Shown: positions 1 through 46,805 of the stretch, in pieces
Numbering within the stretch: position 1 is the first letter of the stretch
How the letters are laid out: each line of letters opens with the position of its first letter
Source: an uncultured Flavobacteriaceae bacterium
GTDB taxonomy: Bacteria; Bacteroidota; Bacteroidia; Flavobacteriales; Flavobacteriaceae
DNA length: 46,805 nt
Direction of reading: 5' to 3'
Assembly: GCA_905182835.1 (NCBI GenBank)
Contig: CAJJDI010000005.1
Location: 1-46,805 of the forward strand
Translations under genes and position numbers: made by a program
Notes under the pieces: model-generated
What the model saw: the letters and a program-made list of their open reading frames with translations, nothing else
Databases searched by the model: none
What the model was told of the DNA's origin: nothing

Positions 1-1
1 A

Positions 2-67
2 GGAATGTACTTAGTGAAAGTAACAATTGAAGGACAAAGTAAAACATCTAAATTAATTATTAGATAA
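2..67 (+). CDS. 3' end of a secreted protein with T9SS sorting tail (partial)
   Basis: Only the last 21 codons and a TAA stop are present; the gene begins outside the window. The translated tail reads GMYLVKVTIEGQSKTSKLIIR. This fits the final strand of a type A T9SS C-terminal sorting domain, which usually ends in a G-x-Y-x-V/I-K segment followed by a short basic KKIxIK-like tail. It is therefore probably a secreted or surface-anchored protein. What the rest of it does cannot be told from here. A strong hairpin terminator follows 18 bases after the stop. Confidence 0.6.
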   Translation, partial: GMYLVKVTIEGQSKTSKLIIR

Positions 68-84
68 GTTAAACTTTAACTAAT

Positions 85-121
85 AAAAAAGCCGCTCTAT
101 TTATTTAGAGCGGCTTTTTTT
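85..121 (+). terminator. Rho-independent terminator
   Basis: A perfect 9-bp GC-rich stem (91-99 pairing with 106-114, core GCCGCTCTA) is extended by an A6 run pairing with the T run after it. A U-rich tract follows at once. It ends the partial gene at the left edge. Because the A run precedes the stem it could also work for minus-strand transcripts coming from the amylase gene. Confidence 0.9.
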
Positions 122-438
122 ATTTAAAATAAGATTATAACTACACAAATTATAGTCTTAATCTTCTCTGTTGATTTAACTGCTTACGATTTCTTGTAAG
201 TAAGTTTAATATAGTAATCCAATATATTGAAAAGTGTACTACTTCGCAAATGACAAATAGTTAAATAAAGTCAGGTGAAAAATCTATGTCTATAAATTAA
301 AGAATAAATTGGAGTATTAATACGAGAATCTAATCGATATTATAAATTTGTAGTATGATGGGTATTAGAGGGCTTTCTTTAACGTATACTAATTAACGTA
401 ATCGTATTAATTGAGTACTTACCAGCTGAATAAACGAA
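122..438. other. Gene-free spacer between convergent genes
   Basis: About 317 AT-rich bases lie between the left terminator and the 3' end of the minus-strand amylase gene. I found no open frame with convincing protein-like content, no RNA gene and no clear second hairpin in it. Confidence 0.5.
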
Positions 439-3297
439 CTATTTTATTATTATTTTCTTAGTGTAGGATGAGTTATTTAGAGTTTTAAATTTCACCAAAT
501 ACATCCCGCTTTCTAGTAATGAAATATTTACAGACGTATGTTGTCTTGTAAGTCCTTTATAATTCTTGATTAATTTACCAGACAAATCATATACTTCTAT
601 ATCTATAACATCTTGGTTAATATGAAAATATTGATCTGATGGAGATGGGTATATTTTTATTTCTCTTTCTCCAATTATATCTGATGTTGATAATGATTCT
701 GCTGGTTGATTACCTAGTATTATATATTGACCTGGCTCTAACTCTATAGATTCTGATGTATTATTGATTGTAAAGACTGTGTCGCCAGTATTGTCCATAA
801 GGTCATACCATTGACCTGTATATGGAAAATTAGGATTTATGGATTTGTTAGTTAAATCAAAATTTGATAAAATCACTATATTTTTTAGTTGATCATCTTC
901 TAATTGATTGTTCCATATGTAAACAATAGGGTTAAGGCTACCAGAGCTAATGCTATAATCTCCTTCAAAGACATCTTCATTAATCTTTAGTTCATTAATC
1001 CTAGACCAACTATTATAAATACTGTTTCTATTCTGGTTTTCTAACCAACCTTCTGCCCATTGTGGTTGAGGTTTTGTAGATAGTTTACAATCTGGATTAT
1101 TTACACTACCATCTTCACATGTAAATATGGAGTTATTCATTCCTAACTCCCCAAAATGCCAAATCATTTTTGGGCCAGGAATAGTTAGACTTATTGCGCC
1201 TATTGCCTCCATGCGTTCTAGTGAAGTGTTAAGGTCTGTAACATTATATGATCCATTGCTAGTCCCAAATTGAGTACTGTTGTACATTAATCTTTCCTCG
1301 TCATGACTCTCAAAGTATCCAACTAATCTTTTTTCTGTAAATCCATGACTTTCATGCCCCATTCTATTAATACTACTACCAGAGCTATATCCCATGATTA
1401 GCTGACTATAAGAACTATTTACATTTCCCCATAACATAATTCCTTTTCCCTCATCTATTCTATGATTAGCCCACTCTTGTTCTTCTGAATCCCAGCCTAA
1501 GTGCTCAAAAATCACATAATGATTTGGGTCTAGTGACCATGAGTAGTCAGCATACGATTTTAAAATATCTACTCTATCTTGTTGATATGAATTTGTACAA
1601 TCATAATCCGAAGAGCTACAGTTCTGAGTAAACCCTTTAGTTAAATCCCATCTGAATCCATCAATTTTAAAATTTTCAACCCAATGGCTAATTACTCTAT
1701 TAGTATAATATTGGGTAACACCACTTTGATGATTAAAATCATTTCCATAAGCATAGCTGTGTGTTGCTTCTTCATTAAAATAAGGATTTTCAGAACTAGG
1801 AGAACCCCATCCATTTTCATCGCTATCATTCATCCACATTCTAACTAAAGGACTTCTGTCATAAACGTGATTTAAAACCAAGTCTAAAATAACTGCAATT
1901 CCATTTTGATGGCATAGATCAATAAATTCTTTTAATTTCTCTTCTGGACCATAAAATTTATCAGCAGCTAAATGAAACTCGGTATTATAGCCCCAGCTTT
2001 CATTACCACCAAACTCCATTACAGGAAGGAGTTCTATAGCGTTTATATTCAAATTTTTGAAATAATCAATTTTATTTATCAGATTTTGATAAGTTCTATC
2101 GCTGTCAAAATCTCTTAGTAAAACTTCGTAAATAATTAAATCTTCTTTTTTTGGTTTCTCAAACTCTTCTACTTGCCAATTATATTGTTCTTGTCCAGTT
2201 TTTAAGACCGTTACTTCTCTTTCTTGTCCCTCAGGATATTCAGGCATGTTAGGGTAAGAGTTTTCAGTAATAAACGGATCATCGTATGGAGATAGTACTA
2301 GTGTTGAAAATGGATCTGCTGTTTTTACAATCTGAGGTGAATTACTTAGTGGGTTAAGGTCTCCAACTAAATATTGATAGGTATAATCCATTCCTGGGTT
2401 TAAATTATCTAATTCAATCCAATACTTATCAGAAGATGGATCTTTTTTCATTGAATAATCTGTATGAACCTCCCAATTATTGAAGCTACCAATTACATAA
2501 ACAAAGTCTTTAAATGGAGCATTAACCACTAGGGTTGCCTTGCTATTATCATTGTCATGATAATTTATACCGTCTTCTAAGGAATTTGGGATTGTTTCTT
2601 CATTTGTGTTTGAAACAATTATTTCAAAGTCTACACTTATTATGTTGTCTCCTTGGGTTACTACTAAGGAACAATTTTGGTTTGAGATTAAATTATTAAA
2701 CATATATCCGTTATAGTATTCTACACCTGTTTGAGAATCTGTCAGCTGATTGTTTACGTACAATTCATAGTTCGCTGGTCCTCCAGTATTATCTGCAAGT
2801 ATTTGTGCAGATCCACCATACTCTACAACTAAATATGAATTGTTTTCAGGGTTTATCATATTCACTTGAAAGGAGCCTATATTTAAGAAAAAGTCATTAC
2901 ACCCATTATCTTTAAATTCCTGTGAACCATTTTCATTTCTGAAGACTAGTCCAATTTTCGTGGAACTAGCAGCTTCTGAGCTATCTAAACCAAAATAAAC
3001 TTCAGGGATTATAGAGATGCTCCATGTTCCATCATTATTATCGTTCATTTCACCAACACCATCATCTTGACCCCAGTTGCCAACTACTGAATAACCCCAA
3101 GGCTCTTCATCAGTTCCTATACCAGAATGCATGTATATTTTACTAGGGTTATTAAACCCGTTACAATCGGTTTCATTACTATTACTATCAATTGTTATTG
3201 TAATACTTTCATTTACTTCAAATGGAGTAGGACTAACTGCTAACTGTGAATACCCAAGAGATGAAATAAAATAAAATAATATAAGTACCCTTTTCAT
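439..3297 (-). CDS. Secreted GH13 alpha-amylase with CBM48-like module and T9SS sorting tail
   Basis: A 952-residue endo-acting alpha-glucanase predicted to be exported by Sec and then the T9SS to the surface or medium. Residues 1-17 form a signal peptide ending SLGYSQ. Residues 20-240 hold beta-rich N-terminal domains I cannot name. Residues 255-335 look like a CBM48/E-set module (YVIGSFNNW). The GH13 barrel spans roughly 385-760: region I is LDLVLNH around 472-477, the nucleophile is D551 in DGFRWD, the acid/base is E598 in VIFEHLG, and the third acid is D666 in ESHDEER, so all three are present. Residues about 880-952 form a type A sorting domain (IKIYPSPS at its start, KKIIIK at its end). 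It lies downstream of the SusC-D-E genes on the same strand but behind a terminator, so it may have its own promoter or rely on readthrough. It probably makes the first cuts in starch-like polymer outside the cell. Confidence 0.93.
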   Translation of the reverse strand: MKRVLILFYFISSLGYSQLAVSPTPFEVNESITITIDSNSNETDCNGFNNPSKIYMHSGIGTDEEPWGYSVVGNWGQDDGVGEMNDNNDGTWSISIIPEVYFGLDSSEAASSTKIGLVFRNENGSQEFKDNGCNDFFLNIGSFQVNMINPENNSYLVVEYGGSAQILADNTGGPANYELYVNNQLTDSQTGVEYYNGYMFNNLISNQNCSLVVTQGDNIISVDFEIIVSNTNEETIPNSLEDGINYHDNDNSKATLVVNAPFKDFVYVIGSFNNWEVHTDYSMKKDPSSDKYWIELDNLNPGMDYTYQYLVGDLNPLSNSPQIVKTADPFSTLVLSPYDDPFITENSYPNMPEYPEGQEREVTVLKTGQEQYNWQVEEFEKPKKEDLIIYEVLLRDFDSDRTYQNLINKIDYFKNLNINAIELLPVMEFGGNESWGYNTEFHLAADKFYGPEEKLKEFIDLCHQNGIAVILDLVLNHVYDRSPLVRMWMNDSDENGWGSPSSENPYFNEEATHSYAYGNDFNHQSGVTQYYTNRVISHWVENFKIDGFRWDLTKGFTQNCSSSDYDCTNSYQQDRVDILKSYADYSWSLDPNHYVIFEHLGWDSEEQEWANHRIDEGKGIMLWGNVNSSYSQLIMGYSSGSSINRMGHESHGFTEKRLVGYFESHDEERLMYNSTQFGTSNGSYNVTDLNTSLERMEAIGAISLTIPGPKMIWHFGELGMNNSIFTCEDGSVNNPDCKLSTKPQPQWAEGWLENQNRNSIYNSWSRINELKINEDVFEGDYSISSGSLNPIVYIWNNQLEDDQLKNIVILSNFDLTNKSINPNFPYTGQWYDLMDNTGDTVFTINNTSESIELEPGQYIILGNQPAESLSTSDIIGEREIKIYPSPSDQYFHINQDVIDIEVYDLSGKLIKNYKGLTRQHTSVNISLLESGMYLVKFKTLNNSSYTKKIIIK

Positions 3298-3340
3298 ATA
3301 ATTTAAATAAAAGATAAAGTTAAGCTAAGAATTAGTAATG

Positions 3341-3378
3341 AAAAAAAAAGATCCAGGTATATTCCTAGATCTTTTTTT
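3341..3378 (-). terminator. Terminator after the SusC-D-E operon
   Basis: An A run, AGATCCAGG, a 6-base loop, CCTAGATCT and a T run form a stem of about 8 bp (3350-3357 with 3364-3371), extended by A:T pairs. The single mismatch (3354 with 3367) is C-A on the plus strand but a G-U wobble on the minus strand. The hairpin therefore favours minus-strand transcripts, and it sits just past the SusE stop codon. Confidence 0.75.
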
Positions 3379-3397
3379 AAATAGTTTCAATTTAATA

Positions 3398-4711
3398 TTA
3401 CCACTGGTTGATAGATATTGTTGGAGGGGAAACAGAAAAGTTTAATGCTATATTGTAAGTACCTGCACTCACTGGAATATTTGCACCATTTAGTTCCATT
3501 GAACCATCATTGCCGTCATCTCCATAATTTACTCCCCAAGCATCATTTTGTCTAACTTTTATTTCACCATCATTTAACACAGCACCATTAATATAATAAT
3601 AACCTTCATTTATACCAAAGTCAGGTATAAATTTATCATTTGGACCATCCCATCCGTTAGCTGTTGCACTTCCAACTAACCCCCAAACATCCATAGGTTC
3701 CAAAGTATAAGTTAATGTGTTTAAGCTCATAGTTACAAGATAATGACCTGCAGAGACTACAATATTATCGCCTCCGATTTCTAAAGATCCGTCAGCACCT
3801 GAGTCTCCGTAATTTAATGTCCAATCATTATTAAACCTAAATTTAACCTCACCGTCATTAAGACTTACTACTGTTTTAAAATCATCTTGGTATGAATTAT
3901 AATATAATTTCATATCAGGACCATCCCATCCGTTTGTCGTTGCACTACCAACAAGTCCCCATGTGAATTCTTCCATGGACCATGTTAAGTTGTCAAAGTT
4001 AACTGTGATTTTATAATCACCAGCAGTAACAAGAATATTAGCACCATAAGGGTCTAAAGTACCATCATTACCATCATCACCCCAGTTATCAGCCCAGTCA
4101 TTATTGCTTCTAAACTTGATTTCCCCATTTTTCAATGAAACATATGCTACATACTCATTTTCAATATTTGTTTGATAAAAAGGAAGATCAGGGATGTTAG
4201 GGTTTCCCCAGCCTGCAGCAGTTGCTGAACCAACAACCCCAAGGTTAGTTGATAAATCTAATAAAGAAGAGAATGGTGTTACGTTTAGATTAACAGTATT
4301 TGAAAACATCTCTTGGTAGTCACTTAAGGTAACTTGTATTTTAAAACTTACCACAGATTCTTCATTAGGAGCTAAACCTAAAGACAGCATCTTAGCATTA
4401 AGTTCACCTACAGTAAAAGTTTTCTCTAAACTATTACCTACAGGAAGTACCTGAGGTGCGCTAAAATCACCATTGTTTATATCAATTAAAACTTTGTAAG
4501 ATGCAGCAGCGTCAAAGCCATAGTCTGGATCTGTCCAATTTGCAGTAAGAATCTCATTATCTTGACTGTCTTCTTCTAGAATAACACTCTCTAATGAAAG
4601 CATAAGTTCTGTATTTGCATTTGAATTAAGTTCAATATATTCAACTTCGTCACAAGAGAAATTGAATGTTAATAAACCTAATACAAATAAGAGTTTAAAT
4701 ATATTTTTCAT
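3398..4711 (-). CDS. susE: SusE-like outer-membrane starch-binding lipoprotein with three repeated modules
   Basis: A surface glycan-binding lipoprotein predicted to hold alpha-glucan near the SusC/SusD transporter. I start it at the ATG at 4711 (MKNIFKLLF...), 10 bases after the SusD stop. An in-frame ATG at 4735 would add 8 residues that look less like a signal peptide and would overlap susD. A lipobox ends in NFSC. A SusE N-terminal, Ig-like domain follows (about 130 residues). Then come three tandem modules of about 90 residues, located at 3968-4240, 3698-3961 and 3401-3688. Each carries the pattern WGLVGSAT-NGWDGP, then NDGEIKFR, NDW, NYGDDG, G-NI-V-AG-Y. These resemble the starch-binding repeats of Bacteroides SusE/SusF. 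A fourth copy of the module lies inside the upstream SusD. Confidence 0.88.
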   Translation of the reverse strand: MKNIFKLLFVLGLLTFNFSCDEVEYIELNSNANTELMLSLESVILEEDSQDNEILTANWTDPDYGFDAAASYKVLIDINNGDFSAPQVLPVGNSLEKTFTVGELNAKMLSLGLAPNEESVVSFKIQVTLSDYQEMFSNTVNLNVTPFSSLLDLSTNLGVVGSATAAGWGNPNIPDLPFYQTNIENEYVAYVSLKNGEIKFRSNNDWADNWGDDGNDGTLDPYGANILVTAGDYKITVNFDNLTWSMEEFTWGLVGSATTNGWDGPDMKLYYNSYQDDFKTVVSLNDGEVKFRFNNDWTLNYGDSGADGSLEIGGDNIVVSAGHYLVTMSLNTLTYTLEPMDVWGLVGSATANGWDGPNDKFIPDFGINEGYYYINGAVLNDGEIKVRQNDAWGVNYGDDGNDGSMELNGANIPVSAGTYNIALNFSVSPPTISINQW

Positions 4712-4721
4712 TTTAATTGTA

Positions 4722-6602
4722 TTAATAACCTTCATTTTGAGTAAGGTTAGGATTAACTGATATTACATTGCTAGGTAAAGGGAATAAGTTTCTATATGAA
4801 TCTACGCCAATTCCAGAAGGTTCATTGCCTTTGAAAGGCCATAAATAACTGTTTGAAGTAAAGTAATCATATCTAACTAAATCTGTTCTTCTTTGTCCTT
4901 CCCAGTATAATTCTTTAGATCTTTCATCTAATATAAAATCTAAACTTAAATCTGAGGTATTAATATTTCCAGAACTATTCCCAAATCCTCTTTCTCTTAG
5001 TTCATTTATTTTAGTAGCCGCTAAACCTAAATCACCATTACCACCTCTTAAGGTAGCTTCAGCATAATTTAAATAAATCTCAGCTAGTCTGATTAAAGGA
5101 ATATCAGTATCTGTATGGTTTCCAGAACTATCGCTACCAGAATTACCATTTACATCCACATTTTTAAATTTTGATACTGCATAACCATTTTCAAATGGAG
5201 GTATAGTTTCGATTTCTAAATTCTGACCATCGGAATGAAACATTCCTCTTTTATCAGCTGTGTATGCGTTTATTGTATATAAAGAGTTGTCTAAGTCTAG
5301 CTCTATGTAATATGTTCCAGCTGAAATAAGGATATTGTCTCCGCCTGGATCTAATGTTCCGTCCGAGTTGTTATCACCATAATTTTGACCCCAGTCTTCA
5401 TTAAATCTAAACTTCATTTCACCATCGTTTAAATCTGCATATATAGCATACTGGTTTGTTGCCGTTTGATACATTTCCATATCCGGACCATCCCATCCAT
5501 TTTGAGTAGCATTACCTACAAGCCCCCAATCGGATTGTGTACCTAATGAGTTATTTAATGCGTCAACATCTACAGCAAATTTGTTTACTAAATTTTTAGT
5601 AGTTCTCAAGCCTCCCCAGCCACCATTAACACCAAAATCTGTTGGATTCATACTTCCACCTATTGCTGCATGAACTAAGAATGTTGAACCTCCCCAAGTT
5701 TGAGATTGAAGTCCATCAAAGTTTAAGGCAAATATAAATTCATTCTGAGCTCCATTAGATCCGTTATCAGCTAGAAATAATTCATCATATGCTGTTCCGT
5801 TTCCGTTTCCGTCATTCGTGTTTATTGAGTAGGAAGAATTCATTACGTTTTCTGAATACATTACACATTCATTATACCTATTTTGTCCTGTCCACACCTC
5901 AGAATTTAGATACAGTCTTGAGAGTAGGGCATGAGCAGCGATATTATCTACTCTTCCATATTCATTTGATGTAGCTAATAAAGGCTCAATTTCTAATAAT
6001 TCTGTTTCTATAAAATTGAAAAGCTCCGTTTGATTACTTTGAGTTGGAAGCTCTGTAGATATTTCTGTAGTTAGTGGCACATTTCCATACAAATCTAGAA
6101 GGTTATAGTATGCGTATGCTCTCAGAAATCTTGCTTCAGCAATATAAATCTTTACTACATCTTCTTCTAAAGATGTAGCATTTGCTATAAATGAATTACA
6201 AAAGGAAACCTCTTGAGCTAATCTATAATACATAGCTTCTGTAAAATCATTACTACTTGACCAGTATAGCCCGTGTAGATCTGGTAACCCAGGATCACCC
6301 CATCCTACTACTGCATGATCAGTTGTTATTTCATTTAAATTAAATAACATTCTTGAAAATTGTGAAAACCCTTCATCAATATCTGAAATATCAGGACTTC
6401 CAGCAGGACCATTTTGACCTGTTAGAGCTAAACTTGCATACAGTTTTGCTAGAGCTCCTCTTGCTTCATTAGCGTTAGAGAAGACATCTTCTTCAGTAAA
6501 GCTATCTGGGTCCATAGGGGATTGGTCTAAATCACTATGGCATGATAAAATTAGACTAGATATACTGAATACAAAAATTAGTTTATTAAATATATTTTTC
6601 AT
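4722..6602 (-). CDS. susD: SusD-like lipoprotein with an inserted SusE/SusF-type binding module
   Basis: A surface glycan-binding lipoprotein that caps the SusC transporter and passes alpha-glucan oligosaccharides to it. The signal peptide ends in a lipobox with C21 (LILSC). Typical SusD features follow: SFTEEDVFSNANEARGALAKLYASLA, an alpha-helical TPR-like part (EARFLRAYAYYNLLDLYGNVPL), and the C-terminal IPLIRLAEIYLNYAEA and ILDERSKELYWEGQRRTDLVRY segments. At 626 residues it is about 90-100 longer than usual. The excess is residues about 358-447, which are a complete copy of the SusE module (WGLVGNAT-NGWDGPD, NDGEMKFRF, NYGD, GGDNI, AGTYY). The SusD fold resumes right after it at ADKRGMFHSDGQ. 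It starts 12 bases after the SusC stop and sits upstream of SusE in one operon. Confidence 0.93.
   Translation of the reverse strand: MKNIFNKLIFVFSISSLILSCHSDLDQSPMDPDSFTEEDVFSNANEARGALAKLYASLALTGQNGPAGSPDISDIDEGFSQFSRMLFNLNEITTDHAVVGWGDPGLPDLHGLYWSSSNDFTEAMYYRLAQEVSFCNSFIANATSLEEDVVKIYIAEARFLRAYAYYNLLDLYGNVPLTTEISTELPTQSNQTELFNFIETELLEIEPLLATSNEYGRVDNIAAHALLSRLYLNSEVWTGQNRYNECVMYSENVMNSSYSINTNDGNGNGTAYDELFLADNGSNGAQNEFIFALNFDGLQSQTWGGSTFLVHAAIGGSMNPTDFGVNGGWGGLRTTKNLVNKFAVDVDALNNSLGTQSDWGLVGNATQNGWDGPDMEMYQTATNQYAIYADLNDGEMKFRFNEDWGQNYGDNNSDGTLDPGGDNILISAGTYYIELDLDNSLYTINAYTADKRGMFHSDGQNLEIETIPPFENGYAVSKFKNVDVNGNSGSDSSGNHTDTDIPLIRLAEIYLNYAEATLRGGNGDLGLAATKINELRERGFGNSSGNINTSDLSLDFILDERSKELYWEGQRRTDLVRYDYFTSNSYLWPFKGNEPSGIGVDSYRNLFPLPSNVISVNPNLTQNEGY
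5262..5531 (-). other. SusE/SusF-type module embedded in SusD
   Basis: This stretch encodes SusD residues about 358-447. It aligns along its full length with the three modules of the neighbouring SusE-like protein; by eye about half the positions match the second SusE module. It is in frame, with no stop codon and SusD sequence on both sides, so it is a domain insertion and not a broken gene. Binding of alpha-glucan is inferred from the family and has not been shown. Confidence 0.82.
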
Positions 6603-6613
6603 TATTTCTATTT

Positions 6614-9526
6614 TTAAAAGTCAATATTAATACCAAAAACTCCAGTTCTTGGTCTTGGGTAAAAATTATTATCTATACCACCGTAAATTTCCGGATCTAT
6701 TCCATCATAATCAGTAAATGTTGCTACATTTTGTAATGAACCATATATTCTTAAGTTACACTCACCTAAAAAATCCGGGATAGTGTACCCTAAAGTTATA
6801 TTGTCTATTTTAAAGAATGATGCTTCTTGAATATAATGATCACTTAATAGCGAGTTCTCTGTAAAGTTTTGAAAACCAGTAGACAAATAATCACTATGAA
6901 TATTATTCAATATTTGAAAAGTATTCCAAGTTTCATTCAATACAGAATTTGAAGCTACATTATTGTAAGCGTAGTTTCCTACGCTAGCCCTTGCTGTAGC
7001 AGATAAATCCCAAGATTTCCATTTCATTGTTTCAGTGAAGCCCATTATTATATCAGCAAATGGATCTTCTTTTATATACCTATCATCATCATTTATAATA
7101 TCGTCACCATTTCTATCTACATACACTCCTTCGATTGGAATTCCATTATTATTATATACTTGTTGGTACACAAGAAAACTATAAGGAGACTCACCTTCTA
7201 TGTGAGTTTGTATATTGTTTCCAACACCTCCAGAAATACCACCAATAAATTGTTGATCTGGAAGTCTAGTTACTACATTGTCGTTAAATGCTATGTTAGC
7301 ATCTAAAGTATATTCGAATTCATCTGTTTTGATTATAGGAATATTAAAGGACAATTCGATCCCTCTGTTTTGCATATCACCAATATTCGCATCAATTCTA
7401 TTACCAAAGTTCGTAAATGGATCAACAAGTGTATATGCAATTAGGTCCTTTGTCGTTTTATTATAAACGTTAATTGAACCGTTTAATTTATTGTTAAACA
7501 TACTGTAGTCAATTCCAATATTTAAAGTTTCTCCAATTTCCCACCTTAAATCAGGATTGATCGGTTCTGGTCTATAGGTTTGGTAAAATGAATTTCCAAA
7601 TTGATAATAAGCTGTAGAAGTACTTCCTGTGTACCTTGTTAAGAATTTATAATCTCCTAACCCATTTACATTCCCTACTTCTCCGTAACCAACTCTTAGC
7701 TTTAGACTGTTAAAAATATTTCCTTTAAAAAAATCTTCTTTATGAATGTTCCAAGCTGCTGCTAATGAAGGGAAATACCCCCATCTATCATTCGGATTTA
7801 GCTTAGAAGAAGCATCAGCTCTTAATGTTGCTGTAAGAAGGTATTTACCGTCAAAATCATAGTTTAATCTTCCAAAGTATGATAATAACACATTTTTTGA
7901 TTTATCAATAAACTCAAAATCATTTCCATCTTCTTGAGCTTCGCTGTCAAAACTGTAATTATCAAATTCAAATGACTGGTAAGAATGGCCTAAAACAAAG
8001 CTTAAGTTATGATTTTCTTTAAATGAAGTATTGTATGTTAAATAAGCATCAAATAAATTATTTGTAGCTTCTTGCTCATACCTAGATAATGAACCATTCC
8101 AAGTTGGGTCAGAAGTTGGAATTAACTCTGAGGTTGCTGTAGAACCTACACTCTTAGATTGATCTATACCTACATTGATAGTCGCTGTTAAACCTTTAAT
8201 AAAGTTTAAATCGTAATCCAGCTTAAGATTACTTACAATTCTATCCACTTCAGATACATCATCAATCATGTTTAAAAGTGCTAATGGGTTTGTTGGAGCG
8301 CCAATTGCAGCTTGATTACCTGTAGCAGAATCAATCCATGAAAAATAGCCACCATATTGGGAGCCATTAAATACTGGTTTTGTAGGATCGAAACTTAACG
8401 CACTACCAATTGCACCTCTATTAGCAAATCTATTTTCAGTATTCATTAAACGAGTATTAAGCTCAATCTTTAATTTATCGTTAAGTAAATTAGGTCTTAA
8501 ACTTAAAGACGCATTAGTTCTTTTAAAGTTATCTCCCATTAGAATCCCTTCGTGATCACCTAAGCTAACTGAAGCTCTCATAGGTATGCCGTAAGCATTT
8601 CCAACAACGCTAAGTGAATTTTCCGTACCAGTTGCTCTGTTATAAATTTGATCTTGCCAATTCGTATTTGAACTACCTAATGCCGCGATAGCATCTATAT
8701 TCCCACCAGAAGTTATAAGTTCTGTGAATTCAGAAGCAGTTAGCACATCAACATGATTTTCAGCAGAATAAGTAGTCAATGAAGAACTATAATTATACTT
8801 GAACCCTGAATCTCTTCCTTTTTTAGTAGTAATTAAAATAACACCATTTGCACCTCGAGATCCGTAAATCGCAGTTGCTGAAGCATCTTTTAAAATCACC
8901 ATGCTTTCAATATCATTTGGACTAACCATATTAAGTGGGTTTCTAGATCCGCCAACACCACCATCATTTAAAGGAAGCCCGTCTAACACTATTAATGGAG
9001 AGTTCGTTAAGGATAATGAGCCTAACCCTCTTATTCTAATGCTTTGACCATCTCCAGGAGATCCACTTGAAGAAGTTACTGACACACCAGCAATTTTACC
9101 AGCAATTAATTGTTGAGGAGATAGAACAGGACCTTGGTTAAAGTCTTCAGATGTTACTAAATCCGCTGCACCCGTAAGATCTTCTTTTTTAACGCTACCA
9201 TATCCAATTACAACTATCTCATCAAGAGATGATGTATCTTCAATTAATACAATGTTTAGCGATGTTTGATCTCCAAGAGTTACTTGTTGAGTTTTATACC
9301 CTACATAAGAAAAAGATAGAATATCCCCTTTCTTAAGATTGATTGAGTAATTACCGTCAAAATCAGTAGCAGTGCCTGTATTAGAATCTTTGACCAATAC
9401 ATTGACTCCAGCTATTGGAGAGGAGGAGATTTCATCCGTTACAATTCCATTGATTGATGTTTGACCAAAAATAAATATTGGACATAATAACAATATCAAT
9501 AGAAAAGAATTTAAGTTAATTTTCAT
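6614..9526 (-). CDS. susC: SusC-like TonB-dependent outer-membrane transporter (alpha-glucan locus)
   Basis: A 970-residue outer-membrane beta-barrel that imports oligosaccharides using TonB energy. Residues 1-21 are a signal peptide ending IFIFGQ. Residues about 23-95 are a carboxypeptidase-regulatory-like beta domain (GIVTDE, DGNYSINL, SYVGYKTQ). A TonB-box-like stretch follows (LDEIVVIGYGSVKKEDLTGA). The plug domain contains GKIAGVSV, IRIRGLGSL, PLIVLDGLPL, ILKDASATAIYGSRGANGVI and ITTKKG. The rest is the barrel, with a conserved Asp-rich loop (RNGDDIINDDDR) and a final aromatic strand ending in GINIDF. It is the first gene of the minus-strand operon (susC, susD, susE) and is divergent from the LacI-type regulator. 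A length near 1,000 is normal for the family. Confidence 0.96.
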   Translation of the reverse strand: MKINLNSFLLILLLCPIFIFGQTSINGIVTDEISSSPIAGVNVLVKDSNTGTATDFDGNYSINLKKGDILSFSYVGYKTQQVTLGDQTSLNIVLIEDTSSLDEIVVIGYGSVKKEDLTGAADLVTSEDFNQGPVLSPQQLIAGKIAGVSVTSSSGSPGDGQSIRIRGLGSLSLTNSPLIVLDGLPLNDGGVGGSRNPLNMVSPNDIESMVILKDASATAIYGSRGANGVILITTKKGRDSGFKYNYSSSLTTYSAENHVDVLTASEFTELITSGGNIDAIAALGSSNTNWQDQIYNRATGTENSLSVVGNAYGIPMRASVSLGDHEGILMGDNFKRTNASLSLRPNLLNDKLKIELNTRLMNTENRFANRGAIGSALSFDPTKPVFNGSQYGGYFSWIDSATGNQAAIGAPTNPLALLNMIDDVSEVDRIVSNLKLDYDLNFIKGLTATINVGIDQSKSVGSTATSELIPTSDPTWNGSLSRYEQEATNNLFDAYLTYNTSFKENHNLSFVLGHSYQSFEFDNYSFDSEAQEDGNDFEFIDKSKNVLLSYFGRLNYDFDGKYLLTATLRADASSKLNPNDRWGYFPSLAAAWNIHKEDFFKGNIFNSLKLRVGYGEVGNVNGLGDYKFLTRYTGSTSTAYYQFGNSFYQTYRPEPINPDLRWEIGETLNIGIDYSMFNNKLNGSINVYNKTTKDLIAYTLVDPFTNFGNRIDANIGDMQNRGIELSFNIPIIKTDEFEYTLDANIAFNDNVVTRLPDQQFIGGISGGVGNNIQTHIEGESPYSFLVYQQVYNNNGIPIEGVYVDRNGDDIINDDDRYIKEDPFADIIMGFTETMKWKSWDLSATARASVGNYAYNNVASNSVLNETWNTFQILNNIHSDYLSTGFQNFTENSLLSDHYIQEASFFKIDNITLGYTIPDFLGECNLRIYGSLQNVATFTDYDGIDPEIYGGIDNNFYPRPRTGVFGINIDF

Positions 9527-9624
9527 ATTTATAAGATTAATTATTTAGTTGTATTTAATGTTGTAAGGTATTCTCTATGTTAAATTTATGCAAAATTTAT
9601 GTAAGTATTATCAGGTATCTTTTT

Positions 9625-9638
9625 CGCAAACGTTTTCG
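9625..9638. promoter_or_regulatory. Putative LacI-family operator
   Basis: The 14-mer CGCAAACGTTTTCG is a near-perfect palindrome (12 of 14 positions) centred on a CG step, the form bound by many LacI-family regulators (AAACGTTT core). It lies between the divergent susC and lacI-type genes, about 100 bases from each start. It could control either or both. Binding by the adjacent regulator is inferred. Confidence 0.5.
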
Positions 9639-9730
9639 TGTTTATAACTTTTGCATTTTAAGATACTAAATATTCTGAATACAATAATATTAATATCTAT
9701 TATTCTATATTTATATATTATAAATTTAAT

Positions 9731-10768
9731 ATGAGACAAACTGTTACATTAAAACAAATTGCTAATGAAATTGGTGTATCTATATCTACAGTATCAAAAG
9801 CATTAAGAAACAGCGTTGAAATAGGAGCAGAGACTAAATTGAAAATTCAAGCCTACGCTAAACTATATAATTATAGACCAAATAATATAGCGCTAAGTTT
9901 AAAAAATAGAAAAACAAAGACTATTGGTGTGATTATTCCTGAAATAGTTCATCATTTTTTTTCTAAAGTTATTAAAGGAATTGAGCAAGTGGCAAATAAA
10001 AGAGGTTATAATGTTATTATTGGTTTGTCAAATGAATCTTTTGATAAGGAGGTTATCAATATGCAGCTATTGGCAAATGGGAGTATTGATGGATTTATAT
10101 TGTCAATATCTAAAGAAACTCTTCTAAAGCAAGATTACCATCATTTTACTGAGTCAATTGACCAAGGGATGCCAATCGTAATGTTTGATAGGGTGGTTAA
10201 TGATATTAAGTGTGATAAAGTAGTTGTTGATGACTATGAGGGTTCTAGAAAAGCAGTTGAATTGCTAATTAGTAAAGGTTGCAAAAACATAGCCTTAATA
10301 ACTACTAAAGATTACGTTAGTGTTGGTAGATTAAGAACAAAGGGATATTTAGAGGCGTTAGATCTTAATAAAATTGTCGCAAATTCAGAATTTATTTTAA
10401 AAGTAGATGATAACGATGTTTCAGATGATCATTTAGAATCCCTAGAATCTGATATAGAAAAATTACTGAAACAAAACAAAGTAGATGGAATTTTTGCAGT
10501 AAACGAAATATATGCAATAACTGCTATGAAGGTGGCGAGAAAATTAAAATTAAATATACCTGAAAATATAAAAATTATTGGTTTTACTGATGGTGTTTTA
10601 TCTAAACATGCATCACCCAGTCTTACTACGGTTAGCCAACATGCTAAAAAAATGGGAGAAATTTCGGCCAAGCTAATTATTGATAAACTTGAATCTAATG
10701 AGACTCATGAAAACAATGAATTGATTATTATTCCTACAGAAATAATTGAAAGAGAATCAACTCTTTAA
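9731..10768 (+). CDS. LacI-family transcriptional regulator of the alpha-glucan locus
   Basis: A 345-residue DNA-binding regulator. The N-terminal LacI helix-turn-helix is at about residues 4-25 (TLKQIANEIGVSISTVSKAL), followed by a hinge (YNYRPNNIALSLKNRKT) and a periplasmic-binding-protein-like sugar-sensing domain from about 62 to the end (TIGVIIPEI, FDRVV, DDYEGSRKAVELL, GFTDG, LTTVSQHAKKMG). It is divergent from susC and leads into the permease-phosphorylase genes. Marine flavobacterial alpha-glucan loci often carry a LacI-type regulator in place of the Bacteroides SusR. It probably senses maltose or a related sugar and acts at the palindromes on either side. The effector and the sign of control are not visible. 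Confidence 0.92.
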   Translation: MRQTVTLKQIANEIGVSISTVSKALRNSVEIGAETKLKIQAYAKLYNYRPNNIALSLKNRKTKTIGVIIPEIVHHFFSKVIKGIEQVANKRGYNVIIGLSNESFDKEVINMQLLANGSIDGFILSISKETLLKQDYHHFTESIDQGMPIVMFDRVVNDIKCDKVVVDDYEGSRKAVELLISKGCKNIALITTKDYVSVGRLRTKGYLEALDLNKIVANSEFILKVDDNDVSDDHLESLESDIEKLLKQNKVDGIFAVNEIYAITAMKVARKLKLNIPENIKIIGFTDGVLSKHASPSLTTVSQHAKKMGEISAKLIIDKLESNETHENNELIIIPTEIIERESTL

Positions 10769-10782
10769 ATCTTGTTAACACT

Positions 10783-10792
10783 ACAACGTTGT
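10783..10792. promoter_or_regulatory. Second candidate LacI-type palindrome
   Basis: ACAACGTTGT is a perfect 10-bp palindrome centred on CG. It sits 14 bases after the regulator stop and about 110 bases before the permease start. It resembles the palindrome upstream of susC in layout but not in its outer bases. It may let the regulator control the downstream operon, although a 10-mer palindrome can also arise by chance. Confidence 0.3.
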
Positions 10793-10900
10793 CGGGAATA
10801 ATTAATTTAACTTAAATTTTATTTATTTATATATTTACTTATGTTGAGCTTTTAAAACTATTCTTTATTAGTTTCAATTTAAAGGTCCTAACAATAGCTT

Positions 10901-12265
10901 ATGAATAAACAAAAATTATCTTTTTGGCAAATTTGGAACATGAGTTTTGGTTTCCTTGGAATCCAGTTTGGTTTTGCTCTACAAGGTGGATTCATGTCAA
11001 GAATTTTCCAAACATTAGGTGCATCATCTGATGAAATTCCAATGCTTTGGATTGCTGCTCCATTAACAGGACTTATTGTTCAGCCTATAATAGGTTATTT
11101 AAGTGATAATACTTGGCATCATAGATTCGGAAGAAGAAGGCCTTATTTTCTGATTGGGGCTATATTAAGCTCCATTACACTGTTTTTTATACCATATTCA
11201 TCTACACTTTGGATTGCAGCTGGACTATTATGGATTTTAGACGCTTCAATTAATATATCAATGGAGCCATTTAGAGCATTAGTAGCAGATAAATTAGATG
11301 ATACTCAGAGATCATACGGCTTTATGGTTCAAACATTAGTAATAGGTATAGGTACTTGGATTGCCAGTAATTTACCATGGTTTATTTCATATATAGGTTT
11401 TAGCGATTCTGCACCAATAGGAGTTGTGCCAATGTCTGTAAAAATTGCATTTGCAATAGGAGCGTTAGTTTTTTTATCTAGTATTATTTATACAGTTTTC
11501 ACTACAACAGAGTACCCTCCCAGTAATATTGAGGAATTTAAAAACAAATCAAAGAATTCAAATTTTTCAAAAGAAATAATAAGTAATATTATTTCTATGC
11601 CTAAAACAATGAAAAAGCTAGGAATAATACAATTCTTTTCATGGTTTGCTTTTTTTACAATGTGGAGTATGTCTAATCCCGCACTAACGGAGCACGTGTA
11701 TAATTCTCCTATGCCAATTCAATCTGATTTTAATTTAAACACTAATGATTTAGAAGATCTTTCAAGTTATGATTATGCAAACACAAAATTTCAAATGGCC
11801 TCAAACTCTGTAGGTTCTGCGATGGGTATGTATGGCCTGTCTTCTATGTTGTTTGCATTAGTTTTAACCTTTTATACTTCAAAAAAGAAGATAAATAGAA
11901 AACACATACATATGTTCTCTTTACTTATTGGAGGATTGGGTTTTATAATGATGTATTTCATTAAGGGTCAACCTGAATTATTAAAATATTGTTTTGTTTT
12001 AATAGGAATTTCATGGGGGAGCATACTTTCAATGCCGTACGCAATGCTTTCAAGCTCGGTAGATCCGGAAAAAATGGGTATTACAATGGGTATTTTTAAC
12101 ATGTTTATCGTTATCCCACAAATTATTGCAGCTATTGGAGGTATTAACTTTGTTTCAAATATTATTGGAGATGAACCTATTAACTCGATGATTATAGCAG
12201 GTCTAAGTTTAATAATAGCTGGCTTTGCAAACTTGTTAATTACTAATGAAAAAGCAATTAGTTAG
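10901..12265 (+). CDS. MFS sugar transporter, SLC45-like (probable maltose permease)
   Basis: A 454-residue inner-membrane major facilitator with about 12 hydrophobic segments. The N-terminal part (FWQIWNMSFGFLGIQFGFALQ), the cytoplasmic loop RFGRRRPYFLIGA and the segment DASINISMEPFRALVAD are typical of the SLC45-like glycoside/pentoside transporters found in Bacteroidota maltose loci. A long hydrophilic loop occurs at about residues 270-310. The following genes (beta-phosphoglucomutase and GH65 phosphorylase) make maltose the likely cargo, brought from periplasm to cytoplasm. Its TAG stop is directly followed by the ATG of the next gene with no spacer, so the two are probably co-translated. 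Confidence 0.9.
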   Translation: MNKQKLSFWQIWNMSFGFLGIQFGFALQGGFMSRIFQTLGASSDEIPMLWIAAPLTGLIVQPIIGYLSDNTWHHRFGRRRPYFLIGAILSSITLFFIPYSSTLWIAAGLLWILDASINISMEPFRALVADKLDDTQRSYGFMVQTLVIGIGTWIASNLPWFISYIGFSDSAPIGVVPMSVKIAFAIGALVFLSSIIYTVFTTTEYPPSNIEEFKNKSKNSNFSKEIISNIISMPKTMKKLGIIQFFSWFAFFTMWSMSNPALTEHVYNSPMPIQSDFNLNTNDLEDLSSYDYANTKFQMASNSVGSAMGMYGLSSMLFALVLTFYTSKKKINRKHIHMFSLLIGGLGFIMMYFIKGQPELLKYCFVLIGISWGSILSMPYAMLSSSVDPEKMGITMGIFNMFIVIPQIIAAIGGINFVSNIIGDEPINSMIIAGLSLIIAGFANLLITNEKAIS

Positions 12266-12913
12266 ATGAATAAAAAACTATTTATTTTTGATCTAGACGG
12301 AGTTATCGTTGATACAGCAAAGTATCATTTTTTAGCTTGGCAAAATATTGCAAGTGAACTTAATATAGATTTTACAATTGAGCAAAATGAATTACTGAAA
12401 GGAGTTAATAGAGAAAACTCATTGTTAAAGATATTAGAATTTGAAAACAAATCTATTGATCCATCACTTTTTAATTCTTTATTAATAAAGAAAAATAATA
12501 TTTACTTACGTTATGTTGAAAAAATTAATTCAAGCGATGTTATTGACGGAATTAAAAACTCAATTGATTACATAAAGAAACATAAGCATCACCTAGCATT
12601 GGGTTCTGCAAGTAAAAATGCCCAAATGATTTTAAGAAAGTTAGAACTTTTTGAATGTTTTGATATTATTATAGACGGGACTATTACTGAAAAAGCTAAA
12701 CCTAATCCAGAAGTGTTTCTCAGGTCAATGAATCGTTTAAAAGTTAAGTCAGAAGACTGTATTGTATTTGAAGACTCTATTTCAGGAATCACTGCTGCTA
12801 ATACAGCTGGAATGATTAGTATTGGTATTGGTAATAAAGATGTTTTAAGTAATGCAAACCATAATTTTTCAAAATTCAATTTAATAACTAATCAATTTTT
12901 AAGTCATTTGTAA
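12266..12913 (+). CDS. pgmB: Beta-phosphoglucomutase
   Basis: A 215-residue cytoplasmic HAD-superfamily enzyme that turns beta-D-glucose-1-phosphate into glucose-6-phosphate. The phosphoryl-accepting motif FDLDGVIVDT has D9 and D11. Other HAD landmarks are GSASKNAQMIL (motif II), KPNPEVFL (motif III lysine) and FEDSISGITAA (motif IV acids, DSxxGxxAA as in PgmB). Length is normal for the family. It lies between the maltose permease and the GH65 phosphorylase, whose product is its substrate, which makes this call much firmer than for an isolated HAD protein. Three bases separate it from the next gene. Confidence 0.93.
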   Translation: MNKKLFIFDLDGVIVDTAKYHFLAWQNIASELNIDFTIEQNELLKGVNRENSLLKILEFENKSIDPSLFNSLLIKKNNIYLRYVEKINSSDVIDGIKNSIDYIKKHKHHLALGSASKNAQMILRKLELFECFDIIIDGTITEKAKPNPEVFLRSMNRLKVKSEDCIVFEDSISGITAANTAGMISIGIGNKDVLSNANHNFSKFNLITNQFLSHL

Positions 12914-12916
12914 AAT

Positions 12917-15223
12917 ATGAATCAAAAATATCTCATTTCTAATAGTTGGTCAATTATTGAAGAGGGTTATGATAAATCCAAAATAAAATCTTCTGAAAGT
13001 ATTTTTAGTATTGGAAATGGTGCGATGGGACAAAGAGCCAACTTTGAAGAGACTTTTACGGGTGACTCTTTACAGGGTAGTTATATAGGTGGTGTTTATT
13101 ATAACGACAAAACTAAAGTTGGTTGGTGGAAAAATGGTTATCCAAAATATTTTGCTAAAGTCTTAAACTCTCCTAATTGGATTGGCATTAATGTTAACGT
13201 TAATGGTGAAAACATTAATCTTAATAATTGCTTAAAAATTGATTCTTTTAAGCGTGAATTAAATATGAAAGAAGGGTGGCTTTCAAGAGAATTTATAATC
13301 CATTTATATAATGGGGAAATCCTTAAAATAAACACAAAAAGATTTTTAAGCTTACAGCATGATGAAATTGGAGCTATACAATACAATGTGACCCCATTAA
13401 GTAATAATATTAAATTAGAATTAACACCTCTTATTGATGCCAATGTCTCAAACTCTGATTCTAATTGGAATGATCAGTTTTGGGATCATTATTTATCTTC
13501 TTCAAACGATGAAAATTCTGCTTTTGTTTTATCAAAAACATTAAATACAAATTTTCACGTATGCACTTATATGAGTACTAATGTTTATATAAATAATGAT
13601 CTGTTTAAATGTATTCCATCGATAAACTCTAATAACAATTTGATTGAGTTTAAGTATGATATAGAATTGAATAAAGACACCACTTTGACTTTGATTAAAT
13701 TTGGGGGATATGTTTCTAGCTTAAATCATGATAAAACAGAGTTAATTAATCGTGCAAAAGACAATATAAAAACAGCATCTGATATAGGTTTTGAAACACT
13801 GTTAGCTATTCAAAAGGAATCCTGGAGTTCTATATGGAATACTTCAGATATTGTAATTAAAGGGGATGTTAACGCTCAACAAGGAATAAGATTTAATATT
13901 TTTCAACTTAATCAAACTTACTTAGGTAAGAACCCAAAACTAAATATTGGACCTAAAGGTTTTACTGGTGAGAAATATGGTGGTAGTACTTATTGGGATA
14001 CTGAAGCATATTGCTTACCATTTTATATGGCTACAAAAGGAAATAAGGTAGCTCTAAATCTTTTAAACTATAGACATAATCAACTTGATAAAGCAATAGA
14101 GAATGCACTGAATTTAGGCTTAGGTAATGGTTCCGCACTTTACCCCATGGTAACAATGAACGGCGAAGAGTGTCATAATGAATGGGAAATTACATTTGAA
14201 GAAATTCATAGAAATGGAGCTATTGTATTTGCAATATATAACTACCATAGATATACTGGTGATTATGACTATATTTTAGAAAAAGGAATCGATGTGTTAA
14301 TTAGTATTGCTAGGTTTTGGGGGCAAAGATCTAATTTCTCAACCTCAAAGAACAAATACGTGATTTTGGGTGTTACAGGCCCTAATGAATATGAGAATAA
14401 TGTAAATAATAACTGGTACACTAACTATATCGCTAAGTGGTGTATTGACTATTTCATATCAAATTTAGACCATATAAAACTAAACCATAAATCATCTTAT
14501 GATAAGATTATTAATAAATTCTCTATAAATGATATTGAAATTCTGAAATTAAAGATTATAGCGGAGAATATGTATTTTCCTTATGATAAGAATTTAGATA
14601 TTTTCCTACAACAAGATCAGTTTTTAGACAAAGATTTGTTTGGAGTTGATTCTATCCCTAAGAATGAAAGGCCTATTAACCAACATTGGTCATGGGATAA
14701 AATCTTAAGGTCTCCATACATTAAACAGGCTGATGTAATGCAGGGTTTTTATTTCTTTGAAGATCATTTTTCTCAAGAACAATTAGAAAAACATTTTGAT
14801 TTCTACGAACCTTTTACTGTTCATGAATCCTCTTTATCATCTTGTATTCATAGTATTCAAGCTTCTAAATTAAATAGAGTTGATAAAGCATATGAGTTTT
14901 ATCTTCAAACTTCTAGATTAGATTTAGATGACTACAATAATGAGGTTGAAGAAGGTTTACATATAACGTCTATGGCTGGCACTTGGTCAAGTATTGTAGA
15001 AGGTTTTGGAGGCATGAGAGTATTAAATGATAAGCTTTCATTCAATACTAAGATTCCAAAGCAATGGGACATGTATTCATTTAAAATTATCTTTAGAAAT
15101 AATATTATATCTGTAAAAGTTACTAGAAATTTAACTGAAATTGAGTTAACTGGTGATAAGCCTCTTGAAATTCTTTTAAATAATAAACTAGTTATTGTGG
15201 AACCCATTAAAATTGACATATGA
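12917..15223 (+). CDS. GH65 maltose phosphorylase
   Basis: A 768-residue cytoplasmic enzyme that splits maltose with phosphate into glucose and beta-glucose-1-phosphate. The N-terminal beta-sandwich begins with SIGNGAMGQRANFEE. The (alpha/alpha)6 barrel holds YWDTEAYCLPFY and the family block MNGEECHNEWEITFEEIHRNGA at about residues 414-435, which includes the proposed general-acid glutamate. TGPNEYENNVNNNWYTN and KQADVMQGFYFFEDHF are further GH65 landmarks. There is no signal peptide, in keeping with a cytoplasmic place. Kojibiose or trehalose phosphorylases are in the same family, but the linkage to GH13 enzymes and PgmB favours maltose. The TGA stop overlaps the next ATG (ATGA). Confidence 0.92.
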   Translation: MNQKYLISNSWSIIEEGYDKSKIKSSESIFSIGNGAMGQRANFEETFTGDSLQGSYIGGVYYNDKTKVGWWKNGYPKYFAKVLNSPNWIGINVNVNGENINLNNCLKIDSFKRELNMKEGWLSREFIIHLYNGEILKINTKRFLSLQHDEIGAIQYNVTPLSNNIKLELTPLIDANVSNSDSNWNDQFWDHYLSSSNDENSAFVLSKTLNTNFHVCTYMSTNVYINNDLFKCIPSINSNNNLIEFKYDIELNKDTTLTLIKFGGYVSSLNHDKTELINRAKDNIKTASDIGFETLLAIQKESWSSIWNTSDIVIKGDVNAQQGIRFNIFQLNQTYLGKNPKLNIGPKGFTGEKYGGSTYWDTEAYCLPFYMATKGNKVALNLLNYRHNQLDKAIENALNLGLGNGSALYPMVTMNGEECHNEWEITFEEIHRNGAIVFAIYNYHRYTGDYDYILEKGIDVLISIARFWGQRSNFSTSKNKYVILGVTGPNEYENNVNNNWYTNYIAKWCIDYFISNLDHIKLNHKSSYDKIINKFSINDIEILKLKIIAENMYFPYDKNLDIFLQQDQFLDKDLFGVDSIPKNERPINQHWSWDKILRSPYIKQADVMQGFYFFEDHFSQEQLEKHFDFYEPFTVHESSLSSCIHSIQASKLNRVDKAYEFYLQTSRLDLDDYNNEVEEGLHITSMAGTWSSIVEGFGGMRVLNDKLSFNTKIPKQWDMYSFKIIFRNNIISVKVTRNLTEIELTGDKPLEILLNNKLVIVEPIKIDI

Positions 15224-17088
15224 AAAATATAGTTAGATGTTTAATATTTTTTTTATTTAGCATATCATTAAATGCTCAAATTGAAAGGGTAGAGCCCCCG
15301 AATTGGTGGATAGGGTTCGAGAATATTGAATTACAACTATTAATAAAAGGTAATAATATACGTTATTCTAAAGTTTATATTGATTATAAAGGAGTTAATA
15401 TTGTAAACACTCATTATGCTGATTCTCCAAATTATATTTTTTTAGACCTTGAAATTAATTCTTCTACTGCACCTGGAAATTTCAATATAACTTTAATCAC
15501 AAAAGAGAATAAAACACATAAATATTTATATTCTTTGGTAGGTAGAAGTAAAACTAATAAACAAAATAAAGGTTTTGATTCTTCTGATGTAATATACCTT
15601 ATCACACCTGATAGGTTTGCAAATGGAGACTCTACTAATGATGAATTTAATAACCTTAGAGAGAAATCTTATGATAGGGCAAATGACTATGCAAGACATG
15701 GTGGTGATATTAGAGGAATTATCAACAACCTAGATTATATTCAAAAAATGGGCTTCACTTCAATTTGGTCAACTCCATTATTGATTAACGATATGGAAGA
15801 AAGTTCATATCACGGATATGCAATTACCGACTATTATAAAGTTGATCCTAGATTTGGTTCATTAGATGAATACATTGAGTTGTCTGAAGAAGCAAAGAAA
15901 AGAGGTATAAAGCTGTTGATGGATCAAGTAGCTAATCATTGTGGTGTTTTTCATTGGTGGATGGATGATCTGCCTTTTAATAATTGGATAAATTATCAAG
16001 ATGATTTCGTAAATGGAGTTCCAACAACTTATTCAAACCACAGAAGAACAACTCATCAAGATGCTTATAGTGCCGAAATTGATGCACTTCAAATGGTTAA
16101 TGGCTGGTTTGTAGACACTATGCCTGACTTAAACCAGACAAATGATTTTATGTCTAATTATATAATTCAAAATAGTATTTGGTGGATAGAAACAATCGGT
16201 TTATCAGGTATCAGGCAAGATACTTACCCTTACCCTGATAAAGAATTTATGAGTCTATGGGCTAACAGTATTATGGTAGAATATCCAAATTTTAATATAG
16301 TTGGTGAAGAATGGAGCTTAAACCCTTTGTTGGTTAGTTATTGGCAAAAAGATTCTAAAATTTCAGGAGATTATAAATCTAATTTACCATCTTCAATGGA
16401 TTTTCCAATGCAAAATGCCATTTATGAAGGAATTAATGATAATGAGAATTGGAATACTGGATTAATAAAAATTTATGAAGGTTTAGCAAATGATTTTATT
16501 TACCCAGATCCTCAATCCTTACTTCTTTTTTCTGACAATCATGATATGAGTAGAATTTACACTCAATTTGATGAAGATATTGTAAAAACAAAAATGGCAT
16601 TAAGTTTAATTTTAACTATGCCTAGAATACCACAAATTTATTATGGAACTGAAGTTTTATTGAGTGACAAATCTAAGCCAGGAGATCACGGTTTAATTAG
16701 AACTGATTTCCCTGGTGGATGGGATAATGATACCTCTAATGGATTTGATAATCAAGGATTGTCAGAAACTCAATTAGAGATGAAAAACTTTTTAATGAAA
16801 TTATTAAACTTTAGAAAGAAATCAAATGCTATCCATAAGGGAAAAACAATTCATTTTGCTCCAATAAATGGAGTTTATTTAATAGCTAGAACATATGAGG
16901 ATGAAGTATTGATTAATATTATTAATAAGAATGAAGATCCTGTAAAATTAGATTTACAAAGGTTTGATGAATTAAGTCTTAATGGTTCGTATTTTTTAAA
17001 TGTATTAACAAATGAACTTATACTTTGGGAAAATGAAATCAAACTAAACAAAAAAGGATCTTATATACTTAATTTACAAAAACCATGA
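15220..17088 (+). CDS. SusA-like GH13 neopullulanase/cyclomaltodextrinase, periplasmic
   Basis: A 622-residue GH13 enzyme with a Sec signal peptide (residues 1-19, SLNAQ) and no lipobox, so probably periplasmic. It would cut imported maltooligosaccharides to maltose and glucose. Residues about 22-110 are a cyclomaltodextrinase-type N-terminal domain (VEPPNWWIGFENIELQLLI). In the barrel: YLITPDRFANGD, HGGDIRGI, MDQVANHCG, nucleophile D334 (GIRQDTYPYPD), acid/base E363 (NIVGEEW) and D442 (FSDNHDMSR). The arrangement and length match Bacteroides SusA. It overlaps the phosphorylase gene by 4 bases and the esterase gene by 4 bases, showing one tightly packed operon. Confidence 0.92.
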   Translation: MKNIVRCLIFFLFSISLNAQIERVEPPNWWIGFENIELQLLIKGNNIRYSKVYIDYKGVNIVNTHYADSPNYIFLDLEINSSTAPGNFNITLITKENKTHKYLYSLVGRSKTNKQNKGFDSSDVIYLITPDRFANGDSTNDEFNNLREKSYDRANDYARHGGDIRGIINNLDYIQKMGFTSIWSTPLLINDMEESSYHGYAITDYYKVDPRFGSLDEYIELSEEAKKRGIKLLMDQVANHCGVFHWWMDDLPFNNWINYQDDFVNGVPTTYSNHRRTTHQDAYSAEIDALQMVNGWFVDTMPDLNQTNDFMSNYIIQNSIWWIETIGLSGIRQDTYPYPDKEFMSLWANSIMVEYPNFNIVGEEWSLNPLLVSYWQKDSKISGDYKSNLPSSMDFPMQNAIYEGINDNENWNTGLIKIYEGLANDFIYPDPQSLLLFSDNHDMSRIYTQFDEDIVKTKMALSLILTMPRIPQIYYGTEVLLSDKSKPGDHGLIRTDFPGGWDNDTSNGFDNQGLSETQLEMKNFLMKLLNFRKKSNAIHKGKTIHFAPINGVYLIARTYEDEVLINIINKNEDPVKLDLQRFDELSLNGSYFLNVLTNELILWENEIKLNKKGSYILNLQKP

Positions 17089-18014
17089 AATTAAAATTAT
17101 ATATATATATTATTTTTTTATCATTATTTTTTTGTAATAAAAGTCCAATTAATAAAAATAAATTAAAATTATTAGAGGATATAAACCTGTTTTCAGGAGA
17201 CTTATTCAGAGTAGAAAATTTTAAATCAATTTTTGTATCTGAAAGGAATGTAGATATATGGATTCCTGATAGTTACAATACAAAAAAATCCTATTCAGTT
17301 TTTTATATGCATGATGGACAGAGTTTGTTTGACCCATCTAAAACCTGGAATAATCAAGAGTGGAAAGTTGATGAATGGTCAACGAAATTAATGAATACGG
17401 CTGCTGTTAAAGATTTTATAGTAATTGGTATACACAATGGTGCTGAAAGTAGATGGTATGACTATTTTCCTCAAAAATCATTAGAGTTTATGCCTAATAT
17501 AAACCTCTCTAATATAATTAAAGATGAGTCAAAGTTAAACTCTGATAATTATTTGAAATTCATTGTAAAAGAATTAAAGCCTTTTATTGATGATAATTTT
17601 TCAACCAGTAAAAATGCAAAAAACACTTTAATAGGTGGATCTAGTATGGGAGGATTAATATCTATGTATGCAGTGTTTGAATATCCCGAAATATTTGGCT
17701 CTGCAGCTTGTTTATCTACACATTGGTTAGGGCATCTTGATATAGCTAATAGAGATGTTTTTTCTAAAGCAATTTTTGATTATATGTCATTTAATATTCC
17801 TGTTAATAATACCAATAAGTTCTATTTCGACTATGGCACGGAGACTTTAGATAGTTATTATTTAGAATATGCACCTATAGTAGATAGTATTTTTTATAGT
17901 AACGGATACAATGAGCTTAATTTTGTTAATCTTAAGTTTGAAAATGAGAATCATTCAGAGAACTCATGGAGTAAGAGGCTTAATGTACCAATTGAGTTTC
18001 TTTTAAAAAAATAG
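17085..18014 (+). CDS. Alpha/beta-hydrolase esterase (esterase-D type), probable lipoprotein
   Basis: A 309-residue putative esterase of the PF00756 type (esterase D / enterochelin esterase-like). A short hydrophobic N-terminus ends in LSLFFC, which fits a lipoprotein signal. The conserved FYMHDGQSLFDP segment and the nucleophile elbow GGSSMGG (S187) are seen. Likely Asp and His partners lie near FDYGTETLD and NHSENSW. It sits between two GH13 genes with a 4-base overlap upstream and a 4-base gap downstream, so it is made together with the amylases. Its substrate is unknown. It may remove acyl groups from glucan, or it may have another sugar-ester target. Confidence 0.82.
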   Translation: MKLKLYIYIIFLSLFFCNKSPINKNKLKLLEDINLFSGDLFRVENFKSIFVSERNVDIWIPDSYNTKKSYSVFYMHDGQSLFDPSKTWNNQEWKVDEWSTKLMNTAAVKDFIVIGIHNGAESRWYDYFPQKSLEFMPNINLSNIIKDESKLNSDNYLKFIVKELKPFIDDNFSTSKNAKNTLIGGSSMGGLISMYAVFEYPEIFGSAACLSTHWLGHLDIANRDVFSKAIFDYMSFNIPVNNTNKFYFDYGTETLDSYYLEYAPIVDSIFYSNGYNELNFVNLKFENENHSENSWSKRLNVPIEFLLKK

Positions 18015-18018
18015 CTTT

Positions 18019-20274
18019 ATGAATAAATACTTACTTGTTTTTGTAATTGTTTTCACATCTTGTGATAAGGACATAAATGTGAAAAACGATCATATTTCAT
18101 TATCATCACCATTTTATTTAGAGGATGAATCAAATGATTTAGTAACCTCGGATTATATTATTAATACTCAAAATATTGATTCAGTATCAGGCTCTACTGG
18201 GCTCATTTTAAATTTGTCTACAAATAAAAGTTTGTTAAACATTCGTATTACTAAGCCCATTTCGCATTTATATAATATTAAAATTTGGACAGATGGAATA
18301 AGTACAGATATCCCTATTTTTAATAGTGAAAAATCAAATAAACAAATTGAATTATTAGATGTTGACAAGAAATATCAAAGTGTTTTATTAAAAGGCGAAT
18401 TTACAAATTGGCAACTAAAACGATTGAATTATAAAAAAGATAAATGGATTTATAATGCATTAGTTGAAAAGGGAGAACATCAGTATATCTTTTCAATTGA
18501 TGGAGTAGAGCGTTTAGATCTAAATAATTCAAGTCAAATAAGTAATGGTAGTGGGGGTTTTAATTCTGTTTTAAAAGTTGAAAGTTTTGAATCCGAGCTT
18601 CCGTTAGTTTATAGTGATGGCTTATTTGAAAATTCATTTAATGTAAGCTCAATAAATCAATTTACTAAAGCTCTTGTATATTTAGATAATAAGATTATTA
18701 AAGTTTATAATAATCAATTAGGCTCTAATACTGTAAAAATAATTCTTCCAAAAAATATTAAAAAAGGAAGGTCTTTAATCCGAGTTTATGTTGCTAATAA
18801 ATATGGCAGAGGAAATGACTTACTAATTCCATTACATGATGGCGAGATCATCACAAATACTAACAATCTACAAAGAACTGATTTTCATAATCAAATAATG
18901 TACTTTTTAATGGTTGATAGATTTTTAGATGGTGACATTTCTAATACTAAAAAACTCAGTAATGATAGCGTAAACTATAAGGCAGATTATTTTGGTGGTG
19001 ATCTACAAGGAGTTATAAATAAAATCAACAATAATTATTTTACTAATTTAGGTATAAATACAATTTGGCTATCTCCAATTACACAGAACCCAGAAGGCGC
19101 TTATGGTTTATGGAAAAATCCTTTAACTAAATTTTCTGCTTACCATGGCTACTGGCCTATATCCAACACTAAAATCGATTATAGGTTTGGAGATGACAGG
19201 ACGTTTAAAAAACTAATTACTAAAGCTCATGATAAAAATATAAATGTAATCTTGGATTATGTAGCTAATCATGTGCATATTGAACATCCATTATACAAAT
19301 CAAATCCAGACTGGGCAACAAGTCTTTATTTGCCAGATGGATCAATGAATACTGAAAAGTGGGATGATCACCGTTTAACAACTTGGTTTGATACATTTCT
19401 TCCAACATTAGATTTTAGTAAAAGAGAAGTGGTTGAGAAAATGACTGATTCGGCATCTTATTGGCTTACAAATTTTGATTTAGATGGATTTAGGCATGAT
19501 GCAACAAAACATATACAGTTAGATTTTTGGAGAACTCTAACTAAAAAGATTAAAAATAAGGTAGATAGACCTATTTTTCAGATTGGTGAAACTTACGGAA
19601 GTCCTGACTTAATTAAAAGTTATGTTAATTCAGGTATGTTAAATGGACAATTTGATTTTAATTTATATGATAGTTCTGTGCAAGCTTTTGCTAATCCTAA
19701 TTCAAGTTTCGTTGATTTATCAAACTCTCTTAAAAAAAGCCTTTATTACTATGGTTATAATCATTTAATGGGAAATATTACAGGCAATCAAGATCGTGCT
19801 AGATTTATTAGTTATGCATCAGGTGATTTGTCTTTTTCTGAAGACACTAAAAAAGCCGGATGGAGTAGAGAGATACTAATGAGTGATACAAATTCTTACA
19901 AAAAATTAGAAATGTTACATGCTTTTAATTTATTTATACCTGGTATTCCTAGTATTTATTATGGAGATGAATATGGAAGTATTGGTGGTAATGACCCAGA
20001 CAATAGAAAATTAATGAAATTTGAAGGTTTAGACTCAAATGAATTAAAATTAAAAGAAAAAGTAACTGAATTAATTAATGTTAGAAAATCTAATATGTCT
20101 ATCCTATACGGCACAACATCAGTTGAGTATGTTGAAAAGGATATTTTAGTTTTAAAGAGAAAATATTTTAACCAAACATCTTTGGCAATATTTAATAAAT
20201 CGGCTAAAGATTTTAGCTACAAGGACAACCTTATTACTGCTTATGATTTTAAAATTGTTATTTATGAAAATTAA
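18019..20274 (+). CDS. GH13 alpha-amylase-family lipoprotein with N-terminal E-set/CBM48-like module
   Basis: A 751-residue lipoprotein (lipobox VFTSC, C15) predicted on the outer membrane, in the role of SusG. After an unnamed N-terminal region, residues about 115-190 resemble a CBM48/AMPK-type module (LLKGEFTNW, GEHQYIFSIDG), followed by another beta domain to about 280. The GH13 barrel starts near 293: YFLMVDRFLDGD, FGGDLQGV, LDYVANHVH, nucleophile D494 (DGFRHDATK), acid/base E524 (QIGETYG) and a third acid D592. Region IV reads GNQDRARF, so the usual His before this Asp is Gln. IPSIYYGDEYG is conserved near the end. It is the last gene of the plus-strand operon. Confidence 0.9.
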   Translation: MNKYLLVFVIVFTSCDKDINVKNDHISLSSPFYLEDESNDLVTSDYIINTQNIDSVSGSTGLILNLSTNKSLLNIRITKPISHLYNIKIWTDGISTDIPIFNSEKSNKQIELLDVDKKYQSVLLKGEFTNWQLKRLNYKKDKWIYNALVEKGEHQYIFSIDGVERLDLNNSSQISNGSGGFNSVLKVESFESELPLVYSDGLFENSFNVSSINQFTKALVYLDNKIIKVYNNQLGSNTVKIILPKNIKKGRSLIRVYVANKYGRGNDLLIPLHDGEIITNTNNLQRTDFHNQIMYFLMVDRFLDGDISNTKKLSNDSVNYKADYFGGDLQGVINKINNNYFTNLGINTIWLSPITQNPEGAYGLWKNPLTKFSAYHGYWPISNTKIDYRFGDDRTFKKLITKAHDKNINVILDYVANHVHIEHPLYKSNPDWATSLYLPDGSMNTEKWDDHRLTTWFDTFLPTLDFSKREVVEKMTDSASYWLTNFDLDGFRHDATKHIQLDFWRTLTKKIKNKVDRPIFQIGETYGSPDLIKSYVNSGMLNGQFDFNLYDSSVQAFANPNSSFVDLSNSLKKSLYYYGYNHLMGNITGNQDRARFISYASGDLSFSEDTKKAGWSREILMSDTNSYKKLEMLHAFNLFIPGIPSIYYGDEYGSIGGNDPDNRKLMKFEGLDSNELKLKEKVTELINVRKSNMSILYGTTSVEYVEKDILVLKRKYFNQTSLAIFNKSAKDFSYKDNLITAYDFKIVIYEN

Positions 20275-20335
20275 ATTAGGAAATATATTAATTAGATCTT
20301 AATAATAAAGTTAATATTTCAGTCTAAATCAGTGA

Positions 20336-21076
20336 TTAGTTAAGCATCTTTTTTTTCTTCATTATTTTCAGTATTAGATATAAAATAACTGAGACTAAAG
20401 CACTGTAAAACCAATAATTACATTCAAAATATGTGATATCATTTATCATTACATTTTCAACCCAATCAAATAGCCAGAATAGTGCGAAAACCGCTACAAA
20501 TCCATTTTTCTCTTTTTTAATTACTTTTTTTAAATTGAATAAATATATAGGTTTTTTGTAATGTTTAAAATTCGATATAAACGCTGGTGTAACCTTTGAA
20601 TAATCCTTGTATTGATCTTGGAACTTAGCGATAATAAATTGCTCTTCGGCAAACATTATACGTTCATAGTATATGAAATAAAGAAGTGTAGATATAATTA
20701 TAAAATATAAGTTTAAGGTTAGCATAAGTACACCTAACCACATTAAGTAATTACCTACGTAAAGTGGATGTCTAACTAATGAGTACAGCCCGGTAGTGTT
20801 TAATTCTTCAGCAACTTGTCCAACATTGGTGTTTCTTCCTGAAGTTTTTGGTGGTGTGTGACCTACAACTTTAACTCTAATCAATAACCCCGTTAAGCTA
20901 ACAGCCAAACTAAATATTTTATAATTTTTAAAAATAAAATTATTCGATTCCTCGATATTAAATTTATCTGTAAATATGTATATAGTCAGTGTAATTATTA
21001 ACAGAAAAATAGGGATATAACTTCTTCTTTTAAAGAGAAAATTACCTTGATTTTGCATTTCTATATTTAATGACAT
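20336..21076 (-). CDS. Isoprenylcysteine carboxyl methyltransferase-like membrane protein
   Basis: A 246-residue integral membrane protein with about five to six hydrophobic segments. The block LYSLVRHPLYVGNYLMWLG followed by YYERIMFAEEQFIIAKFQDQYKDYSK is the signature of the ICMT/phospholipid methyltransferase superfamily (RHPxYxG, then ExxLxxxFGxxYxxY). Bacterial members are assigned as S-adenosylmethionine-dependent methyltransferases of lipids or of unknown substrates. It is convergent with the GH13 operon and divergent from the HI0933-type gene, so it is not part of the glucan locus. The substrate is not known. Confidence 0.8.
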   Translation of the reverse strand: MSLNIEMQNQGNFLFKRRSYIPIFLLIITLTIYIFTDKFNIEESNNFIFKNYKIFSLAVSLTGLLIRVKVVGHTPPKTSGRNTNVGQVAEELNTTGLYSLVRHPLYVGNYLMWLGVLMLTLNLYFIIISTLLYFIYYERIMFAEEQFIIAKFQDQYKDYSKVTPAFISNFKHYKKPIYLFNLKKVIKKEKNGFVAVFALFWLFDWVENVMINDITYFECNYWFYSALVSVILYLILKIMKKKKMLN

Positions 21077-21279
21077 AATTTGGGTTTAAGAAGTTTATAG
21101 ACATTAATATTTTACCCTAATATAATATTAATAATTAATTCACAAACTATTTGTTGCACTGCTAAATTTAGTATTTGAAATTTATGATAGTTAATTTTAT
21201 CTTATTTAATTTATTTTAATCTGAATGTTTAATAATTTGTTTCATTGATTTTTTACAATAATAATGGTTTATTTGTATT

Positions 21280-22494
21280 ATGGAAAAAGATGTTATAATT
21301 ATTGGAGGTGGAGCTGCAGGTTTTTTTGCAGCAATTAACATTGCGATATTAAATTCGAGCCTAAACATTTTAATTTTAGAGAGAGGCAGTGAAGGTTTAC
21401 AGAAAGTTAGAATATCTGGTGGTGGTCGATGTAATCTCACCCATGCTGAGTTTATACCTTCTGATTTGACTGCTAGCTACCCAAGAGGAAAAAAAGAATT
21501 ATTAGGTCCTTTTCATCAATTCATGACTGTTGATACTATGAAGTGGTTTGAAGATAGAGGGATTGAATTAAAAACAGAAGATGATGGAAGAGTATTCCCA
21601 ATTTCTAACACTTCTCAGACAATTGTTGATTGTTTTTTAAATGAAGCTAAAAAATTAAATATTCAAGTGCTATATAACCATTCTGTTAAAGATATTAGTA
21701 AACATAAAAATACTTGGCTACTAAGGACTAGCAATCAAGATTTTTATTCAAATAAAATTTTATTAACAACAGGGAGTAATCCAAAAATATGGAGTTTGAT
21801 TGAGAAATTAAATCATACAATAATTAAGCCCGTACCATCACTTTTTAGCTTTGACATTAAGGATGAGAGAATTAAATCTATACCTGGAGTTGTAGTTGAA
21901 GATGTGAATATTAAGGTCCTAAATTCTAAATTAAGTTCAGAAGGCCCATTACTTATTACTCATAAAGGAATGAGCGCACCATCAATTTTGAAACTATCGG
22001 CTTTTGGAGCCTTGGAGTTCGAATCAATGAATTATAAATTTGATATTTCAATTAATTTTATAAAAACTTCTTATTCAGACTGTTTGTCAACACTTAAGCT
22101 TGTTAAAAATGATATGTCAAAAAAAATGACAATAAACTCTCCTTTATTTAATTTACCTAAGAGGTTATGGAAAGAGTTAGTAATTTCTTCAGGGATTAAT
22201 ACTATAACAATTTGGGCAGATTTAAATAAATCTCAATTAGATATTTTGGCAACCCAACTCACATCTTCTATTTTTAAAGTTCAAGGAAAAAGTACTTTTA
22301 AAGAGGAATTTGTTACTGCTGGTGGAGTAGATTTAAAAGAGATTAATTTCAAAACATTTGAAAGTAAAATTAATGACAATTTATTTTTTGCTGGTGAAAT
22401 TCTGAATATAGATGCTGTAACTGGTGGGTTTAATTTTCAAAATGCATGGACAGGAGCTTATATTGCTTCTAGATCCATTTCTGAAGCATCATAG
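21280..22494 (+). CDS. HI0933-family NAD(P)/FAD-dependent flavoprotein
   Basis: A 404-residue cytoplasmic flavoprotein. The FAD-binding dinucleotide fold opens with VIIIGGGAAGFFAAI. The family hallmark VRISGGGRCNLTHAE follows at about residues 47-61, and the C-terminal block has FVTAGGVDLKEI, FFAGEILNIDAVTGGFNFQNAWTGAYIAS. This matches the HI0933/YhiN (BaiN-like) family, in which some members reduce bile-acid intermediates but most have no assigned substrate. It is separated from the next plus-strand gene by 41 bases and could be transcribed together with it. There is no link to the flanking polysaccharide loci. Confidence 0.88.
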   Translation: MEKDVIIIGGGAAGFFAAINIAILNSSLNILILERGSEGLQKVRISGGGRCNLTHAEFIPSDLTASYPRGKKELLGPFHQFMTVDTMKWFEDRGIELKTEDDGRVFPISNTSQTIVDCFLNEAKKLNIQVLYNHSVKDISKHKNTWLLRTSNQDFYSNKILLTTGSNPKIWSLIEKLNHTIIKPVPSLFSFDIKDERIKSIPGVVVEDVNIKVLNSKLSSEGPLLITHKGMSAPSILKLSAFGALEFESMNYKFDISINFIKTSYSDCLSTLKLVKNDMSKKMTINSPLFNLPKRLWKELVISSGINTITIWADLNKSQLDILATQLTSSIFKVQGKSTFKEEFVTAGGVDLKEINFKTFESKINDNLFFAGEILNIDAVTGGFNFQNAWTGAYIASRSISEAS

Positions 22495-22535
22495 TTTTTT
22501 TTCGTATTTTTAGCAACACCTTAATCATATGAATA

Positions 22536-24674
22536 ATGAAATCTTTACTTTTACCTTTTTTTATAACTTTCTCAATTTTATTCTCCTGTAATACTAAACC
22601 TACAAAAACATCTATGTCAGAATCTAGTAAACCCCCATTAGCCAAACAAATCTCGAAGGAACTAAAAATTCATGGTGATGTCAGAATAGATGAATTTTAT
22701 TGGTTAAATGATCGTGAGAACCCAGAAGTTATTGATTATCTCAACAAAGAAAATGATTATTATAAACAAGAAACTCAACATACAAAAAAATTCCAAGAAG
22801 ATTTATTTGATGAAATGAAATCAAGAATTAAAGAAGACGATAGCTCGGTTCCTTATAAATACAATGGATATTGGTATATAACTAAATATGAAAAAGGAAA
22901 AGACTATCCTATTTATACAAGAAAAAAAGAAAGTTTAGACTCTAAAGAAGAACTTCTGTTTGATTGTAATATAATGGCAAAAGATCATTCATATTTTAGA
23001 TTAGTAGGGCTTAATGTTAGTCCAAATAATCAATTTATTTCTTATGGATTAGATACAACTGGTAGAAGACAATATAACCTTCGAATTAAAGACCTTAAAT
23101 CCAATAAGGTTTTTAAAGAAGAAATATGGAATACAACAGGTGGTAGTACTTGGGCTAATGATAATAAAACTTTGTTTTATTCCCTTAAAGATGAAACAAC
23201 CTTAAGGTCTGGGGCTATTTATAAGCACCGTCTAAATACTAGCCCAGAAAATGATGAATTAGTTTTTGAAGAAAAGGATGATACTTTCGGAGTAGGAGTT
23301 TATAAAACAAAATCTCAAAAGTATTTAGTAATATCTAGTTATAGTACATTAACCACTGAATATCAGATTTTAAATGCTGATAATCCAGATGGTACCTTTA
23401 AAGTGTTTCAGGCTAGAACTAGAGGCTTAGAATATAGTATATCACATTTTGAAAACTCTTTTTATATAGTTTCAAATATTGATAATGCACAAAATTTTAA
23501 ACTCTCTAAAACTTCAGAAAATAATACCGAAAAAACAAATTGGGTTGATGTTATTTCTCACAGAGATGATGTCTTATTAGAAGGAGTTGATATATTTAAA
23601 GATTTTCTAGTTGTTTCTGAGCGTGAAAATGGTTTAAATAAAATAAAAATATCTACTTGGGATAAGTCAACTAGTTACTACCTTCCATTTAATAGTGAAA
23701 CATATACAGCCTATACAACTTCAAATATTGACTTTGAAACTACTAAATTACGTTATGGGTATCAATCACTAGTAACTCCTTCATCTGTAATCGAATTTGA
23801 CATGATTACTAAAGAAAAACATGTTTTAAAAGAACAAGAAGTTTTAGATGTTGATTTTAATAAAGAAAATTATACTTCAAAACGTTTATGGGCTAATGCC
23901 TCGGATGGATCCAAAATTCCTATTTCTTTAGTGCATCATGTGGATACAGAAATAAATTCAAATACCCCATTATTATTATATGCTTATGGTTCTTATGGAT
24001 CTACTATAGACCCTTATTTTTCAACGGTTCGTCTGAGTTTGTTAAATAGAGGTTTTGTTTATGCGATTGCACATATTAGAGGGGGGGAATATATGGGTCG
24101 TCAATGGTACGAAGATGGTAAACTATTTAAAAAGATAAATACGTTTACTGATTTTATAGATAGTTCGAAGTTTTTAATTAATAATAAATACACCAGTCCT
24201 GAGCATCTTTATGCTATGGGAGGGAGTGCAGGCGGATTACTTATGGGGGCGGTTATAAATATGGCCCCAGAACTTTATAATGGAGTAGTTGCTCAGGTTC
24301 CTTTTGTGGATGTTATAACCACAATGCTAGATGATACTATTCCTTTAACTACTGGTGAGTATGATGAGTGGGGGAACCCTAATGATAAAGAGTATTATGA
24401 TTATATTAAAACCTATTCTCCTTATGACAACATAACTAATAAAATGTATCCTAATTTACTTGTTACTACAGGACTTTATGATTCACAAGTTCAATATTGG
24501 GAGCCTGCAAAATGGGTAGCTCGTTTAAGAATGGCTGACAAGAACACCTCTAAGTTGTACTTACATACAAATATGGATGCAGGTCATGGTGGCGCTTCTG
24601 GGCGATTTGAATCATTAAAAGAAGTGGCGTCTGAGTATGCGTTTTTACTAGATCTGGAATTAATTAATAATTAG
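22536..24674 (+). CDS. S9A prolyl oligopeptidase / oligopeptidase B-like lipoprotein
   Basis: A 712-residue serine peptidase. The N-terminus carries a lipoprotein signal (LFSC, C18), so it acts outside the cytoplasm. Residues about 35-440 are the beta-propeller (DEFYWLNDRENPEVIDYL). The alpha/beta-hydrolase domain holds the triad S564 (MGGSAGG), D649 (GLYDSQVQYWEPAKW) and H684 (DAGHGGASGRF). TTMLDDTIPLTTGEYDEWGNP is characteristic of the oligopeptidase B/protease II branch, which cuts after basic residues; exact specificity cannot be read here. It ends in TAG. The same reading frame stays open for another 39 codons beyond the stop. Confidence 0.9.
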   Translation: MKSLLLPFFITFSILFSCNTKPTKTSMSESSKPPLAKQISKELKIHGDVRIDEFYWLNDRENPEVIDYLNKENDYYKQETQHTKKFQEDLFDEMKSRIKEDDSSVPYKYNGYWYITKYEKGKDYPIYTRKKESLDSKEELLFDCNIMAKDHSYFRLVGLNVSPNNQFISYGLDTTGRRQYNLRIKDLKSNKVFKEEIWNTTGGSTWANDNKTLFYSLKDETTLRSGAIYKHRLNTSPENDELVFEEKDDTFGVGVYKTKSQKYLVISSYSTLTTEYQILNADNPDGTFKVFQARTRGLEYSISHFENSFYIVSNIDNAQNFKLSKTSENNTEKTNWVDVISHRDDVLLEGVDIFKDFLVVSERENGLNKIKISTWDKSTSYYLPFNSETYTAYTTSNIDFETTKLRYGYQSLVTPSSVIEFDMITKEKHVLKEQEVLDVDFNKENYTSKRLWANASDGSKIPISLVHHVDTEINSNTPLLLYAYGSYGSTIDPYFSTVRLSLLNRGFVYAIAHIRGGEYMGRQWYEDGKLFKKINTFTDFIDSSKFLINNKYTSPEHLYAMGGSAGGLLMGAVINMAPELYNGVVAQVPFVDVITTMLDDTIPLTTGEYDEWGNPNDKEYYDYIKTYSPYDNITNKMYPNLLVTTGLYDSQVQYWEPAKWVARLRMADKNTSKLYLHTNMDAGHGGASGRFESLKEVASEYAFLLDLELINN

Positions 24675-24969
24675 TGGAGTATTATAACCCCTTTAAAAAA
24701 TAGATATAAAGCTATTTCTCCTTTGTTTACGGAATTAAAAAACGCTAGTGATAGACTAAATGATGGAAAAGACGATGATATTTGGAAAGTCTAATCTACT
24801 TATAACAATGTGTATAGTGGATAGCTTTAAATTTCACAAAAATTATAATGATTAGTTAATGTTAAGCATAAGTTAAAGTTTAATTATTAACAAAAAATTA
24901 ATAAAATCATCTAATATAAATTTCATTCTTTGCAAATTAAATTTAACCTAAAAATCAAAAACTCATTTT

Positions 24970-25482
24970 ATGAAAAAATTAGTACTTATTTTAACAATTG
25001 CAATGACTTTAGTTATATCTAAAAATGTTATTGCACAAGGAACAATAGTAGATGTGGCTGTAGGAAACGAAGATTTTTCAACATTAGTAACTGCTTTAAA
25101 AGCAGCCGATTTAGTTGGTGCTTTGCAAGGTGATGGACCATTTACAGTTTTTGCTCCAACAAACGATGCTTTTGCAAAACTTGATTCGAATACATTAAGT
25201 TCTCTATTAGAGGCAAAAAATCAAAAATCATTAGCTAATATCTTAACATATCACGTGATATCTGGAAAGTTAACTGCAACTGATGTTGTATCTGCCCTGG
25301 AAAGTGGTAATGGTTCGGTTGATTTAACTGCATTAAACGGTCAAGTAATTAATGTTATGCAAAAAGATGGAAAAATCTGGTTGAAAGATTTAAATGGAAA
25401 TTACAGCGAAATTGTTGCAACGGATGTAATGGGTAGTAATGGTGTAATTCACGTGATAAACACGGTAGTGATGCCTAATTAA
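24970..25482 (+). CDS. Secreted fasciclin-domain protein
   Basis: A 170-residue exported protein with a signal peptide ending VIAQG and one FAS1 (fasciclin) domain at about residues 30-168. Landmarks are FSTLVTALKAADLVGALQGDGPFTVFAPTNDAFAKL (FAS1 H1-like box) and NGVIHVINTVVMP (H2 box). Such proteins act in surface adhesion or cell-envelope interactions; the exact role here is unknown. It is a single-gene unit with a strong terminator just downstream. Codon use looks more GC-favouring than its neighbours, which may reflect high expression. Confidence 0.92.
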   Translation: MKKLVLILTIAMTLVISKNVIAQGTIVDVAVGNEDFSTLVTALKAADLVGALQGDGPFTVFAPTNDAFAKLDSNTLSSLLEAKNQKSLANILTYHVISGKLTATDVVSALESGNGSVDLTALNGQVINVMQKDGKIWLKDLNGNYSEIVATDVMGSNGVIHVINTVVMPN

Positions 25483-25504
25483 TTGAAATTATTTGTTAGA
25501 AAAA

Positions 25505-25538
25505 AGTAAAGCCTCATTAATTTGAGGCTTTTTTTTTA
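25505..25538 (+). terminator. Rho-independent terminator of the fasciclin gene
   Basis: AAAGCCTCA (25508-25516) pairs perfectly with TGAGGCTTT (25523-25531) across a 6-base loop, followed by a run of T. It begins about 25 bases after the fasciclin stop codon. The A residues in front allow some bidirectional use for the small minus-strand gene that ends at 25540. Confidence 0.9.
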
Positions 25539-25539
25539 A

Positions 25540-25689
25540 TTATTTTTTATTTCGCTTATTGTAGTTTTTGTCTCCACGAGTTTTAGGTTTTTTATATTTT
25601 GCAGCCATTTTAAACTTGTAAGAGCCACCTTTATTTTCTTTACTATTTTTTTTTGATTTCTCGTGTGTGCTTTCAGATTTTGATTTCAT
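25540..25689 (-). CDS. Small basic protein, 49 residues, unknown function
   Basis: An ATG-started frame of 49 codons ending in TAA. The translation begins MKSKSESTHEKSKKNSKENK and continues GGSYKFKMAAKYKKPKTRGD, ending KNYNKRNKK. It is extremely rich in Lys, Arg, Asn and Ser with no hydrophobic segment, so probably a soluble, nucleic-acid-associating or disordered protein. The composition is orderly (an acidic/polar first half and a basic Gly/Tyr/Lys second half) and it ends exactly at the fasciclin terminator. I take it to be a real small gene, but function is unknown. Confidence 0.6.
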   Translation of the reverse strand: MKSKSESTHEKSKKNSKENKGGSYKFKMAAKYKKPKTRGDKNYNKRNKK

Positions 25690-25876
25690 GGTATAAAGAA
25701 ATAATTGTTATAATTAATTTGGTATTTTTACAATATATAAAATGTTAGTTTAAGGATATGTTACTATGACTAATAATTAAACATACAAATGATTTTTATA
25801 AAACTATAACATATAAACTTTATATCTAAAAATTTAAAAACACTACTCAATTAATTTATAATCTGCAGTATTTTAT
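25690..25876. other. AT-rich spacer upstream of the small basic protein gene
   Basis: This stretch holds the presumed promoter of the 49-residue protein gene on the minus strand and leads to the candidate small-RNA promoter on the plus strand. No convincing open frame was found. Confidence 0.4.
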
Positions 25877-25884
25877 TATATTTG
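25877..25884 (+). promoter_or_regulatory. Bacteroidota-type -7 promoter element
   Basis: TATATTTG matches the TAnnTTTG -7 consensus of Bacteroidota exactly. No TTG -33 element is seen at the usual distance. No gene follows on the plus strand, so it may drive the candidate small RNA that follows. Confidence 0.4.
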
Positions 25885-25890
25885 CAATTC

Positions 25891-25958
25891 GGATTGCCAA
25901 ACCCGAATAATTGGTTGTTAGTCCTCTTTTAAGAAGACTTTCAACCTTTTATTATTTC
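25891..25958 (+). ncRNA. Candidate small RNA of about 65 nt, or a structured convergent terminator
   Basis: It begins just downstream of a consensus -7 element. A first weak hairpin (ATTCGG 25887-25892 with CCGAAT 25903-25908) is followed by a longer one: GGTTG 25913-25917 pairs with CAACC 25942-25946, then a TT/TT internal loop, then AGTCCTCTT 25920-25928 with AAGAAGACT 25931-25939 (one C-A mismatch, innermost bases forming the loop). TTTTATTATTT follows, as in a terminator. The same hairpin could also end the minus-strand flavoprotein gene, and on that strand the mismatch becomes a G-U pair. Confidence 0.28.
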
Positions 25959-25971
25959 TACTTTAGAATTA

Positions 25972-27531
25972 TTATTTCCATAATTTTATTGCAGCTTCTG
26001 CGCAACGTTCACCATCCATAGCTGCAGAAACAATTCCTCCAGCATATCCACCACCTTCTCCACAGGGAAACAACCCCTCTATCTGTATGTGTTCTAAATC
26101 TTCTTTTCTAGGTATATTTATTGGAGAAGAGGTTCTGGACTCCACTCCAATAATGTTTGCTTGTTCGGAATAATACCCATTCATTTTTTTGCCAAATGCT
26201 TGAAATCCCTTTCTCAACCTACTTCCTATAATCTTAGGTAAAAGGGAGTGTAGTGGCGCAGAATTTAAACCAGGCTGATATGAACAATCATTTAAGTTAG
26301 AAGATAATTTACCTTCTACAAAATCAGTAACTCGTTGTGCAGGAGCAGTTTGATTCCTTCCACCTGCGTAAAAAGCAATTTTTTCCAAATCTTTTTGAAA
26401 CTCTAAACCTTTTAAAGGTCCAAAATGTTCGTATTTTTTAAAATCTTTATCTATATCTAACTCTACAACAATACCAGAATTAGCATATTTATTATTTCTT
26501 CTAGATGGTGACATGCCGTTTACAACTACTTCACCTTCATTTGTTGCTGCAGGCACTATAAACCCACCAGGACACATACAAAAAGAATATACACCTCTAT
26601 TGTTAACCTGTTGTACTAAACTATATGCAGCTGCTGGAAGTAAGTTATCTCTTTCGCCTTGGCAATGGTATTGAATTTTGTCTATTATTTCTTGAGGATG
26701 TTCAACACGAACTCCCATTGCAAATGATTTTGCTTTTATTTCTATGTTTTTTTTATGTAATAATTCGTAAATATCCCTTGCTGAATGTCCCGTTGCTAGA
26801 ATCAAAGAATTTACAGTGAGTTCATTATTATTTTCAAGTCTAATTGCTTGTAATTTATTTTTAGAAATAACAAAATCTACGACGCGAGTATTAAAATGAA
26901 TTTCACCACCAAACTTTATAATTGTTTCACGAATTTTCTGTATAATCTTTGGCAATTTATTTGTACCAATATGAGGATGTGCATCTATTAATATTTGTTC
27001 GGTCGCTCCATGAAAGACTAGGTTTTCAAAGATCCTTCTAACATCACCTCTTTTTAAAGAACGGGTGTATAGTTTCCCGTCTGAATATGTCCCAGCACCA
27101 CCTTCACCAAAACAATAATTTGAATCCTCATTTACAACGTGATCTTGATTAATAGCACGTATATCACGTCTTCTATCTTGTACGTTTTTACCTCTCTCCA
27201 ATACAATTGGTTTGTATCCTAATTCTATACAGCGAAGTGCAGCATACATTCCAGCTGGACCAAATCCAATAATATGAATTTCTTTAGCCTTTGATACATC
27301 CTTGTAATCAAAAATGTAATCAGATTTTTCAGGAATTTGTTCATCAATGTAAACAGCAACTTTATAATTAAAGATTATTTCTTTTTTACGAGCATCTATA
27401 GATTTACGTAAAACTTTAACTGCAGATATTTCATTTGTATCCAGGTTTAATTTTTTTGAGGCTTTGAAAAAAAGAATATTTTCTTTACGTTCTTCAATTA
27501 AATTTACACGAAGCTGAATTTCTTTAACCAT
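25972..27531 (-). CDS. FAD-dependent dehydrogenase/oxidoreductase (COG2509 type)
   Basis: A 519-residue cytoplasmic flavoprotein. Residues about 1-85 are an N-terminal domain (VLRKSIDARKKEIIFNYKVAVYI) typical of this family. The FAD fold starts at about 88 (IHIIGFGPAGMYAALRCIELGYKPIVLERG). The block CFGEGGAGTYSDGKLYTR and the C-terminal LFPCGEGGGYAGGIVSAAMDGERCAEA are hallmarks of the uncharacterised FAD-dependent dehydrogenases grouped as COG2509. CMCPGG-VVPAA-like sequence (here FCMCPGGFIVPAATNEG) is also present. The reaction is not known for most members. It stands alone, read away from the second SusC gene. Confidence 0.88.
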   Translation of the reverse strand: MVKEIQLRVNLIEERKENILFFKASKKLNLDTNEISAVKVLRKSIDARKKEIIFNYKVAVYIDEQIPEKSDYIFDYKDVSKAKEIHIIGFGPAGMYAALRCIELGYKPIVLERGKNVQDRRRDIRAINQDHVVNEDSNYCFGEGGAGTYSDGKLYTRSLKRGDVRRIFENLVFHGATEQILIDAHPHIGTNKLPKIIQKIRETIIKFGGEIHFNTRVVDFVISKNKLQAIRLENNNELTVNSLILATGHSARDIYELLHKKNIEIKAKSFAMGVRVEHPQEIIDKIQYHCQGERDNLLPAAAYSLVQQVNNRGVYSFCMCPGGFIVPAATNEGEVVVNGMSPSRRNNKYANSGIVVELDIDKDFKKYEHFGPLKGLEFQKDLEKIAFYAGGRNQTAPAQRVTDFVEGKLSSNLNDCSYQPGLNSAPLHSLLPKIIGSRLRKGFQAFGKKMNGYYSEQANIIGVESRTSSPINIPRKEDLEHIQIEGLFPCGEGGGYAGGIVSAAMDGERCAEAAIKLWK

Positions 27532-27842
27532 TATGTAAAAGTATGTAAATTATAGATTATATATCTGTGAGATTTAAACATTTAATATAGCTTTTCTGTA
27601 TTTTTAATTAATTTTGCTAATATAACGAAAAGTCAAAATAACCTTAAGCTTCAAAATTTATATAGATTTCTTCAAAGTTAATAATCTTAATTAGCTAACC
27701 TTTGTAGTTTTATCAAATATTCATTTAATTTAAACCTAAATTTATAATACTAAAATAAAGTGTTATAAAATTATATTTTTTATTAAATAATGAGTTATAT
27801 ATAATAAAATAAATTTTTTCTTTTCAATTAAATAAACAAACT
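27532..27842. other. Divergent intergenic region before the second SusC
   Basis: 311 very AT-rich bases between the minus-strand flavoprotein and the plus-strand SusC gene. It must hold promoters for both. TAACCTTTG at 27696-27704 is close to the Bacteroidota -7 element (one extra base in the spacer), but no TTG lies 19-21 bases before it. I see no clear operator palindrome and no open frame. Confidence 0.4.
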
Positions 27843-30800
27843 ATGAAAATTATTTTCCGTACAATTATTCTTTCATTGCTAACTCCTTTAATTGCTTTTT
27901 CGCAATCTAAGATAATAACTGGAACTATTAATGATGAATTAGGTTTGCCACTTCCGGGAGTTACTATTCAGGTCAAAGACTCAAACAATCTTGGTGCTAT
28001 CACAAATTTTGATGGTATTTTTACAATCTCTATTCCTTCAGATGCAACACAAACTTTAATGCTTTCATATGTTGGTTACGCTACGGAAGAAATTGATGTT
28101 TCTATACAATCAACATTTTCAATAAACCTTCAAATTGATTCTGATCAACTTGATGAAGTTGTTGTTATAGGTTATGGTACAGTTCTTAAGAAAGATATTA
28201 CTGGTTCTTTATCCTCAGTTATTGTTACAGATGAAGTTGCTACTCAATCTAATTCTGTTGATCAGCTTTTACAAGGACGTGCTGCAGGTGTACAAGTCAT
28301 TCAAAACAGTGCCGCACCAGGTTCTGGTGTTAGTGTAAAGATTAGAGGAACGAGTAGTTTAAGAGGTAATAATGAACCACTCTATGTTATCGATGGAATT
28401 ATTATTTCTTCTGCAGGTGAAGATGTTCTTCCAACTGGTGGAGGTAATACTGGACAACAGACTCAAAACGGTTTAAATGGTATTAATCCTCGTGATATAG
28501 AAAGTATTCAGGTTCTAAAAGATGCATCCGCAACTGCTATTTACGGTTCAAGAGGAGCTAATGGAGTCGTTTTAATTACTACTAAAAAAGGAATTAGTGG
28601 TAAACCAAAAATAACTGCTTTTCTTACCAATTCAGTAAGATCAGAAACTAATAAAATAAATATGTTAGATGCATTTGGATATGCAAACTATGTTAATGAA
28701 ATAGATGAAATGACTGGTTTTTTACCAAGATATTCTTTTTCTGGTGATAGTATTTTTATTGGACGAGAAGGACAAGGCCCCGTAAGACCTACTGATCAAT
28801 ACAACTGGCAAGATGAAATTTATGGAGATGGTTTTAGTCAGAAATTTGGAGCTTCCGCATCTGGGGGTGGAGAAAATGGAAATTATTATATATCTGCAGG
28901 TTTTGATAATCAGCGAGGTGTTGTTAGAACCTCTACATTTAAAAGTAGTGATATTAGAATTAATTTAAACCAAGATCTTAATGACAATCTTAAATTAAAA
29001 GCACGAATAAGTGGTTTTATGAATAGCGGAAACTTCGCTGAAGGTGGAGATTTAATTGGAGGTTCTAATACAAGTTTTGTAAGAAATGTTATTGCATACA
29101 GACCAGTTATCGACCATGATTTAGAAGATGTTACTTCAGAGGGCGACTATACTACGAACCCATTTGCTTGGCAAAAAGACTTTTCAGATATTTCTAAGGA
29201 AATACGTTTTATAGGTTCTCTAGGTCTTACCTATAAGCTTCCAGTTAAGGGCTTATCCTACCAAATTAAATATGGTGGTAATATTAGAACAAAGGACAGA
29301 AGGCGTTTTTATGGACTTAGTACTTTTCAAGGTTTAAACTCCAATGGAACATTACAAATAAGTACTATAAATGCTAAAACACATCAGTTTAATAATATAG
29401 TAAGATTTAATAGAAAGTTTAATAGAAGACATAGAGTTAACGCTATGATTGGTTTAACTTACGATGTAAGAAATGTAGAAAATAGTATTTATGCAGTTGA
29501 AGATTTTCTTACAATGCAATTTACAACAGATCAACCAGCTTTTGGAAACGTAGTAACTAGACCTTTAACATTTATAAAAGCTGATCAACAGATATTTTCC
29601 ATTTTAGGACGTGTTAATTACACTTTTGATAACAAGTATATTTTAACAGCTACAATTAGACGTGACGGAGTTTCAAAGTTTGCAGAAAACAATAGATACG
29701 GTGTATTTCCATCCTTAGCTTTTGCTTGGAATGCTGGAAATGAGCGTTTTATTCAAAATTTAGATATTTTTGAAAGTTTAAAATTTAGAGCTGGATGGGG
29801 ACAGATAGGTAATCATGGGATAGGTCCTTATGGCAGCTTATCTAATTATGGAGTAAGTAATTTATATGGAAATGCAGATGGAGGAACTAATGTTCCAATA
29901 GCACTACAGAGCTTAGCAAATCCCAATTTAACATGGGAAACAACTGAACAAACAAACTTTGGTGTGGACTTTACTACATTAAATGGTGTTATTTCTGGAA
30001 ATATTGATGTTTACGATAAAATGACGAAGGATTTATTACAAAATTCTGAGATTCCTCCATCATCTGGATTTACACGTATTTTAGTAAATAAAGGATCCAT
30101 CACTAATAAAGGAGTTGAACTTGCACTGAATTTTACTCCTATTTCTAGAGATGATTTTGAACTTAGTTTTGGTGGAAATATTTCATTTAATAAGACCCAA
30201 ATTGTTAACCTAGAATCACAGTCTTTACTTGGCTTTTATGAAAATGGAGTTTTAACTGATAGAAGATTCTATTTTGGAAATCAAATTAGTAGAGGAACTT
30301 ATTTTAGATATCCTGCGAACGTTTTTGTTGAAGGGGAAGAAGCAAGTCTTTTTTATGGTTTTGAGACAGATGGAATGTATCAAACAGATGACACTGATTT
30401 TGTAGATGGTGCAGTACCTGGGGATGTAAGAAGAGTAGATCAATTAACTGAAGATACAGATGGGGATGGTATATTAGATTCTGGAGATGGAGTAATTGAT
30501 GAAAGAGATAGAACCTTTATTGGAAATCCAAACCCTGATTTTGTATACGGGTTCGACTTTAATTTAAAGTATAAAAGATGGAATTTAAATGCTTTGTTTA
30601 ATGGGGTATATGGCAATGATATTGCTAATGGAATGTTGTTACAACTAGACAATGCAGAAGCTAGGGTATTTGCTAATATAAAGCCTGAGGCTTATTATAA
30701 TGCTTGGAGACCAGATAGTCCATCTAATACTCATCCTAGAATTGGTTATACAACACAAGGGCAAATAGCTATTACAGATCGAATAATTGAAGATGGAAGT

Positions 30801-31034
30801 TATTTAAGGTTAAATAATTTGACTATTGGATATGATATTGCCGTAAGTAAAAACAATTTTATTAATAACTTAAATGTTTATATAGCTGGTCAAAATTTAT
30901 TTACGTGGACTAATTACAGTGGATATGACCCAGAAGTATCATCATTTTTACACTCAGGATTGATCAATGGAGTTGATTGGAATGGCGGGATTAATGCAAA
31001 AAATATTTTGATGGGTGTCAATATTACATTTTAA
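27843..31034 (+). CDS. susC: SusC-like TonB-dependent transporter (sulfated-polysaccharide locus)
   Basis: A 1,063-residue outer-membrane importer. Residues 1-20 are a signal peptide ending IAFSQ. Residues about 24-98 are the carboxypeptidase-regulatory-like domain (GTINDELGLPLPGVTIQVKD, SYVGYATEEI). A TonB-box-like stretch LDEVVVIGYGTVLKKDITGS follows, then the plug (LLQGRAAGVQVIQ, KIRGTSSLRGNNEPLYVIDG, VLKDASATAIYGSRGANGVVLITTKKG) and the barrel. An acidic, Ca-site-like loop (DTDGDGILDSGDGVIDERDR) occurs near 880-900, and the last strand ends in MGVNITF. It is the first gene of the second polysaccharide locus and pairs with the SusD 44 bases downstream. Confidence 0.96.
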   Translation: MKIIFRTIILSLLTPLIAFSQSKIITGTINDELGLPLPGVTIQVKDSNNLGAITNFDGIFTISIPSDATQTLMLSYVGYATEEIDVSIQSTFSINLQIDSDQLDEVVVIGYGTVLKKDITGSLSSVIVTDEVATQSNSVDQLLQGRAAGVQVIQNSAAPGSGVSVKIRGTSSLRGNNEPLYVIDGIIISSAGEDVLPTGGGNTGQQTQNGLNGINPRDIESIQVLKDASATAIYGSRGANGVVLITTKKGISGKPKITAFLTNSVRSETNKINMLDAFGYANYVNEIDEMTGFLPRYSFSGDSIFIGREGQGPVRPTDQYNWQDEIYGDGFSQKFGASASGGGENGNYYISAGFDNQRGVVRTSTFKSSDIRINLNQDLNDNLKLKARISGFMNSGNFAEGGDLIGGSNTSFVRNVIAYRPVIDHDLEDVTSEGDYTTNPFAWQKDFSDISKEIRFIGSLGLTYKLPVKGLSYQIKYGGNIRTKDRRRFYGLSTFQGLNSNGTLQISTINAKTHQFNNIVRFNRKFNRRHRVNAMIGLTYDVRNVENSIYAVEDFLTMQFTTDQPAFGNVVTRPLTFIKADQQIFSILGRVNYTFDNKYILTATIRRDGVSKFAENNRYGVFPSLAFAWNAGNERFIQNLDIFESLKFRAGWGQIGNHGIGPYGSLSNYGVSNLYGNADGGTNVPIALQSLANPNLTWETTEQTNFGVDFTTLNGVISGNIDVYDKMTKDLLQNSEIPPSSGFTRILVNKGSITNKGVELALNFTPISRDDFELSFGGNISFNKTQIVNLESQSLLGFYENGVLTDRRFYFGNQISRGTYFRYPANVFVEGEEASLFYGFETDGMYQTDDTDFVDGAVPGDVRRVDQLTEDTDGDGILDSGDGVIDERDRTFIGNPNPDFVYGFDFNLKYKRWNLNALFNGVYGNDIANGMLLQLDNAEARVFANIKPEAYYNAWRPDSPSNTHPRIGYTTQGQIAITDRIIEDGSYLRLNNLTIGYDIAVSKNNFINNLNVYIAGQNLFTWTNYSGYDPEVSSFLHSGLINGVDWNGGINAKNILMGVNITF

Positions 31035-31078
31035 TCAGAAATTTAAAAAACAAGTACAAGTATTAAAAATTATAAATT

Positions 31079-32599
31079 ATGAAAAATTTTAAAATTATAT
31101 TATTAATGTTTATTGGTTTGACTTTCTACACTTGTGATTTAGACGAAGACCCAATATTTCTAGATGCAGAAGCTACATATGCAGATCTTCAAGTTGCCAG
31201 AGGAGCGTTAGATGGAATCTACCAATCTATGGCCGTTTACGGAGCTCAAGAACAACGTATTTTTGCTGTTAATGGTTTTTCAGGACTCTTTGTAACAAAA
31301 AAGAATGGAAACTTTGTCAATAACGTAAATAATATTAATCTTTTCTCCTTAAAACCTACCTATGATAGAGATGCACAGAATATGTGGGCTGGTCTTTATG
31401 CTGTGATAGGTAGATGTAATGCAGCAATTGCTAATATTAATACCGTTGATTCACCAACTGAAGCAGCAGAACTTGGTTTTAATGATATTGCAGGGCAAGC
31501 CTATTTTGTAAGAGCTTGGTCATATTTAACTTTGGTTCGTTTGTGGGAAGATATTCCTCTTTGGTTAGAGCTTCCGGATAATGAAAATTTGAACAAGCCA
31601 AAAACTCTAGCAAAAGATGTGTATGCTCAAATTATAGCAGATGCGCAAACTGCAGCTAGTCTAATTAATGGAAATACTGGTGCGGGTTATCCAAGACAAT
31701 ATGCTGCAAATATGTTGTTAGCAAAAGTTTACATGACATTAGCTACTAATCCAAGTTTAAGAGCAGATGGTATTTCTGAAGCACAGTATTGGCAAATGGC
31801 TTATGATGAAGCTATTTTAGCATATGGTCAATATAGTTTAGTTGCTGATTATAGTTCTTTGTTTACTGATGAATTCGAGAACTCTACTGAATCAATTTTT
31901 GAATTACAATTAAGTCAAGATGCAGCGAACTCTCAAATGGGTAGAAATTATACTCCTTTTAAGTATAAACTTGGTCAGCATTTCGGTTGGTTGCAGGTAC
32001 ATGCAGATGTTTTGTTAGATCATATGGCTACATATCCAGATGACCCAAGAATTGAAGGGACTTACCTTTACAGTTATTATAGAGCGGATAACGGAGTTCT
32101 TATTAATTTATATCCAGCTATTGCAAATAGAAATCAGTTTACTAAAGCACACCCTTTCTTATTTAAGTTTGTAGAAAAAGATACTCAACATAGTAATCAA
32201 TATGGAGATCAAAATTTAATTATTTACAGATATGCAGATCTTCTTATTATGTTAGCAGAAATTTCTAATGAGTTGCAAAATGGTCAGCAACTAGATTTTG
32301 TTTCCGAAGTTTTAGATAGAGTAGGTATGTCAAATAGTGCCTATTTAGGAGGTCAAAGTTCGTTTAGAGATGCAATTATGATGGAATATAGATATGAACT
32401 TATTGGGGAAGGAGAAGATGCTCATAACAATAGAAGAAGAGGTTTTGATTATTTTTTAACAAACACTATAAATAAACATAATAATAATCCGATTTTTTCA
32501 CCCAGTGTAGATTTATTGTTAAGTACGGACCCGGCACAGGTTATGAAGTTGCCAATTCCATTAACAGAAATTAATACTAACGAATTAATAGACGATTAA
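31079..32599 (+). CDS. susD: SusD-like surface glycan-binding lipoprotein (sulfated-polysaccharide locus)
   Basis: A 506-residue lipoprotein with lipobox LTFYTC (C19). SusD landmarks are VARGALDGIYQSMA near the N-terminus, AYFVRAWSYLTLVRLWEDIPLW (TPR-like helices), AANMLLAKVYMTLA, and the C-terminal LIIYRYADLLIMLAEISNEL. It pairs with the SusC in front of it and would present oligosaccharides of the locus substrate. The length is ordinary for the family and, unlike the SusD of the first locus, it carries no inserted module. Confidence 0.94.
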   Translation: MKNFKIILLMFIGLTFYTCDLDEDPIFLDAEATYADLQVARGALDGIYQSMAVYGAQEQRIFAVNGFSGLFVTKKNGNFVNNVNNINLFSLKPTYDRDAQNMWAGLYAVIGRCNAAIANINTVDSPTEAAELGFNDIAGQAYFVRAWSYLTLVRLWEDIPLWLELPDNENLNKPKTLAKDVYAQIIADAQTAASLINGNTGAGYPRQYAANMLLAKVYMTLATNPSLRADGISEAQYWQMAYDEAILAYGQYSLVADYSSLFTDEFENSTESIFELQLSQDAANSQMGRNYTPFKYKLGQHFGWLQVHADVLLDHMATYPDDPRIEGTYLYSYYRADNGVLINLYPAIANRNQFTKAHPFLFKFVEKDTQHSNQYGDQNLIIYRYADLLIMLAEISNELQNGQQLDFVSEVLDRVGMSNSAYLGGQSSFRDAIMMEYRYELIGEGEDAHNNRRRGFDYFLTNTINKHNNNPIFSPSVDLLLSTDPAQVMKLPIPLTEINTNELIDD

Positions 32600-32666
32600 G
32601 GATAGTTGAGAATTGAGTGAAGAAATAAAACTTTGTTAGTGTAATATTAGTATTTAATCAAGTATT

Positions 32667-32777
32667 ATGAATATAGGAGTAGGTCAAGGTAGATCAAGAA
32701 AAAAATACAAATCGTCAATGATTGTATTGTTAATTAGCATAATAGGAATAGTTGTGGCATTAATTTTGAATATCTAA
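32667..32777 (+). CDS. 36-residue single-span membrane peptide
   Basis: An ATG-started short frame. The translation is MNIGVGQGRSRKKYKSSMIV followed by LLISIIGIVVALILNI. It has a Gly/Arg/Lys-rich N-terminus and one hydrophobic segment of about 18-19 residues that runs almost to the C-terminus, as in small inner-membrane proteins with the basic end inside. It lies in the 220-base space between susD and the first sulfatase and on the same strand. I know of no function. Its organised amphipathic plan makes it more likely to be real than a chance frame of this size. Confidence 0.5.
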   Translation: MNIGVGQGRSRKKYKSSMIVLLISIIGIVVALILNI

Positions 32778-32819
32778 ATAAACATATATTAACAATCTTT
32801 ATTTTACATAAATTTTCAT

Positions 32820-34328
32820 ATGAAATTAATAAAATTAAGTGCTTTAATTTTATTGCTAATATCAGCAACTGCTTCAAAACCTTTCAAGACCTCAGCAAAA
32901 CTAAATGTTTTGTTTATTATAGCGGATGATTTAAACTGCGCCTTAGGTGCCTATGGAGATTCCCTTGCAATAACACCAAATATTGATAAACTAGCAAAAC
33001 AAGGACTGATTTTTAAAAATGCGCAAGTACAATATCCACTTTGTGGTCCTTCAAGAGTCTCTATAATGACTGGATTATATCCTGATCAAACAAAATCCAA
33101 AAAATTAAGGTTATATGTACGACAGACTATTCCAGATGTTATAACACTAGGCCAAAAATTTAGAATGGAGAATTACCATTCAGTTAGAGTTGGTAAGATT
33201 TATCATTACCATAATCCTAGGGACATTGGAACTGCTGGTCATGATGATTCATTTACTTGGGACCGCACGGTTAACCCTTATGGACGTGATAAAATTGAAG
33301 AATATAAATTAAATGGTTTAAAGCCAAAACCAGATGGAGGCACTTTAAGTTGGTTAAAGGCTGACGGAACTGATGAAGAGCAAACAGATGGAATCGGTGC
33401 TACTGAAGCGATGGGTTTTTTAGATGAGTTTGCAGAGAGTGGAGAAAATTTCTTTTTAGCATTTGGACTCTACCGACCACATCTTCCTTTTGTTGCTCCA
33501 AAATCTTATTTTGAAATGTATGACGTAAATGACTTTAGTGTGCCTCAAAGTTCAAATGATTATTTAAAAACAATTCCAAAACCTGCTGCAATTTCAGTTC
33601 GTGCCAAGAGAGAACAAGTTGATTTAGATCAAGATCTAGCTAAAGAAATCAAACATGCATATTACGCAACAACTAGTTTTATGGACTCACAGGTTGGAAG
33701 GGTTTTAGATAAATTAAAAGAAACAGGACTAGATAAGAATACAATTATTGTATTTACTTCAGATCATGGGTATCATCTAGGGGAGCATGGCCATTGGCAA
33801 AAACAAACACTATTTGATGATGCTACTAGAGTACCTTTAATTTTTGCAGGTCCTAATATCAAAAAAAACAATAAACCAATTGAAGATCCTGTAGAGTTAA
33901 TTGATCTTTACCCAACTATAATGGATATGCTAGATATGCAAACCCCTAATTTTGTGAGTGGTAAAAGTCTTGTGCCTTATATGAAAAATTCTAATGAAAC
34001 AATTCGAGAAAGTGCTTTGACAGAGCTTCAAGTTAACAGAGGAAATATAAAAGCACAAGGATATGGGATTAAAACAAAACGTTACAGATTAAATCAATGG
34101 CTGTACAAAGGTCTTTTAAGTTATGAATTATATGATCATAAATTTGATAGGAAAGAACTAAACAATCTTTCCGATTACATCGAATATAAAATGATTAAAG
34201 ATTCACTTATAATTGTTTTACAGAATAGAATCATAGATGCTAAAAAAATACCTGTTGATCTTGGCAAACAAATTGATAATGCTCAACCTTGGTTTGAGCC
34301 AAAAAGAATTCATTCTAGATCTAAATAG
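32820..34328 (+). CDS. S1-family sulfatase, iduronate-2-sulfatase-like, Cys type
   Basis: A 502-residue exported sulfatase with a Sec signal (residues 1-19, SATASKP). The metal-binding pair D36-D37 occurs in IIADDLN. The modification motif is C75-G-P-S-R79 with TG a few residues on; Cys is converted to formylglycine by an enzyme encoded elsewhere. FTSDHGYHLGEHGHWQKQTLFDDATRVPL carries further metal and sulfate ligands. GLYRPHLPFVAPKSYFEMYD is shared in kind with two other sulfatases of this locus, marking an iduronate-2-sulfatase-like subfamily (perhaps S1_7; not proven here). It would remove a sulfate ester from a sugar in the periplasm. Confidence 0.92.
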   Translation: MKLIKLSALILLLISATASKPFKTSAKLNVLFIIADDLNCALGAYGDSLAITPNIDKLAKQGLIFKNAQVQYPLCGPSRVSIMTGLYPDQTKSKKLRLYVRQTIPDVITLGQKFRMENYHSVRVGKIYHYHNPRDIGTAGHDDSFTWDRTVNPYGRDKIEEYKLNGLKPKPDGGTLSWLKADGTDEEQTDGIGATEAMGFLDEFAESGENFFLAFGLYRPHLPFVAPKSYFEMYDVNDFSVPQSSNDYLKTIPKPAAISVRAKREQVDLDQDLAKEIKHAYYATTSFMDSQVGRVLDKLKETGLDKNTIIVFTSDHGYHLGEHGHWQKQTLFDDATRVPLIFAGPNIKKNNKPIEDPVELIDLYPTIMDMLDMQTPNFVSGKSLVPYMKNSNETIRESALTELQVNRGNIKAQGYGIKTKRYRLNQWLYKGLLSYELYDHKFDRKELNNLSDYIEYKMIKDSLIIVLQNRIIDAKKIPVDLGKQIDNAQPWFEPKRIHSRSK

Positions 34329-34556
34329 ATTAGAAATTTAAAAATGAAAATAATTACTCAATTAAGAGGCTTTTTAGTCTACTCGCCAAGAATTGAAACC
34401 ACATCAAAACAAGTTGTAAACTAGCTTTTTAGATGTATATTTTTTATAGTAGTAATTACTAAGTGATTTAAATTATCCTCAATAATTATATGAAATTCCT
34501 CAAATATTTTAAATTTCTAATCTATTTAAATCTATGTTTGTTTTATATTTAGGTTC
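34329..34556. other. Intergenic region between sulfatase and GH10
   Basis: 228 bases with no convincing gene. A 26-codon frame (34344-34424) starts with ATG but has no support. There is no clear terminator, so readthrough into the GH10 gene is possible. Confidence 0.35.
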
Positions 34557-35609
34557 ATGAAGAATTACTTAATTTTAACTTATATATTTCTCCCTTTAAT
34601 ATTGCACTCACAACAGAGTACACTTTTAGATAATTTTACAATTGGAGCTACCTTAAATCACAATGAGCTTAATACTCAAAAATCTAATTTATTTTTGAAA
34701 GACTTTACTTATTTAACTCCTGCTAATGCAGCAAAACAGAAAGCAGTTCATCCAAAACCAAATACATGGAACTGGACCAAGATTAATGAAATGCTTGATT
34801 TTGCTAACCTTCATAATTTAGATTTACGTATACATGGACCAATAGGGCCACAATCTTCTAAATGGATTAAGGATGATTTAAGAACTAGTGATGAGCTTAT
34901 GTTAAATTTAGTTGAGTTTATGACAGAGTCCTGTATTAAATTTTCAAAAGAACCTTCTGTAAAATGGATGGATGTTGTTAATGAAACAATTTTAACTAAT
35001 GGTGAATGGCATGGACCAAAACCTGGTAATAATAAATGGGAAAACCCTTGGTTAAAAATAGGTTTAGATGAAAATGAATTCCCTATTTATATTTTAAAAT
35101 CATTTGAAATTGCTACAGAACTTGCGCCTAATATAAGTTTGGTTTTTAACCAAAATGCCGGATTTCAACCTCGATTATGGGATAAATTAAAATACAGTAT
35201 AAAATATATTAGATCTAAAGGTTATAGAGTAGATGGTATTGGCTGGCAAGGACATTTACTCCTTAGTAAATCAACATATGGTTTTGTGAATGATATTGAA
35301 AAAGAAATTCAAGACCTTTCAAATTTAATTGATTGGGCGCATCAAAACGCTTTAGATTTTCATGTAACTGAACTAGACTACTTGGTTAAAGATAAATCTA
35401 ATTTAAAGATTGATCTATTGGAACAGAAAATGATTTACTCAAGAATAATAAATTTACTTAAAAAGAAATCTGAAAATGGTATTGTTACTTTAAATTTTTG
35501 GGATATGGGTGAGAGATATAAAAAAGGTAAAGGGTATTTTCAGTCCATTTATTCTAAAGATTTAAAACCTAACCCTAGTTATAATTTAATAAAAAATATT
35601 TTAAAATAA
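34557..35609 (+). CDS. Divergent GH10 endo-beta-1,4-xylanase-like enzyme
   Basis: A 350-residue exported enzyme with signal peptide ending ILHSQQ. The GH10 fold is shown by NAAKQKAVHPKPNTWNWTKINEMLDFA (the block normally written N-K-x-x-x-x-x-P), acid/base E143 in WMDVVNETI, the IGWQGHL strand and nucleophile E272 in FHVTELDYLV, then NFWDMGERY near the end. The canonical subsite segment, usually RGHTLVWHSQ, is replaced by LRIHGPIGPQSSKWI, so the normal Trp-His pair is missing. The likely role is endo-cleavage of a beta-linked, perhaps sulfated or mixed-linkage xylan; the changed segment suggests specificity other than plain xylan. It is followed 5 bases later by the GH3 gene. Confidence 0.83.
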   Translation: MKNYLILTYIFLPLILHSQQSTLLDNFTIGATLNHNELNTQKSNLFLKDFTYLTPANAAKQKAVHPKPNTWNWTKINEMLDFANLHNLDLRIHGPIGPQSSKWIKDDLRTSDELMLNLVEFMTESCIKFSKEPSVKWMDVVNETILTNGEWHGPKPGNNKWENPWLKIGLDENEFPIYILKSFEIATELAPNISLVFNQNAGFQPRLWDKLKYSIKYIRSKGYRVDGIGWQGHLLLSKSTYGFVNDIEKEIQDLSNLIDWAHQNALDFHVTELDYLVKDKSNLKIDLLEQKMIYSRIINLLKKKSENGIVTLNFWDMGERYKKGKGYFQSIYSKDLKPNPSYNLIKNILK

Positions 35610-35614
35610 ACAGA

Positions 35615-37957
35615 ATGAGATTAAAATTATTAGTTTGTGTTTTTACTTTTCTTGGTGTCTTTACTATTTCATCTCAAGAAGATTCTTCTTATAAATTGTA
35701 TTTGGACAGTTCTAAGTCTAATGTTGATCGTTTAAATGATTTAATGTCTAGAATGACTTTAGAAGATAAAGTTTATCAAATGAATCAATTTGTAGGTCTA
35801 GATCATATGAGAAAAGCAGAAAGAGACTTGTCTCCTGAAGATTTATTAAACAATGATGCTCAAGGTTTTTATAAAGGAGTATTCAGTACAGATGTTATGA
35901 AAATGACTCAAGAAGGTAAAATAGGTTCTTTTTTACATGTTTTAACTGCTGAAGAAGGGAATTTATTACAAGAGCTTGCTAATAAATCTAGATTGAAAAT
36001 ACCAATACTAATAGGAATTGATGCAATACATGGGAATGCATTGTATAATGGTGCAACAGTATATCCATCTCCAATAACATTAGCGTCTACATGGAGTGAT
36101 AAATTTCTTTTTGATGTAGGTAGACAAACTGCACTTGAGATGAGAGCTACTGGTTCTCATTGGGCATTTACTCCAAATATAGATGTCTTAAGAGATCCTA
36201 GATGGGGTAGGGTTGGTGAAACTTTTGGAGAAGATCCATTTATGGTTGGAAATTTAGGAGCCTCGATGATTAATGGTTTTCAGCTAAATGATTTTACTGG
36301 TACAAATAAAGTTATAGCATGTGCAAAACATATGATAGCTGGAAGTGAGCCAATCAATGGTTTAAATGCTTCACCGATGGACATATCTTTAAGAACATTA
36401 AAAGAAGTATATCTACCACCATATAAAAAAGCAATTGATGCAGGAGTTTATTCTATAATGGCTGCACACAATGAATTGAATGGTATTCCTTGCCATATGA
36501 ATAGCTGGTTAATGACTGATCTGTTTCGTGGAGAATGGGGCTTTAAGGGTTTTTATGTGAGTGACTGGATGGATATTGAAAGAATAGAAACTTTACATCA
36601 CGTTGCACATGATTTAAAAGAAGCATCTTATTTGGCAGTTAATGCTGGGATGGATATGCACATGCATGGAGTCGATTTCCCTGAAGCAGTTATAGCATTA
36701 GTTAAAGAAGGAAAACTCCCAATTTCTAGGGTTGATGAGGCATGTTCAAAAATCTTAATGGCTAAATTTAAATTAGGAATATTTGAAAATAGATTTGTTG
36801 ATATTGAAAAGATTCAAGATAAAATTTTCACTTCAGAGCATAGATTTACAGCCTTAGAAACTGCCAGAAAAGGAATCGTATTACTAAAAAATTCTAATTT
36901 ATTACCGTTAAATAAAACCAAAGAATCTAAAAAGATCTTAGTTACTGGACCAAATGCAAATAATCAATCCATATTGGGTGACTGGCATGCAGCTCAACCA
37001 GAAGAAAACGTAACAACAATTTACGAAGGAATAAAAGAATTAGGAGAATCCAAAGGGTATGATGTCTTATTTCATGACTCAGAAGAAAACATTAGAAAAA
37101 TATCTAATGAAGACATTCAAAAAACCATAGAAGCATCCAAAGGTGCAGATTATGTTATTGTTGTTGTTGGGGATAATTCTATGAGATATAAATGGAAAGA
37201 TAAAACAGCTGGTGAAAATATGGCTAGAGCTGAGTTAAATCTAGCTGGTAAACAATTAGATCTTGTACGTTCTTTAAAAGAAACTAATGATAATGTAATT
37301 GTAGTATATGTTAATGGAAAGCCAATTAGCGAACCTTGGATACAAGTAAATATACCCTCAATTATTGAAGCTTGGGAACCTGGAAACCTAGGTGGAAAAG
37401 CAGTTGCAGAAGTTATTTTTGGAGATATTAATCCTAGTGGTAAATTACCATTAACTATTGCTAGGAGTGTGGGGCAATTACAAATGATATATAATCATAA
37501 GCCTTCTCAATATTTTCATAAATATGCATTTGAAAAAAACAAGCCATTATATCCTTTCGGATATGGATTAAGCTATACTAAATTTAGCTACTCAAAACCT
37601 AAACTTCTAAATTCAACTTTTGATAATAATTCAATTATCAAAGTTCAGGTAGAAGTTAGTAATGTTGGAGATATGGATGGGGATGAAGTTGTTCAACTAT
37701 ATATTAGAGACAAAGTAAGCTCTGTAACAAGGCCAGTGAAAGAATTAAAAGGATACAAAAGGATTAATCTAAAAATAGGAGAAACAAAAAAAGTGATTTT
37801 TGAAATTACTCCTGAGTCTTTAGCTTTTTATGATATTGATATGAATTATGTTGTCGAAGCTGGTTCTTTTAATATCATGACAGGTTCATCATCACAGAAC
37901 AAATCTTTAAAAACTGTTGAATTAACTATTTTAAATAAAATTAATTTTAATAATTAA
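35615..37957 (+). CDS. GH3 beta-glycosidase (BglX-like)
   Basis: A 780-residue exported exo-enzyme with signal peptide ending TISSQ. The N-terminal barrel shows DRLNDLMSRMTLEDKVYQM, GIDAIHGNALYNGATVYP, RDPRWGRVGETFGEDPF and K238-H239 in CAKHM, with nucleophile D317 in GFYVSDWMD. The second alpha/beta domain begins near residue 415 (GIVLLKNSNLLPL) and has VVVGDNSMRY. A C-terminal fibronectin-III-like domain (VSNVGDMDGDEVVQLYIRD) ends it. Length and domain order equal those of BglX-type beta-glucosidases/xylosidases. In this locus it would remove single sugars from oligosaccharides made by the GH10 and GH5 enzymes; beta-xylosidase or beta-glucosidase activity cannot be separated by eye. Confidence 0.92.
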   Translation: MRLKLLVCVFTFLGVFTISSQEDSSYKLYLDSSKSNVDRLNDLMSRMTLEDKVYQMNQFVGLDHMRKAERDLSPEDLLNNDAQGFYKGVFSTDVMKMTQEGKIGSFLHVLTAEEGNLLQELANKSRLKIPILIGIDAIHGNALYNGATVYPSPITLASTWSDKFLFDVGRQTALEMRATGSHWAFTPNIDVLRDPRWGRVGETFGEDPFMVGNLGASMINGFQLNDFTGTNKVIACAKHMIAGSEPINGLNASPMDISLRTLKEVYLPPYKKAIDAGVYSIMAAHNELNGIPCHMNSWLMTDLFRGEWGFKGFYVSDWMDIERIETLHHVAHDLKEASYLAVNAGMDMHMHGVDFPEAVIALVKEGKLPISRVDEACSKILMAKFKLGIFENRFVDIEKIQDKIFTSEHRFTALETARKGIVLLKNSNLLPLNKTKESKKILVTGPNANNQSILGDWHAAQPEENVTTIYEGIKELGESKGYDVLFHDSEENIRKISNEDIQKTIEASKGADYVIVVVGDNSMRYKWKDKTAGENMARAELNLAGKQLDLVRSLKETNDNVIVVYVNGKPISEPWIQVNIPSIIEAWEPGNLGGKAVAEVIFGDINPSGKLPLTIARSVGQLQMIYNHKPSQYFHKYAFEKNKPLYPFGYGLSYTKFSYSKPKLLNSTFDNNSIIKVQVEVSNVGDMDGDEVVQLYIRDKVSSVTRPVKELKGYKRINLKIGETKKVIFEITPESLAFYDIDMNYVVEAGSFNIMTGSSSQNKSLKTVELTILNKINFNN

Positions 37958-37964
37958 AAGTATT

Positions 37965-39350
37965 ATGAAGCAATCAAAACTGCTAATTATAATTATTACA
38001 ATGTTTTACTTTTCAGCATTTACTAATAATGAAAGAGTTAAAGAAAACATCATTTTTATAATTGTTGATGATCTTAGAGATCTTGTTATGGCGGAGAATC
38101 AACTTCAAATTTTAACACCTAACATAGACAAATTAAAAAAACGGGGTGTTAATTTTATAAACTCATTTACTAATAATCCAGTCTGCGGAGCTTCCAGGGC
38201 TAGTTTGCTTACAGGATTGAGACCTACTAAATCTAGATTTAGAACTTTTAAAACTAAGATAAATGAAGATGCTCCAAATTCTTTAACTATTGCATCCTAT
38301 CTAAAAAATAACGGTTATAAAACAATTAGTAATGGAAAAATATCTCACTACCCTAAAGATGCAGCGTACGGATGGGATGATATTTTTAGGAGTTCAAGAA
38401 ATAATCCTAAAGATTATAAAGACCCAGATAATATTAAAAATTTAAAAAACAATTTTGGCCCAGCTTCTGAATTTGTATATACAGATGATAATGATTATTC
38501 AGATGGGAAAGTTACCCAAAAGACTATTGAAGATATAAAAACAATAAATCAAACTGATAAACCTTTTTTTATTGCGGTAGGGTTTCAAAAGCCTCATTTA
38601 CCATTTGTCGCTCCAAAAAAATATTGGGATTTATACGATAGAAATGAAATATCATTACCATTAAACAATTTCTTTCCTCCATCAGCTCCAAAAAAAGCTG
38701 ATTATTTTTACGAATTAAGGAAGTTTACTGATATTCCTGAAAAAGGTCCAATTTCTGATAATAAAGCTAAAGAGTTAATACATGCATATTATGCTTGTGT
38801 TAGTTACATAGATGCACAAATAGGACTTATTTTAGATGAATTAAAGTATCAAGACCTAACTAACAATACCACAGTTGTATTAACTAGTGATCATGGTTTT
38901 AGTCTTTCTGAGCATGGAAGATGGACAAAGCATAATTTATTTCAATATGAACTTAAAATCCCTATGATTATTAGTTCGCCTAAATACAAAAAAAATAAAA
39001 CTAGTAAATCCTTTGTTGAATTAGTGGATTTATATCCGACGTTTTGTGACTTAGCTGGATTAGATACTCCTAATTTCGTGCAAGGTAAGTCCTTAATTAC
39101 TAATCTTAAAAACCCTAATAAAATTACAAGTGATATTGCTTTTTCAATTTGGGGTAATGGTGAAACTTTAATCTCAAATAAATATTATTATACAGAGTGG
39201 AAAAGAAATGGCTCGTTAACTAACAGAATGTTATATGACATTGAAAATGATCAACTTCAAATGAATAACATAGCTGAGATTGAATCAAATAGAGTTATAG
39301 TTGATAGTCTTAGCCGCATATTAAATAAGCATATAAAGTCTGTCAAGTAA
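37965..39350 (+). CDS. S1-family sulfatase, iduronate-2-sulfatase-like, Cys type
   Basis: A 461-residue exported sulfatase with an N-terminal signal segment (about residues 1-21). IIVDDLRDL provides the metal Asp pair. The modification motif is C74-G-A-S-R78 with LLTG behind it; Ala in place of Pro is an accepted variant of C-x-P/A-S-R. LTSDHGFSLSEHGRWTKHNLF and GFQKPHLPFVAPKKYWDLYD link it to the sulfatases that start at 32820 and 43622. It follows the GH3 after 7 bases, so it is co-transcribed with GH10 and GH3. A sulfate-ester hydrolase on an oligosaccharide of the locus is the likely role. Confidence 0.92.
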   Translation: MKQSKLLIIIITMFYFSAFTNNERVKENIIFIIVDDLRDLVMAENQLQILTPNIDKLKKRGVNFINSFTNNPVCGASRASLLTGLRPTKSRFRTFKTKINEDAPNSLTIASYLKNNGYKTISNGKISHYPKDAAYGWDDIFRSSRNNPKDYKDPDNIKNLKNNFGPASEFVYTDDNDYSDGKVTQKTIEDIKTINQTDKPFFIAVGFQKPHLPFVAPKKYWDLYDRNEISLPLNNFFPPSAPKKADYFYELRKFTDIPEKGPISDNKAKELIHAYYACVSYIDAQIGLILDELKYQDLTNNTTVVLTSDHGFSLSEHGRWTKHNLFQYELKIPMIISSPKYKKNKTSKSFVELVDLYPTFCDLAGLDTPNFVQGKSLITNLKNPNKITSDIAFSIWGNGETLISNKYYYTEWKRNGSLTNRMLYDIENDQLQMNNIAEIESNRVIVDSLSRILNKHIKSVK

Positions 39351-39430
39351 AATAAAACATATTTATAAAATTTATTTTTTATTATCCATTCACCTATAAA
39401 AAAAATGAAATTATGTTTGCTGAAAATCAC

Positions 39431-39454
39431 ATCAATAACTAAATCAATAACTAA
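39431..39454. repeat. 12-bp perfect tandem repeat, two copies
   Basis: ATCAATAACTAA occurs twice in direct succession (39431-39442, 39443-39454) in the leader just before the small secreted protein gene. It may be a slippage duplication. No function is evident. Confidence 0.8.
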
Positions 39455-39468
39455 ATAAAACAATTACT

Positions 39469-39813
39469 ATGAAAAACACAATTAAAATATTCGCACTAGT
39501 ACTTTTATTCTCTTTTAACTCTAATGCACAGACTGGGTATCAAATAAAAAAAGCTATTTCATTTTCTGAACATGCTGTAGCTCAGTTAGATTTATCTGAA
39601 GAAGATCAAAAATTCCTTTACGATACATACATTGCTAAATTTATGAATGTTAGAGAAAATATTTTCGGAAAAGATCTATCTAATGAAGAGAAAAAAGCGA
39701 TTTACAATTCTTCTAGTAAAAAACTTAGACAGTCTATGAGAGTTAGATTTGATCAAGCTACTACTGCAGCTATAATAAAATCTGTATTAGAATTTCAGAA
39801 AAAAAATCAATAA
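39469..39813 (+). CDS. Small secreted helical protein, unknown function
   Basis: A 114-residue protein with a clear signal peptide (residues 1-20, FNSNAQ). The mature part is about 94 residues, charged and probably all-helical, without Cys: AVAQLDLSEEDQKFLYDTYIAKFMNVRENIFGKDLSNEEKKAIYN, then SKKLRQSMRVRFDQATTAAIIK. The first part, DLSEEDQKFLYD...KF, has the look of small periplasmic Spy/CpxP-like or DUF-type helical proteins, but I cannot place it. It lies between a sulfatase and a GH5 gene. Its last codons carry an A8 run (39799-39806), and its TAA stop overlaps the probable start of the GH5 gene. Confidence 0.75.
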   Translation: MKNTIKIFALVLLFSFNSNAQTGYQIKKAISFSEHAVAQLDLSEEDQKFLYDTYIAKFMNVRENIFGKDLSNEEKKAIYNSSSKKLRQSMRVRFDQATTAAIIKSVLEFQKKNQ

Positions 39814-41816
39814 TTATTAGATATACTCTTTACATACTTCTATTATCTTTAAACCCATTAATTTCTCAAACTTCATCTGAAGAGATTGTGAACTTAATGG
39901 GTAGAGGTGTAAATTTGGGTAATGTATTGTCATCTCCTACTGAAGGTAACTGGGCGTATCCTGTTTATGAAGATTATTTTGTTCAATTATCAGAGGCTGG
40001 TTTTACTAATGTTAGAATACCAGTTGATTTTTATGGAGGAAGTTTTCTCAATCCTGACTATAGTTTAAATGGATCTGAAAGATCTTATACTAATCTTGAT
40101 GATTGTGCTAATAATAGTTGTTTTTCATCAGAAGCCAATTCGGCATCTAATTATGGTGGATCTGTAGATGACTATTCTGTTAACCAGAATTACTTAGATA
40201 GAGTTCAGCAAGTTGTTGACTGGGCTATTACTAATAACATAATAGTTGTATTAGATTTTCATGGAAATAATCTTAAGCAAGAATTTGTTTATACTTTTCA
40301 AAATGAGCAGATAAATGGGGTTAATTATTACACAAACGCAACTTCAGCTAAAAGATTAGCAGATATTAATAGATTCAAAGCTATTTGGAGAGATATAGCT
40401 AATAGGTTTAAGGATTACTCAACTACTAATTTAGTTTTTGATTTAATCAATGAACCCTATTTTTCAATTTCTGCCAATGAAATGAATAACCTAAACTTAT
40501 CCTTAATTGAATTAGTTAGAGCTACAGGGTCTAACAATATAACAAGAGGAATAATTATAAATGGAGGAGGAGCATCAAGTTGGGAAGTCCCATTTGAAAT
40601 TAGTTCAGAAGTTCTCAATTCAGATGAATATTTGATTGCAACTTTTCATTATTACCAGCCATTTAATTTTACTGCTTCATCTAGAGAAGAATATGATAAT
40701 TTTGTTTTCTCTGAAGCTCAAAAAGATTTAATTACAGATAGATTTAATCAGCTTAAAGTTTGGTCTGAAAATAATGATATTCCAATGTATCTAGGCGAGT
40801 TTGGTGCTGACAATGAAAATGGAGTTAATTATTTTGAAGGATTAGTTGGTGAATTTGGAGGCCCATTTAACTCAGATCGTGTTGAATACCACAGATTTAT
40901 AGCTGAGGCAGCTATTATAAATGAATTCGCATTTTCAGCCTGGTGTGCAAGTAATAAATCTACTAAAACTATTAATCTTAGAAACGATAACCCTAACAAC
41001 AGCAGTATAGACCCTTATACTGGGGAAACTATTACTGAGAATTGGATAGAGGATGTTAAAGAGGCTTTATTAGGCTGTCCTGAAGATGAGCTTATTCAAA
41101 ATCCAGATTTTGATTGTATCAGTATTAATAACAACTGGACTTTATTGAATTATGGCGGTGCATATGCAGAATATTCAGATGCTTCGGAAGAATCTTTCGA
41201 GCAATCATCTTCTTTTGTTAATGTTCAGAATTTAGCAACAAATAATTCTAATTTTAATAAAGTAATTTTAAATAATGTAAATTATAATGAGAACTTAAAT
41301 GGTAAAACAATTAATATTAAGCTTTATGCAAAAACTTCATCTCAATCCCCAGCTTCATCTTTTAAATTGAGAATAAAAAAGGGTAGTACCGGTAATAATT
41401 ACTCTGTGTCTCCAGAAATAACTTTATCGAACGAATATGAATTAAAAGAAGTTGAATTTAATATTAATGAGTTTTATGATAATTTTAAATTTCAGTTAAT
41501 GTGTGGGAATGAGTTAGGATATTATTATTTTGATAGTTTTGATGTAACTATCTCTGATATTAATATGTCTGTCGAAGAAATTCTTAGTGATGTAATTAAA
41601 GTTTACCCTAATCCAACAAGCGGATTAATTAACTTAAATTTTAATAATATAAATAATATCAATTTTGATTTATTTTCAATCAACGGAAAATTAATAATGA
41701 GTTATACAGATTTTAGACACAGTCAAATAGACTTTAGTTTTCTAGAGAAAGGTGTGTATTTTATAAAATTTTATGTTGATAATAAAATTATAGTTAAAAA
41801 AATTATTAAGAAGTAA
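39813..41816 (+). CDS. Secreted GH5 endo-glycanase with binding-type module and T9SS tail; non-ATG start
   Basis: A cellulase-clan GH5 enzyme. The frame runs from a TGA at 39750 with no ATG, GTG or TTG until GTG at 39888, which falls inside the mature protein. Codons before that GTG encode a convincing signal peptide, IIRYTLYILLLSLNPLISQ. I therefore place the start at the ATT at 39813, overlapping the previous stop (TAATT); ATA at 39810 or ATT at 39816 are possible too. The mature enzyme has MGRGVNLGN, LDFHGNN, acid/base Glu in LINEP (about residue 214) and nucleophile Glu in YLGEFG (about 329). Residues about 420-590 form a jelly-roll carbohydrate-binding-like module, and the last 75 are a T9SS sorting domain (VYPNPTSG ... 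KKIIKK). Glycan specificity is unknown. Confidence 0.82.
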   Translation: MIRYTLYILLLSLNPLISQTSSEEIVNLMGRGVNLGNVLSSPTEGNWAYPVYEDYFVQLSEAGFTNVRIPVDFYGGSFLNPDYSLNGSERSYTNLDDCANNSCFSSEANSASNYGGSVDDYSVNQNYLDRVQQVVDWAITNNIIVVLDFHGNNLKQEFVYTFQNEQINGVNYYTNATSAKRLADINRFKAIWRDIANRFKDYSTTNLVFDLINEPYFSISANEMNNLNLSLIELVRATGSNNITRGIIINGGGASSWEVPFEISSEVLNSDEYLIATFHYYQPFNFTASSREEYDNFVFSEAQKDLITDRFNQLKVWSENNDIPMYLGEFGADNENGVNYFEGLVGEFGGPFNSDRVEYHRFIAEAAIINEFAFSAWCASNKSTKTINLRNDNPNNSSIDPYTGETITENWIEDVKEALLGCPEDELIQNPDFDCISINNNWTLLNYGGAYAEYSDASEESFEQSSSFVNVQNLATNNSNFNKVILNNVNYNENLNGKTINIKLYAKTSSQSPASSFKLRIKKGSTGNNYSVSPEITLSNEYELKEVEFNINEFYDNFKFQLMCGNELGYYYFDSFDVTISDINMSVEEILSDVIKVYPNPTSGLINLNFNNINNINFDLFSINGKLIMSYTDFRHSQIDFSFLEKGVYFIKFYVDNKIIVKKIIKK

Positions 41817-41823
41817 CTTTGAC

Positions 41824-43425
41824 TTAATTCTTAGAATTCATTTCCGTATATACACGCTTGATTCTAGTATCAGTCATTTTCCTCATTTCCTCTAAGCTCA
41901 TATCATCTTTATACTTCGATTGAAGTTTCTTTATTTTTTCTTTTAAATCTTTGGTAATATTACTGTAACCATCTTTTTCATAAAGATTATTTAGCTCATC
42001 TTTATCATTATCTAAATCAAAAAGCTCCCATTCATTCATATTATAATAATAATGGATTAGTTTATACCTACTTGTTCTAACCCCATAGTGAGGTTGTACT
42101 TTATGCCAAAATGGATATTCATAATAGTGATAATAAACAGCATCTCTTTTAGAATGTTTTTCATCAAAAAGCTGTTTTTTAAAGCTTTCTCCTTGCATAT
42201 CTTTCGGAGGTTTTATTCCAGCTAAATCTAAGATAGTAGGAGCAAAGTCAACATTAACGATAAGTTCATCATTAATACTTTTTGGTTTAATTTTTTTAGG
42301 ATACTTAATCATAAATGGCATTCTGAATGAAGGTTCATACATCCATCTTTTGTCAAACCAGCCATGCTCACCAAGATAGAAACCTTGGTCAGAAGTATAA
42401 ATTACTATAGTATTTTCATCTAAGTTATTTTCTTTTAAATAATCTAGCATTTTTCCAACAGATTCATCAACTCCAGCGACACATCTAAGGTAATCTTTAA
42501 TATATCTTTGGTATTTCCATTTTTTTAAATCCATTCCTTGTAATGTGTCATTAGGTGTCCAAAACTCACCGTTATTCCCTAATCTGTTCCACCTTCCTGT
42601 CTCTTTTTTAGATAAACCTGTTGGCGGAATTAATTTTAAGTCTTTTCTGTTCATATGATTTTCTATCTCAAGCATATTTTCAGATGCAGCTAAACGGCCT
42701 TCATAGTCATCATTAAAAGTATCTGGATATGGTAAGTCTTGATTACTAAATAGTGAATCAAATTTACTATTTGGAGTCCATGGTCTGTGAGGCGCTTTAA
42801 ATTGATACATTAGCATGAAAGGTTTGCTTTTATCTCTTTTTTTATCAAGCCAGTTTAAAGCATCATACGCTACCTGCTCCGTTGAATGCCTTTTGTTTTC
42901 TCTTATAGTATCCTTCCCGTTCTCTAAAAATAGTGTATTGTAATACGTCCCCTGGCCTCCGTGATTTATCATAACCTTAGAGTAATCAAAACCAGTTGGA
43001 GTAGTTCCAAGATGCCATTTTCCAATCACTGCAGTTTGATATCCGTTATTTTGTAAAACTTTAGGAAATGTTTGTTGACTTCCATCAAAATCACCACCAC
43101 CTTCATTTTTATAAAACCCATTTATATGAGCATATTTTCCTGTTAGAATTGCTGCTCTACTCGGTCCGCAAATACTATTAGTATTAAATGTCCTGTTCAT
43201 TAACATTCCTCCTTTAGCTATTCTGTCAATATTTGGAGTTGGTGCAGATTCAGCTAACCAGTCATTGTAAGCACTAATCGCACTAACCGCATGATCATCA
43301 GCCATTATGAAGACGATGTTAGGAGGTGTGTCTTCCTTATTATCAGATTTTGCATTAAATATAAATAGTATAGATATTGACATCATCGTCAATATGTTTC
43401 TGGAGTTTAGTATTTTATTTTTCAA
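41824..43425 (-). CDS. S1-family sulfatase (heparan/GlcNAc-6-sulfatase-like), Cys type, minus strand
   Basis: An exported sulfatase. The frame extends to an ATG at 43518, but the first 31 codons are Lys/Ile-rich and unlike a signal peptide. A TTG at 43425 gives MKNKILNSRNILTMMSISIL, a good signal peptide; ATG at 43386 is a shorter option. Numbered from the long start, the metal pair is in FIMADDHAVSAI and the motif is C117-G-P-S-R121 with AAILTG. GKWHLGTTPTGFDY, FKAPHRPW and YTSDQGFYLGEHGWFDKRWMYEPSFRMPF complete the family pattern, closest to arylsulfatase/N-acetylglucosamine-6-sulfatase-like S1 enzymes and distinct from the other four here. It is the only minus-strand gene of the locus. Its stop lies 7 bases from the GH5 stop. 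Confidence 0.86.
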   Translation of the reverse strand: MKNKILNSRNILTMMSISILFIFNAKSDNKEDTPPNIVFIMADDHAVSAISAYNDWLAESAPTPNIDRIAKGGMLMNRTFNTNSICGPSRAAILTGKYAHINGFYKNEGGGDFDGSQQTFPKVLQNNGYQTAVIGKWHLGTTPTGFDYSKVMINHGGQGTYYNTLFLENGKDTIRENKRHSTEQVAYDALNWLDKKRDKSKPFMLMYQFKAPHRPWTPNSKFDSLFSNQDLPYPDTFNDDYEGRLAASENMLEIENHMNRKDLKLIPPTGLSKKETGRWNRLGNNGEFWTPNDTLQGMDLKKWKYQRYIKDYLRCVAGVDESVGKMLDYLKENNLDENTIVIYTSDQGFYLGEHGWFDKRWMYEPSFRMPFMIKYPKKIKPKSINDELIVNVDFAPTILDLAGIKPPKDMQGESFKKQLFDEKHSKRDAVYYHYYEYPFWHKVQPHYGVRTSRYKLIHYYYNMNEWELFDLDNDKDELNNLYEKDGYSNITKDLKEKIKKLQSKYKDDMSLEEMRKMTDTRIKRVYTEMNSKN

Positions 43426-43621
43426 AAGCTTATATATGTTTTTGTATTTTTTAAAATTAATATTTTTATATATAATTTTTTTTTGTTTAAATGACAATAT
43501 TGAAGCTATTAGCTTCATTAAACACTAAATAATAGTTAATTTTCAAATATTACTTCAAATGTTATATTAATGAACTAGTTTCTTTTAAAATAGATGTTGA
43601 TAATTATATATTTTTATTTAA

Positions 43622-45073
43622 ATGAATTTACTAAAGTTTTTACCGCTACTATTGTTTAATTTTTTTGTCTATTCACAGCAGAACATTAAAAAGCCAAACG
43701 TTTTGTTATTCTATATGGATGATTTAAGACCAGAGTTGAATTCTTACGGTTCAACTCATATAAATAGCCCTAATATAGATAAGTTAGCAGAAAAGGGTGT
43801 TCAATTTAACGAGGCGTATGCAAATATTGCGGTATGTGGTGCTTCAAGAGCTAGTATGCTGACTGGTATATATCCTGGTAAAGATTATTTTATTGATTAC
43901 AAAACTAGAGTAGATAAAGAAAAAAACGATATTGTTTCTCTCCCTAGACATCTTAAAAATAATGGTTATACGACTATTTCAAATGGAAAAATATATCACT
44001 TTTTAAATGATAAATTGCAAGATTGGGATGAAGTATGGAGGCCTCATGCTTTTAATAACCCCGAAGGAATTGAGCCTATTAATTGGTGGCAATCTTTATG
44101 GAAAGATTATCAGACAAAGGAAAATAAAGATTTGGAAAATCTTACAGGAAAAGGTCCTGCTTTTGAAATTGCTAACGTAAAGGATAGTGTTTTAATCGAT
44201 GGGCTTTTAACTAATAAAGTTATAAGAGATATCAAAAGGTTGAAAAACCAACCTTCACCATTTTTTCTTACCGCTGGTTTTATATCAAATCATTTGCCAT
44301 TTATAGCTCCAGAGAGATTTTGGGATATGTATGATTATGATTCTATTAAATTACCAAAAAACGATAGACCTGCTGCTAATTCACCTGTAATATCTATAAG
44401 TAATAATGGGGAATTAATCAATGGTTATTTAGGAATTCCTAAGAAAGGAGACTTAAGCGAAGATTTGTCTAAAAAACTAAAGCATGGATATTATGCAACC
44501 GTGTCTTATGTTGATCATTTAGTTGGAAAAATTATAAATACATTAGAAGAAGAAAAACTTTCAAAAAACACCATTATCATATTTGTTTCTGACCATGGTT
44601 TTAACCTTAAGGAGCATTCTCAATGGGGAAAGTATACAAGTCATAGAATTTCCGGAAGAGTTCCACTAATAATATATGACCCAAGGAATAAGTCAACAAT
44701 TAATTCTAATTCACTTGTTGAGCTGGTTGACATATATCCAACTGTGTTAGATCTTTTAGATTTAGAAAATCCAAATCATGTATTGGATGGAAAAAGTCTT
44801 GTTAGTATTCTTAAAAATCCAGCTTATGAGAATAAAAGTCATGTTTTTATGAAAAATGCAAAAGGATACACTATTAAAACAGCAGACTACTGTTATACAG
44901 AGTATTTAAAACTTAAAGATAATCGTCAATTTATTGCTAATATGTTATTCGATCATAAAAATGATATAAATGAAACTATTAACCTTTCTAAAGATGTTAG
45001 ATATAAAAATGTAGTAGATTCTTTAAGTAATTTATTACATAGTAGGTATCGCTACAATATACATGGATTATGA
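43622..45073 (+). CDS. S1-family sulfatase, iduronate-2-sulfatase-like, Cys type
   Basis: A 483-residue exported sulfatase with signal peptide ending FVYSQQ. Metal residues are in LFYMDDLRPELNSYG, and the modification motif is C72-G-A-S-R76 followed by SMLTG. FVSDHGFNLKEHSQWGKYTSHRISGRVPL supplies other ligands, and ISNHLPFIAPERFWDMYD places it with the sulfatases at 32820 and 37965. It is the third member of that subfamily in the locus. It begins divergently from the minus-strand sulfatase and its TGA overlaps the ATG of the next sulfatase by 4 bases. Confidence 0.92.
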   Translation: MNLLKFLPLLLFNFFVYSQQNIKKPNVLLFYMDDLRPELNSYGSTHINSPNIDKLAEKGVQFNEAYANIAVCGASRASMLTGIYPGKDYFIDYKTRVDKEKNDIVSLPRHLKNNGYTTISNGKIYHFLNDKLQDWDEVWRPHAFNNPEGIEPINWWQSLWKDYQTKENKDLENLTGKGPAFEIANVKDSVLIDGLLTNKVIRDIKRLKNQPSPFFLTAGFISNHLPFIAPERFWDMYDYDSIKLPKNDRPAANSPVISISNNGELINGYLGIPKKGDLSEDLSKKLKHGYYATVSYVDHLVGKIINTLEEEKLSKNTIIIFVSDHGFNLKEHSQWGKYTSHRISGRVPLIIYDPRNKSTINSNSLVELVDIYPTVLDLLDLENPNHVLDGKSLVSILKNPAYENKSHVFMKNAKGYTIKTADYCYTEYLKLKDNRQFIANMLFDHKNDINETINLSKDVRYKNVVDSLSNLLHSRYRYNIHGL

Positions 45074-46488
45074 AATTAAAATTACTTAGTATAATGTTTT
45101 TTCTTTTTTCTTTTTTAAGTTTTTCTAATGAATCTAAGAAAAAAAGTAGTCCAAATTTTATTATAATTTTGGTTGATGATCAAGGCTGGAATGGAACTTC
45201 TGTTCAGATGATGGATAAAGAGATCAACTCTAAAAGTGATTTTTATCAAACTCCAAATATTGAAAAATTAGCTAAAAAAGGTATGCGATTTTCTAGTGCT
45301 TATGCAAGTGCGCCCGTTTGTGCTCCATCAAGATATAGTATACAATTTGGCCAAACTCCAGCTAGATTAAAAATGATTAGAGTGGGTATGAATACCTCTC
45401 ATATAAACCACTCAACAGATTTAACTATTCCAAAACAATTAAAGGATATAAACTCAAATTATGTTTCTGCACATTTTGGAAAATGGGGTATTGGTGCATA
45501 TCCTTCAGTTTTAGGATATAACGAGAGTGATGGCGCTACAGGTAATAAAGATGGTGGGTTTGATCCTAAATCTAATAATCTTCAATGGCAGAATTCAATT
45601 GATAAGGATCCTAAAAAAATGTTTAGTTTGACAGAAAAAGCCATAGACTTTATTGACAGACAAACTAAATCTAATAATCCATTTTTTTTGCAACTTTCCC
45701 ATTATGCAGTTCATTCAAATATTGTAATGAGAGAAGCAACCCTTAAAAAATATAATAATCTCCCTAAAGGAAAATATCAAAAAAATTCTGGCTTTGCAGC
45801 AATGACAGAGGATTTGGATGATAGCTTAGGTTTGTTGTTTAATAAAATTGAAGAACTGGGTATTGAAGATAATACTTATATAATTTATACATCTGATAAT
45901 GGTTCAGTTCCAATAATGCCTCCCAAAAAGTTTTATAAAGAAAGTTATAATTACCCATTAAGTAGAGGTAAGTGGGATGCTAATGAAGGGGGGGTTAGAG
46001 TTCCGTTTATTGTTGTCGGTCCTGGAATTGAAAAAAATGTAGAATCAAAATCGATTATATCATTTAGTGATATTTTGCCTACTATTATTGATTTAGCAGG
46101 AAATAAAATTAAGAATGATAAATATCTTGATGGTGGAAGTCTTAAGAATGTTCTGGAAAATTATAAAATGAATAAGATACTTAGAAATGATGAAGGTATA
46201 GTGTTTCATGTACCTTATGAAAATGGTATAGCTTTAAAGAGAGCTCATTCAGCAATTAGAGTAGATAATTTTAAGCTTATAAAATTCTATGACAATGGAC
46301 AATTAATGTTATTTGACTTAGATAATGATTTAGGAGAAAAAAATGATCTTTCATCTTCTAATTCAAGCAAAACGTTAAAGTTGGAATTGTTATTAGATAA
46401 TTATTTAAAAAAAGTAAAAGCACCTAAATGGAAGCCTGGGGTTCATTGGCGTCAAACTCCAATTAAAAAAATTAATTCGTTTCATTAG
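45070..46488 (+). CDS. S1-family sulfatase, arylsulfatase-A-like, Cys type
   Basis: A 472-residue exported sulfatase with signal peptide ending FLSFSN. The metal pair lies in IILVDDQGWNG. The modification motif is C84-A-P-S-R88, continuing YSIQFGQTPARL. HFGKWGIGAYPSVLGYNESDG, LSHYAVHSN and YTSDNGSVP are typical of arylsulfatase A-like S1 enzymes. GKWDANEGGVRVPFIVVGPG is also characteristic of that branch. It therefore belongs to a different subfamily from the preceding gene, with which it overlaps by 4 bases, and probably attacks another sulfate position of the same glycan. Confidence 0.92.
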   Translation: MKLKLLSIMFFLFSFLSFSNESKKKSSPNFIIILVDDQGWNGTSVQMMDKEINSKSDFYQTPNIEKLAKKGMRFSSAYASAPVCAPSRYSIQFGQTPARLKMIRVGMNTSHINHSTDLTIPKQLKDINSNYVSAHFGKWGIGAYPSVLGYNESDGATGNKDGGFDPKSNNLQWQNSIDKDPKKMFSLTEKAIDFIDRQTKSNNPFFLQLSHYAVHSNIVMREATLKKYNNLPKGKYQKNSGFAAMTEDLDDSLGLLFNKIEELGIEDNTYIIYTSDNGSVPIMPPKKFYKESYNYPLSRGKWDANEGGVRVPFIVVGPGIEKNVESKSIISFSDILPTIIDLAGNKIKNDKYLDGGSLKNVLENYKMNKILRNDEGIVFHVPYENGIALKRAHSAIRVDNFKLIKFYDNGQLMLFDLDNDLGEKNDLSSSNSSKTLKLELLLDNYLKKVKAPKWKPGVHWRQTPIKKINSFH

Positions 46489-46570
46489 TTAATTATTTAA
46501 ATTAATTTTTTTATTTCTTCAAAAATCATATAAATAGCTTCATATCTTATATTAAACAGTTAATTATCAG

Positions 46571-46600
46571 TTGATTTATTTTTAGTAATTAAGTATATTG
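46571..46600 (+). promoter_or_regulatory. Possible Bacteroidota promoter
   Basis: TTG at 46571-46573 and TATATTG at 46594-46600 are 20 bases apart, the normal spacing of -33 and -7 elements; the -7 box is one T short of TAnnTTTG. It lies 34 bases before the ATG of the gene that runs off the window. Confidence 0.35.
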
Positions 46601-46634
46601 TATCTTAAATCTTTAATTAACCTAAAACAAAACA

Positions 46635-46805
46635 ATGAAAAAAATTACTCAAAATTTAACTAATCATAAAGCTTGGCAAAGCACAATATTTGCTTTCCTG
46701 TTTTTATTTAGTTTAACAATTAACGCTCAGGAGGTAGGCCAAGAGTACATTGGTAATCCTGATATTAACACCACGAATACTTCGCCTGAAACAGGTTCTA
46801 ATGTA
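46635..46805 (+). CDS. Secreted protein, 5' part only
   Basis: The first 57 codons of a gene that continues past the right edge. The signal peptide is MKKITQNLTNHKAWQSTIFA followed by a hydrophobic core FLFLFSLTINAQ with cleavage after INAQ. The mature start, EVGQEYIGNPDINTTNTSPE, is polar and Asn/Thr-rich and gives no domain. The position behind the sulfatases suggests another secreted enzyme or binding protein of the same locus, but nothing visible proves it. Confidence 0.75.
   Translation, partial: MKKITQNLTNHKAWQSTIFAFLFLFSLTINAQEVGQEYIGNPDINTTNTSPETGSNV

Follow-up and report, generated by a model that had tools for sequence, protein, structure and literature searches.

A SusE/SusF-type module inserted in the SusD of a marine Flavobacteriaceae alpha-glucan locus

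SusD forms the lid that closes SusC. Assembly of the starch system is considered looser than that of the utilisomes studied. The modules of the SusE and SusF proteins of Bacteroides thetaiotaomicron are strung on separate lipoproteins, whereas at the locus described here one such module lies inside SusD and a SusE-like protein is encoded in addition. In the utilisomes treated in PMC7618045, a mobile SGBP domain grapples the glycan and passes it on to enzyme and transporter; whether SGBPs are fixed parts of SusCD or gather around it only in the presence of substrate is presented there as an open question for starch. One insertion of a binding module into another protein of the system has been described, namely that of CBM58 in domain B of the amylase SusG (PMC11267923). 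For marine alpha-glucan PULs, looped and open SusDs have been distinguished, a loop of around 17 residues being found near the site in some (Beidler 2024, PMC11093988).

The locus and the module within its SusD

The window, meaning the whole stretch of DNA analysed here, comprises 46,805 nt of contig CAJJDI010000005.1 (GCA_905182835.1; forward strand, 1-46,805) from an uncultured marine Flavobacteriaceae bacterium. It opens with minus-strand genes for alpha-glucan utilisation, while a regulator, a transporter, GH65 and further GH13 genes lie on the plus strand (Table 1). The SusE-like gene and the end of susD overlap by 14 bp. The window also holds a second SusCD locus (27843-46488), which includes five or more sulfatase-like genes together with GH10, GH3 and a T9SS-sorted GH5 and has the appearance of a PUL for sulfated xylan or something similar. 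The other SusD encoded in the window (31079-32599, 506 aa) lacks such an insert and provides an internal control.

Table 1. Coordinates of features in the window and of two related SusDs from elsewhere in Bacteroidota
Feature	Coordinates	Strand	Evidence
SusC/RagA TonB-dependent transporter, 970 aa	6614..9526	-	TIGR04056 (740 bits), TIGR04057; directly upstream of susD
SusD-family lipoprotein (predicted) with insert, 626 aa	4722..6602	-	PF07980/PF14322; NF033071; Foldseek
SusE/SusF-type (X25-like) module, SusD residues 356-446	5265..5537	-	PF16411, BLASTP, AF2, SusF 4fe9
SusE-like lipoprotein, 445 aa	3398..4735	-	PF14292 plus three PF16411 stretches
SusE-like module 1	3974..4240	-	BLASTP 40% to SusD insert; alignment
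SusE-like module 2	3692..3967	-	BLASTP 50%, E 7e-28; local module closest to SusD insert
SusE-like module 3	3401..3682	-	BLASTP 45%, E 2e-19
GH13 alpha-amylase-type enzyme with T9SS sorting domain, 952 aa	439..3297	-	PF00128, PF18962
Regulator, presumably LacI-type, divergent from susC	9731..10768	+	translation
MFS sugar transporter, beta-phosphoglucomutase-like, GH65, two GH13, esterase (remainder of alpha-glucan locus)	10901..20274	+	Pfam (GH65, GH13, esterase); translation (transporter, phosphatase)
Two-module SusD, f5, locus L184	4075-6255	- (reverse-strand coordinates)	SusE/F-type modules
Two-module SusD, f5, locus L185	4780-6966	- (reverse-strand coordinates)	SusE/F-type modules

The host protein is a SusD by profile, by fold and by its place beside susC. 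Pfam assigns SusD_RagB (PF07980) to residues 287-626, a stretch that spans the insert, and SusD-like_3 to residues 115-232; PF07980 (127.5 bits) and the SusD-like N-terminal profile (42.4 bits) both score above their curated cut-offs. NF033071, an equivalog-like exception model for the B. thetaiotaomicron starch SusD, matches in two stretches with E 3e-133 and 445 bits, which does not reach its cut-off of 725 bits. Foldseek places 3jys and 3ck9 at the top for the SusD model, 3jys with E 3.6e-29, probability 1.00 and TMt 0.77, a match of high rmsd to a model with parts below pLDDT 50. Outside the insert the model has a mean pLDDT of 71, a weakness due to insert-bearing close relatives being the only ones usable. 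The protein is predicted to be a lipoprotein with a signal cysteine, having an SPII-like start (...LILSC-H) and, at position 21, a cysteine invariant in 53 homologues.

An earlier, sequence-only reading of this DNA had proposed that positions 5262-5531 encode a module of the SusE/SusF type within SusD. On the minus strand these coordinates do correspond to residues 358-447 of the protein, and the likeness to the neighbouring SusE-like protein is evident in BLASTP matches to all three of its modules that lie far beyond chance (Table 1; E 6e-23 for module 1). The SusF_SusE profile (PF16411), suggested as a check, matches residues 361-433 with E 6.1e-7, scoring 30.3 bits for the whole SusD and 33.7 bits for the insert alone against a curated cut-off of 27.5; the X25 profile also matches, weakly. 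The insert is not an entire SusE, since Pfam finds no PF14292 in it, it lies within SusD and the actual SusE-like protein has a gene of its own. As the same reading had it, SusD sequence continues on both sides: 3jys aligns with residues 41-344 and 448-626, 3ck7 with 23-346 and 460-626, and insert-free Flavobacteriaceae homologues with about 1-345 and 449-626. The 90-100 extra residues that it gave for the protein hold good as well, because Flavobacteriaceae SusDs measure 522-543 aa without the insert and 605-647 aa with it.

The fold is that expected of the family. In AlphaFold2 models, residues 356-446 form an all-beta unit with pLDDT 91-95 within the whole SusD, and the module predicted alone, from an alignment of 74 inserts and SusE modules, has eight strands with pLDDT 97.8. 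Superposition on solved SusE and SusF domains, likewise proposed beforehand, was carried out with VIA-align and yielded Z 11.4 over 90 residues for SusF (4fe9), with Z 9.3 (over 85 residues) and 9.0 for SusE (4fem and 4fch, respectively). Sca5 X25-2 (Z 10.5) and pullulanase X25 (Z 8.4) also superimpose, amylases and AmyP-SBD scoring lower; all clear matches are to starch or alpha-glucan proteins, and unrelated proteins appear from about Z 4. Foldseek matches of the module alone are modest (best E 0.016-0.018, from Sca5 X25-2 and SusF, the latter at 0.018). A sequence profile search of solved structures does not reach 4fe9 and finds as nearest protein the dextran SGBP BT3088 (E 1.8e-9). W370, K397 and the glycines do not vary over the 74 inserts and SusE modules, in which R399, W404, N407 and D410 are more than 90% conserved; the conservation of W370, K397 and W404 may be taken as a hint, suggestive only, of alpha-glucan binding.

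The residues that we take, from the 2008 SusD structures, to form the ligand site of the B. thetaiotaomicron protein (W98, Y296 and W320) correspond by alignment to 3ck7 to W101, W303 and W329. Neither W101 nor W329 varies among 53 insert-bearing SusDs, so that the binding site of SusD itself looks intact. The insert begins some 20-27 residues past W329, the equivalent of W320, behind a short helix, and is thus near that site in sequence. With the site residues kept, it would constitute an added second binding surface rather than a replacement, and one placed on the lid, given that SusD is the lid of SusC.

Spread, selection and history of the insert

Matches to SusD with E 1e-40 or better are present in 136 of 299 sampled genomes of the window's family, and in 29 of the 136, window included, full-length matches run across the insert, each confirmed by alignment. 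Named genome contigs contribute at least 80 insert-bearing loci, nearly all matching the entire 181-residue query across the insert, from Olleya, Lutibacter, Lacinutrix, Winogradskyella, Meridianimaribacter, Oceanihabitans, Flaviramulus, Psychroflexus, Aureibaculum and Lutimonas as well as marine SAGs and MAGs. Two contigs assigned to other families, from a Saprospiraceae MAG (L091) and a Crocinitomicaceae MAG (L084), group within Flavobacteriaceae clades and may be misbinned or transferred. The survey of homologues called for by the sequence-only reading therefore finds the insertion recurring, although insert-free SusDs are frequent among near relatives. That assembly or annotation has fused susD with a fragment of susE has a negligible probability, the same in-frame junction being seen in at least 80 named contigs, isolates among them, and in 29 sampled genomes from many different assemblies; an assembly join is ruled out because these genomes are independent.

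The insert is clearly under purifying selection, about as strong as that on the remainder of the protein. Its dN/dS ranges from 0 to 0.12 with a median of 0.04 (15 usable close pairs), compared to 0.01-0.18 for the SusD core (17 pairs); the values, tabulated without the pair L092/L093, are rough since several dS are near saturation.

Its distribution is patchy. In a tree of 125 SusDs, built like all our SusD trees with the insert cut out, the insert label has to change 10 times, eight of these changes being forced by well-supported branches. A single clade of insert-bearing Flavobacteriaceae SusDs is rejected by the AU test (p 7.8e-5; 54-row tree, outside rows included), as is one that also takes in the lineages f24 and f5 considered below (p 1.4e-6), a rejection that fits alike many losses, several gains or transfer of susD genes. 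Four insert-free SusDs nested among insert-bearing ones (L112, L114, L115 and L117) have a junction of only 35-36 residues, compared to the 47-49 residues, with a loop such as SITASDGDGYPIAW, of the mainly insert-free clade. The shortness of these junctions fits secondary loss, as if the module had been cleanly deleted in the four.

Trees of the modules themselves bear on the origin of the insert. In a poorly resolved tree of 92 columns, 20 of 26 Flavobacteriaceae inserts cluster together and are separated from SusE modules 1-3 (support 81/86), while the remaining six lie near module 1 types; a larger tree of 350 modules needs five changes for inserts, only one of them forced. The insert of the window shares 70-73% identity with inserts of other genera, compared to 50-52% with the modules of its own SusE. 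A recent copy of, or gene conversion from, the local SusE is rejected on account of this separate clustering and the closer identity to other genera. The module trees suggest instead that the Flavobacteriaceae inserts may trace to a single old capture or a small number of them, with losses and perhaps transfer thereafter. The insert is an old module kept in many Flavobacteriaceae and gained or lost several times. Of the earlier proposal, the presence of a SusE/SusF-type module within SusD has strong support from profile, sequence and fold and from the comparison to SusDs that lack the insert, whereas the parts that would make it specific to this genome and a recent copy of the neighbouring SusE do not stand.

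The same SusD site is filled in other lineages in a phylum-wide sample of 395 genomes. In f24, a family of another class, it carries a single module whose subtype is another one (PEIYVPGGYQ...DWSP; PF16411 E 2e-9 to 1e-8) and which clusters with the SusE modules of f24 type and not with the Flavobacteriaceae inserts (100/99). In one f24 SusD (L186, residues 344-486) the insert is longer, at about 140 residues, and includes a PF16411 match and an additional tail. The f5 SusDs, 727-729 aa long, hold two tandem modules of two subtypes, the second matched by PF16411 borderline in L184 and above the cut-off in L185. In L184, susC is followed by the two-module susD and then by GH53; GH13 and a gene for a multi-module protein lie on the opposite strand, and susD has no SusE gene beside it. 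Separate captures in Flavobacteriaceae, f24 and f5 would be the simplest reading of the 92-column module tree, and we hold it with moderate confidence. In two Flavobacterium loci (L183 and L187, g128) a 613-aa SusD bears at this site an unrelated insert of about 75 aa that matches no Pfam family.

Such turnover raises the question of whether the loop is simply permissive, with various domains landing and leaving to little effect. Repeated gain or loss, the abundance of insert-free relatives and the unrelated Flavobacterium insert would all be expected of a tolerated passenger. Strong purifying selection on the insert would not, nor would its conservation in at least 29 sampled genomes over deep divergence, and the domains captured in three lineages are all of the SusE/F family rather than random, so that we consider a passenger distinctly improbable.

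A possible role at the transporter mouth

The reading that we prefer, with a probability of roughly 0.6, is that the insert is an independently folding alpha-glucan-binding module built into the SusD lid and acting there as a surface glycan-binding module. Glucan binding by the module is likely from its fold and family, and the locus, with SusC, SusE, GH13 and GH65, supports such a role, though a shared fold is in itself no proof of function; the binding of alpha-glucan, the geometry over SusC and the effect on uptake are inferred. The module would keep chains of starch or glycogen close to the mouth of SusC, and from there they would be handed to the SusD/SusC site and to the surface GH13. 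Fixed to the lid, it would equip every transporter with a grappling domain of its own, at a ratio of 1:1, and would raise avidity and local concentration independently of any docked separate SusE. Many relatives with the same PUL are without the insert, which is therefore not required for alpha-glucan uptake.

The insert does not in general replace the modules of SusE. At 76 scorable insert-bearing loci the next gene encodes three recognisable modules in 53 cases, two in 11 and none in 12, while 25 of 39 insert-free loci have two (raw counts, kinship ignored). The loss of SusE is therefore not explained by the insert: there is no general trade-off, three-module SusEs being kept at most insert-bearing loci and insert-free loci having mostly two, and the insert in SusD occurs with or without a matching SusE. 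Where the next gene is without a SusE/F module, that in SusD is the sole one recognised in the SusD-SGBP gene pair; those of the 12 module-less genes that were examined keep the PF14292 N-domain, their repeats being of other kinds or none being recognised. An SGBP in L049 (9022-10221), with similar genes in L059, L066, L081 and L091, has the SusE N-domain followed by two repeats of about 100 aa (CEFDQLWGVGAGLPSAGWGW...) that match no Pfam family, and stands beside an insert-bearing SusD. SusC length shows no difference with insert presence (medians 969 and 974 aa).

These pairings also bear on the possibility that the module mainly contacts protein (SusE, the second SusD of SusC2D2 or the surface GH13) and so organises the complex, glycan binding being minor. 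B. thetaiotaomicron SusE is reported to aid uptake independently of starch binding (Foley 2018, as cited in PMC6794258), and in the utilisomes of PMC7618045 both SGBP and GH dock on SusC. Yet residues of sugar-site type (W370, K397, W404 and N407) are among the most conserved of the module and are common to SusE modules. Its persistence beside SGBPs with other repeats, and where no SusE gene is adjacent, makes a fixed docking partner unlikely, and scaffolding as the main role is in our judgement unlikely too.

Returning to glucan binding in the lid, a broader proposal, to which we give even odds, is that in Bacteroidota modules of the SusE/F glucan-binding type have landed time and again in the SusD lid, with at least three separate captures at one site (Flavobacteriaceae, f24 and the two-module f5 form) and later losses, and that such a lid would catch starch and could stand in for a separate SusE.

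Relation to known systems

The lid may itself be capable of catching starch. A SusE-type module fused to the lid many times in a 1:1 ratio, with close relatives that are without it, provides matched natural pairs, and hence a way of studying the part that an SGBP module plays at the mouth of the transporter. Prediction of SusD substrates and length-based annotation of marine alpha-glucan PULs would miss this second, predicted, binding domain.

The SusDs of B. thetaiotaomicron (3ck7-3ckc) and B. vulgatus (3jys) belong to the same family, occupy the same place beside SusC, can be aligned on both sides of the insert and conserve the ligand-site tryptophans. Nevertheless, 3jys has 10 residues at the corresponding junction and no SusE/F-type module, and in B. 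thetaiotaomicron SusD about 56 unaligned residues without a match to the module separate the two aligned pieces. B. thetaiotaomicron SusE and SusF (4fem, 4fch and 4fe9) share the module fold (Z 9-11.4) and PF16411. The X25 modules of Bacillus pullulanase (2wan) and Sca5 (7rpy) have the same fold, with Z 8.4 and 10.5, respectively, but belong to enzymes or amylosome proteins of other phyla. Among proteins of solved structure, the closest to the module by sequence is SGBPdex (BT3088) of the dextran utilisome (9sje and 9sji; E 1.8e-9), which differs in being a separate SGBP in a system for dextran, not starch.

The marine PULs of PMC11093988 are loci of the same kind (SusCD, SusE-like, several GH13 and GH65) in the same bacterial group, and the account given there of looped and open SusDs makes no mention of an inserted SusE/F module. 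A search of open-licence papers likewise found no description of such a module inside SusD. Domain and host protein are both of known kinds, and the nearest precedent for their arrangement is CBM58 in SusG, likewise a starch-binding module inserted within another Sus protein (PMC11267923), although there the host is an enzyme, not the transporter lid, and the CBM family is a different one.
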